A stretch of DNA of 64,000 bases from contig NJBH01000018.1 of the NCBI GenBank assembly GCA_005223125.1, positions 1 to 64,000 on the forward strand, written 5' to 3'. The notes below the pieces were generated by a model. The model did no database searches, was not told where the DNA came from, and saw only the letters and a program-made list of their open reading frames with translations. The position numbers were made by a program, and so were the translations under genes. Position 1 is the stretch's first letter; each line of letters opens with the position of its first letter. Origin of the DNA: Promethearchaeota archaeon Loki_b32 (GTDB taxonomy: Archaea; Asgardarchaeota; Lokiarchaeia; Sigyniarchaeales; SOKP01). Shown in pieces: positions 1 to 64,000 of the stretch.

Positions 1-140
1 GTTTAATCGTAGGAATTTTAGGGATACTTTTTTTAGGGCAATTTAAGCGTCATAAAATGGTAGGAGTTATTGTTGTTTCGATAGTTCTCTTGGCTGTGTG
101 TGGCCTTCATACAGGGATTAGATACTTTCGGATTTATTAA
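1..140 (+). CDS. C-terminal end of a membrane protein, cut by the window edge
   Basis: An open frame runs from base 3 to a TAA at 138-140 with no start inside the window, so only the last 45 residues are visible. They contain two strongly hydrophobic stretches separated by a short basic loop (QFKRHK), which fits the last two membrane segments of an integral membrane protein. It ends 27 bases before the convergent gene at 168-464. The family cannot be told from this fragment. Confidence 0.5.
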   Translation, partial: LIVGILGILFLGQFKRHKMVGVIVVSIVLLAVCGLHTGIRYFRIY

Positions 141-167
141 AAGATAGAAAGAATAGAATTTCTAAGT

Positions 168-464
168 TTAATAGTATCCACTATTTCCAGAGTTCGCGCC
201 CTCTCCGATAGTGATTCCCATTATTTCTAGAGTTGCTCCTGAACACCAGCATCCACCCCATAATAACACAATTGCAGTCATAAACCAACTAACTTTTATT
301 GATCTTCCTGTAAAAATCGACATGATACAAAGTATCATTAAAAATCCACCAAATGTAAAGCACATATTTCCAATATAATTAAAAATAATAGAGAAAATAG
401 ACCCAAGCTGATATCGTAGGTTCACAGCAAAAAACGGAAAAACTAATAAGAAAATTACAATCAC
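168..464 (-). CDS. Small membrane protein, unknown function
   Basis: This 98-residue protein is very hydrophobic, with about three membrane segments (roughly residues 1-20, 28-50 and 56-76) and a Gly/Asn/Ser-rich tail. The annotated start is a GTG at 464. A strong GGAGGA sits about 20 bases upstream, too far for that GTG, and the same frame stays open upstream through a basic stretch (NKIWRRYANV), so the true start or a frameshift near the 5' end remains possible. No family was recognised. It converges with the partial membrane protein at the window edge. Confidence 0.45.
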   Translation of the reverse strand: MIVIFLLVFPFFAVNLRYQLGSIFSIIFNYIGNMCFTFGGFLMILCIMSIFTGRSIKVSWFMTAIVLLWGGCWCSGATLEIMGITIGEGANSGNSGYY

Positions 465-620
465 AAAGAAGACGTTCGCATATCTCCTCCATATCTTATT
501 CTGAATAAAAAATTAGCAAAATATAAGAGCGTTAAATTAAGAGAATGTTTAGATCATTTATATTTAAATAATAAAAGAAATATTCTGGTATCAAAAATAC
601 TTTTTTCAATATCTTTATTA

Positions 621-1838
621 TTGATTATATTATTAGTTTTTTTATTAAGAGTAGAAAATACTATCTTTTCATTTGTAATCTTACCTTTATTTATAATTAT
701 TGACGCAACATTACTTATATGGAGTTATTTTGATTATATTTCCTTTTACACAGGAGTAAAATTAATTTTTTTTATGAAGCTATTTCACCAAGATAATAAA
801 ATGTTAAAGGAAGTTAATGAACTAAAAAATTATATCAAGAATAATCAATGGTTTGAAGCAAAATCTGAATTTTTACTTTTCTTAAGAAAGAATCTTAAGG
901 AAATATATTACCCAATTTCTCAAAAATTAAGATACCATAGGATAATAGAAGAATTTAGGGAATTTTGTGTTAATATTTTTGACACGCATAAAAGTAGTGG
1001 ATATAATGAAAAGATCGAATTATTTTTTATTAGTTTAAATAGAGTATTAAAATATGAATCTAAAAATCTATATGAAGAGGATTTTGTAACTCCTCTTTTA
1101 GAATCATTAAAATACTTCTCAGATCTTAAAAGAAAAATTAATAGATGGGATAAATGGATAAAACATTATGTCTTTAATAATGAAGATTTTGAACTTCTAA
1201 TTGATGATCAAATTATCCAAGAAATCGAAGTATTGAAAAATAAATTGGATATTAATAAATTTAGAAATATTCTTAAAGCAGAATACTCATCAGAAAAAGA
1301 GAAGGATGAAATATATAGATTTTATGAAATATTTATTAAAGAAATAAAGAAAATTCAAAGTGAATATTTCAGCATATTTTTAAGTGTTTTAAATTTATCT
1401 GACTTTAAAAAACTTCTAGGATTAATTAAAAATTATACAACTTCTTTAGAGAATCTGTTTATGAAGAAATTAAGCAAAAAAGAATGCAAAAAAATATATA
1501 ATAACTATAAAAATCTTTTAGATAATATATTTGAAACAGATAAAAGAGAAATTCTTAAAGAAAATCTAAAATCTTTAAGAAAATATAAAGATGATTTGGA
1601 TAGATTAGAAATTTATATAGATTTTTCTAAAAAATATAAGATTCTTATTTTTTTAGATTTCTCAGTTATAAATAAACAGTATTATCCAATAATTACTTTA
1701 AAATTAAGAACTAATAGACTTTTTGAATTTGAAGTCTCAGAAATTTTTCCTATAATGAGATCAGAGGAAATAAGAGAAGATATTAATCAATATTTAAAAA
1801 AAATTGCTGAAAAGAATAAAATGAAGTCAAATAATTAA
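621..1838 (+). CDS. Membrane-anchored helical protein, unknown function
   Basis: The 405-residue product has two hydrophobic segments near the N-terminus (about residues 1-17 and 20-45), then about 350 mainly charged, Lys/Glu/Ile-rich residues with helical and coiled-coil character, and ends in KNKMKSNN. The layout suggests a membrane-anchored cytoplasmic helical domain. The start is a TTG and the frame has no ATG nearby, so the N-terminus is uncertain. No catalytic motif or known family was seen. It is a monocistron by spacing. Confidence 0.55.
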   Translation: MIILLVFLLRVENTIFSFVILPLFIIIDATLLIWSYFDYISFYTGVKLIFFMKLFHQDNKMLKEVNELKNYIKNNQWFEAKSEFLLFLRKNLKEIYYPISQKLRYHRIIEEFREFCVNIFDTHKSSGYNEKIELFFISLNRVLKYESKNLYEEDFVTPLLESLKYFSDLKRKINRWDKWIKHYVFNNEDFELLIDDQIIQEIEVLKNKLDINKFRNILKAEYSSEKEKDEIYRFYEIFIKEIKKIQSEYFSIFLSVLNLSDFKKLLGLIKNYTTSLENLFMKKLSKKECKKIYNNYKNLLDNIFETDKREILKENLKSLRKYKDDLDRLEIYIDFSKKYKILIFLDFSVINKQYYPIITLKLRTNRLFEFEVSEIFPIMRSEEIREDINQYLKKIAEKNKMKSNN

Positions 1839-1916
1839 TGCAATGCTCTTCTCATAGTAGCAATTTATTTAATCATAGGGTAGTACTTATATGTATAAGA
1901 TTCTAAATTTAATAAC

Positions 1917-2327
1917 TTGCTTTTATTATGGTTTACTCTCAATGATGAGGACTATGAAGTCAAATTAAATTTTAAAGAATATTATCGAGATCATTTTTTA
2001 TTTCAGACTTTAAGGAATTTAACACGTATAAAGATCGGCAATAAAATCTTTAGGTTAATAAAACTTCCCAAGAAGGATATGAAGAAGCATGTTCACTATA
2101 AGAATCCCGACTTGTATCCTTTATTACTTCAAGGGAGGCGTATCTATGATGCGTGGAAAGAGGATGGTTTGTTCGATGCTTTCATTTCAATACCAAGTGA
2201 GATTCTTAGATCTCATAAACTTTTTATTAATTATTTTTATAAGTATTGCAAGCTTGAGCCTGAAGAAAATTATTGTGAATCTACGAATACAAAAGAATTG
2301 GAATTTAATATTTTTCCAGATATATAA
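1917..2327 (+). CDS. Hypothetical protein, 136 residues
   Basis: A soluble protein with a mixed alpha/beta composition, rich in aromatic residues (EYYRDHFLFQ, YYCK-like stretches), starting at a TTG. There are no membrane segments, zinc motifs or recognised domains. The N-terminal LLLLWFTLND could be the remains of a longer N-terminus because no good ribosome site precedes it. It could be a real orphan or the tail of a decayed gene. Confidence 0.4.
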   Translation: MLLLWFTLNDEDYEVKLNFKEYYRDHFLFQTLRNLTRIKIGNKIFRLIKLPKKDMKKHVHYKNPDLYPLLLQGRRIYDAWKEDGLFDAFISIPSEILRSHKLFINYFYKYCKLEPEENYCESTNTKELEFNIFPDI

Positions 2328-2562
2328 TTTATTAGCTATAATTTTAAGAATAATTTTTATACAAAAATTTCAGTTTTCAGGAAATTGTGTAAAGATTATT
2401 TCAAATTAATGAAGAATTAGCGATTAAAAACCATTCCAGAATTTTTTCATGGAGTTTTTTAAGGTATCTTCAATTTCCTTTTCAAAATCATAAAAGATGC
2501 TAATATTATAAAGAGTATATTAATAAAGAGTATATTTTATAATTATAAGGGATACAATTTGT

Positions 2563-3435
2563 TCAATGATTTTCAGAAGAACTTTGAATTGCTTTCGACA
2601 TTTTTACGAACTCAAATAATTGTGGAGTAACATCATGTGTACGAACAATATGAGCTCCATTAAAAATTGCAATTGCTGTAGCCGCAAGAGTTCCATTTAA
2701 TCTTTTTTCGGGGTCAGGTATATTAAGAGTCATTCCTATGAAGGATTTTCTTGAAATAGCTACTAGTATTGGTTTATTTAACTCTTTAAGTTTATATAAA
2801 TTCCCTATTATCTTTAAATCGAATATGTGAGTTTTTTCCTCAATCCAATGCCCTATTCCAGGATCTAAAATGATTTTATTTTCATCATAACCTTTTTTTA
2901 TCAAACTTTCAATGGTTTTTTTAAACTCTTCTATAATTTCTTCAATGGTACATAGATCTCCTGGTATTTTTTTCGAAGCCATAATAATTAATGGAAGATC
3001 TTTTTCAATGATAAAATCAGCTAATGTTGAATCTGTTTTTAGGCAACTTACATCATTAATTATTATTCTTATGTTTGTTTTAGTGGCAATTTTAAATGCA
3101 ATTTCAGCAACTTCGCGATATTGAGTATCAACAGATATTATTACTGAATCTGGTATTATTTCGCACACATTTTCCATAGCAATTTTCATACGATTTACTT
3201 CTTCTTCTACAGAGATTTTTTCAGACCATGGTGCAGTAGAACGTCCACCAATATCAAGAATATGAGCACCATTTTTTATCATGTCACTAGCAGCCTCTTT
3301 AATTTTTCCGGGTTCTTTATATACAGAGCCTTTATAAAAAGATTCTGGGCTAAGATTGATAACTCCCATAACAATAGTTGGGAAATCATCACCAATTTCT
3401 AAAAAACCGTACAATTTAGTGTATATTTTCTTCAA
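2563..3435 (-). CDS. folP: Dihydropteroate synthase family protein
   Basis: The 290-residue TIM-barrel enzyme shows the DHPS signatures in order: GVINLSPESFY (about residue 24), DIGGRST (about 61), ISVDT, INDVS, LDPGIG, SRKSF and RTHDV near the C-terminus. DHPS joins p-aminobenzoate or an analogue to hydroxymethyl-dihydropterin pyrophosphate. In archaea the family serves folate or methanopterin-like cofactor synthesis. The length is normal and the pterin and phosphate binding motifs look intact, so it is probably active. It is alone on the minus strand, 31 bases from the start of the duplicated cofE fragment on the other strand. Confidence 0.88.
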   Translation of the reverse strand: MKKIYTKLYGFLEIGDDFPTIVMGVINLSPESFYKGSVYKEPGKIKEAASDMIKNGAHILDIGGRSTAPWSEKISVEEEVNRMKIAMENVCEIIPDSVIISVDTQYREVAEIAFKIATKTNIRIIINDVSCLKTDSTLADFIIEKDLPLIIMASKKIPGDLCTIEEIIEEFKKTIESLIKKGYDENKIILDPGIGHWIEEKTHIFDLKIIGNLYKLKELNKPILVAISRKSFIGMTLNIPDPEKRLNGTLAATAIAIFNGAHIVRTHDVTPQLFEFVKMSKAIQSSSENH

Positions 3436-3466
3436 AGCTTATCTATAAAATGAAAAAAATATATCA

Positions 3467-3533
3467 AATAAGTATTATTCTTTTATGTTATATGGAGTTA
3501 TTTTCGATTAGACTTCCTATTATTAAGAAAAAT
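3467..3533 (+). repeat. Partial copy of the cofE promoter and first codons
   Basis: These 67 bases match 4518-4584 at about 58 of 67 positions without gaps. The copy includes the region just before cofE, an ATG at 3492 and the first 14 codons (MELFSIRLPIIKKN against MELFSIRLPLIKKN in the intact gene). Similarity stops abruptly after base 3533. The frame stays open to 3704 by chance but no longer resembles CofE. Confidence 0.85.
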
Positions 3534-3704
3534 TCCATTACATCTTCATATTTACTAAAAATATTAGCCTTTAATCTCTCTTCTTGTTCCATTAAGAATT
3601 CTATTATAATTTCCTTTATATTTCTCCATTATGGCTCACATAATTACAATATTTTTATTAAAAACATTAATTATATTATTAAATTGAAACAAATTTATTC
3701 TTGA
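3492..3704 (+). pseudogene. Truncated cofE start joined to unrelated sequence
   Basis: The frame begins like CofE for 14 residues and then continues as a hydrophobic, low-complexity translation with no similarity to CofE. On the opposite strand, bases 3500-3612 encode a more protein-like stretch, with EIIIEFLMEQEERLK followed by ANIFSKYEDVMEF, bounded by stops and without a start. The stretch therefore looks like a junction between a cofE 5' fragment and a broken minus-strand gene. It is unlikely to make a functional product. Confidence 0.55.
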
Positions 3705-3836
3705 AATGAATTTAAATTTCTTAATTAGGACTTAGCAAGTTTTGCAGAAAAAAGGACAATAATTTAAGTATAAATTTCTAATAATATATTGAATTTATTA
3801 AATTCTTTATAACTCCAGTTTAGTGAGGTTAAAAAA

Positions 3837-4106
3837 ATGGATATTATAATTTCAAAAGAAGAGATAATAGAGTATGAAAAGTTAAAAGTTATTAGTGAAA
3901 TCACTTTGACAAAGGAAAAAACAACCCTTTTTGAAAAGAAATACGGGTGCTCTATAGACGCTTTTAGAAAGAGAATGGAAGAGACTGACGAGGATTTTGA
4001 AGAATGGGATGATTATATCGAATGGAAGGCTAATTTCGAATTATTAAAGGATTTAGAAAACAAATTAATTGAACTAGACAATGCAAAAAACATTAAAATT
4101 GTTTAA
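3837..4106 (+). CDS. Putative antitoxin of a TumA/TumE-like pair
   Basis: An 89-residue acidic helical protein (VISEITLTKEKTTLFEKKYGC near residue 20; a Glu/Asp-rich DEDFEEWDDY segment near 57). A GAGG ribosome site sits about 8 bases before the ATG. It overlaps the next gene by 26 bases, the usual antitoxin-first arrangement, and partner size and order fit the small antitoxins found next to DUF6516 (TumE) proteins. Its own sequence family was not recognised with certainty, so the call rests mainly on the neighbour. It would bind and silence the downstream toxin and may repress the operon. Confidence 0.6.
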   Translation: MDIIISKEEIIEYEKLKVISEITLTKEKTTLFEKKYGCSIDAFRKRMEETDEDFEEWDDYIEWKANFELLKDLENKLIELDNAKNIKIV

Positions 4107-4428
4107 AAAGAGTCGAATAATTAAAAAACACACGATTCTTGATTATAAATCTAGTTCTAAAGCACAATACTTAAAAGCTAAAGTGGAAATAAAAAATGGA
4201 GATTTATTATTTCTAAAAGAATATATTTCTTCGACTGAACATTTATATTCATATCATTGGCAAAAAGCAAATGGAGATTTAATAATTAGATGGGATAATT
4301 CACCACACCATAAGTCTCTAACAACTTTTCCTCATCATAAGCATAGTCCAGATTTGGAAGAATCTTATGAAACAACTTTTAAAGATATAATTAAAGTTAT
4401 TAAAAAGATTATGAAAAAGGGAAAATAA
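4081..4428 (+). CDS. TumE-like (DUF6516 family) toxin
   Basis: This 115-residue protein carries the features I associate with DUF6516/TumE toxins: a beta-rich core ending in YSYHWQKANGDLIIRWDN, then a His-rich PHHK...FPHHKH segment and a helical C-terminus (IIKVIKKIMKKGK). Its start lies inside the upstream gene with a 26-base overlap, so the two are translationally coupled. The family is described as the toxin half of a type II toxin-antitoxin system. The conserved HW, RWDN and PHHKH residues are all present, so no inactivation is evident. Confidence 0.72.
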   Translation: MQKTLKLFKKSRIIKKHTILDYKSSSKAQYLKAKVEIKNGDLLFLKEYISSTEHLYSYHWQKANGDLIIRWDNSPHHKSLTTFPHHKHSPDLEESYETTFKDIIKVIKKIMKKGK

Positions 4429-4484
4429 ATGTCAGAGATGTACCTATTTCTTATTTGAATAAATTAGAATTTTAAAGATGCAAA

Positions 4485-4502
4485 TCTATACAATAGTATA
4501 GA
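4485..4502. promoter_or_regulatory. Inverted repeat upstream of cofE
   Basis: TCTATAC at 4485-4491 and GTATAGA at 4496-4502 form a perfect 7-bp inverted repeat with a 4-base centre. It lies 56 bases after the toxin stop and 41 bases before the cofE ATG, next to an A/T-rich stretch (ATTTATAATA) that could be the TATA element. It may be an operator for cofE or a hairpin after the toxin-antitoxin transcript. The function is inferred from position. Confidence 0.35.
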
Positions 4503-4517
4503 CAAAAATAGATTTAT

Positions 4518-4584
4518 AATAAGTATTATTCTATTACGTGCTATGGAATTATTTTCTATAAGACTTCCTCTCATTAAGAAAAAT
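4518..4584 (+). repeat. Intact copy of the cofE 5' region (partner of 3467-3533)
   Basis: This is the other copy of the 67-base direct repeat. It covers the last bases before cofE and its first 14 codons. Together with 3467-3533 it brackets about 980 bases holding the toxin-antitoxin pair and a broken gene fragment, an arrangement expected after insertion or a local duplication at the 5' end of cofE. Confidence 0.8.
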
Positions 4585-5328
4585 GATCCATTATTAGAGA
4601 TTATTGTTCAGAACATTAAGGATCAAGGAAAATCTTTGAATGAGGGAGATATCATTGTTATTGCTGAAAAGATTGTCGCTACATCTCAAGGCAGAGTAAT
4701 CAAGTTATCTGAAGTTAAAAAAATTTCAGAACAAGCAATTACGCTAGCAAAAGAATATGATATGGATGAAAGATATGTTGAATTGATTTTACGAGAAGCA
4801 TCCATGATTCTTGGAGGAATGACACATGTCATATTGGCAAAAGTGAATGATTTTCTTATTGCTAATGCTGGAATCGATCAATCCAATGCAGGTTTAGGTA
4901 ATGTAGTTCTATTGCCAAAAGATTTGAAAGAAGTTGTATGGTATTATTGGAGAGAATTAAGAAAAGAATTTAAAGTAAATGATCTTGGAGTTATTATAGC
5001 AGATTCGAGAGTTCAGCCTCTCAGAAAAGGAACTATTGGGATAGCAATAGCTACAGCGGGATTTGAACCCATTGAGGATTTAAAAGGTCAGCCAGATCTA
5101 TTTAATAGACCCATGGAGATAACTATGAGAGCAATTGCAGATGATCTTGTAAGTGCTGCCCAGTTTCTACTGGGTGAAGCTGATAATCAAACACCAATAG
5201 TAATAATAAGAGGGAGCAAAGTTGATTTTACAGAGAATCCTACAATGACACCTGAAATGCCTCCCGAGGAATGTCTCTATATGAACATTTTTTCTAAATA
5301 TCTTTTAAAAAAGCAAAAAGATCTCTAA
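4543..5328 (+). CDS. cofE: Coenzyme F420:L-glutamate ligase
   Basis: The 261-residue protein matches CofE throughout: the N-terminal start IRLPLIKKNDPL, GDIIVIAEKIVATSQGR (about residue 36), the conserved ANAGIDQSN (about 112) with the metal and substrate acidic residues, and IADSRVQPLRKGTIG followed by IAIATAGFEP. CofE adds glutamate residues to F420-0 using GTP. The length is that of the archaeal family, which usually lacks the extra bacterial C-terminal domain. It implies that the organism uses the deazaflavin F420. The 5' end is duplicated upstream at 3467-3533. Confidence 0.92.
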   Translation: MELFSIRLPLIKKNDPLLEIIVQNIKDQGKSLNEGDIIVIAEKIVATSQGRVIKLSEVKKISEQAITLAKEYDMDERYVELILREASMILGGMTHVILAKVNDFLIANAGIDQSNAGLGNVVLLPKDLKEVVWYYWRELRKEFKVNDLGVIIADSRVQPLRKGTIGIAIATAGFEPIEDLKGQPDLFNRPMEITMRAIADDLVSAAQFLLGEADNQTPIVIIRGSKVDFTENPTMTPEMPPEECLYMNIFSKYLLKKQKDL

Positions 5329-5510
5329 ATTAAATTGCTTTACAATGTGGTTTTTAAGCCATTATTGTTGGTTTGCACTTTTTGAGGTTTTAAGTGATAT
5401 TCCTCAATTAAAATTATAAAATTATCTGGTATTTTTAAATTTATCAGTTAGATTTTTTTGACATCTTTAATAAATATAGTTATATCAATTGCTAAAATAT
5501 TGATACTAAA

Positions 5511-6812
5511 ATGAAGGAAGTAAAATATACAACAATTTCTGAAGCTGTAAAGGCAGGTTCTACAAATGTAAATTTTAGAGGTTGGGTTTATAGAGAAAGA
5601 AAATCGAACAAATTTGTATTTATTGTTTTAAGGGATGAATCTGACATAATACAGTGCGTTATTTCTAAAGATAAAAATCCTGAAGTTTTTGAGGAGGCTG
5701 AAAAGTTAACTATTGAATCATCTGTCAAGGTCTCAGGTGAACTAAAGAAGGATGATAGAGCACCCACTGGTTATGAAGTTTCTGTATCTGATTTGGAAAT
5801 TTTCCAGATTTCCGAACCCTTTCCAATTACCGAACATCAATCACCTGAGCTTCTATATGACAACAGGCATTTATGGATAAGATCCCGAAAATTAAATGCA
5901 ATTCTAAAAATACGACATACAATAGTTGGGGCTATTCATGAATTTTTTAGAAGTCATGGTTATTATGAATTTGATGCCCCAATTTTTCAACCTAGCCAAT
6001 CTGAAGGAGGTGCAACTTTATTCGAGGTGAAATATTTTAATGATATAACGTATCTTAGCCAAACATGGCAACTATATGCTGAAGCAGGTATTTTTTCATT
6101 AGGAAAAATATATAATATGGGACCAACTTTCAGAGCAGAAAAATCAAAAACTTCAAGACATTTATCAGAATTTTGGATGGCTGAAATGGAAGCTGCTTGG
6201 ATGAAACTTGGTGAAATTACTGAGGTTGCTAAAGACGAAATTAGGTTTATTGTAAAGCAAGTTTTAAAACATAATAGAAAAGAACTTGAAATTTTAAAGA
6301 GAGATATAAAACTAATTGAAAATTATGCCGAAGCAGAATATCCAACCATAAAATATTCTGAAGCTTTAGATATTCTTAATACAAAATATAATATGAATGT
6401 TCCATGGGGTAAGGATTTAAGAACAATTGAAGAAGCTAAAATTGCTGATCACTTTAAAGTACCTGTGGTTGTCACACATTATCCTACAGAAATCATGGGA
6501 TTTTACAAACCTCCAAGTGAAGAAAATCCTAAGGAAGCATTATGTTTTGATATGTTAGCTCCAGAGGGATATTGTGAACTCATTGGAGGATCTGAAAGAA
6601 GTTTATTAGTCGATGATATGATAAAAAGATTAGAAGCAGGTGGTGAAGATCCAAAGAATTATGATTGGTATTTTGAATTAAGACGCTATGGTAGTGTTCC
6701 TCATTCTGGATATGGTGTAGGTGTTGAAAGAGTTGTTATGTGGTTATGTGGAATAGATAATATAAAAGATGCAATTCCGTTCCCGCGAACTATGCTCCGA
6801 AAAACGCCCTAA
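5511..6812 (+). CDS. asnS: Asparaginyl-tRNA synthetase
   Basis: A 433-residue class IIb synthetase. The N-terminal OB fold for anticodon binding is present (VNFRGWVYRERKSNKFVFIV, residues about 20-95), followed by the class II core: motif 2 near MGPTFRAEKSKTSRHLSEF (about residue 203) and motif 3 near GYGVGVERVVMWLCG (about 402). The segment CELIGGSERS favours Asn over Asp activation, and the presence of the OB domain argues against the archaeal AS-AR asparagine synthetase paralogue. It lies 155 bases before gatA and could share regulation with the amidotransferase genes. Confidence 0.88.
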   Translation: MKEVKYTTISEAVKAGSTNVNFRGWVYRERKSNKFVFIVLRDESDIIQCVISKDKNPEVFEEAEKLTIESSVKVSGELKKDDRAPTGYEVSVSDLEIFQISEPFPITEHQSPELLYDNRHLWIRSRKLNAILKIRHTIVGAIHEFFRSHGYYEFDAPIFQPSQSEGGATLFEVKYFNDITYLSQTWQLYAEAGIFSLGKIYNMGPTFRAEKSKTSRHLSEFWMAEMEAAWMKLGEITEVAKDEIRFIVKQVLKHNRKELEILKRDIKLIENYAEAEYPTIKYSEALDILNTKYNMNVPWGKDLRTIEEAKIADHFKVPVVVTHYPTEIMGFYKPPSEENPKEALCFDMLAPEGYCELIGGSERSLLVDDMIKRLEAGGEDPKNYDWYFELRRYGSVPHSGYGVGVERVVMWLCGIDNIKDAIPFPRTMLRKTP

Positions 6813-6967
6813 GATATTGACAATATTTAATTGATAACTCTTTTAATCATAATTCTAAAATTTGGATAATAAGTTTAGTGAAATTTTTTAGAAGTCAAGC
6901 CTTTAAATGATTTAAGAAATTAGCAATGACTTCTCGTAAATAAATTCCCATTTTTAATTCGGTCCTT

Positions 6968-8446
6968 ATGAGACTCCATAAATTTATGGCACATGAATTA
7001 TTTGAAAAGATTAGGAGTAAAGAAATTTCAATCCTAGAATTAATAGAATCTTGTTTTGAAAGGATAGAAGAAACTGATCATCTTTTACACTCATTTGTTA
7101 ATTTATCTAAAGAGAAAGCTATAAAAAAAGCTAAACTGCTTGATAATAATTTAAAAAAAGGTAAAAAAATTGGCAAACTATATGGGTTACCAATAGCTAA
7201 TAAAGACCTTATATGTGTTAAAGATTTTCCAACAACTTGTAGTTCAAAAATATTGAAAGATTATCGTCCTCCTTATAATGCATTTGTAATTGAACACCTA
7301 ATTGAACAAGAAGGAGCAATTCATATTGGTAATACAAATATGGATGAATTTGCGATGGGGAGTTCCACAGAAAATAGTTGTTATGGCCCTACTAATAATC
7401 CTTGGGATCTTACACATGTTCCAGGAGGATCAAGTGGTGGTTCTGCCGCTAGTATCGCATCAGGACAAGCGATATTAGCTTTAGGAAGTGATACAGGAGG
7501 TAGTATTCGTTGTCCTGCTTCTTTTTGTGGGGTTGTTGGATTAAAACCTACTTATGGTAGGGTTTCTAGATATGGTTTAGTTGCATTTGCAAATTCATTA
7601 GATCAGATTGGTCCCATTACTAAATGTGTTTATGATTCAGCATTAATGCTTGAAATTATGTCAGGTAAAGATCCACTCGATTCCACATCAGTAGATATTA
7701 GAGTTGACAAATATACACAAGAATTAAAAAAGCCAATAGATAAAAAGATTTTAGGAATTCCAGAGGAATTTTTTGGAGATGGTATTGATAGTGAAGTACA
7801 TCGAGCTGTTAAAGATGCTATTAATAAATTAGAAAACTTAGGAGCTAAAATTATGGAGGTTTCAATACCGCATCTTGAATATACAGTGGCAACCTATTAT
7901 TTACTCTGTATGAGCGAAGCAAGTTCAAATTTAGCAAGATACGATGGCTTAAGATATGGTATTATGAGTGATAATCTATCAGGCGATGTTTACGACGTTT
8001 TTAGCAGGACAAGATCAGAAAATTTTGGACCTGAAGTGAGAAGGAGGATTTTCTTAGGAACATATGCTTTATCGGCAGGATACTACGATATGTTCTATAT
8101 AAAAGCCTTGAAGGTTAGATCATTAATTAAAAATGATTTCGATGAAGCGTTTAAGAGATGTGATTCTATTGTGTGTCCTACAATGCCTACTACTGCATTC
8201 AAACTTGGTCAATTTATAGATGATCCTTTACAAATGTATATAGCTGATATTTTAACTTGTCCTGTTAACCTCGCGGGTATCCCAGCGTTGAGTATCCCAT
8301 GTGGTTTTGACAATAATGGTTTACCTATAGGATTTCAAATTATTGGAAATTTTTTTGATGAGAAAGGAATCCTAAATATCGGATATCAACTTGAACAAGA
8401 ATTAAATATATATCGAAAAATTGCTCCAGTAACAAAAGGGGGGTAA
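6968..8446 (+). CDS. gatA: Aspartyl/glutamyl-tRNA amidotransferase subunit A
   Basis: A 492-residue amidase-signature protein. The catalytic triad is visible as the Lys in PIANKDLI (about residue 77), the cis-Ser in the GGSSGGSAAS loop (about 155) and the nucleophile Ser in SDTGGSIRCPA (about 179). GatA releases ammonia from glutamine for transamidation of misacylated tRNA. Length and motifs are standard. It is followed after 6 bases by gatB. No gatC is found in the 155 bases upstream or in the rest of the window. Confidence 0.93.
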   Translation: MRLHKFMAHELFEKIRSKEISILELIESCFERIEETDHLLHSFVNLSKEKAIKKAKLLDNNLKKGKKIGKLYGLPIANKDLICVKDFPTTCSSKILKDYRPPYNAFVIEHLIEQEGAIHIGNTNMDEFAMGSSTENSCYGPTNNPWDLTHVPGGSSGGSAASIASGQAILALGSDTGGSIRCPASFCGVVGLKPTYGRVSRYGLVAFANSLDQIGPITKCVYDSALMLEIMSGKDPLDSTSVDIRVDKYTQELKKPIDKKILGIPEEFFGDGIDSEVHRAVKDAINKLENLGAKIMEVSIPHLEYTVATYYLLCMSEASSNLARYDGLRYGIMSDNLSGDVYDVFSRTRSENFGPEVRRRIFLGTYALSAGYYDMFYIKALKVRSLIKNDFDEAFKRCDSIVCPTMPTTAFKLGQFIDDPLQMYIADILTCPVNLAGIPALSIPCGFDNNGLPIGFQIIGNFFDEKGILNIGYQLEQELNIYRKIAPVTKGG

Positions 8447-8452
8447 AATAAA

Positions 8453-9919
8453 TTGAGCCTACAAAAAGATGTTATAATTGGATTAGAAGTTCACATTCAA
8501 TTAACAAATCTTAAAACAAAACTCTTTTGTAGCTGTAGTAATGATTATCGTGGTACAGAGCCAAATTCCCATGTTTGCCCTATATGTATAGGATTACCAG
8601 GGTCCCTTCCAGTAGTAAATAAAAAAGCAATAGAATTTGCAACTCGAATAGCAATTGCGTTAAATTGTAAAATCAATAAATCTATGTATTTTTTTAGAAA
8701 GAATTATTTCTATGTAGATTTACCAAAAGGGTTCCAAATAAGTCAATATAACAGAGCAGGGGGAAGAGCTTTCGCAGATGGAGGGCAAATTACCTTAAAA
8801 TTAAATTCACATAAGAAAGATATAATTCTTAATCGGATACATTTAGAAGAAGACCCCGCCAGATTAGTACATAAAGGAAGTATAGCAACCTCACCTTATA
8901 CACTAGTAGACTATAATCGATCAGGAGTTACCTTGATAGAGATAGTGACAGAACCAGTGATAGGCTCACCCGAAGAAGCTCGTGAATTCTTAAAACAAGT
9001 AAAATCAATTGTTCAATATTCAGGAATTTCAAGTTTAGATCTTGAAGGTTCTGTAAGAGTGGATGCAAATATCTCGATTAAAGGTCATGAACGTAGTGAA
9101 GTTAAAAATATCAATAGTTTTAAAGAAGTAGAGAGAGCTTTAAGACATGAAATAGTAAGACAAAAGAATCAACTCAAGAGAGGAAAAGAATTAATACAAG
9201 AAACGAGACATTGGGATGATAAAAGAAGAATCACAATTTCCCTGCGAACTAAAGAGTTTGAAGCAGACTATCGCTATTTTCCTGAGCAAGATTTAGTTCC
9301 AATAGAAATTGATAATAATTTTATCCAAAAAGTTAAAGATGAATTACCCGAAATGCCAAGTGAGAGATCATTAAGACTTCGTAGAGATTACAATTTATCG
9401 GATTTTGATTCAGATAATCTAGTATTAGATAAAGATATTGCTGATTTTTACGAGGAAGGTGTAAATTCTGACGCTTTGTTCGGAACAAATGAATATAAGC
9501 AATATTGTAATTGGTTAATGAATGATGTTTCAAGAGTATTAAATGAACAAAACAAAACGATTAAAGATACTAAACTACACCCACATCAGATAGTCGACAT
9601 AATTAGACACATCAATGAAGGAAAAATAACAACCAAAATTGCTAAAAACATAATAGATGATATGATAGATGGTTTTTCAATTTCGGAGATTCTTGAAATG
9701 AAAGGTAAAAAAAGAATTTCTGATGAAAATCTCCTTGAGAAATTAGGTATTGAAGTTATAGAAGAAAATTCTAAGATTGTAAAAGATTGCCGTGTAAATC
9801 CAAAAGCAATAGAGGCGTTAATTGGAAGAGTAATGCAAAAAACTAAAGGACAAGCTGATCCCCATATTACTAGGACCATAATACTTGAACTTCTAAAAGA
9901 GAAAGGAATAACTGAGTGA
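8453..9919 (+). CDS. gatB: Aspartyl/glutamyl-tRNA amidotransferase subunit B
   Basis: A 488-residue GatB/GatE-family kinase subunit. It starts IGLEVHIQLTNLKTKLFCSC and has the zinc cysteines in FCSCSN...CPICIGLPGS (about residues 22-45), the DLPKGFQISQYN motif, and a YqeY-like helical tail ending in GRVMQKTKGQADP. It lacks the AspRS-type insert of GatE, so GatB is the better name. GatB activates and transamidates Asp-tRNAAsn or Glu-tRNAGln with ATP. The start is a TTG only 6 bases after gatA, so the two are co-transcribed. Confidence 0.93.
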   Translation: MSLQKDVIIGLEVHIQLTNLKTKLFCSCSNDYRGTEPNSHVCPICIGLPGSLPVVNKKAIEFATRIAIALNCKINKSMYFFRKNYFYVDLPKGFQISQYNRAGGRAFADGGQITLKLNSHKKDIILNRIHLEEDPARLVHKGSIATSPYTLVDYNRSGVTLIEIVTEPVIGSPEEAREFLKQVKSIVQYSGISSLDLEGSVRVDANISIKGHERSEVKNINSFKEVERALRHEIVRQKNQLKRGKELIQETRHWDDKRRITISLRTKEFEADYRYFPEQDLVPIEIDNNFIQKVKDELPEMPSERSLRLRRDYNLSDFDSDNLVLDKDIADFYEEGVNSDALFGTNEYKQYCNWLMNDVSRVLNEQNKTIKDTKLHPHQIVDIIRHINEGKITTKIAKNIIDDMIDGFSISEILEMKGKKRISDENLLEKLGIEVIEENSKIVKDCRVNPKAIEALIGRVMQKTKGQADPHITRTIILELLKEKGITE

Positions 9920-9948
9920 AATATTTTTAAAAAAAATAAATAAAAAAA

Positions 9949-10302
9949 TTATATCAATGAGCCCAATGCTGAACTCGCAGCATCTAATTTTAAGTTTATT
10001 ATACCTAATTTTGCTTCACGAGTGGTAATTATAGTCAAGATATTCCCCTTAATTTCGCTAAAAAGGATTTTTCCTTTTTCAGATTCTATAATTGCACTAT
10101 AAAATTGGCCTTGTTCTAGTTCTTTAGTTGCTCTCTGACTAGCCTTCAAGATTAATGTAACCATTGCTGCTACGGCTTCTGGATCAACCCAACCAGGTAA
10201 GGCACTTCCTTTTAATAATCCAAATTTCTCAATTAAGGCTGCCCCGTGAACTCCTTTTATACTCTTCAAACTATCGAGAATTCCAGTTATTCTTTCACTC
10301 AT
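9949..10302 (-). CDS. Roadblock/LC7 domain protein
   Basis: The 117 residues make one Roadblock/LC7 fold: an N-terminal helix (RITGILDSLKSIKGVHGAAL), a beta-beta-helix centre (GLLKGSALPGWVDPEAVAAM...LKASQRATKEL) and the closing strand pair with a C-terminal helix (AKLGIINLKLDAA). Such proteins form dimers and act as platforms or regulators for Ras-like GTPases, and they are expanded in Asgard archaea. It stands alone and converges with gatB, so its GTPase partner is not evident here. Confidence 0.85.
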   Translation of the reverse strand: MSERITGILDSLKSIKGVHGAALIEKFGLLKGSALPGWVDPEAVAAMVTLILKASQRATKELEQGQFYSAIIESEKGKILFSEIKGNILTIITTREAKLGIINLKLDAASSALGSLI

Positions 10303-10451
10303 TTAACTCAATTTACATTTATGTTATGAGAATGTTAATTCTTTAATTATTATGTAATTTTTAATTATATTTAAGTATAGGAATCTTGTTTAAAAAAGCT
10401 AATTTTTCCTAATTTGTAATTATAAAAATAATAAAATAAGAAAAGGATTTA

Positions 10452-11597
10452 ATGGAAAACATAATATTTAGAAATTATGAAGAAGGGGATGAGAGGCGAT
10501 TAGCAGATTTATTTAACACAGCTTTCCTACAAAATGGCAGTGGGTTTGTAAGAACTCCTAATAATTGGATCTGGAGATATGTTGATTCTCCGGGATTTGA
10601 ACCAGAGATGTGTCAAATTGCTGAAGATATCGATAAAAAGAAGATTGTAGGTGCTGTAATTGTTAATTTAATAGAAACGGTACCTATTAGTCAGAACACC
10701 TATTTAATGGGTGATGTTAATGATGTATCAACTCTTCCAGATTGCACAAATAGGGGAATAGCAACAAAATTAATGGAAATGTCAATTGAATATATGAAAC
10801 AGAAAAAATGCGATTTTTCAATACTTTCTGCAGGATTTAAGGGTTTTGCGAGAAAAAAGATTTATCAAAGATTAGGGTATTTTGATGTTGATCTTGGAGC
10901 TCATTTTATACAATTTCCAAACATAATACAACTTATTAAGAATGTTTATGCGCTTGCTCTTTTTTTTCCGGTTTTTTTTGCTTTTTCATATATACCTAGA
11001 TTTTTAAATAGAATAAAAATGAAATTTTATCGCGTTTTTAAAGAATTTTCATATGAAATTAATCACAATAAGAAACACTTTGAATACATGAATGCAATAA
11101 ATAAGATCAATCCAAAGTATTATGAGGGATATCCAAGATATAATAAAAGAAAATTTTCATGGGCAAGAATAAAAGTTCCAGCGGCGCAGCAAAAACCAAC
11201 TTATATAATTATTAGAAAAAAGGGAAAGATAATAGGAGGTTCTGTACTCACCCAACAGAATATTTATTCTTTTAAATTTAGTATAAAGATAAGAATAGGA
11301 GTAATCCATGAAATATTTCTGGAGAAAAATATATATGATAATTCTAAAAATCTGGTTCTTGGATATATTTATCTATTAGACAAAATTATGAAAGCTGCAA
11401 CACGAAGATCTTTAGCTGTTTTAATGTATGTATCACCTTTAAAAGATAAAGATTTAAATAGAGCGTTTAATGGGATGAATTTCTTAAAAATCAAGGCTAA
11501 TGTAACGATGATTAAAGAATTGAAAGCAAATTTAAAATTCCCTCAAATTAAACTACCACTATTTGTTGGAACTTATGTGACTCTAGGCTTTCCTTAG
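10452..11597 (+). CDS. GNAT-family N-acetyltransferase
   Basis: The 381-residue protein opens with a GNAT fold (IIFRNYEEGDERRLADLFNTAF). The acetyl-CoA loop is probably LPDCTNRGIATKLMEMSIEY (about residues 95-115), followed by FARKKIYQRLGYF, the usual helix-turn near the acyl-CoA end. The remaining ~230 residues look like a second, degenerate GNAT-like domain, as in Eis-type proteins. It probably acetylates an amine on a small molecule or protein. The substrate cannot be told. Confidence 0.75.
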   Translation: MENIIFRNYEEGDERRLADLFNTAFLQNGSGFVRTPNNWIWRYVDSPGFEPEMCQIAEDIDKKKIVGAVIVNLIETVPISQNTYLMGDVNDVSTLPDCTNRGIATKLMEMSIEYMKQKKCDFSILSAGFKGFARKKIYQRLGYFDVDLGAHFIQFPNIIQLIKNVYALALFFPVFFAFSYIPRFLNRIKMKFYRVFKEFSYEINHNKKHFEYMNAINKINPKYYEGYPRYNKRKFSWARIKVPAAQQKPTYIIIRKKGKIIGGSVLTQQNIYSFKFSIKIRIGVIHEIFLEKNIYDNSKNLVLGYIYLLDKIMKAATRRSLAVLMYVSPLKDKDLNRAFNGMNFLKIKANVTMIKELKANLKFPQIKLPLFVGTYVTLGFP

Positions 11598-11682
11598 AAA
11601 GACATAAACATAAATATTTTAGTTTTAACATTTATTCTAACTAAGATTCATCTAAAATATTATCAGTATAGGAGTGGATTTT

Positions 11683-11745
11683 ATGGGAAAAGAAGTAGAT
11701 AAAGCCATAACAAAAGGGAAAGACATACCAGATGCTAACAAATAA
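11683..11745 (+). CDS. Possible 20-residue peptide
   Basis: A GGAG ribosome site lies 8 bases before an ATG that opens a Lys/Asp-rich 20-codon frame (MGKEVDKAITKGKDIPDANK). The site and spacing are good, but the peptide is too short to judge and could be the surviving 5' end of a lost gene. Confidence 0.2.
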   Translation: MGKEVDKAITKGKDIPDANK

Positions 11746-11813
11746 CTAAAATAATAGCAACTTTCTTATATTATAGTTTTTTTATTATCTAAATTTATGA
11801 AACGAAAAATTAA

Positions 11814-12317
11814 GTGATAAAAATTTCATATTATCTCACAAATTTGGTTAATAAAGCAAGAGAGCAGAATATTTACGCTGGTATTACAATTTCCGTTTTA
11901 ATTACAGTTATTTCTTATATAATTATTTCTCTTATATCTTTAAGTGTAGGGTTTGCTATTTTATTTCTACGCTTTTTCCTTTTTGCTGATCCGGAATATA
12001 TATTAGGAACTCTTTTTGGTGTGATTTTTTTTTTAAAAAATCGACGCCCAGATCAATCAATCTTAAAATATGGTGTAGTTGTAGGAATTGTAGGAGGAAT
12101 AATATCTTCATTTTTTATTAGTTTATACCAGTGGATTTTGCTTTTCTATTTTTCCGTTTTCATCGCATATCTTGTAACTACACTTATTACTGGAGTATTT
12201 ATTGGTTTATTGATTGGAGCAATTTTGAGTGCTTATTTCATGTATAAAGAAGTAAAAGGAGAGGGAAAAGAAGAGTATTATGATGATGAGTTCTTTAAAG
12301 ATTTAATAGAAGAATAA
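11814..12317 (+). CDS. Small multi-pass membrane protein
   Basis: A 167-residue protein with about four membrane segments (residues 20-45, 48-68, 80-105, 108-140), glycine-rich in the third and fourth, and an acidic cytoplasmic tail (EGKEEYYDDEFFKDLIEE). It starts at a GTG. The pattern resembles small archaeal membrane proteins of unknown role, and no family could be assigned. Confidence 0.55.
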   Translation: MIKISYYLTNLVNKAREQNIYAGITISVLITVISYIIISLISLSVGFAILFLRFFLFADPEYILGTLFGVIFFLKNRRPDQSILKYGVVVGIVGGIISSFFISLYQWILLFYFSVFIAYLVTTLITGVFIGLLIGAILSAYFMYKEVKGEGKEEYYDDEFFKDLIEE

Positions 12318-12483
12318 TTTCTATTGAATTCTACTATTTTATTTTTTTAAATAATTTAAGGTTAATCTAATTCCTTGTTATTGAAAATAAATGTATCACA
12401 CTCAATAATTGGACTATAAAAGAAATTAATTCAATCTTATTCTCATTTTAATTAAGAATGAAATTAATTTTGAGTTTAAAAAA

Positions 12484-12777
12484 ATGAGTAAAGCAATTTT
12501 TTGGCAGTATAATGAGTTTGTTCAATCAAGAAAAGAAAAGATAGTTAATATGCTTATAAGTGAGATAATATTTTTAAAAACACGTGTTAAAAGAGCAAAC
12601 AATAAGGATGAGATCTCTTATCTTAAAAATGCTTTAGACAAATTAGATTATCTCTTAAATCAGTTAAAAAACAATAGCTCTGATATGCCTGAAGGAGATT
12701 TCGACAAAATAATTATGATTATTTATAAAATTTTTAAAGAAATTGCTGATAATTTTGAGGGAGAAATTAGAGACTAA
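12484..12777 (+). CDS. Small helical protein, unknown function
   Basis: A 97-residue, mostly alpha-helical soluble protein (FWQYNEFVQSRKEKIVNML; later YLKNALDKLDYLLNQLK). No motif or family was recognised. It starts at an ATG after an A-rich leader without a clear ribosome site. It is single, between two intergenic regions. Confidence 0.5.
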   Translation: MSKAIFWQYNEFVQSRKEKIVNMLISEIIFLKTRVKRANNKDEISYLKNALDKLDYLLNQLKNNSSDMPEGDFDKIIMIIYKIFKEIADNFEGEIRD

Positions 12778-12934
12778 GATAATTTTACAATTTTTATGCT
12801 CTTAATGTTAAAAGAGTGGCATTTACTCTCTGTACATCTCCCTTTTATCCTTTAAAAGTAGACTGATTAATGTATTATTAAAGATCTTTAATTCTATAAA
12901 TTAAAAAAAGAGAAAAAAAATAATTATATATAAA

Positions 12935-13876
12935 TTACATCTTTACCATATCGCCTAATATGGCAAATAAATTTTCTTTTTTAGGTGCTCCTTTCATTAA
13001 TTCTTTAATCCTTTCGGATATTTGTTGTGGTGTAAATGATTTATGATCATTCGTAATTTGATTAACAGTATGCCATCCTTGGAATAACATTAATCGATCA
13101 CCTACTACTCTAAACACCTCTCCGGTGATTTTTACAGCTTTATCTGATGCTAAAAATACTACCATCGGTGCGACATTTGAAGGATCAAACACATCCATAC
13201 CTGTTTCATCGAGTTTTTTCATAAACTCTGCTGTTCGTGGAGTAGCATCTACAGTTAGACGAGTACGTGCTAATGGAACAATACAATTAACTGTAGCATA
13301 TTTTTTTAATTCCGCTGAAGCATTAATTGTAAAAGCAGCAATACCTGCTTTTGCTGCTCCATAATTAGTTTGCCCTACATTTCCAGTTAAACCCGCGTCA
13401 GACGCTGTATTAATAACTCTTCCAAAATTTCCTAAAGATTCATCAGCTTTTACAGTGTTCCTAAAATAAGCAGCTGCATGGCGTGTCATATTGAAAGTAC
13501 CTTTCAAATGTACTGCAATTACATCGTCAAATTCTTGTTCTGTCATATTGAAAAGCATTCTATCTCGGAGGATACCTGCGTTATTTACAAGAATATCCAA
13601 TTTTCCAAATTCAGAAACTGCTTGATCGATCATGGCTTTTGCTTTATTAAAATCTGTAACAGAATCATAATTAGCTACAGCTTTAACTCCCAATTTTTTA
13701 CATTCTTCTGCCACTTCATCAGCAACCTTTGTTTCAGCACCACTACCATCAAATCCCGCGCCTAGATCATTAATAACTAAATTACAGCCTTCTTTCGCCA
13801 GTGCCAAAGCTTCTTCACGTCCTAAGCCACGTCCAGCACCAGTAACTATAGCTACTTTTCCATCTAACATTCCCAT
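12935..13876 (-). CDS. Short-chain dehydrogenase, 3-hydroxyacyl-CoA dehydrogenase type
   Basis: The 313-residue SDR has the NAD(P) motif TGAGRGLG (residues 12-19), the NNAG motif (about 103), Ser in NTASDAG and YGAAK (about 165-185) forming the Ser-Tyr-Lys triad. The long loop after the first strand ([11 protein letters not shown]) and the C-terminal extension resemble the dehydrogenase part of peroxisomal multifunctional enzyme 2 and its archaeal relatives, which oxidise (3R)-hydroxyacyl-CoA in beta-oxidation. A FabG-like reductase role is the alternative. It is unlinked to the crotonase at 17761-18552 but could act in the same pathway. Confidence 0.8.
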
Positions 13877-14029
13877 AATATTTTTCCCTTTACTAATTTT
13901 ATACTTTTTTTATACTAAATTTATTGTTCTAAATAATATGTACTAATAAAAAATTATTTCTAAAATTAAGGATTTTTATATTCATTCTTTTTTGCTGAAA
14001 ATATCATATTATTTACAATTGAAGAGATA

Positions 14030-14527
14030 ATGAATTTACAGACACATATCTTAACTGGTATATTAATTCAGATCTTTTGCTTTAGGGTTTTTATTCTTCC
14101 ATTTGACATTGTATTTACTATCTTGTTCGCGTTTTTATCTCATTTCATCATTGATGCATTTGTTCTTATTACTTATCATACCTCTGAACCCCAAAAAGGA
14201 GATTTATTCTGGATTTCATGGCAAATCATTTCTTACGGTTCTGGTACAATTCTTATATTATTTTTTCTTCCATATGCATTAGGAATGTTATTTGCAAATT
14301 TAATAGATATTATTGATTGGCTTATTTTAAGACAAATTCATAGAATAAAATTAAAAACTGAAAAACTTGATTGGACTAAGAACTATTTCTTTCATAATTT
14401 TGTTGCTAAAATAAGAAAATATACCCTTTTTTGGCTTCCTAATTGGAACTATAACAAAAAGGGTATAATACCAGAAATAATAATCAACATTATTTTGATC
14501 ATTGGAGTAATTCTTCTAAGGATTTGA
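14030..14527 (+). CDS. Membrane protein, possible membrane-bound hydrolase-like family
   Basis: A 165-residue protein with four or five hydrophobic segments. The N-terminal THILTGILIQ followed by SHFIIDAFVLITYH places His and Asp residues in the membrane boundary as in the DUF457/YdjM-like membrane-bound metal-dependent hydrolases, but the match is partial. The last 29 bases overlap the end of the amber-interrupted DUF123 gene on the other strand. Function not known. Confidence 0.5.
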   Translation: MNLQTHILTGILIQIFCFRVFILPFDIVFTILFAFLSHFIIDAFVLITYHTSEPQKGDLFWISWQIISYGSGTILILFFLPYALGMLFANLIDIIDWLILRQIHRIKLKTEKLDWTKNYFFHNFVAKIRKYTLFWLPNWNYNKKGIIPEIIINIILIIGVILLRI

Positions 14528-14903
14528 AATTTTTAAAATAGAGCAGATGGCTCTTACATTTGCAATCTGATGACCCCAAGTTACTTATGTAATCATCTGA
14601 TACGCTTAATAATTCATTTGCAATTAAGCATTCTAAATTCTGAAGGGAAGGAATTAAGTAAATGCACTATATAGAAGCATTCTTGTCGTTAAGTAAATAA
14701 TCAATATGCCAATGAATTTTTTTATTTTTTGAGGAAGATGTATGTCTTTTTACTCTATTGATTAATGTGGTTGCTCCCGAATGTCCCATGGCTGATCCTA
14801 CATATAAATAAAAACCTTTTTTAAATGTTATTTTACCAAGAGCGCCAATTATGAGATCAACATTTCTCTGTACAAAAACAACTAAAATATAAGAACCTTT
14901 CAT
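14499..14903 (-). pseudogene. DUF123 (GIY-YIG-like) protein interrupted by one in-frame TAG
   Basis: The first 78 codons give the N-terminal part of DUF123 (MKGSYILVV, KGFYLYVGSAMG, RVKRH, IHWHIDYLL). A TAG at 14667-14669 stops translation, but the same frame continues for 55 more codons with the family's C-terminal signature (LECLIANEL, then GSSDCKCKSHLLYF) to a TGA at 14499-14501. Restored length is 134 residues, normal for the family. DUF123 is a GIY-YIG-related domain also found fused to endonuclease III. Start follows the upstream stop directly (TAAATG), so it is translationally coupled to the zinc protein. One point mutation, a sequencing error or amber readthrough would explain it. Confidence 0.8.
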
Positions 14904-15077
14904 TTATTTACATTTCTTCTTATGATCATGGTAACAGCCATCACATAGATATTTTCTGCATTTTTTACAAATATTAGCACACTCATCACATATTTGATTA
15001 AAACAATCCATACATTCATATAATTCTGTGGATGTATTTTCTCCACAATTCCTACATAGAACTTCTTCTTCACTCAT
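14904..15077 (-). CDS. 57-residue cysteine-rich zinc-binding protein
   Basis: A short frame gives MSEEEVLCRNCGENTSTELY followed by repeated Cys pairs (CMDC, CDEC, CKKC, CDGC) and a HDHKKKC end, a double zinc-binding pattern like B-box or FYVE-type small fingers. Its TAA is directly followed by the ATG of the DUF123 gene, so the two form a tight operon. Ten cysteines and two histidines could hold two or three zinc ions. It may bind protein or nucleic acid. Function unknown. Confidence 0.7.
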   Translation of the reverse strand: MSEEEVLCRNCGENTSTELYECMDCFNQICDECANICKKCRKYLCDGCYHDHKKKCK

Positions 15078-15260
15078 ATTAACAGCTTTAGTTTTTCATT
15101 GTTAGTTATACTGAATAAATTATCTATCATAAAAACCTCTTTTATTATTCGATAAATAACCTTTTGCTTAACTTCTTCTATTTAATTATGTCATAACTAA
15201 AACTTTTTTATAACTCTTTAATTCAATATCAATAAGTAGTTTAGAGAGCGCTCGTGATTT

Positions 15261-17009
15261 ATGGGAATTACACCAGATAAAGAAAAGCTACAAATTGAAT
15301 TTGAAAGAGATCGCAAATTTTTTGAACGAGAAGGTAGTTCACGCGTAATCACTTCTGGCTCTCTCTATATGTTTTTCTCATTAATTAATGCGGGATGTAT
15401 CTGGATTTTTATTATTTTGGGGACACGTTCTGATCTATTATTATATTTTGGTTTAACGACTGCGATAAATGGGATAATAAGCTTAATTGGAATTGGAATT
15501 TCTCGATATTTCATAGCAGAAATTAAAGCTGCATTTATAATAAATGAAGAGCTTGGACGCATCAAAGCTACAACATATTCTAAGTTATTATTCTTAATTG
15601 GATTAGGATTGGGATCAGCGATGATTGCTACTCCTTTTATTTTTGGGTTTTTTCTGACTAATCTATTGCTTAGAGAATGCATATTCGCTTCTGGTTTTTC
15701 TTCGTTTTTAATATATGGTACTTTTGTATTTCAGATTGGATTAGAGATTAAAAATAGGTATGACATCATTGCTTTCACCACAATTTTTAACGGTATTTTT
15801 ATCCTACTTTTCGCGTTTATTTTTATTTCTTATAGCTTAAATCCATTTTGGTTTGCGTTTTATCCATTTTTCAATATCATCACATTAATACTCTTAATAT
15901 ACTACTTTAAACGGCTAGCTCCTTATTCAATTATTGAGATTTTTAAAGCAAGTTTGAGATCTCGGAATATGAGAAAGAGAGTTTCTCCTGAGATTAAAGA
16001 TTTTATTGAAAATCATCAAGTTCTGATATATCTGAAAAATTCTCTATATTCTATGATGACAAATATTCAGAATTCAAAATTTTTTGAAGATATTTTATTC
16101 TTTATAGCGGCAATTTATTTAGCAATTTTTACTGACACTTCCTATCAAAATTTTGGTTTGAGTTTATTAACTGTTTTGATGGCTTATGGTGCGGTAAAAT
16201 CAGTGATTCTCTACTACTCTGCTCCATTGAATATTGAAATTGCTGAAGCATGTGTTAAAGAGTGTCATGAAACAGTAGAAGAGTCGATAAATGCATCTAC
16301 ACGAATCTCAAGTATTTTAGCGTTAGGTTTTTTAACCGCAATGATAGCACTTTCAAGTGAATTACTATTTTATTTGCATCGTGATTTATTTATAGAAGGA
16401 ACAATTTTTAATTCAAATTTGTTTCTTATGGCACAAATCCTATTTATTCTTATTATTACAGGACAATTTATTTATGGGTATTCAACGCTATTTGGGAATG
16501 CTTTAATTGGATCGGGAAATCCTGATTTAGCAGCAAAAGGTTTTGGGATTACATTAATAATTATAGCAGTAACATCTCCACTTTTTATTTACTTTTATGG
16601 AATTGTAGGTATCGGAATTGTTATGTTAACATCTTCACTCTTTTTACTTCCTTATATTTTAATTCAACTTAAACGAAAATTAAACATTAACTATAGATTC
16701 AAATTATATAGGTTATTCCCGAATTTAGTGATTCTTTTCATAATTCTGTGGATGATTCCTTTTAATAGCGCAATAAGTTTACTTATTGGGATAATTATTA
16801 GTGCTACTATTTACCTATTTTTAAATCCTTTTTTTGGAGTATCAGTTCCAGAAGATCTCCAAATGATTAATGACTTATTCAACACCTTAAAACTAAAAAT
16901 TTTAGGGAATATCATAGTAAATACAATGAAAAATACGTATAATATTAGCCCTTTAAATAAAGATAAAATAATCCTTGAAGAAAATAAGCTTATTTTAGTA
17001 AAGAAGTAA
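15261..17009 (+). CDS. MOP-superfamily flippase-like membrane protein
   Basis: The 582-residue protein has about 12-14 membrane segments spread over its length, with a long cytoplasmic stretch in the middle (about residues 225-260). Size, segment number and the short polar linker fit polysaccharide exporters/flippases of the MOP superfamily (Wzx/MurJ-like), which move lipid-linked sugars across the membrane. No single diagnostic motif was seen, so the assignment rests on overall pattern. It is convergent with the next gene, with 4 bases between stops. Confidence 0.5.
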   Translation: MGITPDKEKLQIEFERDRKFFEREGSSRVITSGSLYMFFSLINAGCIWIFIILGTRSDLLLYFGLTTAINGIISLIGIGISRYFIAEIKAAFIINEELGRIKATTYSKLLFLIGLGLGSAMIATPFIFGFFLTNLLLRECIFASGFSSFLIYGTFVFQIGLEIKNRYDIIAFTTIFNGIFILLFAFIFISYSLNPFWFAFYPFFNIITLILLIYYFKRLAPYSIIEIFKASLRSRNMRKRVSPEIKDFIENHQVLIYLKNSLYSMMTNIQNSKFFEDILFFIAAIYLAIFTDTSYQNFGLSLLTVLMAYGAVKSVILYYSAPLNIEIAEACVKECHETVEESINASTRISSILALGFLTAMIALSSELLFYLHRDLFIEGTIFNSNLFLMAQILFILIITGQFIYGYSTLFGNALIGSGNPDLAAKGFGITLIIIAVTSPLFIYFYGIVGIGIVMLTSSLFLLPYILIQLKRKLNINYRFKLYRLFPNLVILFIILWMIPFNSAISLLIGIIISATIYLFLNPFFGVSVPEDLQMINDLFNTLKLKILGNIIVNTMKNTYNISPLNKDKIILEENKLILVKK

Positions 17010-17013
17010 AAAA

Positions 17014-17514
17014 CTACTTATTTTTAACAAGTGTATTTCGGATTATTAAAACGATCAATATTACTTGTAGGAATATTAATGAATATAACATAATATCGAG
17101 AAATAAACTTGCGTGTAGATCAATTCCTAACCAACTTACAATCCAACTAGAAGGATCTCCATTATTATACATTAAACCGCTCGTAACAGCTAAGTATAAA
17201 ATATGAAATCCTAATGATAATACAATAACAGATATCCCTAATATTATTTGGATATACAGACTTTTTCCGATTTTTGGGAATTCTAAAACAGGATTTAGAA
17301 GATCTTTTTCGAATAATGAATTTTGGAATTCCTCCTTGTTGTTATCTACAACTATATCTTTTAATATGCTATTTTCTTGCTTAAGTTTATAGTTCTCTGT
17401 CTTTAATTCATTATATTTTATTTGTAAATCGATATAACCTATATCTAATTGTTCTAATCTGCCACTATTTATTTCAAGTTCCGAATTCTCCTTACTTAAC
17501 CCTGTATTACTCAT
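17014..17514 (-). CDS. Coiled-coil protein with two membrane segments
   Basis: 166 residues: an N-terminal coiled coil (residues about 15-60, YIDLQIKYNELKTENYKLKQ), a linker, then two membrane segments (about 85-112 and 138-160) and a short basic end. This layout suggests a membrane-anchored cytoplasmic coiled coil. No family was recognised. Confidence 0.55.
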   Translation of the reverse strand: MSNTGLSKENSELEINSGRLEQLDIGYIDLQIKYNELKTENYKLKQENSILKDIVVDNNKEEFQNSLFEKDLLNPVLEFPKIGKSLYIQIILGISVIVLSLGFHILYLAVTSGLMYNNGDPSSWIVSWLGIDLHASLFLDIMLYSLIFLQVILIVLIIRNTLVKNK

Positions 17515-17760
17515 AATTATTAACTATAATATTATTTAGATTGAGAGATTATTAAGTGTAGAAAACCCTAATTTTATCCCAATTATCTTATATTACACAT
17601 AGTTAATCTAATTTTTTATATTAAATAATTAGTAAAATCTTACTTTTTCGTTCTAATAATACAAATAAATTATAGAAAATTTATCTGAAATAAGGAGAAT
17701 TTTATTATATCTAGTTTAAATGGAGATAAAAATAAAATTTAAAATGAAAAATTTCTATAC

Positions 17761-18552
17761 TTATTTCTTCCTGAATTGATTAAATTTAGGCTTACGTTTT
17801 TCTATAAAGGCATCTTTTCCTTCTACTGCTTCCTCGGTACCGTAGTAAAGGGATAACCCACCAACTCCTAGTTGAGTAATACCAGTCACCCCATCTGTTT
17901 CAGCTAAAAATGCATATTTCAGCATTTTAAGAGCAGTTGGACTTTTTTCTAACAATTCTTGACACCAAAGTTCTACCTCTTCGTCCAACTTTTCATAAGG
18001 GACAACAGCATTTACAAGTCCCATCTTTAAAGCTTCTTGGGCAGTGTATCGACGGCATAAATACCAAATTTCTTTAGCACGTTTAATTCCTATAGCTCGC
18101 ATTAAATCTCCTGTTCCATAACCAGGATCAAATGAACCTACGCGCGGTCCTGCTTGACCGAATTGTGCGTGCTCCGCTGCAATACTGAGGTCACAGTTCA
18201 CATGCCACACATGTCCTCCCCCAATTGCAAAACCATTCACTCGTGCAATTACCGGTTTAGGTAAAGTACGAATCAAAAATGTTATTCGTTGCCAACCAAC
18301 TTCAAGTGGTAAAACATATTCACCCTCATAACCACCCATTTCTCGTGTGCTCTGATCGCCACCAGTACAAAAGGCTTTTTCTCCAGTTCCAGTGAAAACT
18401 ACAACACCAATTTCATTGTCCCAACATAGGTTAAATGCATCAATCAATTCATGTACAGCTCTTAGATTGCACGCGTTATATCGTTGAGGTCGATTGATTG
18501 TTATACGAGCTACTCTATCCTTTTTCTCAAAAATAATTTCTTCAAAATCCAT
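17761..18552 (-). CDS. Crotonase-family enzyme, MenB/BadI-like
   Basis: A 263-residue enoyl-CoA hydratase/isomerase-family protein. The oxyanion-hole regions are EKAFCTGGDQST (about residue 58) and NGFAIGGGHVWH (about 105), followed by GPRVGSFDPGYG (about 135) and IWYLCRRYTAQEALKMGLVN. It resembles naphthoyl-CoA synthase MenB and, in AFCTGGDQST and DPGYGT, ring-opening BadI-type ketocyclohexane-carboxyl-CoA hydrolases, so it may either close or open a ring on an acyl-CoA. The residues typical of simple enoyl-CoA hydratase (paired Glu) are not evident. A 9-bp hairpin lies upstream. Confidence 0.78.
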   Translation of the reverse strand: MDFEEIIFEKKDRVARITINRPQRYNACNLRAVHELIDAFNLCWDNEIGVVVFTGTGEKAFCTGGDQSTREMGGYEGEYVLPLEVGWQRITFLIRTLPKPVIARVNGFAIGGGHVWHVNCDLSIAAEHAQFGQAGPRVGSFDPGYGTGDLMRAIGIKRAKEIWYLCRRYTAQEALKMGLVNAVVPYEKLDEEVELWCQELLEKSPTALKMLKYAFLAETDGVTGITQLGVGGLSLYYGTEEAVEGKDAFIEKRKPKFNQFRKK

Positions 18553-18680
18553 TTTACTAACTCCTGCATTTTTTTTTAGAATTTAATTTTTAATGATTAA
18601 TTACTTAAATGGATCTTAATATATTTTTTTTGGTTATTAAAGCTCTTAAACCGATAGATACTCAGAAATCTGATTTTTGA

Positions 18681-18702
18681 TCGTGAAACAAGAGTTTCAC
18701 GA
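18681..18702. promoter_or_regulatory. Perfect 9-bp hairpin or operator before the crotonase gene
   Basis: TCGTGAAAC (18681-18689), a 4-base loop and GTTTCACGA (18694-18702) form a perfect inverted repeat, 129 bases before the crotonase start and 70 bases after the stop of the upstream gene on the same strand. It could end that transcript or bind a regulator of the acyl-CoA gene. There is no T tract immediately after it, which speaks against a simple terminator. Confidence 0.4.
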
Positions 18703-18771
18703 AATTCTTACAAAAATGAATTGTTATTTTAAATTGTATAAGGTGAACATATAGCGCTCATTGAAGAATTC

Positions 18772-19299
18772 CTAAAAAGCCATTTTTTGTTTAATTTCTT
18801 GAACCATTTTATGTCCTTCATCATTTATTTCTGTTAATATTTCTCTTAAAATCTCATTAATTGTCAATCCACGTAATTCACATGATATATATAATAAAGA
18901 GAGGATTTGTTTAGCTAAAACTCGAATATTTTTAATATCGTTAATTGGAATTCTAATCCCAAGAGCTTTCAGATCCATCTGTGTTTCTTTTTCTTGCTGT
19001 CTTATTGTAATTAGGACATCATTCTTTCTTCCCTTCCATTCTTCTGTTATTGCTCTTAAGGATAATAAATATCTTTTAGTAGGGCTTCCAATTCCCATGA
19101 CATCCCTAGCGAAATTTAACGGTTCAGAATTTCTGACAGACTTTAAGCCAAATGTTCTATTTACTTTATAATTTTTATCTAATTTTGTTTTCATTTTTGA
19201 AATTTCATCTGTTAACTGCTCAATCCTTAAAGCTAATTTTTCAAATTTATCAAGAAAGAGTTCCTCAGAGTTAATATCAAAATTACTCATATCAAACAC
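18772..19299 (-). CDS. Coiled-coil protein, unknown function
   Basis: 175 residues with an N-terminal coiled coil (FEKLALRIEQLTDEISKMKTKL, about residues 18-42) and a helical C-terminal half (ITEEWKGRKNDVLITIRQQEK, then GLTINEILREILTEIND). It might begin at the Met of MSNFD, three residues downstream. No known domain was seen; a DNA-binding or scaffold role is only a guess. Confidence 0.5.
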   Translation of the reverse strand: MFDMSNFDINSEELFLDKFEKLALRIEQLTDEISKMKTKLDKNYKVNRTFGLKSVRNSEPLNFARDVMGIGSPTKRYLLSLRAITEEWKGRKNDVLITIRQQEKETQMDLKALGIRIPINDIKNIRVLAKQILSLLYISCELRGLTINEILREILTEINDEGHKMVQEIKQKMAF

Positions 19300-19460
19300 C
19301 TATTAGAAATTAAGTATGACACTCTTTGAATTAGTGTTTAATAAAACTAATTATTAAACTATTAATCTATGAGAAATTTTTAATTTATTTTAAATCGATG
19401 GTTTAAATATAAAAAAAAAGAGTTTTTGAAGATTTTGAGGGATTTTGACCGCTAATTTAT

Positions 19461-20717
19461 TTAATCATAATCTGTTTCATCATTATCGATATCATTTTCT
19501 TCATAAAATAAAGACTCATCTTCTTCATGTATTTCAGTTTCCTCTGCTACTGGCTCAGGTTCTTCCATAATTGGCTCGGGCTGTTCAACCGTAGGTTGTG
19601 GTGATGTCAATTCCATAATTTCAGCCTCAGGTTCTTCTATTGGTTTTAGCTGTTCTTCAGAAAATTTCCTGATTTCATATATACCTATTATAATTAAAAG
19701 CAAAACAAAAAATCCTAATACAGCAATATTTTTTATAAGATTAATTAATTCATTATCTAAATTTTCAAACCATTGAATCCAAGGAATAGAAACTATATTA
19801 AAAATTTCGTATGGAAAATAATGTACAAACTCATATGTTACCTTCGATAATATTAACCATATTATTACGGTATCAAGTCCAAATCTTTTTAATCTCTTGC
19901 TTAACAATTCTGCTTGCGAACCCATAAGAGTACTCAGAGAATAAAAAATGATAAAAAGATCAGGTATAATCATAGCAATATATGCCCAAATAGAACCAAT
20001 TGCTTCTGGTTCAGTATCAACTATACTAAGCCAGAGTTTAAGAACTAGGAATGCAGCATAAAATGAGACTAAGATTGCAAATATTCCAAACCAACCATTA
20101 AAGACCTTTTTAAATTTGTAGACTACAACAGTTATCGCGAGTCCAATCAGAATAGCTCCAACCAGAATATAAACCCCATTCAAATACCATGGCATAACGA
20201 AAGAAGTTTCAGTAATAACAGATAAGTCTATCAGAGTAGGCCAAATAATAAAAAAGTATAATAACGATAGAGCACCAGCCAATCCTCCAATAAAAATGAG
20301 AGTTCTGATAAAAGGTTTCGCTTTTGGAGTTTTAAATGCCTGTTTGTCCACTCTTTTCCCTATTAGAAAGGCTCCATATAAGATGAACCAAGATGTAAAT
20401 AAAAAATACGTTATAACTGAAATTATAAATAAAAGTATTAGAACTATTGAAATTAACGCCATAATTGGTAAGGAAATAAGTAAAAACACAATTACCTTCC
20501 ATGGAGGGTACTCAAAAATGTTCTTCTTAGATACAAGAGAAAGTAAAAATAAGAACATTAAAAAGACTAAAAATGGGAAATATAAGATTATACCGATTAC
20601 AGAAACAACAGGATTGGGATAAGGAATTGTTGCCACTCCTATTAATAGCCAAATCACTAAAGCTGTTAAACGCCAATTTTTGCTTAATTTCTTTAAATTA
20701 TCTATAAAATCAACCAT
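19461..20717 (-). CDS. Multi-pass membrane protein with acidic tail
   Basis: 418 residues with about ten membrane segments (residues 15-345) and a Glu/Pro-rich cytoplasmic tail (about 355-418; repeats like PEPIMEEPEPVAEE, then DNDETDYD). No catalytic or transport signature was found. The tail looks intrinsically disordered and might recruit partners at the membrane. Confidence 0.6.
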   Translation of the reverse strand: MVDFIDNLKKLSKNWRLTALVIWLLIGVATIPYPNPVVSVIGIILYFPFLVFLMFLFLLSLVSKKNIFEYPPWKVIVFLLISLPIMALISIVLILLFIISVITYFLFTSWFILYGAFLIGKRVDKQAFKTPKAKPFIRTLIFIGGLAGALSLLYFFIIWPTLIDLSVITETSFVMPWYLNGVYILVGAILIGLAITVVVYKFKKVFNGWFGIFAILVSFYAAFLVLKLWLSIVDTEPEAIGSIWAYIAMIIPDLFIIFYSLSTLMGSQAELLSKRLKRFGLDTVIIWLILSKVTYEFVHYFPYEIFNIVSIPWIQWFENLDNELINLIKNIAVLGFFVLLLIIIGIYEIRKFSEEQLKPIEEPEAEIMELTSPQPTVEQPEPIMEEPEPVAEETEIHEEDESLFYEENDIDNDETDYD

Positions 20718-20784
20718 AAAAAAATAGTTATATCAAATATATTTAAAATTTTCTTATTTAAGAGAGAGAATTGAGTAAATTTTA

Positions 20785-21585
20785 TTAAATAAAGTCAACT
20801 AAACTTTTCTGATCACTAAAACTATGATAAGATAATCCAAATTTTTGCTTTATCATATTAACTGAATCTGGAGCATGACCTTGGAAATGATTGTTGACAA
20901 TGATAAATATTTCATAGATACTAGGCTTCTTCAATAAATTTTGGACATTCTTAAAAAGATTTTTAATAGCTTCATTTTGGTTTCTTTGAATTCGGTTGAA
21001 AATGGTGAGCTCTCTATCCCCTATTAATCGGATATAATAATAATTTTGGTTTTGTTTATAGTAAGGTTTAATTCCCGGCATATAGGTTGTTCCTAGTATT
21101 GTTTTATTGCCGTCAATAAAGCTAGAAAGAATTTGAGGTGTAAACCATGAATTATCTCGTAATTCGATGATATATTTATACTCAGATGGTATCGTTTTAA
21201 TTAAGTAATTTAGTTGTTCTAAGTGTTTTTCTGAGTATTTAAACCAAGGGGGAAATTGTAGAAGGATTCCAAAGATCTTTTCTTTTAAAGGTCTTATTCT
21301 ACTAAAAAATTCAAGAATCCTGTTGTCAGTTTCAGAACTATTAAGTTTATGTGTTATATTTTGCCATAATTTAATAATAAAGCGAAATCCTTCTGGTACG
21401 CGATTATTCCAATTAATTACCATATCTTCAGAAGGTAAATTATAAAAAGTTGAATTGATTTCAACTATCGGGAAATAATTTGAAAAGAATTCCAAATGTT
21501 GGGATTTTTCTAATTTTTTGGGATAAAATGAACCCATCCAATCCTTATAAGAGAAGCCCGCAGTTCCGATCGTAATTTTAACCAT
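20785..21585 (-). CDS. DUF72 domain protein
   Basis: The 266-residue protein matches DUF72 (YecE-like): IGTAGFSYKDWMGSFYP at the start, FPIVEINSTFYNLP (about residue 42), the RVPEGFRFIIKLWQNITH strand, the ELRDNSWF motif (about 150) and NNHFQGHAPDSVNMI at the end. The fold is a TIM barrel. The family's reaction is not established. Length is normal and all the conserved acidic and aromatic positions are present. Confidence 0.85.
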   Translation of the reverse strand: MVKITIGTAGFSYKDWMGSFYPKKLEKSQHLEFFSNYFPIVEINSTFYNLPSEDMVINWNNRVPEGFRFIIKLWQNITHKLNSSETDNRILEFFSRIRPLKEKIFGILLQFPPWFKYSEKHLEQLNYLIKTIPSEYKYIIELRDNSWFTPQILSSFIDGNKTILGTTYMPGIKPYYKQNQNYYYIRLIGDRELTIFNRIQRNQNEAIKNLFKNVQNLLKKPSIYEIFIIVNNHFQGHAPDSVNMIKQKFGLSYHSFSDQKSLVDFI

Positions 21586-21715
21586 TTATTGCAAATCTAA
21601 ACGTTATTTTATTTTAATGATTCAATATTTTCTTTTACTAAAATAATTATTTTTTATAAAAGATTATAATTAGTTTAAATAGTCACAAGAACTATCTTTA
21701 AAAGGTGATGGAAAA

Positions 21716-22438
21716 ATTTCTATCGACTGGGTACGTGCAGAGGAAAAACCAGATAAGAAAATTGCAGTTGAAGGAAAACTATTATTGGAACTTCGATCGA
21801 AAATAAAAGAATTAGAACATGAATTAGAGAAAAAACATGAGGAACTAAAGAAAACACAAAGTGAATTAAAAATAACAAAAGAAAAGTTGGGCGGTCGAGA
21901 AAGGAGTTTAACTGAACTTATAGAAAAAAAATCTTCTATAAGAAAATCTTCAGATCAAATCAAAGAGGAGAAATTACAAGCAGTTATTGAACTTACTAAA
22001 TTATCATCTGAAAAATCAAACTTAGAAGAAAAAATTACTGAGGCTTTAGTTAAAATCACCCATCTTGAAAACCAATTAAATTTAACAGTTAAAAAATCAA
22101 CTGAAATTGAACAAAAGATTCTGATTAAAGATAAAGAAATTCAGAAAAAAGAAGAAGAAATGTTAAACAAAACAAAAGAGCTTTTGAATAAAGATGAAGA
22201 AATTCAAGAGCTTAAAAACAATATAAATATCAAGAATGAAGAAATTGAGAATCTTAAAAAGAAATTAAATGATGAAATAAAGAACACAGATATACAAATA
22301 AAAAAATTACAAGATTTTGAAGTTCAAGTATCACAGGCTATTAAAGCTTCAGAAGTAATAAAAAAAATTAAAAAAAAAATAGAGTTAAAAGGCTTCTTAT
22401 CCGACAAGGAGCTCGAACCTTTACTAAAGGAAATATAA
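21716..22438 (+). CDS. Coiled-coil protein 1, apparent ATT start
   Basis: An Asgard-type coiled-coil protein with a long heptad stretch (residues about 25-200) and a small C-terminal domain (VIKKIKKKIELKGFLSDKEL). The frame has a TTG at 21785, but upstream codons encode ISIDWVRAEEKPDKKIAVEG, which is conserved at protein level with its neighbour at 22588 (ISIDWAKAEEKPDKKLSVEG) with many synonymous changes. The first usable codon of that block is an ATT at 21716, 7 bases after GGTGA. It would therefore start at AUU, giving 240 residues. Function unknown; perhaps a partner of the methyltransferase two genes on. Confidence 0.65.
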   Translation: MSIDWVRAEEKPDKKIAVEGKLLLELRSKIKELEHELEKKHEELKKTQSELKITKEKLGGRERSLTELIEKKSSIRKSSDQIKEEKLQAVIELTKLSSEKSNLEEKITEALVKITHLENQLNLTVKKSTEIEQKILIKDKEIQKKEEEMLNKTKELLNKDEEIQELKNNINIKNEEIENLKKKLNDEIKNTDIQIKKLQDFEVQVSQAIKASEVIKKIKKKIELKGFLSDKELEPLLKEI

Positions 22439-22587
22439 AATTAATAATCTAATTAATCTTTAATTATGTTTAATTATTCTTTACCAAATACTTTAATGTA
22501 AAATTTATAAATAATCAATTTTAAGAAATTAAATATATAACAATATAAAAATTAAATTTTGAAAAAAATATAATAAGGTGAAAGGAA

Positions 22588-23286
22588 ATTTCAATCGACT
22601 GGGCTAAAGCAGAAGAGAAACCAGATAAAAAGCTATCTGTTGAAGGAAAAATTTTGTTAGATCTTAGATCCAAGATTAATAGTTTAGAAAAACAGTTAGC
22701 TCAAAAAATAAAAGAATTTGATAAAACTTCAAGCGAGTATATGACAACTAAAGAACAATTATCTGAAACTAGTAAGAAATTAGAAGATATTGAAGAAAAT
22801 TTTAGGAATATAAATAAGTCTTTTGAAAGAATAAAAGAAGAGAAGCTTTATGGGGATGCTGAAATTCTTAAACTGAAAACAGGAAAAGCTGATTTAGAAA
22901 CAAAATTATCTGAGACTAATTCTAAGGATACAGAATTGGAAAATAAACTAAAAGAAGCTTCTGTAAAAATTGAGAAGTTAGAAAAAGAAAAGGATGATAT
23001 TAAAGCAGAATTACAGCAACGTGAAAATGAAATCGAGAGTCTAAAGAAAGATTTACAAAAATCAATTTCAGATAAATATATAGAAACTGAAAGTCTTAAA
23101 GAGGAACGAGACACTAAGGAAAAACAAATCAAAGAGTTAAATCAAAAAATTACATCTCTAGAAGAAACAATCGGAGGGGCAAAAGGTACACCCCAACTCA
23201 TTGAAGCTATAAAAAACATCATGGTAACTAAGGGATTCTTGAGTGACAGAGAATTTGATAATCTCTTAGAAAATAAAGATATTTAG
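22588..23286 (+). CDS. Coiled-coil protein 2, apparent ATT start
   Basis: Paralogue of the upstream gene: same N-terminal block (ISIDW then AEEKPDKK), coiled coil (residues about 25-190) and C-terminal GFLSDREFDNLLEN. The start seems to be the ATT at 22588, 6 bases after a GGTGA ribosome site; the same frame has a TGA four codons upstream, so no ATG, GTG or TTG is available before the conserved block. The TTG at 22654 would remove it. The predicted length is 232 residues. It ends 27 bases before the DNA methyltransferase and is probably co-transcribed with it. Confidence 0.65.
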   Translation: MSIDWAKAEEKPDKKLSVEGKILLDLRSKINSLEKQLAQKIKEFDKTSSEYMTTKEQLSETSKKLEDIEENFRNINKSFERIKEEKLYGDAEILKLKTGKADLETKLSETNSKDTELENKLKEASVKIEKLEKEKDDIKAELQQRENEIESLKKDLQKSISDKYIETESLKEERDTKEKQIKELNQKITSLEETIGGAKGTPQLIEAIKNIMVTKGFLSDREFDNLLENKDI

Positions 23287-23313
23287 TAAATTAAATTCTT
23301 TTTATTATTAGAA

Positions 23314-24408
23314 ATGGTTAAATTAATCTGGGAAAACAAAAAAAATAATACTCCTAAATTAGAAGATATAAAAAAATTCCATTCTAATTTCTTTAAATCT
23401 TTTGAACATCTCACCCATACCGGTAATACGAGAAGAAGGACTACTAACAACTCTACATTTTGGATGAATAAGTTATTCTGGGGAGACAATTTAGAGGTTT
23501 TATATTTTTTATTAAATAATCTTAAAGAAAAAATAGATTTAATTTACATAGATCCCCCTTTCTTTTCTGGTACCAACTATCAAATCAAGATAAAGGAAAA
23601 TGATAAAATCTATGAATCTATTGCATATTATGACCATTGGAATAGAGATTTAGATTCTTATTTACAAATGCTATATGAAAGGATAACGATATTTAAACTA
23701 ATGTTAGCGGAAACTGGTCTAATTTTTATCCATTCAGATTGGCACGCGAATCACTACATTCGTTTAATTTTAGACGAGATTTTCGGTGAAAAAAGATTTG
23801 TAAATAATATTATTTGGTATTATTATAACAAATATTCAGCTGGAAAGAAAACTTTACCAAGAGCTCATGATACAATTTTAGTTTACTCTAATTCTAATAA
23901 TTTTACTTTCAATCAAATAAGAATACCCCGCGAAAAACCACGAAAGCAATTAATGAGGGAAATGGTAAGCGGAGTTTTAAAGAACGTGAAGGATAAGGAT
24001 GGTCATGTTAAATATAGAATTGTTACTGACAAAAAAATGGATGATGTTTGGAAAATACCTTGTATGCAGCCAGCATCAAAAGAATGGACAGGTTTTCCTA
24101 CACAAAAACATCATAAATTACTTGAAAGAATTATTCAATTAGGGTCAAATGAAGGAGATTTAGTAGCTGATTTTTTTTGTGGTTCTGGGACGTCATTAAT
24201 AGTCGCTGAAAAATTAAAAAGGAGATGGATAGGATGTGATATTTCAGAGTATTCGATATATTTAACAAGAAATAGAATATTAGATTATCAAAAAAGGATA
24301 CAAAACTATAATCCATTTGAAATTCTTACAAATTTAAGCGAAACCAGAAGTAAAATTGTTGATTCCGGTTTTTTTGAAAAAAAATTTTCAATAACAAGAA
24401 AAAAATAG
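23314..24408 (+). CDS. DNA adenine/cytosine-N4 methyltransferase (beta class)
   Basis: A 364-residue methyltransferase with the catalytic motif IV DPPF (IYIDPPFFSGTNY, about residue 87) before motif I (ADFFCGSGTSLIVAEKL, about residue 285), the order of the beta class of type III Mod-like enzymes. It transfers a methyl from SAM to exocyclic N6 of adenine or N4 of cytosine in a specific site. No restriction gene is nearby, so it is either an orphan epigenetic enzyme or works with the two coiled-coil proteins upstream. Convergent with the isomerase-family gene, with only two bases between the stops. Confidence 0.85.
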   Translation: MVKLIWENKKNNTPKLEDIKKFHSNFFKSFEHLTHTGNTRRRTTNNSTFWMNKLFWGDNLEVLYFLLNNLKEKIDLIYIDPPFFSGTNYQIKIKENDKIYESIAYYDHWNRDLDSYLQMLYERITIFKLMLAETGLIFIHSDWHANHYIRLILDEIFGEKRFVNNIIWYYYNKYSAGKKTLPRAHDTILVYSNSNNFTFNQIRIPREKPRKQLMREMVSGVLKNVKDKDGHVKYRIVTDKKMDDVWKIPCMQPASKEWTGFPTQKHHKLLERIIQLGSNEGDLVADFFCGSGTSLIVAEKLKRRWIGCDISEYSIYLTRNRILDYQKRIQNYNPFEILTNLSETRSKIVDSGFFEKKFSITRKK

Positions 24409-24410
24409 AA

Positions 24411-25850
24411 TTAAATTTCTTTATTATGAAAATGTATGTTATAATCTAAATATTTTGACAAGGCCTCTTCTACAATATCCCCTACTTTATTTAATGTTGC
24501 TGCTACATGATGAGCAAAACCTCCAAAACATAGAGATTTCAACAAGTCTTGTAAATTAGAAATCTCAACTACACCATACCCACCAAATGTGTCTAATGGA
24601 TCTTCAGTATAATTCCCTTCTGCTAAAATAGCTTTTATCTCTCCAAAAAGATCATCGGTTTCAATCCTCAATAGAGTACAGTGTTTAGTTTTAATACGCC
24701 CTTGAATTGCACCAAAACTCACTTCTTCACCTTTTTGATCTGCAATTATTGGGTGAATAGTCATTCTTGTATCTTGAAAGAAGGATTTAGGGAGATTGCT
24801 ACAATGAAATAATACCATTTTATTTGGATCTTCACCATAATTATTATTCCAATCTAAAATAGCTGATGGAGTATCAGAGGCGATTTGTAATATTAACATC
24901 CCTATTAATCCAGAGATGTCAACTTCACAAGCAGCTGGAACAAGTCCTTCACTAAACATACTTAACACCGCGCATGGTACAATTCCAAAATTGTCTTGAA
25001 TGCTAGGCCAACATTGAAAAGCAAATCCATCTAAATCATTCTCAACAACCCAATTTTCAATTACAACTGCTAATTTTGCTAATTTAATTAGACTTTCTAT
25101 TGGAATTGTTGTAGTACTCGTATAGTTCTTTATGAATTCAATCTTTTCTTGTACTTTGGGGTCATCAGTCTTCAAATGATTAATAAAACCAAAAATCTCA
25201 GATAAATCTATAGGTTCTATGCTGATCCCGTTAAATTCTAAGATTTTTTCGCTATATCTAACAGTTTCAAAAGCATTTGGTCTAGTTCCGATTTGTCCTA
25301 ATCTTGCTGTTCTGAGCTTTTTTACGATTTTACATATTTTTTCAAATCTCTTTAAATCTTCTTTAAAAAGATCAGATTTTATAGGGCAAGTATGATATTT
25401 AGTTAGTGTAAATGGAATACCATATTGATACAATACACTTGTAACAGATATTTTTCCACAAAACGCATCTCTTCTATGAACTCGATCCATTTTATCAATA
25501 TCATCAGATGACGCTTGAATTAACACAGGAACATTAAGATTTGCCAATTTAAGAGTGTTAGCTACTCCTTTTTCATCTCCAAAATTTGGTAAAATAACAA
25601 CAATTCCACCAATTTTTTCACGGTTAACCTTAAATAATTCAGCGCATTTCTTAGCATCTTCATATAATTCTACGACACCAAATCTTGTGTCGTTTTCTCC
25701 TAAGATAACATAATCATAACCTAACTTATTCATAGCTTCGATAATCTCAATCCTTCCTTGTTTTGCTAGTTCACTTGGAAAGACATCTCTGTTTCCCACT
25801 ATTATACCAAACGTTATTTTTTCGTATTTTTTTTTAAGAAAAGACATCAT
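24411..25850 (-). CDS. L-fucose/L-arabinose isomerase-family protein
   Basis: The 479-residue protein resembles the fucose/arabinose isomerase fold: an N-terminal Rossmann-like domain (FGIIVGNRDVFPSELAKQGR; VVILPNFGDEKGVANTLKLA), a middle domain with QCWPSIQDNFGIVPC (about residue 287) and CEVDISGLIGML (about 317) and a C-terminal beta domain with FHCSN. Glu and Asp residues expected to bind metal are present in CEVD. It may interconvert an aldose and ketose. The real sugar is unknown. Confidence 0.75.
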   Translation of the reverse strand: MMSFLKKKYEKITFGIIVGNRDVFPSELAKQGRIEIIEAMNKLGYDYVILGENDTRFGVVELYEDAKKCAELFKVNREKIGGIVVILPNFGDEKGVANTLKLANLNVPVLIQASSDDIDKMDRVHRRDAFCGKISVTSVLYQYGIPFTLTKYHTCPIKSDLFKEDLKRFEKICKIVKKLRTARLGQIGTRPNAFETVRYSEKILEFNGISIEPIDLSEIFGFINHLKTDDPKVQEKIEFIKNYTSTTTIPIESLIKLAKLAVVIENWVVENDLDGFAFQCWPSIQDNFGIVPCAVLSMFSEGLVPAACEVDISGLIGMLILQIASDTPSAILDWNNNYGEDPNKMVLFHCSNLPKSFFQDTRMTIHPIIADQKGEEVSFGAIQGRIKTKHCTLLRIETDDLFGEIKAILAEGNYTEDPLDTFGGYGVVEISNLQDLLKSLCFGGFAHHVAATLNKVGDIVEEALSKYLDYNIHFHNKEI

Positions 25851-25939
25851 ACTTCTCTCAATAAGAAATTTTAAAAAATTTAATTTTAGTAATTTAATTT
25901 AAGAATTTAAAATTAAAATAAAAATTTGTTAATTGTTCA

Positions 25940-27202
25940 ATGAATTTAAGTTCTAAAATCATTCAAAGAATTAAGGAGCTATGGGAACACAAAATATTTA
26001 GATATGCCCTGATCCTTCATAGTTTTTATTTTATACTCTCAATCATTCTATTTTTTGCCTATTATCAAGAAAAAAATGATTTTATTATTTTTTATAAGGT
26101 AGGAAACATATTTATCAATGATATTGAGAATCTCTATAATCAACCATATTATTTATGGGATTTCAGATATCTTCCATTGTCAGCATTGTTTTTTATTCCA
26201 TTTTCCATTTTAAATTTTCAAGTAGCATTTGTAATTTTTAATTTTTGTAATTTAATCCTTAATTTTCTCATTTGCATTATTCTTTTTAAAATAATAATGT
26301 TAATAAGAAACGAAAATCATGAAAAAGACGATAAAAGGATTATTCTATATATATCTATTTACTTAATGGGTTTGCCTCATGTATTGAATTATATTTATGG
26401 TCAGATAAATTTATATATCACTTTTTTTATTCTATTATCTCTTTACATTTTTCTTAAATATGATGAATTCAAATGGCAATTAATTGGAAGTATCTTTTTA
26501 GGAATAAGTATCATTATCAAACCTACTGCGTTTTTCTTAATCCCATTTTTGATTATATTAAATTTTGACTTAGAAAGAAAAAAGCTAAGTTTTAATTTTT
26601 TTAAAAGTGCTATTCGGATCATAGGAGTGATTATTCCTGTTCTGTTGAACTTTATAGTATTTTTATTATACCCTACGATATGGGAAGGTTTCTTAGATAC
26701 TAATTTTACAGGGAGTAATCCAATTGCTCTAAACTTTTCATTCAGTATTACTAAGTTAATTACTAATTTCTGTTATTTTTACAACATCCCTTTTAATCAA
26801 ATCTTTGTTTTACTTGGAGTAATTGGTATACTAGGAGGTTTAGGTTTTATAATTTTTATAATAAAAAGATTTGAAAAAGATTCTATTATTTATGGTTATG
26901 CATTTGGAATTATAATTATGTTACTGGTTTACTTTGACTCGTGGGATCATCATTTGCTCAATTTAACACCGATCTTAATATTAATTATTTTTAATTTACC
27001 TAGGGAATCAAAAGTTACAGGATCAATAAAATTAAGCTTATTCTTCTTTAATTTTTTTGATCTTGCTTTTGTGGGTATTTGGTACCTAATATATCCATTG
27101 TTTCCATACAATTTTACACCTACGTTTTTCTTAATTTTAACGTTCTATGGGATAAGTAAATATTGTTTATTTAAACAACATAATAGAAAAATGGAGGCGT
27201 AG
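25940..27202 (+). CDS. GT87-like membrane glycosyltransferase 1
   Basis: A 420-residue integral membrane protein with about ten segments, resembling the GT87/DUF2029 mannosyltransferases that use a polyprenyl-phosphate sugar. An acidic site, KNDFIIFYKVGNIFIND (about residue 45), takes the place of the usual catalytic Asp loop after the first membrane segment, and the YGQINLY and DSWDHHLLNLTP motifs recur in its paralogue. It is the first gene of a three-gene operon and its stop precedes the next start by four bases. It probably glycosylates a lipid or protein at the outer membrane face. Confidence 0.65.
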   Translation: MNLSSKIIQRIKELWEHKIFRYALILHSFYFILSIILFFAYYQEKNDFIIFYKVGNIFINDIENLYNQPYYLWDFRYLPLSALFFIPFSILNFQVAFVIFNFCNLILNFLICIILFKIIMLIRNENHEKDDKRIILYISIYLMGLPHVLNYIYGQINLYITFFILLSLYIFLKYDEFKWQLIGSIFLGISIIIKPTAFFLIPFLIILNFDLERKKLSFNFFKSAIRIIGVIIPVLLNFIVFLLYPTIWEGFLDTNFTGSNPIALNFSFSITKLITNFCYFYNIPFNQIFVLLGVIGILGGLGFIIFIIKRFEKDSIIYGYAFGIIIMLLVYFDSWDHHLLNLTPILILIIFNLPRESKVTGSIKLSLFFFNFFDLAFVGIWYLIYPLFPYNFTPTFFLILTFYGISKYCLFKQHNRKMEA

Positions 27203-27206
27203 TTAA

Positions 27207-27974
27207 TTGAAAAAGAAAGTCACTGTTTTGAGTTTTAGTTTCCTTTTCTTATTAGTTTGTAGTCTAATTTCAAATGTATATGCTAATGAGTATAGCATAG
27301 GGGTTAAAAGTGAACAAGAACTTATATGGAAATGTAATGTTTGTAATCAAATAGAGATGGATAATATTTTTGGTGAGGATTGGGATAGTTCTGGAATTTT
27401 CAAAAATTTAAGCAAAGGAAAAAAAATGAAATGGGAAATAGTAAATATAGAAGTTAATGAAACAACTGTAAAATTAAACTTTAGTATATGGGGGTGGACT
27501 AGCAGAAACATATGGGGAATTAAAGAAAATGATTCTCAAATAATCTTTTTTTCCAATCCAAAAGATTACTCTCAAATATTGAATTTTTCTAGTTATTCAT
27601 CTTTTGTGCCATTTTGGTTTCCTATTCCTGTGGGAGATTATATGGGAGGATTAAGTCTAAATGAGTGGTATGATGTAGACAATAGAGTTTTACCCACTTT
27701 GAATGTTGAGATTGAAGAAAACGCAATATTACCCGGATTTCCCTCAAAAGATATTAAAATTATCGCTATCTATAATGATCAAGGAATTCTAAATTCTTAT
27801 AAACTCTATACTAAGGGAAATGTAGTCATTCTAGATATTGTTTTTGATTTTTTACCGATTTATGTAATACCTACATTAATTGGATTAATGTGTTTTTTCG
27901 TTCTAAGTATAATAATATTTGTAATCAAGAAAAGAAAAACAAGAATTTTCTCAGAAGAAAATAATGGTAAATAG
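27207..27974 (+). CDS. Secreted or membrane-anchored protein between two glycosyltransferases
   Basis: 255 residues with a signal peptide (residues 1-26, ending near VYANEYS), an extracytoplasmic beta-rich domain with a Cys pair (WKCNVCNQ) and several possible N-glycosylation sites (NETT, NFSIW, NFSS), and a C-terminal membrane anchor (about 215-238) followed by basic residues (KKRKTR). It starts with a TTG behind a GGAGG site. Location between the two glycosyltransferases makes it a possible substrate or partner. No family was recognised. Confidence 0.6.
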   Translation: MKKKVTVLSFSFLFLLVCSLISNVYANEYSIGVKSEQELIWKCNVCNQIEMDNIFGEDWDSSGIFKNLSKGKKMKWEIVNIEVNETTVKLNFSIWGWTSRNIWGIKENDSQIIFFSNPKDYSQILNFSSYSSFVPFWFPIPVGDYMGGLSLNEWYDVDNRVLPTLNVEIEENAILPGFPSKDIKIIAIYNDQGILNSYKLYTKGNVVILDIVFDFLPIYVIPTLIGLMCFFVLSIIIFVIKKRKTRIFSEENNGK

Positions 27975-27977
27975 AGC

Positions 27978-29240
27978 ATGAATCTGAATACTTACTTTAT
28001 TAAAATAAAAAGAAGATTTAGGGAGTTATGGGAATTTAAGATCTTTCGATATGCCGTATTAATTCATGGATTTTACTTTATATTATCAATGATTCTAACT
28101 CTTATTTTTTTCAGAGATCAAAATGATTTCTTAGTTTATTATGAGGTAGGAGAAGTCTTTATCACAGACATAAATAATCTCTACAGCACAGAATATTTGT
28201 GGCCATTTAGATATTTTCCAATTTCAGCAGCTTTTTTTGTTCCATTTTACTTATTAGGGTTTGATTTAGGTTTTGTGTTGTTCAATTTCATAAATTTAAT
28301 TCTTAACATTTTAAGCTGTATTCTTTTATATAAAATAATAATTCTAATTAAAGGGAAACATCATGAAAGAGAGGACAATAGAATTATCTTATATATAAGT
28401 TTATTTTTGATAGGTTTACCTAATTTGTTTAATTATATTTTAGGACAAATAAATTTGTATATCACCTTCTTAATTTTACTTTCACTTTATTTATTTCTAA
28501 AATATGAAACCCTCAAATGGGACTTTATATCAAGTTTAATTCTTGGAATAAGTGTAATTATAAAGCCAATTACAATTTTCATGATTCCATTCTTATTAGT
28601 TGTAAATTTCAAGTTTGAACAAAGAAAATTTAAATTCAATATTAAAAGAAGTTATATTAGATTGATTGGAGTGCTGATACCTCTCTCAATGAATATTATA
28701 TTCTTTTCAATTTATCCTGCATTATTAAGAGGTTTTATAACGACAAATTTTACGGGCGATGAGCCAATCATCGTAAATCATTCCTTTAGTATATCTAAGT
28801 TAATCCTAAACTTTTGTATATTTTTTAATATACCCTATAACTCTTTATTGATAATTCTGCTAATTTTATTCATTATTGGTGGAATAGGTTTTCTTACTTA
28901 TGTTTTCAGAAGGTTTAATAATAATTCGATTGTGCTTGCTTATCTTTTTGGTATATTAATTATGTTGCTTGCTTATTATGATTCTTGGACTCATCATCTT
29001 TTAGCATTAACCCCCATTTTAATAATTCTGATTTTTATTATACCAAGAAATTCAGACATAACTAAAATATATATAAAACCGAGCTTTTTCTTTTTGAATT
29101 TTATTGATTTAGGATTTATGGGAATTTGGTTTATTATTAAAAATTGGTTTCCTTTTAATTTCGTCAGTACTATTTTTTTATTATTAATTTTTTTTGGATT
29201 AATTAAATATTGTTTGAGAGAAGATTTAAAAAATTATTAA
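27978..29240 (+). CDS. GT87-like membrane glycosyltransferase 2
   Basis: Same length (420 residues) and topology as the gene at 25940, and clearly its paralogue: KNDF becomes QNDFLVYYEVGEVFI, YGQINLY becomes LGQINLY, and DSWDHHLL becomes DSWTHHLL. The sequences differ enough to suggest different acceptors. It follows the secreted protein after 3 bases and closes the operon. Predicted to act at the membrane with a lipid-linked sugar donor. Confidence 0.65.
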   Translation: MNLNTYFIKIKRRFRELWEFKIFRYAVLIHGFYFILSMILTLIFFRDQNDFLVYYEVGEVFITDINNLYSTEYLWPFRYFPISAAFFVPFYLLGFDLGFVLFNFINLILNILSCILLYKIIILIKGKHHEREDNRIILYISLFLIGLPNLFNYILGQINLYITFLILLSLYLFLKYETLKWDFISSLILGISVIIKPITIFMIPFLLVVNFKFEQRKFKFNIKRSYIRLIGVLIPLSMNIIFFSIYPALLRGFITTNFTGDEPIIVNHSFSISKLILNFCIFFNIPYNSLLIILLILFIIGGIGFLTYVFRRFNNNSIVLAYLFGILIMLLAYYDSWTHHLLALTPILIILIFIIPRNSDITKIYIKPSFFFLNFIDLGFMGIWFIIKNWFPFNFVSTIFLLLIFFGLIKYCLREDLKNY

Positions 29241-29410
29241 AACGGATATATTATTCCAGATATTTTCATACTTTGGTGTTTAATGTTCTCTTTTATGATT
29301 AAAAACTTCCATTTTCCTATAACAACAAATTCTAAATATGATAATTCAAAATATATAAACAGATAAGAAAATCCTATATTTTAATAACTAATTAAAAATT
29401 CAAAAGAAAA

Positions 29411-30142
29411 ATGTTGGAATTTTACCCTCCCCCATTACTTCTGATCTTTGCTCCCGCTTTTACTTTAGGAATTCTTCATACGTTCATTCCATGTGAAGAT
29501 AAAGCGATATTCTTTTTTTGGTCATTTGGGATTTCCAAAACAGCAAAAAGAAGCGTTTTTATTTTGATACTTTATGGATTGGGATTAATGTCTTCGAATA
29601 TGATAATCGCTACAGGAACTATTCTAATTAGTTTTATTCCACAGATCTTAATTCCAGGAATCCAAAATTTAGAACCTTACACGATTAACTTTTTTGGAGC
29701 TCTTACTTCTATGTTTGCAGGAATTATTTTATTGTTTTTTATTACAAGAAAAGGGTATATTCCACACTCGAAAATAAAAGAGGAGATATTTCAATTTAAT
29801 TGGGAAAAAAAGAAAACTCCATACTTATTCGGAATTGTAGCAGGATTTGCTCCTTGTATTTTTGAATTTCTCATATATTCTCAATGTTTAACATATGCAT
29901 TAGCAGGTGGTTTGAATTTTCTTGACGGTATTTTTACAGTATTCTATTTTTCGCTAGGTACATTTATTGGATTATTTCCTTTAGCTTTAGCAAAGCACGG
30001 TACCTCTCAAATTATTAAATCTGATCGATTGAAAAGGACAGGTATCTTAATAGCTATGATTTTTATTATAATCATATTTAATACCGTGATTATGGTTTTA
30101 TCATTTCTAGGAATACATGTCTTCCCGGAAGTATCAATCTAG
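29411..30142 (+). CDS. DsbD/CcdA or TauE-like membrane protein
   Basis: A 243-residue protein with about six membrane segments arranged as two repeats, each with a Pro-Cys motif inside the membrane (HTFIPCEDKA, about residue 27, and FAPCIFEF, about 151). Paired PC motifs in a six-helix protein are typical of DsbD/CcdA thiol-electron carriers, while the overall pattern also fits the TauE/SafE exporters. A redox role passing electrons across the membrane is plausible, as is a metal or sulfite transporter. Confidence 0.55.
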   Translation: MLEFYPPPLLLIFAPAFTLGILHTFIPCEDKAIFFFWSFGISKTAKRSVFILILYGLGLMSSNMIIATGTILISFIPQILIPGIQNLEPYTINFFGALTSMFAGIILLFFITRKGYIPHSKIKEEIFQFNWEKKKTPYLFGIVAGFAPCIFEFLIYSQCLTYALAGGLNFLDGIFTVFYFSLGTFIGLFPLALAKHGTSQIIKSDRLKRTGILIAMIFIIIIFNTVIMVLSFLGIHVFPEVSI

Positions 30143-30233
30143 GGAATTTTAGAATTTTCCAAAATAAAATTGGTCTCCCATTAAAATATTAAGCGAGAAT
30201 TTTCTTAAATATAATATAGATTCAAAAAATAAA

Positions 30234-32621
30234 ATGATCTTTCAAACTATGAAATGCTTATTCTGTGAAAACCAAAGAATCGATTTTACGTGTGAAAAAT
30301 GCAAATCCAGTTTTTGTATTAACCATATAGCAACAACAGAAACTCATGAGTGCCGTAAACACAACCTTTTTTATTCAAAAGTAAAAGCTATAGAAAGGAA
30401 TTACAAATGTACGGTTGTAGAAAACAGCGAATGTCCTGTATGTAAACACCTTTTAAGATTAGAAAGGTTATCTTCTGGTCAATACTTTTTAGAATGTACT
30501 AACCCTGATTGTCCAGAAGCATGGAATTCATACCTTAAAACCCCAGGATTATTCTTTCCTTCAAAGGAAAAACTAGCAAGAGAAGCACTAAGATACAACC
30601 TCATAAGAGGGAATAGGTTAATATTATGTAGTAAGAAGTTAAGACATATTGTAGGAAGGGAAGTTTGTCCTAAATGTTTTTTGGATTTATTAAAAAGAGC
30701 ACCGATCACTAACTTTACAACCATTATGAATTCCTTCAATATCTCTGCGGAGCAAATGATTAAATTTATAAATAAATATATGGAAGAAGAACGAATTTAT
30801 GGAATCATTGATCAAAGAAATCAGATGTTCTATTATATTTCTTCTGAGATGCGTGAAAAAATATTAGCTAAATTTCAAGATGAAGGAATAATTCAAGTAG
30901 CAGATCTGGGTATAATGCTTGATATGAGTTCTGAGATTGCTACAAAGGTGATATACAAATTAATTAATCAGTTTCAAATAAAAGGTTCGTTTTCCTTAGA
31001 TAAAAAGACATACTATACTCAAAAATATATATTGGATAATTTAGTTAAAGAAATTAGTAAAAAAGGCAGGATTTCCTTGAAAAATCTTGCCAATAGCTTT
31101 CACATTCCAAAAGAACTTGTTAAGTCTTTTTGTGTTAATTTAATGAGAACAAAATCTGTTAACGGGTTTTTTGCGGATCGTGGAAATGAAATTATTACCG
31201 CAGATCAGATTTATAAGGATATAAAAGCTTATTCTAAAGAAATGGGATTATTTGAGCTTTCAAAGCTTGCTGCTAAATTAAAAATAGCTGTAGAATTAGC
31301 AAGAAAAAGCCTTCATGAGTTGATTAAAACCGGAAATATCAAAGGAATCTTTACTCAAAGAAGAGAATTCATGACGTATAAACACATGGAGAAAAAAATT
31401 AAAGACCTTGCTCGAGCATATAGAACTATGCCCTTAAGAGAGCTCTCCAATAGATTAGGAGTAACAGAAACAAGCATAGAAGAGAATTTAGCACAAATTA
31501 TAGCCCGAGGTGATATTGATGGATATATTGACATGTCAAAAAGAACATTTGTTGCCTATAGCGTACCAATGGAGGGAAAATCTCATGCAAAACCTAAAGC
31601 AACTAAAAAGGCTACTGATGTTGGGAAAATTGAAGTAGTTCGTGAATATGATTTCATTGGCGGACAATTACACTTTAAGTGCGTTGTCAAGAATAAAAGT
31701 AGTATGGCGATAAATTCAGTAAAAGTCCTTTTAGATGTTCCTTCTAGTTATAAGACTAAAAATCCACTCATAACTATACCCGTTATTGAAGCTAAGAATT
31801 CTAGGGGTGTAGATTTCTATTTAGAGCCAAAAGAATGTGGAATATCGAATATCGGTGGGGATGTCATCTACAAAACTGCTTCAGGAGAAAAAAGAACCAT
31901 ACATATACGAAAAAAATCTGTTCAAATCAAATGTCCCTTAGTCGTATCATGTTTAGCCACAATCGAGGATATTCAAATCACAATTGCAGATCTTCCGAAT
32001 GACGCTAGAGCATTTTTAATTGCAGATATAGATCCACGCTTGGCTTTTAGAGCTGCAATCAGAACAATAAAACGTTTTGAAGTAAGCACAGTAACTTCTC
32101 ATGAAGGAAGTGATGCTAAAGGAAAATATGAAGCCGAAAGTTGGCACTGTTCAGAAGCGAAGGTCGGGGGAGGTAGAATTGTGACAAGAGTATATGTCTC
32201 TGAGGTTAATCAGTCATTAGAGGTTAGAGTTTGGTGTAACCATGCTGGACAGCTAACAGGATTCCTTGCTAAGATAATTGAGTTGTTATTTGAAGAAATC
32301 AATATTATAAGGAAGATTAAATCGGAGGAAAGAGAAAAAACAATTGATATAATGGCAATCACTCAAAATTTAGCAGAAATGTCTGATTATTGCATGTTAA
32401 GATGGAAAGCTCAAAACATAAGAACTAAGCTGCATGATACATTTGTCAGAGTAAGAAAGATTTTAGGAGATAATGAAGTCATTCTTGGGAGAATAGAGTT
32501 CTGGCTTACCCAATTGAATAAATACGGTAAAGATGATAAGATAAGCGATGAGGACGCAGATAAATTGGTAAATGATGTAGAAAATTTTAGGAATGTAATT
32601 GCCAGATCTATTAGATTATAA
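30234..32621 (+). CDS. Zinc-finger and winged-helix repeat protein resembling UFL1, with adaptin-ear-like C-terminus
   Basis: 795 residues. An N-terminal AN1-like zinc finger (CLFCENQ...CEKC...FC..H...H.C, residues 8-45) is followed by two further Cys clusters to about 150. A chain of winged-helix-like units follows (about 160-450), with recurrent YYISSEMREKIL, YYTQKYILDNLVKEI and ITADQIYKDIKAY starts and GSFSLDKK, GFFADRG and GYIDMSKR turns. The spacing recalls the winged-helix repeats of the eukaryotic UFM1 ligase UFL1. Residues 463-690 look like a beta-sandwich plus platform, as in adaptin or COP appendages, and the last 100 residues are helical. It may assemble a UFM1-like conjugation or membrane-coat process. 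Homology is inferred by eye. Confidence 0.55.
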   Translation: MIFQTMKCLFCENQRIDFTCEKCKSSFCINHIATTETHECRKHNLFYSKVKAIERNYKCTVVENSECPVCKHLLRLERLSSGQYFLECTNPDCPEAWNSYLKTPGLFFPSKEKLAREALRYNLIRGNRLILCSKKLRHIVGREVCPKCFLDLLKRAPITNFTTIMNSFNISAEQMIKFINKYMEEERIYGIIDQRNQMFYYISSEMREKILAKFQDEGIIQVADLGIMLDMSSEIATKVIYKLINQFQIKGSFSLDKKTYYTQKYILDNLVKEISKKGRISLKNLANSFHIPKELVKSFCVNLMRTKSVNGFFADRGNEIITADQIYKDIKAYSKEMGLFELSKLAAKLKIAVELARKSLHELIKTGNIKGIFTQRREFMTYKHMEKKIKDLARAYRTMPLRELSNRLGVTETSIEENLAQIIARGDIDGYIDMSKRTFVAYSVPMEGKSHAKPKATKKATDVGKIEVVREYDFIGGQLHFKCVVKNKSSMAINSVKVLLDVPSSYKTKNPLITIPVIEAKNSRGVDFYLEPKECGISNIGGDVIYKTASGEKRTIHIRKKSVQIKCPLVVSCLATIEDIQITIADLPNDARAFLIADIDPRLAFRAAIRTIKRFEVSTVTSHEGSDAKGKYEAESWHCSEAKVGGGRIVTRVYVSEVNQSLEVRVWCNHAGQLTGFLAKIIELLFEEINIIRKIKSEEREKTIDIMAITQNLAEMSDYCMLRWKAQNIRTKLHDTFVRVRKILGDNEVILGRIEFWLTQLNKYGKDDKISDEDADKLVNDVENFRNVIARSIRL

Positions 32622-32640
32622 AAATATTTTATCAAAAAAA

Positions 32641-32660
32641 GATTTATAAATTTTTAAATC
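32641..32660. promoter_or_regulatory. Candidate operator for the RHH regulator
   Basis: GATTTA (32641-32646) and TAAATC (32655-32660) form a 6-bp inverted repeat in an A/T-rich stretch 37 bases before the TTG of the ribbon-helix-helix gene. The site overlaps a likely TATA element. Autoregulation is plausible but the repeat is short. Confidence 0.25.
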
Positions 32661-32696
32661 TAATATAATATTAATAGGAAAAAAGAGGAAAAAAAA

Positions 32697-33113
32697 TTGC
32701 CCATTATCAGCATTAGTATTAATGAAAGTCTTAAGAAATTTATAAATAAACTTGTCTCTAAAAATCAGTATGATAACAAATCTAAATTGATTAGAGACGC
32801 TTTACTACGTTTAATGTCTACAGAAGATATAGCTACTAGTCTTGATACGTCAAGTGATTTAATCCCAATAACAAAAAATATAATTGGTAATATGATCATT
32901 GTTACTCCTATTGATTATAATATTCAAAAGAAATTGAACCGAATTGAAAGTAAGTATAAAGACCAGATTATTAGTAAAAACCAAAATTTTGTGAATCCAA
33001 ATTTTATCAGTTTCATGGTTTATGATGGGAATCTTCAAGATTTCCAAAAACTTGTTGTAGAAATAAATAGTATTAAAGAGATTAAGAATTTCAGGTATCT
33101 TATTATAAATTAA
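32697..33113 (+). CDS. NikR-like ribbon-helix-helix transcription factor
   Basis: 138 residues, starting at a TTG behind AGAGGA. The N-terminal PIISISINESLKKFINKLVS followed by KSKLIRDALLRLM is a ribbon-helix-helix DNA-binding domain, and the C-terminal ~80 residues (NIIGNMIIVTPIDYN...FRYLIIN) form an ACT-like domain as in NikR. The His and Cys residues that bind nickel in NikR are not seen, so it probably responds to another ligand. Likely a repressor that binds as a dimer of dimers. Confidence 0.75.
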   Translation: MPIISISINESLKKFINKLVSKNQYDNKSKLIRDALLRLMSTEDIATSLDTSSDLIPITKNIIGNMIIVTPIDYNIQKKLNRIESKYKDQIISKNQNFVNPNFISFMVYDGNLQDFQKLVVEINSIKEIKNFRYLIIN

Positions 33114-33193
33114 ATTATTTAACTTTTTTTTTGAGCTACGAAAATTATTTCATGAAATATTGAATTTAATATATTCAATTTTGGTGTAGTTCT

Positions 33194-33553
33194 ATGGGAA
33201 AAAATAAATATGGAAAAGGATTTCAAAAAGGAACACAATCAAAGAGGGGGAGTTCAAAAATGGGAGGGGCACCCATCCGTGGCGGAAAGATAAAGGCAAG
33301 CCACATTCTGGTTGAGAAGCTCAGTAAAGCTCAAGAGATTTATGAAGATCTAAAGGCAGGAGAAAAATTTGAACAACTGGCAAACCAATATTCCACATGT
33401 TCGAGTAAGAAAAGAGGGGGTAATTTAGGGGAATTCGCTAAAGGTGATATGGTTCCTGAATTCTGGAATGCGTGCACTAAATTAAATATCGGTGAAATTT
33501 CACAACCTGTAAAATCCAAATTTGGATATCATATTATTAAGCGTACTGGTTAA
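33194..33553 (+). CDS. Parvulin-type peptidyl-prolyl isomerase
   Basis: 119 residues: a basic, low-complexity N-terminus (residues 1-35, GKGFQKGTQSKRGSSKMGG) and a complete PpiC/Pin1-like domain (KASHILVEKLSKA, YSTCSSKKRGGNLGEF, FGYHIIKRTG). The domain speeds cis-trans isomerisation of prolyl bonds. The basic tail resembles that of the eukaryotic parvulin Par14, which binds nucleic acid. It has no signal peptide, so it works in the cytoplasm. Confidence 0.88.
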   Translation: MGKNKYGKGFQKGTQSKRGSSKMGGAPIRGGKIKASHILVEKLSKAQEIYEDLKAGEKFEQLANQYSTCSSKKRGGNLGEFAKGDMVPEFWNACTKLNIGEISQPVKSKFGYHIIKRTG

Positions 33554-33804
33554 ATTGAATAAATTTAAGTTTATTCCGAATCCCTTACGAGGATAATCAT
33601 CCTATAATTAGAATTTATTTTATTGGAATCATCATTCTCGGGTTACAAATAAATTTTAAATGTTTTAAACAGGGTGATTTTGGAAAAAGTATGTTCTTCA
33701 ATGATATATTCTAAATCTAATTGAAGGAACTGAAATAGTTAATCCCATAAAAGTAAAGAATAATCTTAATATTTCTAATCGACAACAATTTAAAAAAGGA
33801 GTTA

Positions 33805-33935
33805 TAGCCCAGCACGGAATTCCGATACACGATAAATTCGTTAATTTTTCGAACCGTGGTCTAGGGGTATCTCCAAGATCGTAGATGTTTAGACTTATCA
33901 GGGCCCCCGATGCTTGACCGCTACACCACTGGGCT
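33805..33935 (-). tRNA. tRNA-Gln(CTG)-like gene with two apparent introns
   Basis: Read on the minus strand, AGCCCAG at the 5' end pairs with CTGGGCT before an A discriminator. The D arm (GTGT...GCAT) pairs and the anticodon stem GGGGG pairs with CCCCT across 36 bases; the T stem CACGG pairs with CCGTG across another 36 bases. Removing about 29 bases from each region restores a normal anticodon loop and T loop, so two introns are inferred, one in the anticodon loop (37/38) and one in the T loop. The reading gives anticodon CUG, and A1:U72 fits archaeal Gln, but position 33 would be C instead of the universal U. It could also be a damaged gene. Confidence 0.6.
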
Positions 33936-34339
33936 ATATTTGATTATTAATAATTTGATAACTCTAAAAAACTTTCTTAATCAAAATAAAAATTAGTCTA
34001 TTTTGAAAAAGAACTTGTTTTTTATAAAAAGTTTTGATTTAATATTTTTTTGTTAAATAAGATAGATTTTTATTTATTATACTCTATATATATACTGGAT
34101 TACACACACTTGATCGGAGGACTCAAAAAGATATCAGTTTAAAAAACTAGTTTTTAAAAAACCCCGTGTGACTGAAAAAAAAAAAACAGTAAACTGAAAA
34201 TACTTTTTTACCTATTTCCTCCTAGTGTAATCCTCTTTTATAGTCTATATTATTGCTATATTATAATTATGGTTCTACCATCTTGGTTCAAATTTAAAGA
34301 AACTTTATGTTAAAAAAACCTATCTTTTTAAAAAAAAGA
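33936..34339. other. Gene-free region with a long imperfect hairpin
   Basis: These 404 bases between the tRNA and the dGTPase-like gene contain no convincing frame. They hold the hairpin described at 34097-34233 and otherwise A/T-rich sequence, including a TATATA stretch at 34086-34092 that could be its promoter. Confidence 0.6.
34097..34233 (+). ncRNA. Candidate structured RNA or inverted-repeat element
   Basis: Three blocks occur in order on the left and as reverse complements in mirrored order on the right: GGATTACAC (34097) with GTGTAATCC (34225), GGAGGA (34116) with TCCTCC (34217), and CAGTTTA (34135) with TAAACTG (34190), plus smaller A/T pairs. The middle holds a 14-base palindrome at 34142-34155. 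A rod-like RNA of about 137 nt or a MITE-like element are both possible. The signature motifs of SRP RNA, RNase P RNA and C/D guides were looked for and not found. The strand is not determined. Confidence 0.4.
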
Positions 34340-35539
34340 TCATTTATTTTTCTGAAATCCTTCAAAAATTTCATTGAAATATTTATCAGACATACCAGCA
34401 ATGTAATCCCTAACAATAAGGGTTAATTGGTTTTTCTTTTTGAGGGGTTCAAAATAAGTGCTATAATTTTGATTATCGATATATTCAATGTGATCTTTAA
34501 AGACGGGGGCATCATATTTTTCTTGTTTTAAATCAGCTAAAGATCTTTCAAAAATTAATAAAAATTTATCCTTTAATATGTCTAAAAATGTTTTTTCAGA
34601 TGAGAACGTTTCTAAATCTCTTCTAATATAGATTTTTTCATAATTAAAAGCTTTCAATTCTTTTAGAGCGTGGAAGATTTCATCGCTATACCCTATGACA
34701 TCATTATCTAGGCTAAAATTAAGTAAATCTGTTATCAATGTGTCTATTATCTTAGGATTTGTATCTCCTAGAACTTTTTTACTTATTTCAGGGATTTCCT
34801 TCCTACTGATGAATTTTAAAAGGATAGCATCTTCAATATCTCTTCCAATATAGGAAATCGTGTCGCTAAACTTTACAACAATTGCTTCAGAACTCATTGG
34901 GACTCGTTTAATTCTGTTTTCATTAAAACAATCTTCAAATTCTTTAAAATGGTCTTCCCAAGTCTTTCCATTTCTTTTATTTGGTTTTAATTTTTGTTCA
35001 TTTACCTCTCCATCATGGCAAAGTATACCGTCTAGAACTTGTAAAGTTAAGTTGAGTCCATTTGCAGGTTCTTCCGGAAATCGTTTCTCAAGATGAGAAA
35101 GCCATCTTATTCCTTGTGCATTATGACTAAATGTACCTAAATCATAGTCTCTACTAATATTACTTAATATTTCTTCCCCTAAGTGACCATAAGGAGCATG
35201 ACCGATATCGTGTCCTAGGGCTATTGCTTCTATCAAATCAGTATTTAATCTTAAAACTCGACCTATTTGACGTGCAATTCTTGAAACAATGTGAACGTGG
35301 AGTGAACGGTGTGTAATGTTTGCATTATTTACCTCAAAAAAGACTTGAGTTTTATCTATATAACGAGCATAAGCTTTAGAATGAACAATTCGATCAACAT
35401 CTCTAAAGAAAGGGGGTCTAATTTCTTCGCCTTGTTCTTTATAATATCTAATCGCTTCAGAATCTAAAATTCCATGAATTCCAACATTCACATCCCTCTT
35501 CATACGAGTTTGTAGAAGATCAATTGTTCGTTTATCCAT
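34340..35539 (-). CDS. dgt: HD-domain dGTP triphosphohydrolase-like protein
   Basis: The 399-residue HD protein has FRDVDRIVHSKAYARYIDKTQ at the N-terminus and the metal ligands in THRSLHVHIVSRIARQIGR (His, about residue 77), GHDIGHAPYGHLGE (HD pair, about 110) and VVKFSDTISYIGRDIEDA (Asp, about 226), in the order of dGTPases. Such enzymes cut dNTPs to deoxynucleoside and triphosphate, keeping dNTP pools in check. Relatives act on other phosphates, so the substrate is not certain. Confidence 0.82.
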   Translation of the reverse strand: MDKRTIDLLQTRMKRDVNVGIHGILDSEAIRYYKEQGEEIRPPFFRDVDRIVHSKAYARYIDKTQVFFEVNNANITHRSLHVHIVSRIARQIGRVLRLNTDLIEAIALGHDIGHAPYGHLGEEILSNISRDYDLGTFSHNAQGIRWLSHLEKRFPEEPANGLNLTLQVLDGILCHDGEVNEQKLKPNKRNGKTWEDHFKEFEDCFNENRIKRVPMSSEAIVVKFSDTISYIGRDIEDAILLKFISRKEIPEISKKVLGDTNPKIIDTLITDLLNFSLDNDVIGYSDEIFHALKELKAFNYEKIYIRRDLETFSSEKTFLDILKDKFLLIFERSLADLKQEKYDAPVFKDHIEYIDNQNYSTYFEPLKKKNQLTLIVRDYIAGMSDKYFNEIFEGFQKNK

Positions 35540-35699
35540 GACTTCAAAAAACCTATCATTTTGTATTTATATCGAAGATAATAATGATATAAGAAAGAAT
35601 TGACTCTTAAGAAGATTATACCACTTCAGTATTAAAATTTATCGGATTTAAGTCGGAAGGTGTCAAAACTGATTTTTTATTTTTTATAATTAAGGATTT

Positions 35700-36650
35700 T
35701 CATCCTATTTTTATATCAATTGCTTTATATGGGCAAGCCTCTTTACATTTCAAGCAGTAGTTACATTCACCTTTTCCCGTAAAAAACTCAAAAGGTTCAT
35801 CTAATATCCTTATTTGCTTTGGGCATACTTTTTCGCATATTCCACACTCTGTTCTCCCCACACATCTAACCGGACTTCTTGATAATTTCAAGAAGGAATA
35901 TTCACCAATAACTGAAGCACATGCACCAAACGGACAAAAATATCTACAATAAGCTCGTGGATACCACACTGATAAAACTATAAGAATTAAAAAGAAGATA
36001 GAAATAAAAAATACTAATAGATTGGAAAAAATTGGACCTAAACTACTTGTTTGAAATATCTCCTTAATCATATTTGGGAAAAATACAAAAACATATTCAG
36101 ATAGGGAGAAATAAGATAATGGTTTATCTCCAAAATCACCTAGGTTATTTTTATAATCTATGTAAAATGATATATTTGTAGAATAGGTAATACCTAATGG
36201 AATTAGAAGAATTATCAAAAAGATAATTGTAACATACTTTATTTTCAATAATGATTTATGCGTACTAATCTTCAATACTTTTTTATTTGTTGGAATCGCG
36301 GCAAGGGCATCTTGGATTGTACCAATAGGGCATATCCATCCACAGAAGAATCTATTTGTGAATAATACAACTAAAATTAAAACACCTATAAGAAATATAG
36401 GAATTACACCTACAGTGATTGAAAAGAAGATATATTCTAAAATTCCCGCTCCATTTGATAGTGGATTTCGAGGAGAATTCAAAACAGGTAGTATTTTAAA
36501 AAGGCTCTCAAAACCAATTAAATTAACAGAAAAGATTAATTCTAAGATAACGTAATTAATGAGGATGAAAGCGATAATTTGGACTATGCGTCTAAATATA
36601 GTTATGAGATGATCTTTTATCTTGAAGTCTTTTAAATTCAAATATTTCAC
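35700..36650 (-). CDS. NapH/NosR-like membrane ferredoxin
   Basis: 316 residues with four or five membrane segments (about residues 18-40, 72-98, 130-152, 200-222) carrying two CxxxCP motifs on the cytoplasmic side (FFCGWICPIG and RYFCPFG), and two C-terminal 4Fe-4S ferredoxin sites (CGICEKVCP and CNYCLKCKEACP). The pattern is that of NapH-like membrane ferredoxins, which pass electrons from a quinol or ferredoxin pool to periplasmic or membrane reductases. The partner is not in the window. Confidence 0.8.
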   Translation of the reverse strand: MKYLNLKDFKIKDHLITIFRRIVQIIAFILINYVILELIFSVNLIGFESLFKILPVLNSPRNPLSNGAGILEYIFFSITVGVIPIFLIGVLILVVLFTNRFFCGWICPIGTIQDALAAIPTNKKVLKISTHKSLLKIKYVTIIFLIILLIPLGITYSTNISFYIDYKNNLGDFGDKPLSYFSLSEYVFVFFPNMIKEIFQTSSLGPIFSNLLVFFISIFFLILIVLSVWYPRAYCRYFCPFGACASVIGEYSFLKLSRSPVRCVGRTECGICEKVCPKQIRILDEPFEFFTGKGECNYCLKCKEACPYKAIDIKIG

Positions 36651-36858
36651 AAAACACTATTTAAAAAGATTAATTAATACTGTTTAAAAAAATTAATTTT
36701 TCTCTAAAAAAATAATCACAAGAAATTTCTTCTTGGACTTTTAAATTCTGGAATTCGAAAGATTTTGATATTAATTTTTGGTTTAGAAAATTTTTTAATT
36801 TATATATTATGGGAGATTGCCAAGATTCGTGAGATCCTATATCACCTTAAAGTTTTAC

Positions 36859-38769
36859 CTATTTTAGAAAAAGAGTCTCCAAATTTTTTGGAGCTCTTGT
36901 TGATTTTCTAAGTTTTTTATGTATCATCGTTGATAAGCTTATGGCCTTAGATTCTTCTCCATGGTTTACTATGATAGATTTCGGTCGTGGTTGGATCCTT
37001 CTCAAGAATTGAGATATTTGACTACGAGATGAATGTCCACTAAATCCTTCAAGAATAAATACTTTCAAGTTCATTTTTACTAGCTGGGTTCGACCTTTCG
37101 CGTTTATGTACTGGAATTCCCGAAATCCACGTAGAATACGATTTCCAAGAGTACCTGAAACTTGATAAGACACAAAAATCAAGGAATTTTTAGAGTCGCT
37201 TGCTAACGCCCTTAAATATTGTACCGATGGACCACCAATAAGCATTCCACTAGTAGCCATAATGATACAGGGTCCCCCTTTGATAATATCTAATCTTTCT
37301 TCTTTTGCTGATACCGTTTCAAAATAATCGCTTAGGAAGGGATTTTTCCCTTGATGTAAGATCTTTTCCCGCAAATCATTGCTGAGAAAATCGGGATTAG
37401 CAGTATGAATAGCTGTCGCTTCACTAATTAATCCATCGATAAAAATAGGAACTTTATCGATAAATCCTTTTGAAATATACTCTTCTAAAACAATTAATAA
37501 TTCTTGAGCTCTCCCAACAGCTAACACAGGAATTAAAACCTTTCCACCTCTCTTAAGGGTAGAGTTTAAGATCTGTTTTAATTCTTTTTCAGATTCTTGT
37601 CTGCTAGGAATTCGATCTTGTGGACCACCATAAGTAGATTCTATTAAAAGACTTTCTACTCTTGGGAATTTAACAGCTGCTTTTTCTAGTAATCTTGTTT
37701 TTTGAAATTTAAAGTCTCCCGTATACACAAAATTATAATCTCCTTTTCCAAAATGTAAGTGTATCATAGATGATCCTAAAATATGTCCAGAATTATGAAG
37801 AGTTAACTTAATATCTGGTGCGATATCTGTTACTTTCCCCCAAGAAAGAGGAATAGTATGAAGTACCGTTGATTTAACATCTCTTTTCGAATATGGTGAT
37901 GGTGATCCTTCTTTATCACAAATCTGAATGAAATCTAATTGGAGCATTGTGGAGAGATTACGTGTTGGTAATGTAGAATAAACGGGTCCGCGATATCCAT
38001 ACTTATAGAGAAATGGGACAAGACCAGAATGATCTAAATGTGCATGTGAAATAATAACCGCATCAAGATCTCTTATAGAAAATTCTGGTATGTAGAAATA
38101 GGGAAATCTATCATTAGGATTCCCCACGTTTAATCCACAATCTAGTAATACATTACTATCTCTTGTCTGCATTAATATGCATGATCTACCTACTTCCCGA
38201 AAACCGCCTAATGCAGTCATTCTGATATTTAAATCTTTAAAGAGAGCAGGTCTATGGATTCTTTTACCTATTTTCAGTAGAATATCTTTTTGAGTCTGTC
38301 GTTCTTTTGTAAGCATACCTCTGATCAATTGAATTGTTCTTGAAGGTAATGGAGGTGTTCGAATGGTCCTGGGCTGCCAAAAAGTGTTTGTTCTTATATC
38401 TTTTAAATTAACTCCTTTTTTCCCAATAACAAGCCCTGGTTTCCCAGACTCAATAATAACTTCACCTCTAGTGTGATCAAATTCAATATTGGAAATCTCA
38501 GCATCTTCGTTTATTAAATTTCTAATATAGCTCTCAGTTTCTGCTGGATCTTTGCGTTTATCTACATTCCAACGAAAGACAACACGCTTTCGCATGGTTT
38601 TTGCTAAATCCTTTAATACTGTTGAACTTTCAATAGCCTCCACATCTGAATTCTCAGAATAAACAGCTATCTCGGGCCCCTCAAACTCTATCTTCTTTAC
38701 GATAATTTCTGGGGGAAGGATTTGGACAATTTCATTCTTAATTCGTTTTAATTCAGTTTCAAAACTCAT
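36859..38769 (-). CDS. Archaeal CPSF ribonuclease, transcription termination factor aCPSF1/FttA
   Basis: 636 residues with two N-terminal KH-like domains (residues about 1-150; GKPGLVIGKKGVNL is the GXXG loop), then a metallo-beta-lactamase domain with HAHLDHSGL (about 245), TGDF and SGHILGSSM, and a beta-CASP domain with ATSGMLIGGP and the final GFSGHSSRS and VNHGEE motifs. All metal ligands look intact. The family cuts nascent RNA at U-rich sites and drives archaeal transcription termination. It is divergent from purN, with a 416-base intergenic region. Confidence 0.93.
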   Translation of the reverse strand: MSFETELKRIKNEIVQILPPEIIVKKIEFEGPEIAVYSENSDVEAIESSTVLKDLAKTMRKRVVFRWNVDKRKDPAETESYIRNLINEDAEISNIEFDHTRGEVIIESGKPGLVIGKKGVNLKDIRTNTFWQPRTIRTPPLPSRTIQLIRGMLTKERQTQKDILLKIGKRIHRPALFKDLNIRMTALGGFREVGRSCILMQTRDSNVLLDCGLNVGNPNDRFPYFYIPEFSIRDLDAVIISHAHLDHSGLVPFLYKYGYRGPVYSTLPTRNLSTMLQLDFIQICDKEGSPSPYSKRDVKSTVLHTIPLSWGKVTDIAPDIKLTLHNSGHILGSSMIHLHFGKGDYNFVYTGDFKFQKTRLLEKAAVKFPRVESLLIESTYGGPQDRIPSRQESEKELKQILNSTLKRGGKVLIPVLAVGRAQELLIVLEEYISKGFIDKVPIFIDGLISEATAIHTANPDFLSNDLREKILHQGKNPFLSDYFETVSAKEERLDIIKGGPCIIMATSGMLIGGPSVQYLRALASDSKNSLIFVSYQVSGTLGNRILRGFREFQYINAKGRTQLVKMNLKVFILEGFSGHSSRSQISQFLRRIQPRPKSIIVNHGEESKAISLSTMIHKKLRKSTRAPKNLETLFLK

Positions 38770-39185
38770 AAATCTTCATTACGCTGGTTAATTAATTTTT
38801 CTAATGGATGTCTTAATGATTTATTTAATTCGTAAAATTTAGATTCTTATTTCATGATTTCTTATTTTTTCTTAACATAGATATAATTCAATAATAACAC
38901 TCAATCTTTCACTTATCTGTAGAGATGGTTTGTTGATTTGTAAATGCTTCTTTTTAATAAATAGTATTAAATTCTCTTACATACAGTTTATTTTAGAAAG
39001 AGAATGATTTTTAGAATGAAATATTACTAAATTTCTAAGATAAATATGAATTAATCAAATAAAAACATTTTCATTATAAAACAACAAAAAACTTTTTATA
39101 TTCTATTTTTTTGAAAACTATTTTCTTCTTGATAATTCTTCATTAATAAGTTATATTTTTTTGAGAAAAAATCCTAGAGTTCATT
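38770..39185. other. Gene-free divergent intergenic region
   Basis: These 416 A/T-rich bases between aCPSF1 (minus) and purN (plus) show no open frame longer than a few codons with a ribosome site, no tRNA pattern and no strong inverted repeat. They probably hold both promoters. Several T tracts make it a poor place to call a TATA element by eye. Confidence 0.6.
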
Positions 39186-39818
39186 ATGGGAAAACTAAAA
39201 ATAGGAGCAATTGCATCTGGGTCTGGCTCAAATTTTGAAGCAATTGTTAACGCATGTGAAAAAGGAATATTGAAGAAGAAAGCGACAGTAGAAGTTTTAA
39301 TTTGTAATAAAGCGAGAGCTTATTGTATGGAGAGAGCTAAAAATCATAATATACCTTATGTTTTAATTGAATCCAATATGGAAGATGAGACTAGAGAAGA
39401 ATTCGACCAAAAAATGATAGATGTACTTGACAAATATGATTGTGAACTCATCGTGCTTGTTGGCTATATGCTTTTTGTTAGCGAAATGTTCATAAACCGT
39501 TTTAATGGAAATATTATGAATATTCATCCTGCCCTCCTTCCTAGCTTTAAAGGTATGCATGCCCATGAAGACACATTAGCCTATGGTGTTAAAGTCTCGG
39601 GGGTTACTGTTCATTTTGTTGATATTCATGAAGATCATGGACCTATTATCATTCAGAAGTGTGTACCCGTTTATGATACAGATACTAAGGAGACTTTAGG
39701 GCCCAGAATTCTAAAGTGGGAACATAAAGCATTTCCAAAAGCAATAGAACTTTTTTGTGATAAAAGACTTCATATCGAAGATCGAATAGTAAAGATTGAC
39801 GGTGAAGTTAAATTATAA
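39186..39818 (+). CDS. purN: Phosphoribosylglycinamide formyltransferase
   Basis: The 210-residue enzyme shows IGAIASGSGSNFEAIV (residues 6-21, phosphate loop), the MNIHPALLPSFKGMHAHE signature with the catalytic Asn and His (about residue 118), and SGVTVHFVDIHEDHGPII with the catalytic Asp. It transfers a formyl group from 10-formyl-tetrahydrofolate to GAR in purine synthesis. Its presence agrees with a folate-type cofactor and with the DHPS gene at 2563. Confidence 0.92.
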   Translation: MGKLKIGAIASGSGSNFEAIVNACEKGILKKKATVEVLICNKARAYCMERAKNHNIPYVLIESNMEDETREEFDQKMIDVLDKYDCELIVLVGYMLFVSEMFINRFNGNIMNIHPALLPSFKGMHAHEDTLAYGVKVSGVTVHFVDIHEDHGPIIIQKCVPVYDTDTKETLGPRILKWEHKAFPKAIELFCDKRLHIEDRIVKIDGEVKL

Positions 39819-39838
39819 CCTTTATTAATATTACTTAA

Positions 39839-39939
39839 GGGAAATGATTTTTTAATGTGCTATCTGACCCAGCTGAAATTGATAACTTTACCATCAATTA
39901 AATGAAGAAGATCTTGAGTAGCGAGAAAAATCATTTCCC
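39839..39939 (+). ncRNA. Candidate structured RNA between purN and the EF-2 paralogue
   Basis: A perfect 14-bp inverted repeat, GGGAAATGATTTTT (39839-39852) and AAAAATCATTTCCC (39926-39939), closes a 73-base loop. Inside it, GCTA/TAGC and AATTGAT/ATCAATT form nested hairpins, so the whole folds as a layered stem. It follows the purN stop by 21 bases and precedes the EF-2 start by 88 bases. It may be a small RNA, a leader element of the EF-2 gene or a structured 3' end. No guide-RNA boxes were found. The strand is not determined. Confidence 0.45.
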
Positions 39940-40027
39940 GCTAATTTTCCTTTTATTAAAATCCTAAAATTTTAATCAAATTATTTATAATTCTAAATAA
40001 GTTTATAGAAAAACTTTTCATTGGATT

Positions 40028-42217
40028 ATGCCTCGTAGAAAAGAAATCTCAGAAATACTAAATTTAATGGAAAAAACCCAGAATATCAGAAATTTTGGAT
40101 TAGTTGGTCATATAGACCACGGAAAAACCACGCTTTCTGATTCTTTACTAAGTGAAGCAGGGTTCCTATCTCCAGATTTAGCTGGTGAAGCACGAGCTTT
40201 AGACTTTCTTGAAGAAGAACAAAGGCGAGGAATCACAATGAAATCTGCAAATATTTCATTATATTATGAGAAATCTCTTGAGGATCATGATCCCTTTCTT
40301 ATTAATTTAGTTGATACTCCAGGTCATCTGGATTTTAGTGGAAAAGTAGCTCGTGCTTTAAGACTTGTCGATGGTGTTGTAGTAGTTGTTGATGCTGTTG
40401 AGGAAGTAATTACACAATCTGAAACCGTAATTAAGCAAGCCCTCCAAGAAGGAGTTAAACCAGTATTATTCATTAATAAAGTAGATCGTTTAATAAGAGA
40501 ATTGAAGCTTTCTGATGAAGAGATTAAGAAGAAATATATTCGTATAATTAAATCATTCAACACTCTAATTGAGAGATATGCTGAACATCCTTTCAATAAG
40601 AAATGGAAAGTATCTCCTTTATCTGGAAATGTTGCTTTTGGTTCTGCTCTTCATAAATGGGCTTTTACATTAAAAATTTTAGAAAAAAGTGATTTAAAAT
40701 TTAAAGATATTAGAGAACGATACAATAAAGAAACCTATACAAAAGAAACTTACGCGGATTTAGCTATATATTTTCCAATTCATAAAGCTATATTGGAAAT
40801 GGTTATAGAGCATCTACCAAATCCAATAAACGCGCAAAAGTATAGAATTGAAAAAATTTGGGATGGAGATATTAATTCTGAACTAGGAAAAACTATGGTT
40901 AATTGTGACCCACATGGTCCTTTAATTGTATGTTTAAGCAAAGTACAAGTAGATAAACATGGTCTAATCTCAACGGGAAGGATATTTTCAGGGAGCTGTA
41001 CAAACAAAAGGGAAATTTTTCTTTTAAATGAAAACAAATATGAAAGAATTCAACGAATTGCTATTTTTATGGGACAGAGAAGGGAACAAGTAGATAAAAT
41101 ACCTGCTGGGAATATAGTAGCTATAGAAGGCCTTAAAAATATAAAAAGTGGTGAAACCATAATAGATAGTAATAGTATTGATGAAATGGTGCCATTTGAA
41201 AGTGTGAAGTATGTTACAACACCTGTTATAACCGCTTCCCTTGAACCAGAATATCTAAGAGACCTAGATAAAATGAAAGAACTAATTGAAAATCTATTAA
41301 TTGAAGATCCAAATTTAAAATTTGAAATTAATGAAGAAAATGGAGAAAATTTATTGAGTGGTACGGGGCCACTCCACTTAGAGGTGAGTGCTGAAGAAAT
41401 AAGGAAAAGAGGTGTAAATGTCTCCGTTTCAGAACCCAGAGCTGTTTTCAAAGAGTCTTGTAGATACAGTTCTTCTATGATTTCCACAATTTCGCCTAAT
41501 AATCATTGTACATTAGAACTAAAGTTAGAAAGACTAGATAGTAAAACGGTTAGATTTTTTCAAAATATTGATTATAAGACAATAAAACCTTTTAGTACCT
41601 TAAAAGAAGTTTTAAAGGAAAAGACTAATTTAACTGATATTGAAATTGAAAATTTCTGGAAATGCGATGAGGATCAAAATATTTTAATTTATCAAGGAAA
41701 TCTAAAATTAGAGGATTTTTACATGAACACTATTTTAGAAATTTTTGAGAAAATCCATTTAAATGGTCCAATATGCGGAGAAAAGTTAACTGAGATAAAA
41801 ATAATCATTTCAGATTTAAAAATTGAAAATGTGAATGAAGATAATATTTTTTCCGAATTGTCTGCCATGTTTTATGAAGCCATTAAAAAGGGATTATCAG
41901 AAGCAGAATTAATTCTAATGGAACCAATTTATCATACAATAATACAACTTCCCCAAGAATATATAAAAATAGCAACAACCTTACCCTTAAAATATTCTGC
42001 TAAAATAAAAAGTATAGATCAAGAAAAGGAATATCAAGCGATCATAGAATTATTATTACCTGTAAGAAATTCAATAAAATTCGCTGAAGATATTAGATCA
42101 GCAACATCAGGAAAGGCTTTTTGGCAAAATGAATTTTATGCTTTTATGGAAGTACCCATACATGAATCTAAACAAATAATAGACAATTTACGATTTGTTA
42201 AAGGAATTTCCTGGTAA
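40028..42217 (+). CDS. EF-2 paralogue without a diphthamide site
   Basis: The 729-residue protein has the complete G domain (GHIDHGKTTLSD, RGITMKSANIS, DTPGH, NKVD) and all the EF-2 domains, with the C-terminal SGKAFWQNEF and a length near normal. In domain IV, about residues 585-610, the usual HxDxxHRG loop with the diphthamide His is replaced by KIENVNEDNIFSELSAMFY. The final residues are GISW instead of RKRKGL. The gene fits the Asgard EF-2 paralogues reported to lack diphthamide. It could still bind the ribosome as a GTPase with a different role. A canonical EF-2 gene is expected elsewhere in the genome. Confidence 0.85.
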   Translation: MPRRKEISEILNLMEKTQNIRNFGLVGHIDHGKTTLSDSLLSEAGFLSPDLAGEARALDFLEEEQRRGITMKSANISLYYEKSLEDHDPFLINLVDTPGHLDFSGKVARALRLVDGVVVVVDAVEEVITQSETVIKQALQEGVKPVLFINKVDRLIRELKLSDEEIKKKYIRIIKSFNTLIERYAEHPFNKKWKVSPLSGNVAFGSALHKWAFTLKILEKSDLKFKDIRERYNKETYTKETYADLAIYFPIHKAILEMVIEHLPNPINAQKYRIEKIWDGDINSELGKTMVNCDPHGPLIVCLSKVQVDKHGLISTGRIFSGSCTNKREIFLLNENKYERIQRIAIFMGQRREQVDKIPAGNIVAIEGLKNIKSGETIIDSNSIDEMVPFESVKYVTTPVITASLEPEYLRDLDKMKELIENLLIEDPNLKFEINEENGENLLSGTGPLHLEVSAEEIRKRGVNVSVSEPRAVFKESCRYSSSMISTISPNNHCTLELKLERLDSKTVRFFQNIDYKTIKPFSTLKEVLKEKTNLTDIEIENFWKCDEDQNILIYQGNLKLEDFYMNTILEIFEKIHLNGPICGEKLTEIKIIISDLKIENVNEDNIFSELSAMFYEAIKKGLSEAELILMEPIYHTIIQLPQEYIKIATTLPLKYSAKIKSIDQEKEYQAIIELLLPVRNSIKFAEDIRSATSGKAFWQNEFYAFMEVPIHESKQIIDNLRFVKGISW

Positions 42218-42247
42218 AACAGAAAATTAATCTTAATTTATAATAAA

Positions 42248-43636
42248 CTAATTTTTAACGAATTTAATAATTTCATCTTTTATTTCATAATTTGGTAAGA
42301 CAAGATTAGTGAATCCTTTTTCTTTTGCGAATTTTGGCATAGCATAGAGGATACTTGTTTGTTCTGATTCGGCAATTGTCTTTCCGCCTACTCTTTTAAT
42401 TGCTCCTAATCCTTCAACGCCATCGGAACCCATACCTGTTAAAAGTATTCCCATAGCTCGATTTCTATAGATCTTAGCTGCAGAAAAAAACAAAACATCT
42501 ATAGATGGCATACAAAAATTAACTGGAGTTCCTTTATAGATTTTAATTAATGGCTTTTTGTTTTCTATAGAAATTTCCGTATGCATATCTCCAGGTGCTA
42601 TATAAACATAACCAGATTGAAGATAAACTCCATTTTGTGCTACTTTTACTTTTATATCGCATTCTATATTTAAATTATCTGCAAATGCCTCAGTAAAATG
42701 AGAAGATAAGTGTTGAACAATTAAAATTGGGGCATTAAAACCTCTAGGAATTTCTTTTAATATTGTAGTAAGTGTTCTTGGACCTCCTACACTTGCACCC
42801 ATAACAATTATATTTGAAGTTATTGTAGCTCCCTTAACAGGGGTAAGATCAGGAATATAAGCAGGTTTTTTCTTTTTAATTTGGACAGGAGAAATTGCTT
42901 TTTGCAATGTGGTTTTATCTTTCCTCTTTTTAAGTGATTTCGAAAGATTTATTGATTTTGCAGGCACTTTTAGACTATTATCATCCTCTTCTTTGACAGA
43001 AACTGTGCTTGTTTTACTTGAAGACTCATTTACGACTTCTGGTTTAGTTTCTTCCTTGAGAATTGCTTTAACTTTCATTAATTCAAATGAATCTTTTTCT
43101 TGTTCATCCTCAATTTCTTGAATAGGTTGTAATCGATTAAGGTATTGACCAAAATCAAAAATTCTATCAACTATTTCTTGGCGTAGAGTTCTACTCTTTT
43201 TTAATACACTTTCTTCTTTCCTGAAAATTCTTTTAATTTGAGATTGTGAAGCCAATAATACCTTAGCTAGCAATTCTTCACGAAACATAGGTAAATCTTT
43301 TGCACCTATTCCTCCAGGTTTTATAATATAATCAAATGCCCCCATTAAGAGAGCCTGAATGGAGGAATCTAAATTTTTAGGGCTGATAGCTGAAAGTATA
43401 ACTGTAGGAGTTGGGTGTTCTTCCATAATCAATTTGAATGCGTCAAGTCCGTTCATTTTAGGCATTACTAAATCTAAAACCAAGACATCTGGGCTATATT
43501 TTTTAACATATTCAACAGCTTCCTTTCCATCCTTTGCAAAGTCGACAATGTTAACTAAATCATGCTCTTTAAGAATATCTGCTATGTTTTTTCGTAAATA
43601 AGCAGAATCATCGGCAATAACTACATCAATCGTCAA
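42248..43636 (-). CDS. cheB: Chemotaxis methylesterase CheB, second copy
   Basis: A 462-residue CheB: receiver domain at residues 1-125 (VIADDSAYLRK, VLDLVMPKMNG, Lys in IIKPGG), a long Lys/Ser-rich linker (about 150-270) and the esterase domain with ASVGGPRTL (Ser), VQHLSSHF (His) and TGMGSDGVEG (Asp). It removes methyl groups from receptor glutamates, or modifies glutamines, under control of CheA. The linker is about 40 residues longer than in the first CheB. It is the last gene of the cluster and starts at a TTG; its stop lies 30 bases from the convergent EF-2 gene. Confidence 0.93.
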   Translation of the reverse strand: MTIDVVIADDSAYLRKNIADILKEHDLVNIVDFAKDGKEAVEYVKKYSPDVLVLDLVMPKMNGLDAFKLIMEEHPTPTVILSAISPKNLDSSIQALLMGAFDYIIKPGGIGAKDLPMFREELLAKVLLASQSQIKRIFRKEESVLKKSRTLRQEIVDRIFDFGQYLNRLQPIQEIEDEQEKDSFELMKVKAILKEETKPEVVNESSSKTSTVSVKEEDDNSLKVPAKSINLSKSLKKRKDKTTLQKAISPVQIKKKKPAYIPDLTPVKGATITSNIIVMGASVGGPRTLTTILKEIPRGFNAPILIVQHLSSHFTEAFADNLNIECDIKVKVAQNGVYLQSGYVYIAPGDMHTEISIENKKPLIKIYKGTPVNFCMPSIDVLFFSAAKIYRNRAMGILLTGMGSDGVEGLGAIKRVGGKTIAESEQTSILYAMPKFAKEKGFTNLVLPNYEIKDEIIKFVKN

Positions 43637-43710
43637 ACAAAACTCCTATTTGTATTTAATTAATTATTCTTATAAATAGTAAAGTGAGGAAATTTATACG
43701 TTACTAAAAG

Positions 43711-44667
43711 CTAAAAAAGATTTGATATAAGAAAAGTAAACAATTCATCAATACCCTCTCCAGTAAATGCTGATGTCTCAAAAAAGGGTATATTGTATTG
43801 ATCTGCTAAATTTTGTGCTTTCATATTTATATCTTCAAGATTTTCAGCTAGATCTATTTTATTTCCCACAAGAATGTGAGGAATTGCTCTATTTCTTAAA
43901 GAGTGTTGTGATTCTTCGATCCAATCAGGGATTTTAGCTATAGTGTCTGATTGTGAGTAATCAAATAAAATTAGAACTGCATCTGAGTATTCGTAATAAA
44001 ATCTACGGATTTTAGCAAAACTTCTTGCACCACCTAAATCAAAAATATATAATTTTAAATTATAATCTTTTAAGATTTGTAGCTCTTTCTCTAGAATTGC
44101 AATTCCAATCGTGGGTTTGTAAACCCCATTTTCTTTAAAATTGTCCCCACAATACATTCTAGCTAATTTTGTTTTTCCCACCGTTTCAGATCCCACAAGT
44201 GTTATCTTTCTTACATTATTTTTATTATATTCCTCAGCAGGTAGAATTAGTTCCCCTTCATTATCCAATTTTGGAATTTGTAATGAGGTGTCATGATTAC
44301 TTAAAATTGATGAGATCTTTTCTGCTACTATATATGAATAGGGAATGAATTGATCAATATTGTTAGAATGATCTGCTACTAAAACGAAAATTGCGGGAAT
44401 ATTATTTCCTAATTCCATATAAAATAATTGAAAATCATTAGTATCAAAAGTACCACTTCCGAATGATGTTTCTGCATACCTCTTGATCTTATTTATGGTT
44501 TGATCTAAGATTGCCATAATTGCTCCAATTAATTCTTCATCAAATCCTTTTACTGAAGATCGAGCTATTATTAAACCATCTAAATCAACTACTAAAGCAG
44601 CTAGGAGATTTTGCGCTTCTTTTAGTAATTTATCTAATAATTCTTCTAACTTGGATACTTTTGACAT
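43711..44667 (-). CDS. Roadblock-Ras-like GTPase fusion
   Basis: 318 residues: a Roadblock/LC7 domain (about 5-115, LLDKLLKEAQNLLAALVVDL then GLIIARSSVKGF) fused to a small GTPase (about 148-318) with GSETVGKTKL (G1), KPTIGI (G2), DLGGARSF (G3), NKID (G4) and ETSA (G5). The Gln that follows DxxG in Ras and Arf is Ala here, which would weaken intrinsic GTP hydrolysis. Roadblock proteins act as GAPs for the Myxococcus GTPase MglA, so the two halves may regulate one another. It lies between cheC and cheB, which suggests that it is the output switch of the chemosensory pathway. Confidence 0.88.
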   Translation of the reverse strand: MSKVSKLEELLDKLLKEAQNLLAALVVDLDGLIIARSSVKGFDEELIGAIMAILDQTINKIKRYAETSFGSGTFDTNDFQLFYMELGNNIPAIFVLVADHSNNIDQFIPYSYIVAEKISSILSNHDTSLQIPKLDNEGELILPAEEYNKNNVRKITLVGSETVGKTKLARMYCGDNFKENGVYKPTIGIAILEKELQILKDYNLKLYIFDLGGARSFAKIRRFYYEYSDAVLILFDYSQSDTIAKIPDWIEESQHSLRNRAIPHILVGNKIDLAENLEDINMKAQNLADQYNIPFFETSAFTGEGIDELFTFLISNLF

Positions 44668-44712
44668 ATATTATTCTTCTTTTTGTGCGGTTTTTAATTT
44701 AAATTATCTCAT

Positions 44713-45366
44713 TTAAAGATTGAGATCATATTTTAAGTTTAAAATATTAAATAGTCTTTTTAAGATATTAATAGAGGGGATAAGGCAAATAGTCCCTTCT
44801 AAATTTATATCTGAAACTGTTAATTTTGTATTTATTACTATCATTAAGTCCGATATTTGAGAATATTTTGCAATTATCCCTTCTAATATGGCATTTACTG
44901 TATCAATTGCAATTTTAGGAACATTTGGGACCAGTTTAGTGGATAATAAATCTGCTAAAGCATTTGTATAATGTCCTGATAAAATACTTCCTATTTCGGC
45001 TATGATGCTACAAGAAAAATCATCTAAATCATCAATAGATTTTAAATCTTCAATGGAAATTTTATTAAAGTCAGATAATATATTAATTAGATTAAGAATT
45101 GACTCTTTTGTAAAAATCTGAATAATTGCTAAATCTGAATTAAAGGGTATATCAGAAAAGATTCCTACCATATCAACATAAGGGTTGACAAAAAGATCTG
45201 GAACTTTCCAAAAGGAAATGATGTCTGCAGATGTTAATGAAACTTCAATTTTACCACTAATTAATTTTGAGAGTGCTGTGATAGCATGGCCAGACCCTAT
45301 ATTTCCAAGTTCTTTTAACATATCTAATTGATCTTGTGTTAATTTTATATTAACCGAATCATTCAT
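44713..45366 (-). CDS. cheC: CheC phosphatase
   Basis: 217 residues with the twin CheC active-site helices: LKELGNIGSGHAITAL (about residue 15) has the required Glu and Asn, and the second, IAEIGSILSGHYTNAL (about 112), keeps the Glu but has Ser where the Asn is expected, so one of the two sites is probably weakened. CheC removes phosphate from CheY-P and binds CheD. It sits directly downstream of cheD (53 bases). Confidence 0.9.
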   Translation of the reverse strand: MNDSVNIKLTQDQLDMLKELGNIGSGHAITALSKLISGKIEVSLTSADIISFWKVPDLFVNPYVDMVGIFSDIPFNSDLAIIQIFTKESILNLINILSDFNKISIEDLKSIDDLDDFSCSIIAEIGSILSGHYTNALADLLSTKLVPNVPKIAIDTVNAILEGIIAKYSQISDLMIVINTKLTVSDINLEGTICLIPSINILKRLFNILNLKYDLNL

Positions 45367-45419
45367 GGTCCTTCTCCTCTTTTTTGATTCCTCTTTAAAT
45401 TTTTATATTAGTATAATTT

Positions 45420-45965
45420 TTAACTAGTTATTTTTTTAAAATTTGATTCTCTTGTTGATTTAACATAAACGGAGAAATCTTTAGTATCAAATATAACAGC
45501 TCTCCCCTCAGATCCTCCTGTATTCTCTCCTATAATTTTGATTTCTAATTTTTCTAATTCTTTTTTGATTGCTTCAGTGTTATTAATACCCATAAAATTC
45601 TCATCTAAATCAAAAATTTTTGAGCCTCCAACAATAATAGCCTTTATATTCTTCCTCATAGCTCCATGATTTATTAATTCTTGAATTAATAATTTTGCAG
45701 AGAGATCAGCATATTTGTGGGGAAAATTTATTGTTTTGTTTTGACGAGATTTAGGAAGTAATATATGAGACATTCCACTTACATTATTTTTGTTATCAAA
45801 AAGAATTAGAGCAATACAAGAACCTAATCCATAGATTGATATTTTTGGATCAACATTGTTAATCCTTTTTTTACAATTTATTATAGCATAATGCCCCATG
45901 GGTAAGAAAATTTCACCATTTTTATCTGATTTTTCAATACATCCATGGGGTTTTATCTTTTTCAC
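45420..45965 (-). CDS. cheD: Chemoreceptor glutamine deamidase CheD
   Basis: 181 residues with the CheD catalytic set: Cys in YGLGSCIALILFD (about residue 49), His in VSGMSHILLP (about 65) and Thr in GENTGGSEGRAV (about 148). CheD deamidates receptor glutamines and stimulates CheC. It has an extra ~25 residues at the N-terminus. It is flanked by cheB and cheC. Confidence 0.92.
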   Translation of the reverse strand: MKKIKPHGCIEKSDKNGEIFLPMGHYAIINCKKRINNVDPKISIYGLGSCIALILFDNKNNVSGMSHILLPKSRQNKTINFPHKYADLSAKLLIQELINHGAMRKNIKAIIVGGSKIFDLDENFMGINNTEAIKKELEKLEIKIIGENTGGSEGRAVIFDTKDFSVYVKSTRESNFKKITS

Positions 45966-45989
45966 CTTTAAATTTAAAAAGTCTAATTA

Positions 45990-47129
45990 TTAATTTGATA
46001 TGTTAATTTCCTTTTTTCTTGCGTATTTTATCATGTGATCTTTAACTTCATAATTTGGGACTACTATATTCGCAGCTCCTCTTTTTACAGCTGCTTTAGG
46101 CATACCATAAACAACACATGTTTGCTCTGATTCTGCAATTGTTTTACCTCCCTCTTTTTTAATCGCTTCTAAGCCGGCAGCACCATCTTCTCCTAAACCA
46201 GTCAGTAAGATTCCTAGTATTTGATTTTTATATACTTCTGCTGCGGATAAAAATAATACATCAACCGAAGGCATACAAAAATTTACAGGTTCTCCTTTAA
46301 AGGTTTTTATACATGGTTTATTATTTCTTTGTATAACCTTCATATGTTTTCCTCCTGGACTAAGATAAGCAATTCCAGGAAGGATTTCTTCCCCATTAAC
46401 GGGAATTTTAATTTCGATATCGCAAACTTGATTTAAAGATTTTGAAAGTTCTTTCATAAAAAATGGATCTAAATGTTGAACGATTAATATTGGAATTGAA
46501 AAACCTTTCGGAATTTCTTTTAATATTGATTTTAAAGTTCTGGGACCACCAGTACTTGTTCCAATAACGATAACATTGGATTTTATTTTACTTTTTTTAA
46601 TAACTCTTTCTTTTTGAACCTTATCAATCTTTTGTTTTAGTCTTGTGCTTGTCTGATAATGTTCGATATTAGAATCGAATGAAGGAGGTTTCTTAACTGA
46701 TTTCTTAATTAATAAATTTCGCTTTTCATAAGTTTTTTTTATTTTTCCAGCATATAGGGTACTAGAAATTAATTTTTCTTTTAACTTCGGGAATTCTTCT
46801 TCCCACAATCCTTTTGGTTTTATAATAAAATCGAAAGCTCCTAAAAGCAAAGCTTGGATAGAATCATCTAATGTTTCTGGATTTTTAGCTGAAAATATTA
46901 TCGTAGGTATTGGATAGTGTTCTGAAAGGAATTTGAATACCGTTATCCCATCGACTTCGGGCATCATTAAATCTAAAATTAATACATCAGGATTAAATGT
47001 TTCAACTTTTTCAATTGCTTCTCTTCCATTCCTGGCAAGTTCTACACTTGCAATTTCATTGTTTGACAATAACATATCAGAGATTACTTTTCTTTGAAAG
47101 CTTGAATCTTCCGCCACAAGAACTTTAAT
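45990..47129 (-). CDS. cheB: Chemotaxis methylesterase CheB, first copy
   Basis: A CheB of about 379 residues: receiver (AEDSSFQRK, ILDLMMPEVDG, FIIKPKG) and esterase domain (TSTGGPRTL, VQHLDPFF, TGLGEDGAAG). The codon ATT at 47129 starts the expected strand IKVLVAED, and no ATG, GTG or TTG lies between the cheR stop and that strand; the next canonical start, a GTG at 47117, would remove IKVL. The ATT overlaps the cheR TAA by one base (ATTAA). The start is therefore likely AUU, or AUA six bases further up. The rest is standard. Confidence 0.85.
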   Translation of the reverse strand: MKVLVAEDSSFQRKVISDMLLSNNEIASVELARNGREAIEKVETFNPDVLILDLMMPEVDGITVFKFLSEHYPIPTIIFSAKNPETLDDSIQALLLGAFDFIIKPKGLWEEEFPKLKEKLISSTLYAGKIKKTYEKRNLLIKKSVKKPPSFDSNIEHYQTSTRLKQKIDKVQKERVIKKSKIKSNVIVIGTSTGGPRTLKSILKEIPKGFSIPILIVQHLDPFFMKELSKSLNQVCDIEIKIPVNGEEILPGIAYLSPGGKHMKVIQRNNKPCIKTFKGEPVNFCMPSVDVLFLSAAEVYKNQILGILLTGLGEDGAAGLEAIKKEGGKTIAESEQTCVVYGMPKAAVKRGAANIVVPNYEVKDHMIKYARKKEINISN

Positions 47130-48156
47130 TGATATTTAAGTCCCCCTCTTTTATATATATACGATTATATGAATCTATCAGCTTTAAGTCTCCCTGAAAG
47201 TTATTTAAAGCTTCAGTTTTCCCTAAGATTAACAGACCACCTGGATTCAACCTGTTTCTAAGAATATTTGAAAATTCTTTACGTGTTCTTCTACTAAAGT
47301 AAATTAAAAGATATCGACAAAAGATTATATCATACGTTAAAGAAGTTTGATGCCCTCTCGTCACATCCTCTTCAATAAATTCAACCTGATTTTTAATTTG
47401 CTTATTTATTGAATAAGTATATCCAAAATTTTCATTTTCTTTATTAAAATATTTATTTTCATAAAATTTTGAAACACTTTTTGTGGAATCTTCATTATAT
47501 ATCCCTTTTTTTGCTCTATTTATAGCTTCTCTATCTATATCTGAAGCAATGATTCTAAATTGCGGAAATTTAGGAATTTGATTTTTGAGATTATCTAAAA
47601 TCATTGCAATCGAATAAGGTTCTTCACCATTAGCACATGGACATGACCATATATTAATATGTCTTTCAGATTCTGAAGGATTCCATATTTTTCTGTATAA
47701 TGAAGTTTGGTATAAGATTTGATTAATTGAATGTTTTCTAAATTTTTTTGGATTCTTATATCTATTTTGAGAATTCATAGAATCTTTTTTCGTTCTTACT
47801 CTATATTGTCTTTCTGGATTAGGAGTTAAATCACTTATAATATCTCCATTTTTTAGGTATAAAGCAGATAAAAATATCTTTTCAAATTGCCTAAAGACTT
47901 CCCAATTTCTAAAAAAAACAGAATAATTAATATTAAAACAATCAAAAAATTTATTGGTTTCTGAAGAGTTTTCTAACAGATAATTATAGTAAGATTCAAG
48001 AGTACCGCAATTAACACGAATCATTCTTGATTTGATTCTTTTTTCAATAAATTTTTTTCGATAATAATCCAAATTCAATCCAGTAGAATTCATTAAAAAG
48101 TGAATTAGAGGCTCATAATAATCCGAATCAAATCTAATATCATCAATTCGTATCAC
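47125..48156 (-). CDS. cheR: Chemoreceptor methyltransferase CheR
   Basis: 343 residues with the CheR N-terminal helical domain (about 1-75; NINYSVFFRNWEVFRQF), the SAM site INIWSCPCANGEEPYS (about 166) and DIIFCRYLLIYFSRRTRK (about 276). Between about 104 and 165 is a polar insertion (DSMNSQNRYKNPKKFRKHS) that most CheR proteins lack. It methylates receptor glutamates. It follows the gelsolin protein after 11 bases. Confidence 0.92.
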   Translation of the reverse strand: MIRIDDIRFDSDYYEPLIHFLMNSTGLNLDYYRKKFIEKRIKSRMIRVNCGTLESYYNYLLENSSETNKFFDCFNINYSVFFRNWEVFRQFEKIFLSALYLKNGDIISDLTPNPERQYRVRTKKDSMNSQNRYKNPKKFRKHSINQILYQTSLYRKIWNPSESERHINIWSCPCANGEEPYSIAMILDNLKNQIPKFPQFRIIASDIDREAINRAKKGIYNEDSTKSVSKFYENKYFNKENENFGYTYSINKQIKNQVEFIEEDVTRGHQTSLTYDIIFCRYLLIYFSRRTRKEFSNILRNRLNPGGLLILGKTEALNNFQGDLKLIDSYNRIYIKEGDLNIN

Positions 48157-48167
48157 TTCTAAACACT

Positions 48168-48713
48168 TTATTTTCCTAATAGTTTTTCAATTTCAGCAAA
48201 ACGTCGCTGCATATGATCCATTGAATACTTTATATGCATTTGTATTTCTTTAATCTCAGATAAAATCTTTCTAATATGAGATTTCGTAGATTTTGATAAC
48301 GCCAAATCACCTTCTGATATTTCTGATTCTATAATTTGGCTTGGCGTAAATTGCAACCCATAAGTTTGTGAAGATTCAGTTTTATATCTGGATTGTCCGG
48401 GATAATTCAGATTAACTCTATTTTCTTTAATTTCATTAAAAATCGGATGAAAATCTTCTGGTTCAATACCTTGTTTAATGACTTCATATTTGAAGTTATA
48501 AAATTTCTTTTTAGTTTTGAGTTTTCCCGCGAAGTTTGCTGCCATGTAGCGGTGAAATAAACGAGAATGACTACCTGCCCATATCCAAATAAGTTTTAAT
48601 TTCTTATCTACAATTAAATACACACCATTAGGATCAAATATTTTCTCAGGTCTAAGTTTAAGTGTTTCACCTTGCACTTCGTAAATATAGTCATAATAAC
48701 CGCTTTTTAACAT
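48168..48713 (-). CDS. Gelsolin-like domain protein in the chemotaxis cluster
   Basis: 181 residues. Residues about 20-95 fit a gelsolin repeat: the strand GVYLIVDKKLKLIWIWAGSH, a helix (RYMAANFAGKLKTKKKF) and the end YEVIKQGIEPEDFHPIF with the usual Glu-x-x-x-F. The last ~45 residues form a coiled coil (RKILSEIKEIQMHIKYSMDH). Gelsolin-family proteins bind actin, and Asgard archaea have actin and gelsolins. It lies between the CheW-CheC fusion and cheR. A cytoskeletal output for the chemosensory pathway is an inference. Confidence 0.7.
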   Translation of the reverse strand: MLKSGYYDYIYEVQGETLKLRPEKIFDPNGVYLIVDKKLKLIWIWAGSHSRLFHRYMAANFAGKLKTKKKFYNFKYEVIKQGIEPEDFHPIFNEIKENRVNLNYPGQSRYKTESSQTYGLQFTPSQIIESEISEGDLALSKSTKSHIRKILSEIKEIQMHIKYSMDHMQRRFAEIEKLLGK

Positions 48714-48835
48714 GGGTTTTTTAACCTATTGATTTTTGGTGTTTTATAAAGGTTTATATTTATTTTGGAGATTCTTGCTTTATTTTTGAAATATTTAAAA
48801 AAAATATTAAATATGGATTACTTTTAGTAGGTTTC

Positions 48836-50821
48836 TTATGAATAAAACTTTAAAAGTGCATCCAATAATTCATGTAAAGTTTCTAAGCTTGGAATAAATA
48901 AAAATGTACCAGTAATTTTTATATCTGTAATAAGAACACTTGTAGTGATTACCAGCGATAGCTTCTTAAGTAATCCAATTTCTTCTTTTAGGATCTTAAA
49001 CAACTGAGATCCCGTATCAACGGACATGTCTGGAGGCTCTGTCATTAGACGTAACCCTAATAGATCGCCTATTGCACTCACGTAATGACTACCTAAAATA
49101 TGACCCAGTTCAGAGATGGCACTGCGATAAAGTTCTGGAAAATCAGAAGACTTGTTAATTTTCTTTCTCATATCGATTTGTTTCTTGTCTCTATCATCTA
49201 CTATTATTGACGTTATATCTACTGCATCATTTATGTTAAATATTGTTAGGACAGTAGCTCGCGTTTTACCAACAACATTACTCCATGCGACCAAAAGTTT
49301 TTCATTCTTTTTACTAATGTTATTGGCATATTCATCTAATTCAACCATCTCTACTGTTGGAACATTTATATCTACTCTTTTATTGATCATTTGAGCTAAT
49401 GCATTTGCAGCATTTCCTGCACCAATATTACCGACTTCTTGTAAAGCATCTCTTTGAACTTCTGTAAGCTGTATTTTATCAATATCTAACATCTCTGGTA
49501 ACTCCTTAGGCTTCCTCGTCCCTATAGCTATTTCATGCTCTATTCCTAATTTATTAAAAAATGATTTTAAAGTTTGAAGATCTGGTATAAAGAAGAACAT
49601 ACCTTTTAGTTTCAAATCAGCTACTGAGATAGACGTTTTAATTACTATAAAGAATTCAGCAACCGATTTTAGTTCTTTAGAGAGAAATTCTCCAATTTCC
49701 CCAGCTTGACTCATTGTAAATTCAGGAACGTCAATCATTAATTTTGTACCTAATAAATCAGCCAATGCCGAAGCATAATGTCCTGCCATGATATTTCCCA
49801 TTTCAACAATAGTGGAAACTGCATAATCATCAAGATCCTTCTTAGATTTAACCTTATTTGGGTCTATTTTTGATTTATTTCCTGCTAAATCTGCAATCAT
49901 CTTCATTAATGGTTTCATTTCAAATATATTTAAGATAGTTGCTTGAGATGGTTTTTCTATATGGCAAAAGATCCCACACACTTTCTCTTTAGGTCCACCA
50001 AATTGTGCAGGTAATTCTTCTAGAGGTATAATTCCTACATCTGTAAGAGTAACATCAATTTTCTTTTTGACCAATCGAGATAAGGCTGTGACTGCATTTC
50101 CAGTACCAATATTTCCAATTTCTTTAAGCATATCTTGCTGTTCATCTGATAATTCAACCTCCCTTTGTTCCACTTCTTCTGGAATAGCCGTTAACTTCAT
50201 TGAAGGTTGGATTTTCTGAGGGATTATAACCGTTGAATCAACATCTGCTTTAGTTTTTGGTTTAGCTTTTGATTTAGGTTTTACTTTAGGTCGTTCAAGA
50301 ACTTTTGGTTTTAGATCTTCTTTTTTCTCTACTCTTGAGCCTAAAGATTTGATATAGGGTTTAATTAAAGCTTCCAAATCTAATAGTATTAGTGTTTCAT
50401 CCTGAAAAATACCAGTTAATTTTATTAATCTGAAATCAATATTGGTTTTTACAATAGTACCCTGTCTTTTGAAGATTGAGATTGGAAAATCTTTAACTCC
50501 TATTACAGCATCTACTAATAAAGCAATTTTTAAATCCTCATACTCTAAAACTAAAATTCGTGAAGTGCTAGTTAATCTATAATCAACATCATTACCATGA
50601 ATATTGTGTCTTAAAGAGATGATAGAATAAATCTCTCCTCTTATATTAATAATGCCAACTATAGATTTTTCTGCTAACGGAACTGGAATGATTTTTTCTC
50701 CAGGAACATAAATTTCCTTTACATATTCCACTTCAATGAGATGTCTTTCATTAAGAACTTGAATAATTACAACATTTACTGTTTCTCCAAAATCAATATT
50801 ATCAGATTCAGTTTCTAACAT
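48836..50821 (-). CDS. CheW-CheC-CheC fusion protein
   Basis: 661 residues: a CheW domain (about 10-160; EKSIVGIINIRGEIYSII), a Lys/Pro-rich linker (about 165-225), then two CheC domains. CheC 1 has EIGNIGTGNAVTAL and EMGNIMAGHYASAL, both with the Glu/Asn pair. CheC 2 has EVGNIGAGNAANAL and ELGHILGSHYVSAI, with His instead of Asn in the second site. CheW links receptors to CheA, so the fusion would tether CheY phosphatase activity to the array. It is distinct from the free CheC at 44713. Confidence 0.9.
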   Translation of the reverse strand: MLETESDNIDFGETVNVVIIQVLNERHLIEVEYVKEIYVPGEKIIPVPLAEKSIVGIINIRGEIYSIISLRHNIHGNDVDYRLTSTSRILVLEYEDLKIALLVDAVIGVKDFPISIFKRQGTIVKTNIDFRLIKLTGIFQDETLILLDLEALIKPYIKSLGSRVEKKEDLKPKVLERPKVKPKSKAKPKTKADVDSTVIIPQKIQPSMKLTAIPEEVEQREVELSDEQQDMLKEIGNIGTGNAVTALSRLVKKKIDVTLTDVGIIPLEELPAQFGGPKEKVCGIFCHIEKPSQATILNIFEMKPLMKMIADLAGNKSKIDPNKVKSKKDLDDYAVSTIVEMGNIMAGHYASALADLLGTKLMIDVPEFTMSQAGEIGEFLSKELKSVAEFFIVIKTSISVADLKLKGMFFFIPDLQTLKSFFNKLGIEHEIAIGTRKPKELPEMLDIDKIQLTEVQRDALQEVGNIGAGNAANALAQMINKRVDINVPTVEMVELDEYANNISKKNEKLLVAWSNVVGKTRATVLTIFNINDAVDITSIIVDDRDKKQIDMRKKINKSSDFPELYRSAISELGHILGSHYVSAIGDLLGLRLMTEPPDMSVDTGSQLFKILKEEIGLLKKLSLVITTSVLITDIKITGTFLFIPSLETLHELLDALLKFYS

Positions 50822-50866
50822 TTTAATTTCCTCTTGTTTTTTCTCCTATTCCTTTTAAATAAATTA

Positions 50867-51715
50867 TTATTTTAACATAATTCCTTTCCAAATTAGTTCT
50901 ACTTCGGGTTCTTCCTCATTAACTTCTGTAAAAAAATCAATTTGTCTATAAACTGAAATTTGACCGCCTTTTGTATGTTTGAATGCATAATTTAACATAT
51001 CATCCGTCCTAGTAAAATTAAAACCCGCAAGTTTTAACTCTGAATCATTTACAATTATAAGATCTTCATTGTTAAAAGGACGATTTTCTTCAATCCATTC
51101 GACCCATATTTCAGGTGATAGTTCCTTGCTTATAATTTTGATTGGTTCGTCAAATGGTATATTACGGAATGATTTACCAGTTGCAAAAATAATTCTGTCA
51201 GGGATTAAGTTTTCTTTCTTAGCAAATTCATTCAATTTATTAAATGCCTTCTTATATTTACTCAATTCCAAAACATCATAGCATAGACATAAAATCACAT
51301 CTTTATCTTCCGTTTCAACAATAAAATCTATCACTTGATCTGGATTGGAATCTTGGTTAATTTTTATCGATTTTAATTTTAGATTTAACATGTATTTAAG
51401 GTATTGATAAAAACGCCATTTTAAACTTAATTTATCGGATTTTTCTCTACTTATGAAAATCTGAAACATATCTTTTAATTGTTTTATAGTTAATTTCGAT
51501 AAATCAGCTTTTTTTCCACTGTCATTCCCAATTACAACATATCCTTGATTTGACTTTACTTTTGAATTTTTCTTTTGCTTGGATGGTTCTGCTGCAACAT
51601 CTTGTAAAAACTTTTTCAGTTCGCTCACAGTGAAATGTGGTAAAACCTGCTCGATGAGATATAATAAATATTCCTTTGATTTATCATCCATCATTTCATA
51701 ATACTGTAGTTTCAT
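50867..51715 (-). CDS. Unknown protein within the chemotaxis cluster
   Basis: 282 residues with an N-terminal helical part (HFTVSELKKFLQDV, TIKQLKDMFQIFI) and a C-terminal alpha/beta part (VIDFIVETEDKDVILCLCY, IPDRIIFATGKSFRNI, LIIVNDSELKLAGF). The second half recalls a restriction-endonuclease-like fold without an obvious active site, but this is weak. A GGAGG site precedes the ATG. Conserved gene order would make it a cluster-specific adaptor. No CheF or other known Che accessory domain was recognised. Confidence 0.5.
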   Translation of the reverse strand: MKLQYYEMMDDKSKEYLLYLIEQVLPHFTVSELKKFLQDVAAEPSKQKKNSKVKSNQGYVVIGNDSGKKADLSKLTIKQLKDMFQIFISREKSDKLSLKWRFYQYLKYMLNLKLKSIKINQDSNPDQVIDFIVETEDKDVILCLCYDVLELSKYKKAFNKLNEFAKKENLIPDRIIFATGKSFRNIPFDEPIKIISKELSPEIWVEWIEENRPFNNEDLIIVNDSELKLAGFNFTRTDDMLNYAFKHTKGGQISVYRQIDFFTEVNEEEPEVELIWKGIMLK

Positions 51716-51756
51716 TTTATTTCCTCCTTATTTTTTTTCTTAATTTTTTTAATTAA

Positions 51757-53784
51757 TTATCCGACGAAATATGATTCTAACTCTGAATATTTAGCTTCTT
51801 TTCCACTTATGCTTTTTAGATAATACATAATCTCTCTCTCTTGGTAGGGTAAAAGAGCATTAATTGTGAAAGAAATGTTTTGATCCCCATTCTTCTTTGA
51901 TTTACTAAGTTTATGTTCTATATTTGAGGAGATTAGTTCAAAAGACTCTGGAATAGTATCTGTAATATTCACGTCATTAAGTTTTATACTTGAACCATTT
52001 TTTGCTACAATGTAAATAGCAAATTCATTAGCACTCCTCCCTGGATATATTTGTTTTCCGACCATCACTTTCCGTCTTTTATGAGAAATGTTTATTGAAG
52101 ATTTCTCCTGATCAGAGAGATTATTCGTTATCATATAAAATTCTTTAATACCAGAATTTTTAAATCTTGAATAAAATGCAGAGACATTAAGTGGAAAATC
52201 ATAAGCTTTTTTATAATCGGGTGTCATAGCTTTGAGGGGATATTTCAATTCTAAGAAATCATCCACCTCAATCACTGATTTTAAAGCGCCATTTTTTAAA
52301 TTAATGTTAAGTTCGATAGTATGCTCATGAGTTGGATCTTCATCATCAGGCTTTAAATTCAATTCAATTTCTCCTATGTTTAGTTTACCAGATGATCTAG
52401 ACAATGTATAATCTGAAATATTTCTTGATGGTAAGAAATCTTCTGGTACCCTTTCTACAATTCGAAGACCGTTGATTGGAATAGTACCTTGATTATTTAT
52501 AATAATTTTAGAATTTAATACCGTTTCTTCAAATGATTTAATTTCTTCTTCTGATAATTTCTTTTTTAGAACAATATTAACTACTATAAAGAAACTATCA
52601 TCAAATCTCGAAGTAATCATTGAATTCTTTTCTGTTCTGTAATCAACTGAATATTCTACTTTTCTTGAAAATGTTGGTTCTTTTTCATCAACACAATCAA
52701 AAGATTCTGTCTTATATTTACCACGAGGATTAATTATTGCACTTCCTGAAGTTTTAAAATCTAAATCTAGGATTTTTGTAGTTTTAGATTTATCATATAC
52801 TAAAACTGAATTTAATTTCAATTTGAAATCACTATGATTCTCGAATATAAGTGAACATTGCCAATTATTTGGAGCGTGATTCTTCTCTGTTTTCTTAATA
52901 GCGTGCATTGCATGTGAATATGCTGAGAAATGGTTGATCTTTACTCCGGAAATTACTTTATTTGATAAGTTAAATGTTATTTCAATATTTCCAGTTTTAA
53001 TATTTTCTTTCTTTTTAGGGAATAATTTTGCTAGAATAGTAATTTCTACTTTTTCCCCAGGATTTAGATTATTTAAAGAGCAGTCTATAGAATTTCTAGT
53101 AACTTTAAATTCCTTACCTTTATTACTGTTAAATTCTAAATCGTAAAAATTTTCTGTAAATGATTTTTTAAACTTAATGTTTTCAAGTATAGAAGTTGAA
53201 ATATTTACAATATTAATTGAAAATTTCACCTTATTTTCTTTTCCTAATAATAGTAAATAATTCTTTTTATTACCTACTTTCAAGGTTTCATTTTCAATTA
53301 GATCCGACTCTTTATTATCATTTTTAAAGATTTTGATATCTTCACTAAGATTTTCTATATTTTCACTCACTTCTATTAAATCAGGTAAATCATCAGAATT
53401 GACAATTTCATATTTCAATACTTTATTTGAATTAGGCTCAAAAATCCCTAAATTTAGATTATTATCTGTCTTTTGATTATTAAATTGTGAGCCTGAAAAT
53501 TGTAAATTTGCATCCCAAATTCTGTCTTTAACAGAGTTATTAAAAATTGAAATATTTCCATTACCTGTGACTGCTTTTCTTGCTCCATCATTTTGATAAT
53601 GAAATTCCATAAACTCTTCATTTAATATCAATACTTCTGACATTGAACCTGTATAACTTGATTCAATTTTCTTTTCTCTGTGACTTTTTTGTATTAATTT
53701 ACCACCTTCCCTTATAGGGATACCAAGAAAATTTGGGCTAATTTTTGTCTTTAATTCGTCATGATCAATTTTTTTAAAACCCAT
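51757..53784 (-). CDS. Large cytosolic beta-repeat protein
   Basis: 675 residues with no signal peptide or membrane segment. It seems to be a chain of four or five Ig-like or DUF11-like beta-sandwich units of about 110-140 residues; recurring phrases are NLNPGEKVEITILAKLFP, VNIVLKKKLSEEE and NDVNITDTIPESFELISS, followed by LLPYQEREIMYYLKS. Such repeats are common in surface proteins, so a soluble one inside a chemotaxis operon is odd. It may be a scaffold like adaptin or arrestin domains. A GGAGG site precedes the ATG. Confidence 0.6.
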   Translation of the reverse strand: MGFKKIDHDELKTKISPNFLGIPIREGGKLIQKSHREKKIESSYTGSMSEVLILNEEFMEFHYQNDGARKAVTGNGNISIFNNSVKDRIWDANLQFSGSQFNNQKTDNNLNLGIFEPNSNKVLKYEIVNSDDLPDLIEVSENIENLSEDIKIFKNDNKESDLIENETLKVGNKKNYLLLLGKENKVKFSINIVNISTSILENIKFKKSFTENFYDLEFNSNKGKEFKVTRNSIDCSLNNLNPGEKVEITILAKLFPKKKENIKTGNIEITFNLSNKVISGVKINHFSAYSHAMHAIKKTEKNHAPNNWQCSLIFENHSDFKLKLNSVLVYDKSKTTKILDLDFKTSGSAIINPRGKYKTESFDCVDEKEPTFSRKVEYSVDYRTEKNSMITSRFDDSFFIVVNIVLKKKLSEEEIKSFEETVLNSKIIINNQGTIPINGLRIVERVPEDFLPSRNISDYTLSRSSGKLNIGEIELNLKPDDEDPTHEHTIELNINLKNGALKSVIEVDDFLELKYPLKAMTPDYKKAYDFPLNVSAFYSRFKNSGIKEFYMITNNLSDQEKSSINISHKRRKVMVGKQIYPGRSANEFAIYIVAKNGSSIKLNDVNITDTIPESFELISSNIEHKLSKSKKNGDQNISFTINALLPYQEREIMYYLKSISGKEAKYSELESYFVG

Positions 53785-53840
53785 CTTATTTTTCCTCCAA
53801 GTTTTTCTTCATTTGATTCATTTATTATTTGTAAAAAAAA

Positions 53841-55913
53841 TTATTTTAACTTAGAAATTATATTTTCATTTAATTTATTTGAAATTATACTCAAAACATC
53901 GATTATTAGACATATTCCTCCTTCACCTGTAATTGAAGAGCCTAAAATATCTCGGGAATCAGAATAATTAGACTTGAAAGGTTTCACAACTACATCCAAT
54001 TGTTGAAGTTGTTTATCTGCGATAAATACTACCGAATTTTCCTCATCTCTTTGACACCATATAGCAATTTTTTTATAGGAATTCGTCGTGGATTTGTCTA
54101 CCATATTCAAATGTTCATCTAAATGAATTACTGGTAAAGATTTTGATTTAATTTTATAGTATTGTTCCCCTTCTATGTATTCAACCTGGTTTGGATTGTA
54201 AAAGTATATCTGTTTAATATTTTCAGTTGGAATCGCAAATAGGTCATCAGCAATCTGGATTAGTTGAGCTCTTAATATTGCTCTAGTAAATGGTACTTCT
54301 ATAGTAAATTTTGTACCGATATTTTTTTGTGATTGAATATTAAAATCACCACCTAATTCCTTTATTTTTTCTGCCATTATAGCTAAACCCATCCCTCTGC
54401 CTGAAAGAATATCCGCATCTGAAAGTGTAGAGAACCCAGGCATAAGAATAAATTGATGTAAATCCTCATCACTTAATTGTTTAGCATCCTCTGAGTTATA
54501 ATATCTTCTACTTACAACTTTTTCTCTTATTTTATCATAATTAATACCCATACCATCATCTTGCACCTCAATGAAAATTGATCCTGATCTTCGATATGTT
54601 CTTAATCTTAATGTTCCAAGTTCATTTTTCCCTTTTTTAACTCGTTCCCTTGGTGATTCGATTCCATGATAAATTGCATTCCGAATTAATTGGACTAATG
54701 GAGAATTGATTTCCTCTAAGATTTTTCTATCAATTTCAACATTAGTTCCTTCAAGAATTAGTCTCAATTTTTTACCAGTTTCATTTGCTACATCACGAAC
54801 TAGTCGTTTATATTTTCTAAAAGTAGATTCAACCCTAACTAATTTTAATTTGAAAAGTATTTCTTGAATATCTAGAAAAGGTTTATCCATTTTATCAATT
54901 AACCTTACTAATGTTCTGTCTTGTTTCTTCTTTAAAAGTTGATTGATGTGATTCTTCATTATTATTAGTTCTCCGAAATAGTTCATTAATTCCTCTAAAT
55001 GCTCGATGTTAACTTTAACACTCGTTATTTTAATATTGTCTTCTGAAAAGTCGCCTACAATTTCAGAAACTCTCTCAATTTCTTCAATGTCTTCTTCTTC
55101 ATCATAATCGTCTAAAAGTAACTCGCTACTCATAGATTCTGATTTTTCTGTTTCCCATTTTTCTTTAAGATCTGTAATAGTTTTTTTAAATTCTCCTGAA
55201 TTTAGTGGAGTAATAACTTTATTTTCTATTTCCAAAATCTCATCTAAAACCTGAGATATTTTATCTTTCTTATTTTGTGTGATATAATATATTTCAAACT
55301 CATTTCTAAGAGTAGCTTTTTCTAAATCTTCAGGCGCTGGATTGGTACAACAGATTTTACCATTTTCATTTAACGCTCTAAATATAATAAATAATCTTAC
55401 TTTTTTGAAAACACAGGTATCTTCAAGGCGAACATAAATCTTAAATGATTTATTTTGTTTTTGATTAAGAAGTTTAGTAATTTCTTCTTGGTTTAAAGAC
55501 TGAATAAAGGTGATATCATACACAGTCTCAAAACTCTCAAAACTATTTTTTATGTCTTCAACAAAATTTCCATCAATATCACTTAAATCTCCTTTTTTCA
55601 CTCGGTTTAAGAAATTTCTTAGCACATCAAGACTTTCAAATAACATACCAATGAAATTTTGTCTTTTGCTTTTAGATACTTTCTTCTCCTTAGCATTTTC
55701 CAAAAGAGATTCAAAATGATGGCAGAACTTAGACAGATTGTCAAAACCGGCCATTGCAGTTAATCCTTTCAATGTATGAAATGTGAAGAAAAGTTCTTTT
55801 ATTGGTTTAGAATTCTCTGGATTTTCTTCAAAAGATAGTATTTCTTCCTCTGTTTTCTGAATCAGATCTTCGGATTCACTTATAAAAAGTTTTATATCGT
55901 CTTTAGATGACAC
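53841..55913 (-). CDS. cheA: Chemotaxis histidine kinase CheA
   Basis: 690 residues: an HPt domain with the phosphorylated His in FFTFHTLKGLTAMAGF (about residue 48), a P2-like segment (about 165-230), dimerisation helices (LEELMNYFGELIIMKNHINQ, about 305), the kinase core with LVQLIRNAIYHGIES (N box), QDDGMGINYDKI (G1) and GRGMGLAIM (G2), and the P5 CheW-like domain (FAIPTENIKQIYF). All catalytic motifs are present. It phosphorylates CheY and CheB. It sits between cheY and the beta-repeat protein. Confidence 0.95.
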   Translation of the reverse strand: MSSKDDIKLFISESEDLIQKTEEEILSFEENPENSKPIKELFFTFHTLKGLTAMAGFDNLSKFCHHFESLLENAKEKKVSKSKRQNFIGMLFESLDVLRNFLNRVKKGDLSDIDGNFVEDIKNSFESFETVYDITFIQSLNQEEITKLLNQKQNKSFKIYVRLEDTCVFKKVRLFIIFRALNENGKICCTNPAPEDLEKATLRNEFEIYYITQNKKDKISQVLDEILEIENKVITPLNSGEFKKTITDLKEKWETEKSESMSSELLLDDYDEEEDIEEIERVSEIVGDFSEDNIKITSVKVNIEHLEELMNYFGELIIMKNHINQLLKKKQDRTLVRLIDKMDKPFLDIQEILFKLKLVRVESTFRKYKRLVRDVANETGKKLRLILEGTNVEIDRKILEEINSPLVQLIRNAIYHGIESPRERVKKGKNELGTLRLRTYRRSGSIFIEVQDDGMGINYDKIREKVVSRRYYNSEDAKQLSDEDLHQFILMPGFSTLSDADILSGRGMGLAIMAEKIKELGGDFNIQSQKNIGTKFTIEVPFTRAILRAQLIQIADDLFAIPTENIKQIYFYNPNQVEYIEGEQYYKIKSKSLPVIHLDEHLNMVDKSTTNSYKKIAIWCQRDEENSVVFIADKQLQQLDVVVKPFKSNYSDSRDILGSSITGEGGICLIIDVLSIISNKLNENIISKLK

Positions 55914-55942
55914 ATAATCACCTTATATCCTCATTATTTTAA

Positions 55943-56341
55943 TTAATTCTTCTCTGCTGTTTTAATTTTAAGTATACGGTCCATAACCTCTACAATTTGT
56001 TCAGTTTTGAATGGTTTTTGAATGAAATCTTTTGCCCCTTTTTTCGCTGCCTCAAGAACTAATGCCTCTTGACCTAGCGCAGAAACTACAACTATCAATG
56101 CTTTTGAGTTTATTTTTAGAATCTCCTCTGTTGCTTCAATGCCGCCCTTTTCTGGCATTACTAAATCCATAGTAACTAAATCAGGATTTAATTTTTTATA
56201 TAAGGAGATAGCCTCAACTCCATTTGAAGCTTCACCAATAACCTCAATTTGTTCGATTTTATTTATTATGTTTTTTAACATATTTCGTGTAAATTGGGCA
56301 TCATCAACAATCAAAACCTTTTTCTTTTCATTCTTTGTCAT
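55943..56341 (-). CDS. cheY: Chemotaxis response regulator CheY
   Basis: 132 residues in a single receiver domain: VDDAQFTRNML, TMDLVMPEKGG with the phosphorylated Asp, VVSALGQEA with the Thr/Ser switch (Ser here) and the Lys in QKPF. The aromatic switch residue common in CheY is not clear. In archaea CheY binds CheF or the archaellum, neither of which is in the window, so its target is open. Confidence 0.93.
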   Translation of the reverse strand: MTKNEKKKVLIVDDAQFTRNMLKNIINKIEQIEVIGEASNGVEAISLYKKLNPDLVTMDLVMPEKGGIEATEEILKINSKALIVVVSALGQEALVLEAAKKGAKDFIQKPFKTEQIVEVMDRILKIKTAEKN

Positions 56342-56361
56342 ATTATCAACTCCTATTTATT

Positions 56362-56892
56362 TTATGTTAATGATGATAAATCTTGTTGGATTCTAAATTT
56401 ATCAACGTCACTAAAAATCTTGCTTAAATCAAGCATTACCCTTGGTCGTTCCTCAAAGTTAATAATTCCGTTAATAAATTCCATAGCAACACTCGTTTGA
56501 AAGATGGGACTCAATCCTACGATCTGAGTTGGGTCTACATGGTCTATACTAAGTATGGAATCGGTATAGAACCCAATTAAATCATTATCCATTTTAAGAA
56601 TTATGATAAAATTTTTCGAAGTACTTGAATCTTCTTCAAATGTGGAGTATTTTGAATGATATAGAACATACTGATCTAGATTCAATTTTTTCTTCAAGTT
56701 AATTACGTGAATAATTTCTCCTCGGTAATTATAGATGCCATCGATGTAGCCTAAGCTTTTGGGTAACTTTCTTATTAGACCTGCTTGAATTATTTCCTTT
56801 ACTTGATACAAATCAATGCAGAACTCTTCCCATCCAATCTGGAAAGATAGGATAGAAACTTGATCTTGTCCTTCATGTGCATTTATACTCAT
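56362..56892 (-). CDS. cheW: Chemotaxis coupling protein CheW
   Basis: 176 residues covering a CheW fold (LSFQIGWEEFCIDLYQVKEII, IDGIYNYRGEIIHVINLKKKL and INFEERPRVMLDLSKIF). A loop of about 20 residues near residue 80 (KYSTFEEDSSTSKNF) is longer than usual. It connects receptors to CheA. It is separate from the CheW domain of the fusion protein, so the cluster has two. Confidence 0.93.
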   Translation of the reverse strand: MSINAHEGQDQVSILSFQIGWEEFCIDLYQVKEIIQAGLIRKLPKSLGYIDGIYNYRGEIIHVINLKKKLNLDQYVLYHSKYSTFEEDSSTSKNFIIILKMDNDLIGFYTDSILSIDHVDPTQIVGLSPIFQTSVAMEFINGIINFEERPRVMLDLSKIFSDVDKFRIQQDLSSLT

Positions 56893-56912
56893 TTTTTTTA
56901 CCTACTTTTTCT

Positions 56913-57734
56913 TTAAATTATAAAATATTGGTTAATTTTACTTTCAAATTCGTTAAATGGAGTAACATCTCCATTAAATTCTTTTATATAATTGCGGAAA
57001 TCGAAAAGGAATTCGTCCGCGATAAGATACATATACCTTTGAAGTAATTGGTTCATATTTTCTACAAGAAAGGCAAAAATAACATTACTTTTTGATATAA
57101 CATAAAATTGTTGGTTCCCGAAGTTAATCTCTTTAAGTTTTGCTCCAGTTTCCTCTCCAATAATTGTATTTGAGAAGGATAATAAAGCTGAGATAAATCC
57201 CCCAATGTGAACTTCGTGATCAGCAATATTAGATCGTTTTTTATTAATTTTTGATATAAATGGACTTCCTGTAGAACCAATTATAAATATTGCAATAACT
57301 CCATCAGTTTTTGGAATCTCAATCTCTGATTCAAAAAATTTGGTTATTTCTGATATTGGAACGTTTGAAAGAATTTTTTTATTAATCTTTTTGGATAAAA
57401 AGTATAATTTTGGGAAATTCACCGGAACAGTCGGTTCTTTTTCTTCCATGTATATGAATACTGATATATTTTTCTCTCCATTTTTAAAATATTGAATATG
57501 AATCGTAAAAGCATCCAATGGAATAATTGAATTCCCTTGTCTTTTACTTATTATTTCTTTTTTATATAATTCGAAGATATTCTGAATGAGTGAAATTCCA
57601 ATACCATTTTGAAATAGAACATTAAGCTTCCCCCCAGAGTCAAGTTCTGAGATATTTAACAAACCATAACCTAGTATATATAATTTTTCAGATGCGTTAT
57701 TTGAGTTTTGAGCTGCGTTATTCATGGCTATCAT
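56913..57734 (-). CDS. Longin/Roadblock-like protein at the head of the chemotaxis cluster
   Basis: About 273 residues from the ATG at 57734; a TTG at 57776 would add 14. Two modules are visible: residues about 20-120 and about 145-260, each with the strand-helix-strand pattern of Longin or Roadblock platforms (GGFISALLSFSNTIIGEETG then FYVISKSNVIFAFLVEN). No exact family is certain. In Asgards such proteins work with small GTPases, fitting the Roadblock-GTPase at the other end. It is the first gene of the cluster; an A/T-rich TATA-like stretch lies near 57955-57965. Confidence 0.55.
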   Translation of the reverse strand: MIAMNNAAQNSNNASEKLYILGYGLLNISELDSGGKLNVLFQNGIGISLIQNIFELYKKEIISKRQGNSIIPLDAFTIHIQYFKNGEKNISVFIYMEEKEPTVPVNFPKLYFLSKKINKKILSNVPISEITKFFESEIEIPKTDGVIAIFIIGSTGSPFISKINKKRSNIADHEVHIGGFISALLSFSNTIIGEETGAKLKEINFGNQQFYVISKSNVIFAFLVENMNQLLQRYMYLIADEFLFDFRNYIKEFNGDVTPFNEFESKINQYFII

Positions 57735-57776
57735 ATTGCCTTCATGCTTTTTTTTAAGAAATTTTTTATTAATCAA

Positions 57777-58340
57777 TAAAAATCATAATATCTGGGTGTT
57801 CCTGGCTTTTTCTCTGAGTATTCTTCATTATCCAGTAGTTAGAAATTTTTTACACCTTTTATCAAAATCATAAAATTTTTATGTAAAATTTTATCGAGTT
57901 TTTGCTTTTTTTGTAAAATTCATTATATTGAACTAAAAAACTTATATTAGAAAATATATATAAATTTAATGTTATAGAAAATTGTTATCCGTATACAAAC
58001 ACATCTTCTTTTAAACATTTGAAATTCTTAAAATTTAAGCTACCAACTTCAATTAAAACGACTTTATTTTAATATAAGGTCAAATTTGTAAATAGTATTT
58101 AGAGTTTAAGTTTGACAAAAATTTAAATAGCTCCAAAAAATTACATAGGTAAGTAGAATTTTGAATGTCAAATTATATTCAATTACTGGAAATAACATAC
58201 AAAGTATGGATTTGAACACACAAATTTAATATTATTCTGAGTTATATTTAATAATGTCTAAATAAAAATAGTAAAGAATATTATCAAAATTGAAATCAGG
58301 ATTAAACCTAAATGTTTTAAAATTTTGGAAAGAGATTATC
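57777..58340. other. Gene-free divergent region upstream of the chemotaxis cluster
   Basis: About 560 A/T-rich bases separate the chemotaxis cluster from the zinc-ribbon/Roadblock gene. No frame with a ribosome site, tRNA or strong inverted repeat was found. A TATATATA stretch at about 57954-57962 may be the cluster promoter. A TTG at 58290 could be an alternative start for the gene that follows. Confidence 0.5.
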
Positions 58341-58985
58341 ATGAATGCTCAAACTGGAATAAACCAAGGAAACGAAGAATTTTTAAAAGAGATTATAATT
58401 AGATGTCCACAATGCTCAACAAATAAAAAATTGAAGATTCCTAAAAAAGTTATTGATCAAAGTAAGCAATTAACTACAATATCTATTCCTTCAAATTTGT
58501 GCTGTGAACATAGTTTTCAAGCTTTTGTTGACAAAAATTTTATTGTTAGAGGTTATCAAAAAGTAGATTTTGAGTTTTCTCATATGGAATTTTATGAAAG
58601 CAGTGAGGGTTCTTATGATACGGAAGGTTTTACATCAAAACCAATTTTTCAACAAATAATCCAATTATTAAGAGATTGTATTGAAGATAAGGATATTCTA
58701 GGGTCGGGGATGTTTACAGTTGAAGGAAAAGTGTTGTATTCTTCACTGCCTCAAACAACTTTGTTTAATACAATTCGTGAATTTGAAGTCAGAAGCGAAC
58801 AACATTTGATTAGCTTAAAGAAAATGTATCTAGAGTTAGATAACAGTGAGAAGTTTATCTCAACTATAATTTCCTTTAATGGATTGAAATTCAATTTAGT
58901 GTTAATGTTTTCTTTTCGCACAAAATTTGGAATGGGCAATCTCCATATGCGCGATTTACTAAAAAAAATAGAGAAAATAAACTAA
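58341..58985 (+). CDS. Zinc-ribbon plus Roadblock-like protein
   Basis: About 214 residues from the ATG at 58341. The N-terminal half has a zinc-binding pattern (RCPQCSTNKKLKIP, then NLCCEHSFQAFVDK, with RGYQKVDFEF), found in archaeal proteins that carry a Roadblock-like module behind it; the C-terminal half (FQQIIQLLRDCIEDKD...MFTVEGKVLYSSLP) fits such a module. The protein is a probable partner of Ras-like GTPases and stands divergently next to the chemotaxis cluster. Confidence 0.6.
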   Translation: MNAQTGINQGNEEFLKEIIIRCPQCSTNKKLKIPKKVIDQSKQLTTISIPSNLCCEHSFQAFVDKNFIVRGYQKVDFEFSHMEFYESSEGSYDTEGFTSKPIFQQIIQLLRDCIEDKDILGSGMFTVEGKVLYSSLPQTTLFNTIREFEVRSEQHLISLKKMYLELDNSEKFISTIISFNGLKFNLVLMFSFRTKFGMGNLHMRDLLKKIEKIN

Positions 58986-59288
58986 GGTTATTTTTTTTAT
59001 CTTTTCTTTATTGGATTAACCATAAATAATTAAATTTTTTGAAGATCATAAAGATTTAATTTCTCTTATATATACTAAGAAAACCCCATTAGTATTCAGT
59101 TTTTTTTGATTTTTTACTCACAAATAAATCTCATAAGGATATTTGCCACAAAAATAGTTTCAAATGAAATACCAAGATATTTTTGTATGTAAATATACAT
59201 TTTTAATAATTAAATAGAAAGGTTTAATTAGCTAAATATGTAAATATATATAATTAAAATAATCTGAATTTAATGGTGAAAAATAGAT

Positions 59289-59543
59289 ATGCTAACAAAG
59301 GAGGATGAAATTAATAAGAAAATACAACTTACTAAAAAAATCTTAGATAATGTGTATGAAATCTTAGAGTTGTTTAAACCCCTTTTAAGTAAAATGATTA
59401 AAATGCCCGATGCTAAAAAATTTAAGGAAAATGGAACATTTGAGAGAGCAGCATCATTATTTGGTAGAATATCTGATTTATGTGGAGAAATTGAAAATAG
59501 TTCTTTACCTTCGAATTCATTTCTTAAAAGTTTAAGCAACTAA
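59289..59543 (+). CDS. Small helical protein
   Basis: 84 residues, almost entirely helical (IQLTKKILDNVYEILELFKPLL; FERAASLFGRISDLCGEIEN). A GGTGA site lies before the ATG. Pro/Leu-rich helices suggest a small regulator or adaptor. No family was recognised. Confidence 0.5.
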   Translation: MLTKEDEINKKIQLTKKILDNVYEILELFKPLLSKMIKMPDAKKFKENGTFERAASLFGRISDLCGEIENSSLPSNSFLKSLSN

Positions 59544-59642
59544 ATTTATTGTCAAATCTATACATTTTATCTAAGTTGTAATTATTTGAAAATTAAATTT
59601 CACCTGTTTATCGAAGTTGAGTTACCTAATAGTTTGTAAGAA

Positions 59643-59714
59643 TGCGCCCGCCGGGAATTGAACCCGGGTCGCGGAGTTGGGAACCCAGCATACTGACCAC
59701 TATACTACGAGCGC
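59643..59714 (-). tRNA. tRNA-Gly(CCC)
   Basis: Minus strand: acceptor GCGCTCG pairs with CGGGCGC (one G-U), D arm GTAT...GTAT, T arm CCGGG-TTCAATT-CCCGG, and anticodon loop TTCCCAA with anticodon CCC (Gly), discriminator A. The anticodon stem CTGGG/CTCCG has one U-C mismatch at 28:42. No intron is needed. The CCA end is not encoded. Confidence 0.88.
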
Positions 59715-59813
59715 TATAAAATATAGAATTGTTGATTTATGGGTATTCTTATGAATATATATAACATTAATTAGGAATACCAATTAAAATTTTTTGAAAT
59801 ATAAGCTAAATCC

Positions 59814-59840
59814 TTTGTACTATACATTGTATAGTACAAA
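59814..59840. promoter_or_regulatory. 27-bp near-perfect palindrome
   Basis: TTTGTACTATACA (59814-59826) and TGTATAGTACAAA (59828-59840) are exact reverse complements separated by a single base. The loop is too short for an RNA hairpin, so a DNA site for a dimeric regulator is likely. A partial copy, TATACAATGT, follows at 59841. It lies 99 bases from the 5' end of tRNA-Gly and 187 bases before the histidine kinase. Confidence 0.6.
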
Positions 59841-60026
59841 TATACAATGTCCATACAAATATAACTATAAAATATTATGTAATACATATTCTTTGCATTA
59901 GATAAAGATAGATTTATCGAGGACATAAATATTTACTCCTTAATGGAATAAATATGGGATTTTTTTCAGAAATCTAATATGAATAAAAAAATACCAAGTG
60001 ATAAATAAAGTATTGGAGAAAATATA

Positions 60027-61538
60027 GTGCCGAATGAATACAAGAGAAATGAAAAGCAATTGAGTGAATCAGAGGAAAAATACAAGTTAATTTTAGAAAA
60101 CGTAAATGATTTAATTACAATTATCAATGAGAATTTAGAACATGAGTATATCAATGAAAAGGCATATTTTGATTTATTAGGTTATTCAAAAGAAGATATA
60201 ATTGGAAAAACTCCACTCACTCCTTTACATCCAGATGATGTGAAAAAAGCCCTTAAAACTTTAAGAGAGGGATTTAAGTTCGGAGAAGGTAGGAATGAAA
60301 TGCGAGTAAGACACAAAGATGGTCATTATCTCTGGTTAGAAAATAAAGGAAAAACATTTATTGATATCGATGGAAAAAAGAAAGCAATTCTGATCTCTAG
60401 AGATATAACTGAACGGAAAACTGCTGAACAAAAATTAAAAGAATCAGAAACAAAGTACAGATTAATCTCTGAAAATGCTAATGATTTAATTTTAATACTT
60501 AAACAAAACTTAGATATCGAATATGTGAACGAACGACCTTTGTTAAAACTGACAGGTTATTCAATTGAAGAAGTTATTGGGAAAAGGGCCTTGAATTTTA
60601 TACATTTAGATGATGCTAATGAAGCTTTAAATAAATTTTATAAAGCATTTGACAAAGAAGGCCATGGAACTATAGAAGTACGAATAAAACATAAAAATGG
60701 TAATTTTGTATATGTAGAAATCAATGGAAGTTTATTTCATAATGAAAAGGGTGAACCAAGAGTTCTTTTAATTACTAGAGACATTACAGAGCGTAAAAAA
60801 GCGGAAAATGTTAAAATCGAAGAATACAAAAAATTAGAAGAATTAAGCCAAATAAAAAGTGAATCAATAATGAAAGCATCCCATGAACTTAAAACTCCTT
60901 TAAGTTCTGTTTATTTTGCATCTCAACTTCTACTGAAAAATTTCAAAGAACAACTAGGTGAGGAAGTACTAAGTTTTATTGAGATTATATACAGAGGAAG
61001 CCAAAAATTAAGGCATTTAATTGAAAATATGCTTGATGCATCAAGATTAGAATCAGATGAATTGAAATTGAACTTGAGAGATGAGAATCTTGTTGAAATT
61101 TTAAATGGTTGTATTAGTGATTTAAAACATTGGGCTGACAAGAGAAAAGTTAATATTAAAGCTGATTTACTTACCCCATTTATTTTAGAAGTTGATCGAA
61201 TTAGAATAGAACAACTAATTATTAATATCTTATCTAATGCAATAAAATTTACTCCCCCTAATGGAAATATTATAATAGAATTAAATGATAGTGAAAAATA
61301 TGTAGAAATCTCAATTAGAGATACCGGTATTGGATTAACAAAGAAAGAAAAAGGAAAATTATTTCAAAAATTTGGTAAAATTGAAAGAGTTGGGAAACAA
61401 CTAGATATTGAAACCGAAGGAACAGGTTTAGGCTTATATATATCTAAAGAGATTGTCGAACTTCATAAAGGGAAAATATTGGTTAAATCACAAGGAAGAA
61501 ATAAAGGATCCACTTTTCTTATAAGATTACCAAAATAA
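60027..61538 (+). CDS. PAS-PAS sensor histidine kinase
   Basis: 503 residues, no membrane segment. Two PAS domains with PAC motifs (about 8-130 and 137-262; the second has LILKQNLDIEYVNERPLLKLTGY), then HisKA with the His in KASHELKTPLSSVYF (about 285) and HATPase with LIINILSNAIKF (N), DTGIGLTKKEKGKLFQKFG (G1) and GTGLGLYISKEI (G2). It is a cytoplasmic sensor that phosphorylates an unknown regulator. No receiver gene follows. The start is a GTG. Confidence 0.9.
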   Translation: MPNEYKRNEKQLSESEEKYKLILENVNDLITIINENLEHEYINEKAYFDLLGYSKEDIIGKTPLTPLHPDDVKKALKTLREGFKFGEGRNEMRVRHKDGHYLWLENKGKTFIDIDGKKKAILISRDITERKTAEQKLKESETKYRLISENANDLILILKQNLDIEYVNERPLLKLTGYSIEEVIGKRALNFIHLDDANEALNKFYKAFDKEGHGTIEVRIKHKNGNFVYVEINGSLFHNEKGEPRVLLITRDITERKKAENVKIEEYKKLEELSQIKSESIMKASHELKTPLSSVYFASQLLLKNFKEQLGEEVLSFIEIIYRGSQKLRHLIENMLDASRLESDELKLNLRDENLVEILNGCISDLKHWADKRKVNIKADLLTPFILEVDRIRIEQLIINILSNAIKFTPPNGNIIIELNDSEKYVEISIRDTGIGLTKKEKGKLFQKFGKIERVGKQLDIETEGTGLGLYISKEIVELHKGKILVKSQGRNKGSTFLIRLPK

Positions 61539-61653
61539 CTTTTTTAAAAACTTAATTTTCAACTATAAATGGATTTTTAAGTAGTAATTCCTTTCTCTAT
61601 AAATCCATAGAAGTATATTTTAATATCTTAATTCATTTTGAAGACATTCTAAT

Positions 61654-62304
61654 ATGCGAAAATTAAAACTAATAAGTGACAAATTTACATTAAAAATCTT
61701 AACTGGCGTTTTTGGCTTATTATCTATTACATTTGGTATTATTGGAGATATAATTGCTTATTTAATGTATCCAGGATATGATTTCAGACGAGAAGTTGTA
61801 AGTTCACTTTGTAAAGGCCCAGGAGGTCTATTTTTCCAATCTGGAACAGTAATTTCGGGTTTATTTGCCTTTATATTTGTGATTTACCTTGTAAGAACAT
61901 TTGATGGAGATGAGATTAATGAGAATCTTAGAAAATTCGCTAAAATTATGGCAATAGTTTCTTGTGCAAGTTTCATCATGTTAGGCGTTTTTTGTGGTTC
62001 TAATCCTATAGTTGCTTATATACATGGTACTAGTGCTATGATCAGTTGGATTTCTGGTTTGTTATATATTACTCTTTATAATATTTTTTTTATTAGATCA
62101 TCTAATTATTCAAAATTCCTAGGATATTTTGGTTTTATTGAAACGGTTATTCTTGTATCAATGCTGATTTTCTTCTTTTTACATCTTCTTCCAGCTTTAA
62201 GTTTCTTAATGAAAATTTTACCAAATTTAGAGTGGTTAAATACATTATCACTAATATCTTGGTATCTAGTGGTATCCATTTATATTATCCATAAAAAAAA
62301 TTAA
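61654..62304 (+). CDS. DUF998-like membrane protein, copy 1
   Basis: 216 residues with six membrane segments, an YPGYDFRREVVSSLCKGPGG loop after the first and HGTSAMISWISG between later ones, as in the DUF998-like family. It is the first copy of a tandem array; the last 21 codons (with LSLISWYLVVSIYIIHKK) recur as a fragment at 63111. Function unknown; a membrane transport or signalling role is only guessed. Confidence 0.65.
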   Translation: MRKLKLISDKFTLKILTGVFGLLSITFGIIGDIIAYLMYPGYDFRREVVSSLCKGPGGLFFQSGTVISGLFAFIFVIYLVRTFDGDEINENLRKFAKIMAIVSCASFIMLGVFCGSNPIVAYIHGTSAMISWISGLLYITLYNIFFIRSSNYSKFLGYFGFIETVILVSMLIFFFLHLLPALSFLMKILPNLEWLNTLSLISWYLVVSIYIIHKKN

Positions 62305-62400
62305 AAAACACTTTAGAGCTACTATCTCTAACGTAATTTTTAAGTTATTATAAAAATTCTTATAAATAAAAAAATTGACAGATTATTATGAAAAAAATAA

Positions 62401-63069
62401 ATGGTTTTTTTTAATAAGGTTTTTTCCTCCATCCCAGGGTATGTTTTTGGCTTTTTAACGTTTTTGATTGGGATTTTAGGATACATAGTTGCGTTAATAT
62501 TATCACCTGAATATGTTATGTGGGAAAAATCAATTAGTATTTTAGCAAATCATCATCCTGGTGGTATATATTTAAGAATTGGGTTAATTATTTCTAATAT
62601 TATAGCGATTCCTTTCATTATATATATTGGTAGGGCTTTGAAAGATGAAAATGTAAACGAGATTTTAAGAAAGCTCACAATAGGTCATGGAATTTCTGTT
62701 TCAGTAGTAGCAATATTGACTGGAAGTGTTGTATGTGCAAATATATTAATGAAATACCTGCATGGTTTATTTGCACTAACTAGTTGGATTGGTGGAACAG
62801 TAGCTTGTCTACTCATTGGATTGTTGATGTTAAGAAATACTAAATTTACAAAATCTATAATGATTTTTAGTTTTATTGTGGCTTTGATTTTTGGTACATA
62901 TCTAATCCCATTTTTCATTACAAATTTTTGTAATTATTATCCGGAAATATAATATTCATTTGGAAGGCAAATATATACAATAATGCCCCTTTTCGAGTGG
63001 ATTGTTATGTATTCTATTTTATTTTGGTATTTAGTTAATTCAATTTATTTATTTTATAAAAAAATATAA
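62401..63069 (+). pseudogene. DUF998-like membrane protein, copy 2, cut by an in-frame TAA
   Basis: 183 codons of clear homology to the copies on both sides run to a TAA at 62950-62952, but the same frame continues to 63069 with IMPLFEWIVMYSILFW and a normal tail, matching copy 3 (IMPLFEWVVYFSILSW). Copy 3 has a Cys (TGT) at the stop position. The protein would lack its last membrane segment or two. A recent mutation, an error or readthrough are possible. Confidence 0.7.
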
Positions 63070-63110
63070 TCAAATCAAATAACCTATAAATTCAATAAAA
63101 TTTTATTTGT

Positions 63111-63173
63111 GCTTTATCACTAATTTTATGGTATCTAGTAGTATCGATTTACGTTATACATAAAAGAATCTAA
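63111..63173 (+). pseudogene. Remnant of a DUF998-like gene 3' end
   Basis: The 20 codons ALSLILWYLVVSIYVIHKRI closely match the end of copy 1 (TLSLISWYLVVSIYIIHKKN), stop included, with no start. The sequence after it, up to copy 3, also matches the copy 1 - copy 2 spacer (both have TAATTTTTAAGT), so this is the left end of a duplicated unit. Confidence 0.75.
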
Positions 63174-63259
63174 AAATCCAATAGAACTCAACTTATTCTA
63201 TCATAATTTTTAAGTAGTTACAAAAATTTTTATAAGATAAAAAGAGAAGTGAGATTAAA

Positions 63260-63940
63260 ATGGAAAAGAATAATAGCTTCTTTGATAAATTTTTCAAGTT
63301 ATTCCCAGGATATATTTTTGGATTACTGGGATTCACGGTTGGCACTTTAGGTATAATTATTGCTCTACTTACATCACCAGAATATATAATGTGGAAGGAA
63401 TCAATAAGTCTTTTAGGTCATGACACTGGTGGAATATTTTTAAGAATTGGATTGGTAATATCTGGTTTGGTATCTATCCCTTTCTTTATTTATTTAGGGA
63501 GATCAGTTAAAGATGAGCACGTTAATGATCTATTAAGAAAAATTAGTACTGGTATAGGTATATTTTGTTCAATTTGCGTTTCACTTGCGGGCACTTTTTC
63601 TGGTGTCAATGAATTTATAAGCATGTTACATGGTCTTTTTGCTTTATGCAGTTGGTTGGGTAATGCCGCAATTTTTATTATATTTAGTTTTATTATGTCA
63701 AAGAACCCAAAATTTTCGAAGTATCCTGTATATGTAGGATATGTAGCTGCGGGGATTTTAATACTCTACTTAATACCCTTTTTCATGGTAAACTTTTGTA
63801 ATCTCTACGCAGATATTTGTTATGAATTTGGAAGAAAAGTATATACTACAATCATGCCATTGTTTGAATGGGTAGTGTACTTTTCTATATTATCATGGGT
63901 TTTGTTTAATTCATGCTATTTGTTGTATAATAAAATTTAA
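63260..63940 (+). CDS. DUF998-like membrane protein, copy 3
   Basis: 226 residues with six membrane segments; most similar to copy 2. It has an N-terminal KNNSFFDKFFKLFPGYIFG, the SPEYIMWKESISLLGHDTGG loop, LHGLFALCSWLG and an intact C-terminus. It is probably the functional duplicate of the copy cut by the stop codon. GAAGTGAG lies before the ATG. Confidence 0.7.
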   Translation: MEKNNSFFDKFFKLFPGYIFGLLGFTVGTLGIIIALLTSPEYIMWKESISLLGHDTGGIFLRIGLVISGLVSIPFFIYLGRSVKDEHVNDLLRKISTGIGIFCSICVSLAGTFSGVNEFISMLHGLFALCSWLGNAAIFIIFSFIMSKNPKFSKYPVYVGYVAAGILILYLIPFFMVNFCNLYADICYEFGRKVYTTIMPLFEWVVYFSILSWVLFNSCYLLYNKI

Positions 63941-64000
63941 TTATTACTGTGTTGTATAGAATTCAATGAAATAAAACTCATGATCTTATTATGGAACGTA

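Follow-up and report, generated by a model that had tools for sequence, protein, structure and literature searches.

Chemosensory (Che) systems are known to control flagella, archaella, pili and gliding, as well as a few cellular programmes, and we know of none that acts on the actin cytoskeleton. Asgard archaea possess eukaryote-like actin, the upstream control of which is, to our knowledge, not known. A locus of Promethearchaeota archaeon Loki_b32 (GCA_005223125.1), in which Che genes stand beside genes for a gelsolin-domain protein and a small GTPase, raises the question of what such a system controls. The locus lies at 42248-57734 of the window, that is, the whole stretch of 64,000 nucleotides analysed here (contig NJBH01000018.1, positions 1-64,000), and comprises 14 genes, all on the minus strand, with intergenic gaps of 7-122 bp that make a single transcription unit likely. 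It encodes CheA, CheY, CheW, a CheW-CheC-CheC fusion, CheC, CheD, CheR and two copies of CheB, with intact catalytic motifs, together with a Roadblock-Rab-like GTPase, an Asgard-type gelsolin domain, a longin/Roadblock-like protein (g14) and the proteins g9 and g10. Every Che, GTPase, gelsolin and longin/Roadblock gene named in an initial annotation of this DNA was confirmed at its position.

The chemosensory core and its missing outputs

The CheA histidine kinase (53841..55913) carries Hpt, P2, dimerisation (H-kinase_dim), ATPase (HATPase_c) and CheW domains by Pfam, and its H, N, G1 and G2 boxes are conserved. CheW (56362..56892; Pfam 5.4e-23) and CheY (55943..56341; 1.1e-26) are encoded alongside, and catalytic motifs are present in the adaptation proteins: the CheR methyltransferase (47125..48156; CheR 1.1e-44, CheR_N 1.6e-9; motif judged by eye), the two CheB copies (copy 1, REC plus methylesterase with conserved Ser/Asp, 42248..43636, CheB_methylest 1e-55, Response_reg 1.6e-21; copy 2, motifs likewise conserved, 45990..47117, CheB_methylest 1.5e-57), the CheD deamidase (45420..45965; 8.9e-23; GxGSC and SH motifs conserved) and the CheC phosphatase (44713..45366; 1.3e-13), in which one of two ExxN sites is intact in this genome. 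The protein initially annotated as a CheW-CheC fusion (48836..50821; CheW 2.2e-19, CheC 7.2e-42 over four stretches) is indeed a fusion, and its architecture is CheW-CheC-CheC; three of its four ExxN phosphatase sites are kept in 15/15 orthologues, and we found no earlier description of a CheW-CheC fusion in the literature. The lack of a receptor noted for the cluster holds for the cluster itself but not for the genome, which has four MCP genes elsewhere; in several relatives an MCP gene heads the cluster. Judging from its motifs, this is a complete and functional Lokiarchaeal chemosensory system.

The usual outputs of such systems are missing. CheF was found in none of 77 genomes while positive controls matched, archaellin was found neither in this genome nor in 77 relatives, and the T2SSF platform protein of archaella and type IV pili (PF00482), matched in 13/14 controls, is absent from this genome, where all these absences, CheF included, rest on genome searches. 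An archaellum output was therefore rejected; its exclusion, as initially proposed, is well supported, and a type IV pilus is taken not to be the output either. The same genome has four actin-family genes. The combination that the initial annotation held to be damaging, archaellum genes with CheF in this genome and non-Che genes missing from other clusters, was not encountered.

That the cluster might be a relict of an ancestral archaellum-linked system, decaying or turned to gene regulation, is suggested by cluster fragments in the relatives G003 and G015, a cluster split in the single-contig genome G004, orphan MCPs in CheW-less genomes, and a CheR of which G002, G018 and, by a weaker match, G012 keep no more than an N-terminal stub. 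We consider this very improbable, since both the reading frames and the catalytic motifs remain intact here and in most relatives, new partners are kept alongside, and CheY stands out by a wide margin as the best conserved protein of the cluster (median identity 94.5% within the genus and 74.7% between genera).

Non-Che partners and their spread in relatives

The same gene order is found in other Lokiarchaeia, with identities as low as 40-50%, across genera and families, and is thus not due to chance; the non-Che genes recur with it. The Che clusters of distant Asgard families are without g9, g10, the gelsolin orthologue and the close GTPase, and g14-like reading frames near them match weakly. 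The conservation of gene order therefore extends over Lokiarchaeal lineages and not over the Asgard archaea as a whole, and an Asgard-wide module was rejected.

The GTPase, RoblRas (43711..44667), is a Roadblock domain fused to a Rab/Ras-like domain (Pfam Ras 7e-32; Robl_LC7 7e-5, narrowly below cut-off). Its orthologue profile matched Rab-23 and Rab-33B best in the PDB, with a Thorarchaeota Rab also matched and no MglA among the 60 matches listed, and its G1-G5 residues are invariant across nine orthologues; the GTPase domain is thus Rab-like and has all G motifs. It is frequent but not universal, occurring in 10 clusters, about half, and it is absent from those of G002, G012 and G031. The cluster of G066 is without gelsolin, g14 and the close GTPase, and from these absences we conclude that the three are not indispensable for Che signalling. 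Conversely, some clusters keep the gelsolin gene without the GTPase, and in genus g3 (G028, G039, G043) the cluster lacks CheR, CheB, CheC and CheD, yet the gelsolin-GTPase pair is kept. In G028 this pair precedes genes for a hybrid kinase and a Rag/Gtr-type GTPase, and by sequence likeness the same holds in G039.

The gelsolin protein (48168..48713) consists of a single gelsolin domain and a conserved C-terminal helix. By itself it falls below the Pfam Gelsolin cut-off (E 0.007), so that the initial call was weak for the single sequence; it became firm with the orthologue profile, which places the protein in the gelsolin family with Asgard gelsolins as its best PDB matches (7c2f, 3.7e-7; 7whf, 1.9e-5; 7c2h, 2e-4). 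A gelsolin fold does not by itself imply actin binding. Strong matches to this orthologue occur in 18 of 228 Asgard genomes, all 18 with CheW (Fisher p 1e-14 across 83 genomes of Lokiarchaeia, uncorrected for shared ancestry). The loci of a second gelsolin subfamily had no Che, g14 or GTPase neighbours by the profiles used.

The protein g14 (56913..57734) has no Pfam match by itself; its orthologues reach Fuz_longin_1 at best at 5.3e-5 (23.9 bits against a cut-off of 26.1) and match Roadblock weakly (PDB Roadblock E 0.14). In 18 genomes its gene is the immediate upstream neighbour of CheW, and a g14 paralogue adjoins an MCP gene in this genome, G013 and G018. The divergent but conserved neighbour g15 (58290..58985, plus strand) encodes a Zn-ribbon protein with a C-terminus that, judged from the sequence, is possibly Roadblock-like, and for which a PDB profile search of the fold gave nothing useful; in several Lokiarchaeal genomes its orthologues stand at the same place or beside a g14 paralogue.

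The most faithful partners of the cluster, with linkages among the tightest, are g9 and g10, which the initial annotation did not discuss. The first (50867..51715) belongs to a new protein family outside Pfam, and occurs as a single copy in 21 of 228 Asgard genomes, always inside the cluster and always with CheW (21/21; Fisher p 9e-19, again across the 83 genomes and uncorrected for shared ancestry). Its AF2 model (pLDDT 82.6) gave weak, nuclease-like fold matches, and with TM scores of about 0.2 we did not accept g9 as a nuclease. The second (51757..53784) is a tandem Ig-like protein, with Pfam DUF11 in 18/19 orthologues, and in 22 genomes its gene directly follows CheA or CheD within the cluster. 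Even the divergent clusters of G049, G050 and G066, without gelsolin or a close GTPase, have g10 beside CheA/CheD, and g9 likewise where contig extent permits.

This position makes g10 and g9 look like core parts, and the CheW-CheC-CheC fusion shows that the array itself has been remodelled in this lineage. Both points are consistent with an alternative in which the gelsolin, longin-like, Ig-like and g9 proteins act as scaffolds of the array or as anchors in the membrane, while CheY controls another kind of motility or adhesion, with no link to actin. We hold this to be rather unlikely, because the folds of the gelsolin, the Rab-like GTPase and the longin-like protein all belong to eukaryote-type parts of cytoskeleton or traffic, and a chance capture of all three in a single operon would be improbable.

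A second alternative, control of membrane traffic or secretion with gelsolin in a secondary role, would fit the Rab-like GTPase, the sub-threshold match of g14 orthologues to the Mon1/Fuz longin and the Rag/Gtr GTPase of G028. It would also fit the AF2 model of g10 (pLDDT 81), which resembles the AP mu-homology domain (Foldseek TM 0.57-0.64 on target) as well as integrin alpha legs. However, the integrin legs rank higher, generic tandem Ig domains would also account for the match, and hhalign with an approximate human mu2 sequence was negative. PF00928 matched one of 19 g10 orthologues, at 1.1e-5, below cut-off. Because of the negative hhalign result, and because the matched region is also DUF11, g10 was not accepted as an adaptin mu subunit. 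Further, part of the clusters retain gelsolin without the GTPase, and we judge this alternative unlikely.

A proposed link to actin and comparison with known systems

We propose that the Che array feeds a module of GTPase, longin-like and gelsolin proteins, which would locally bias the dynamics of actin or of membranes, a reading to which we assign a probability of about one half. Based on established Che biochemistry and the intact motifs, MCPs encoded elsewhere would signal via CheW to CheA, CheR, CheB and CheD would tune the receptors, and CheY-P would be the messenger, dephosphorylated by CheC modules, some of them tethered to the array through the CheW domain of the fusion. From CheY-P onwards we infer each step. 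The output module would consist of the Roadblock-Rab-like GTPase, g14, the gelsolin protein and g10 with g9; either CheY-P or the location of the array would set the site of GTPase activity via the Roadblock/longin proteins, the gelsolin domain would convert this signal into a local change of Lokiactin, and g10 and g9 would act as scaffold, resulting in biased growth of protrusions or biased membrane dynamics. The stricter version, in which the CheA-CheY array directly controls the Rab-like GTPase and gelsolin in an actin-based chemotaxis or steering of protrusions, is given somewhat less than even odds. The broader reading, the best explanation available, is favoured by the conserved order, the restriction of g9 and gelsolin to CheW-bearing genomes, the missing outputs, the actin-family genes, the G motifs of the Rab-like GTPase, the clusters of genus g3, the g14 paralogue beside an MCP gene and the conservation of CheY, and weakened by the partners missing from some clusters and by the longin match of g14 and the adaptin match of g10 lying below curated cut-offs. 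The steering of actin-based or membrane processes put forward initially is thus suggested by gene association, next to the well-supported exclusion of an archaellum.

It is possible that a prokaryotic sensor is here connected to the cell skeleton. The conserved operon supplies candidate proteins for the control of Asgard actin, some of them new families, and since a Che-bearing Lokiarchaeon is in culture, the question is directly testable.

Like the CheF/archaellum chemotaxis of Euryarchaeota, the system has CheA, CheW, CheY, CheB, CheR, CheC, CheD and MCPs; unlike it, it is without CheF, archaellin and platform protein and has gelsolin, GTPase, longin-like protein, g9, g10 and the CheW-CheC-CheC fusion in addition. 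Lokiarchaeal Che genes have been known since 2022: the sections of Rodrigues-Oliveira 2022 (PMC9834061) drawn on here report 15 MCPs, cheA/B/C/D/R/W/Y and putative chemoreceptor arrays in Ca. Lokiarchaeum ossiferum and Che genes in 27/97 Asgard MAGs, and do not give the gene neighbourhood or a link of Che to gelsolin and GTPase. The same sections list eight gelsolin-like proteins in L. ossiferum, so that gelsolins are not Che-specific. We found no earlier report of Che linkage to gelsolin, GTPase and longin-like genes. The gelsolin domain resembles the Asgard gelsolins 7c2f, 7whf, 7c2h and 7whg, its best profile matches, and differs in that it stands alone, bears a conserved C-terminal helix of its own and is encoded within a che operon. 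The Roadblock-GTPase architecture has been described before in Asgard archaea (PMC10933270); whereas MK-D1 GTPases generally lie outside operons with their own regulators (PMC10933270), the fusion here lies within a conserved operon. As far as the consulted parts of PMC10329633 and PMC7332107 describe it, the Frz pathway of Myxococcus, with MglA/MglB, likewise joins a chemosensory pathway to a Ras-like GTPase and a Roadblock regulator, in the control of non-swimming movement. The GTPase here is Rab-like and Roadblock-fused, with gelsolin and actin instead of a type IV pilus platform, and the logic that we propose for it would resemble that of Frz-MglAB.

Composition and conservation of the Che cluster

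The run at 42248-57734 comprises 14 genes, all on the minus strand and separated by intergenic gaps of 7-122 bp. Pfam matches above cut-off were obtained for CheA (with P2), CheY, CheW, two CheB, CheR, CheC, CheD and a CheW-CheC-CheC fusion, and the catalytic motifs of the CheA, CheY, CheB, CheD and CheC modules are kept across orthologues. The non-Che members are a Roadblock-GTPase fusion (RoblRas, 43711-44667), a gelsolin-like protein, the longin/Roadblock-like g14 (56913-57734) and two further proteins, g9 (50867-51715) and g10 (51757-53784). The genes of the initial annotation, a Che set in one minus-strand run with Roadblock-GTPase, gelsolin-domain and longin/Roadblock-like genes, all lie where it placed them. 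A divergent gene for a Zn-ribbon protein (58290-58985) is conserved next to the cluster, and a PAS-PAS histidine kinase is encoded nearby on the plus strand (60027-61538).

CheW is present in 23 of 77 relatives, which where named are almost all Candidatus Lokiarchaeota, and in 46 of 228 Asgard genomes. The order g14-CheW-CheY-CheA-g10-g9-CheW/CheC/CheC-gelsolin recurs in other genera and families, followed downstream of gelsolin by a variable set of CheR, CheB, CheD, CheC, GTPase and CheB. g9 occurs as a single copy in 21 of the 228 Asgard genomes, every one of which has CheW; in a further genome with a substantial cluster, the 22nd (G049), the contig stops within g10. Strong orthologues of the gelsolin-like protein were likewise confined to CheW-bearing genomes (18/18), g14 lies immediately upstream of CheW in 18 genomes, with orphan copies kept in two that have no CheW (G001, G010), and RoblRas is present in 10 clusters; the numbers of clusters are our tally, made by reading locus annotations. 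Fisher tests of co-occurrence ignore shared ancestry and were used as a guide only. Composition varies: the genus g3 (G028, G039, G043) has a cluster without CheR, CheB, CheC and CheD that keeps the gelsolin-GTPase part, and G066 keeps g10-g9 without g14, gelsolin or a close GTPase. At L048:13667-16842 (G028) and, judged by sequence similarity, at L052 (G039), the Roadblock-GTPase gene is followed by a PAS-kinase-receiver hybrid and then by a GTPase of Rag/Gtr type, which gives the che cluster another small GTPase.

In several relatives the cluster is damaged to varying extents. CheA and CheB fragments are fused by an internal deletion in G003 (L041), a CheW fragment is all that remains in G015 (L045), g14 adjoins a CheB fragment in G001 (L226), and CheR is cut down to an N-terminal stub in G002 and G018 (L036, L040). 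These stages of decay point to repeated loss of the cluster within one genus. Further, in the single-contig genome G004 (L042, L043) the cluster occupies two places approximately 1.1 Mb apart, the break separating g9 from the gene for CheW-CheC-CheC; its CheW is truncated, and g14 of the cluster type is missing.

The non-Che members

The best PDB matches of the RoblRas GTPase domain were Rab-23 and Rab-33B, with a Thorarchaeota Rab also ranking high, and its G1-G5 residues showed no variation in nine orthologues; the domain is Rab-like. While the gelsolin-like protein as a single sequence gave a weak gelsolin match (E 0.007), the top match of its orthologue profile was an Asgard gelsolin (3.7e-7), and a C-terminal helix, read from sequence, is conserved. 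Another gelsolin subfamily, whose proteins are similar in length and match the cluster gelsolin at E 1e-14 to 1e-20, is encoded at other genomic places (G023:C321, G031:C85, G039:C14, G012:C28, G021:C231, G034:C1), with some members in genomes lacking CheW.

The protein g10 is a tandem Ig-like protein with DUF11 in 18 of 19 members; some relatives have a longer form of about 1000-1200 residues, and two members matched coiled-coil-type families. Its AF2 model (pLDDT 81) matched both integrin alpha legs and the AP mu-homology domain, with better target coverage for the latter, a reading for which support at the sequence level is thin. Adaptin-like Ig proteins are already known from archaeal ESCRT loci (PMC10936438). 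We find g9 to be a new family, with a good AF2 model whose fold matches are nuclease-like and weak.

A single-sequence search with g14 gave no match, and some of its orthologues matched Fuz_longin_1 (best 5.3e-5, under cut-off) or, weakly, Roadblock. A g14 paralogue adjoins an MCP gene in Loki_b32, G013 and G018, another indication that the longin-like g14 family is part of chemosensory signalling. In Loki_b32 the consecutive genes at L154:5628-8584 (contig C29) constitute a second small chemosensory locus: an MCP gene comes first, next one for a protein carrying partial kinase and receiver domains, and then the g14 paralogue.

Receptors, output and comparison with known systems

The absence of a receptor gene, as first proposed, holds for this cluster but not for the genome, in which four MCP genes with the canonical hairpin lie elsewhere; several relatives have an MCP gene at the head of the cluster. 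Six Lokiarchaea in which no CheW was found genome-wide (G006, G008, G010, G016, G044, G045) carry MCP genes as orphan receptors.

The accompanying claim that CheF and archaellum genes are missing was upheld: neither CheF nor archaellin was found in any of the 77 relatives, and the single archaellin above cut-off among the 228 Asgard genomes came from outside Lokiarchaeia. Moreover, the platform protein family common to archaella and type IV pili was not found in 14 of 15 cluster-bearing Lokiarchaeal genomes searched, including Loki_b32 and the single-contig G004, with a borderline match in G065; the same search detected it in 13 of 14 controls, as well as in three Che-bearing genomes of other Asgard families. 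Loki_b32 has four actin-family genes.

These data are best accounted for by a functional chemosensory system whose wiring now leads to a GTPase/longin/gelsolin module, for which we infer the steps after CheY-P. Asgard Roadblock-GTPase architectures have been reported earlier (PMC10933270), and for L. ossiferum earlier work described Che genes together with putative arrays (PMC9834061). No report of a Lokiarchaeal che-gelsolin-GTPase operon was found in a literature search with thin coverage of subscription journals and none of bioRxiv. In its logic the Lokiarchaeal system resembles Frz-MglAB, from which it differs by its Rab-like GTPase and the absence of a pilus platform.
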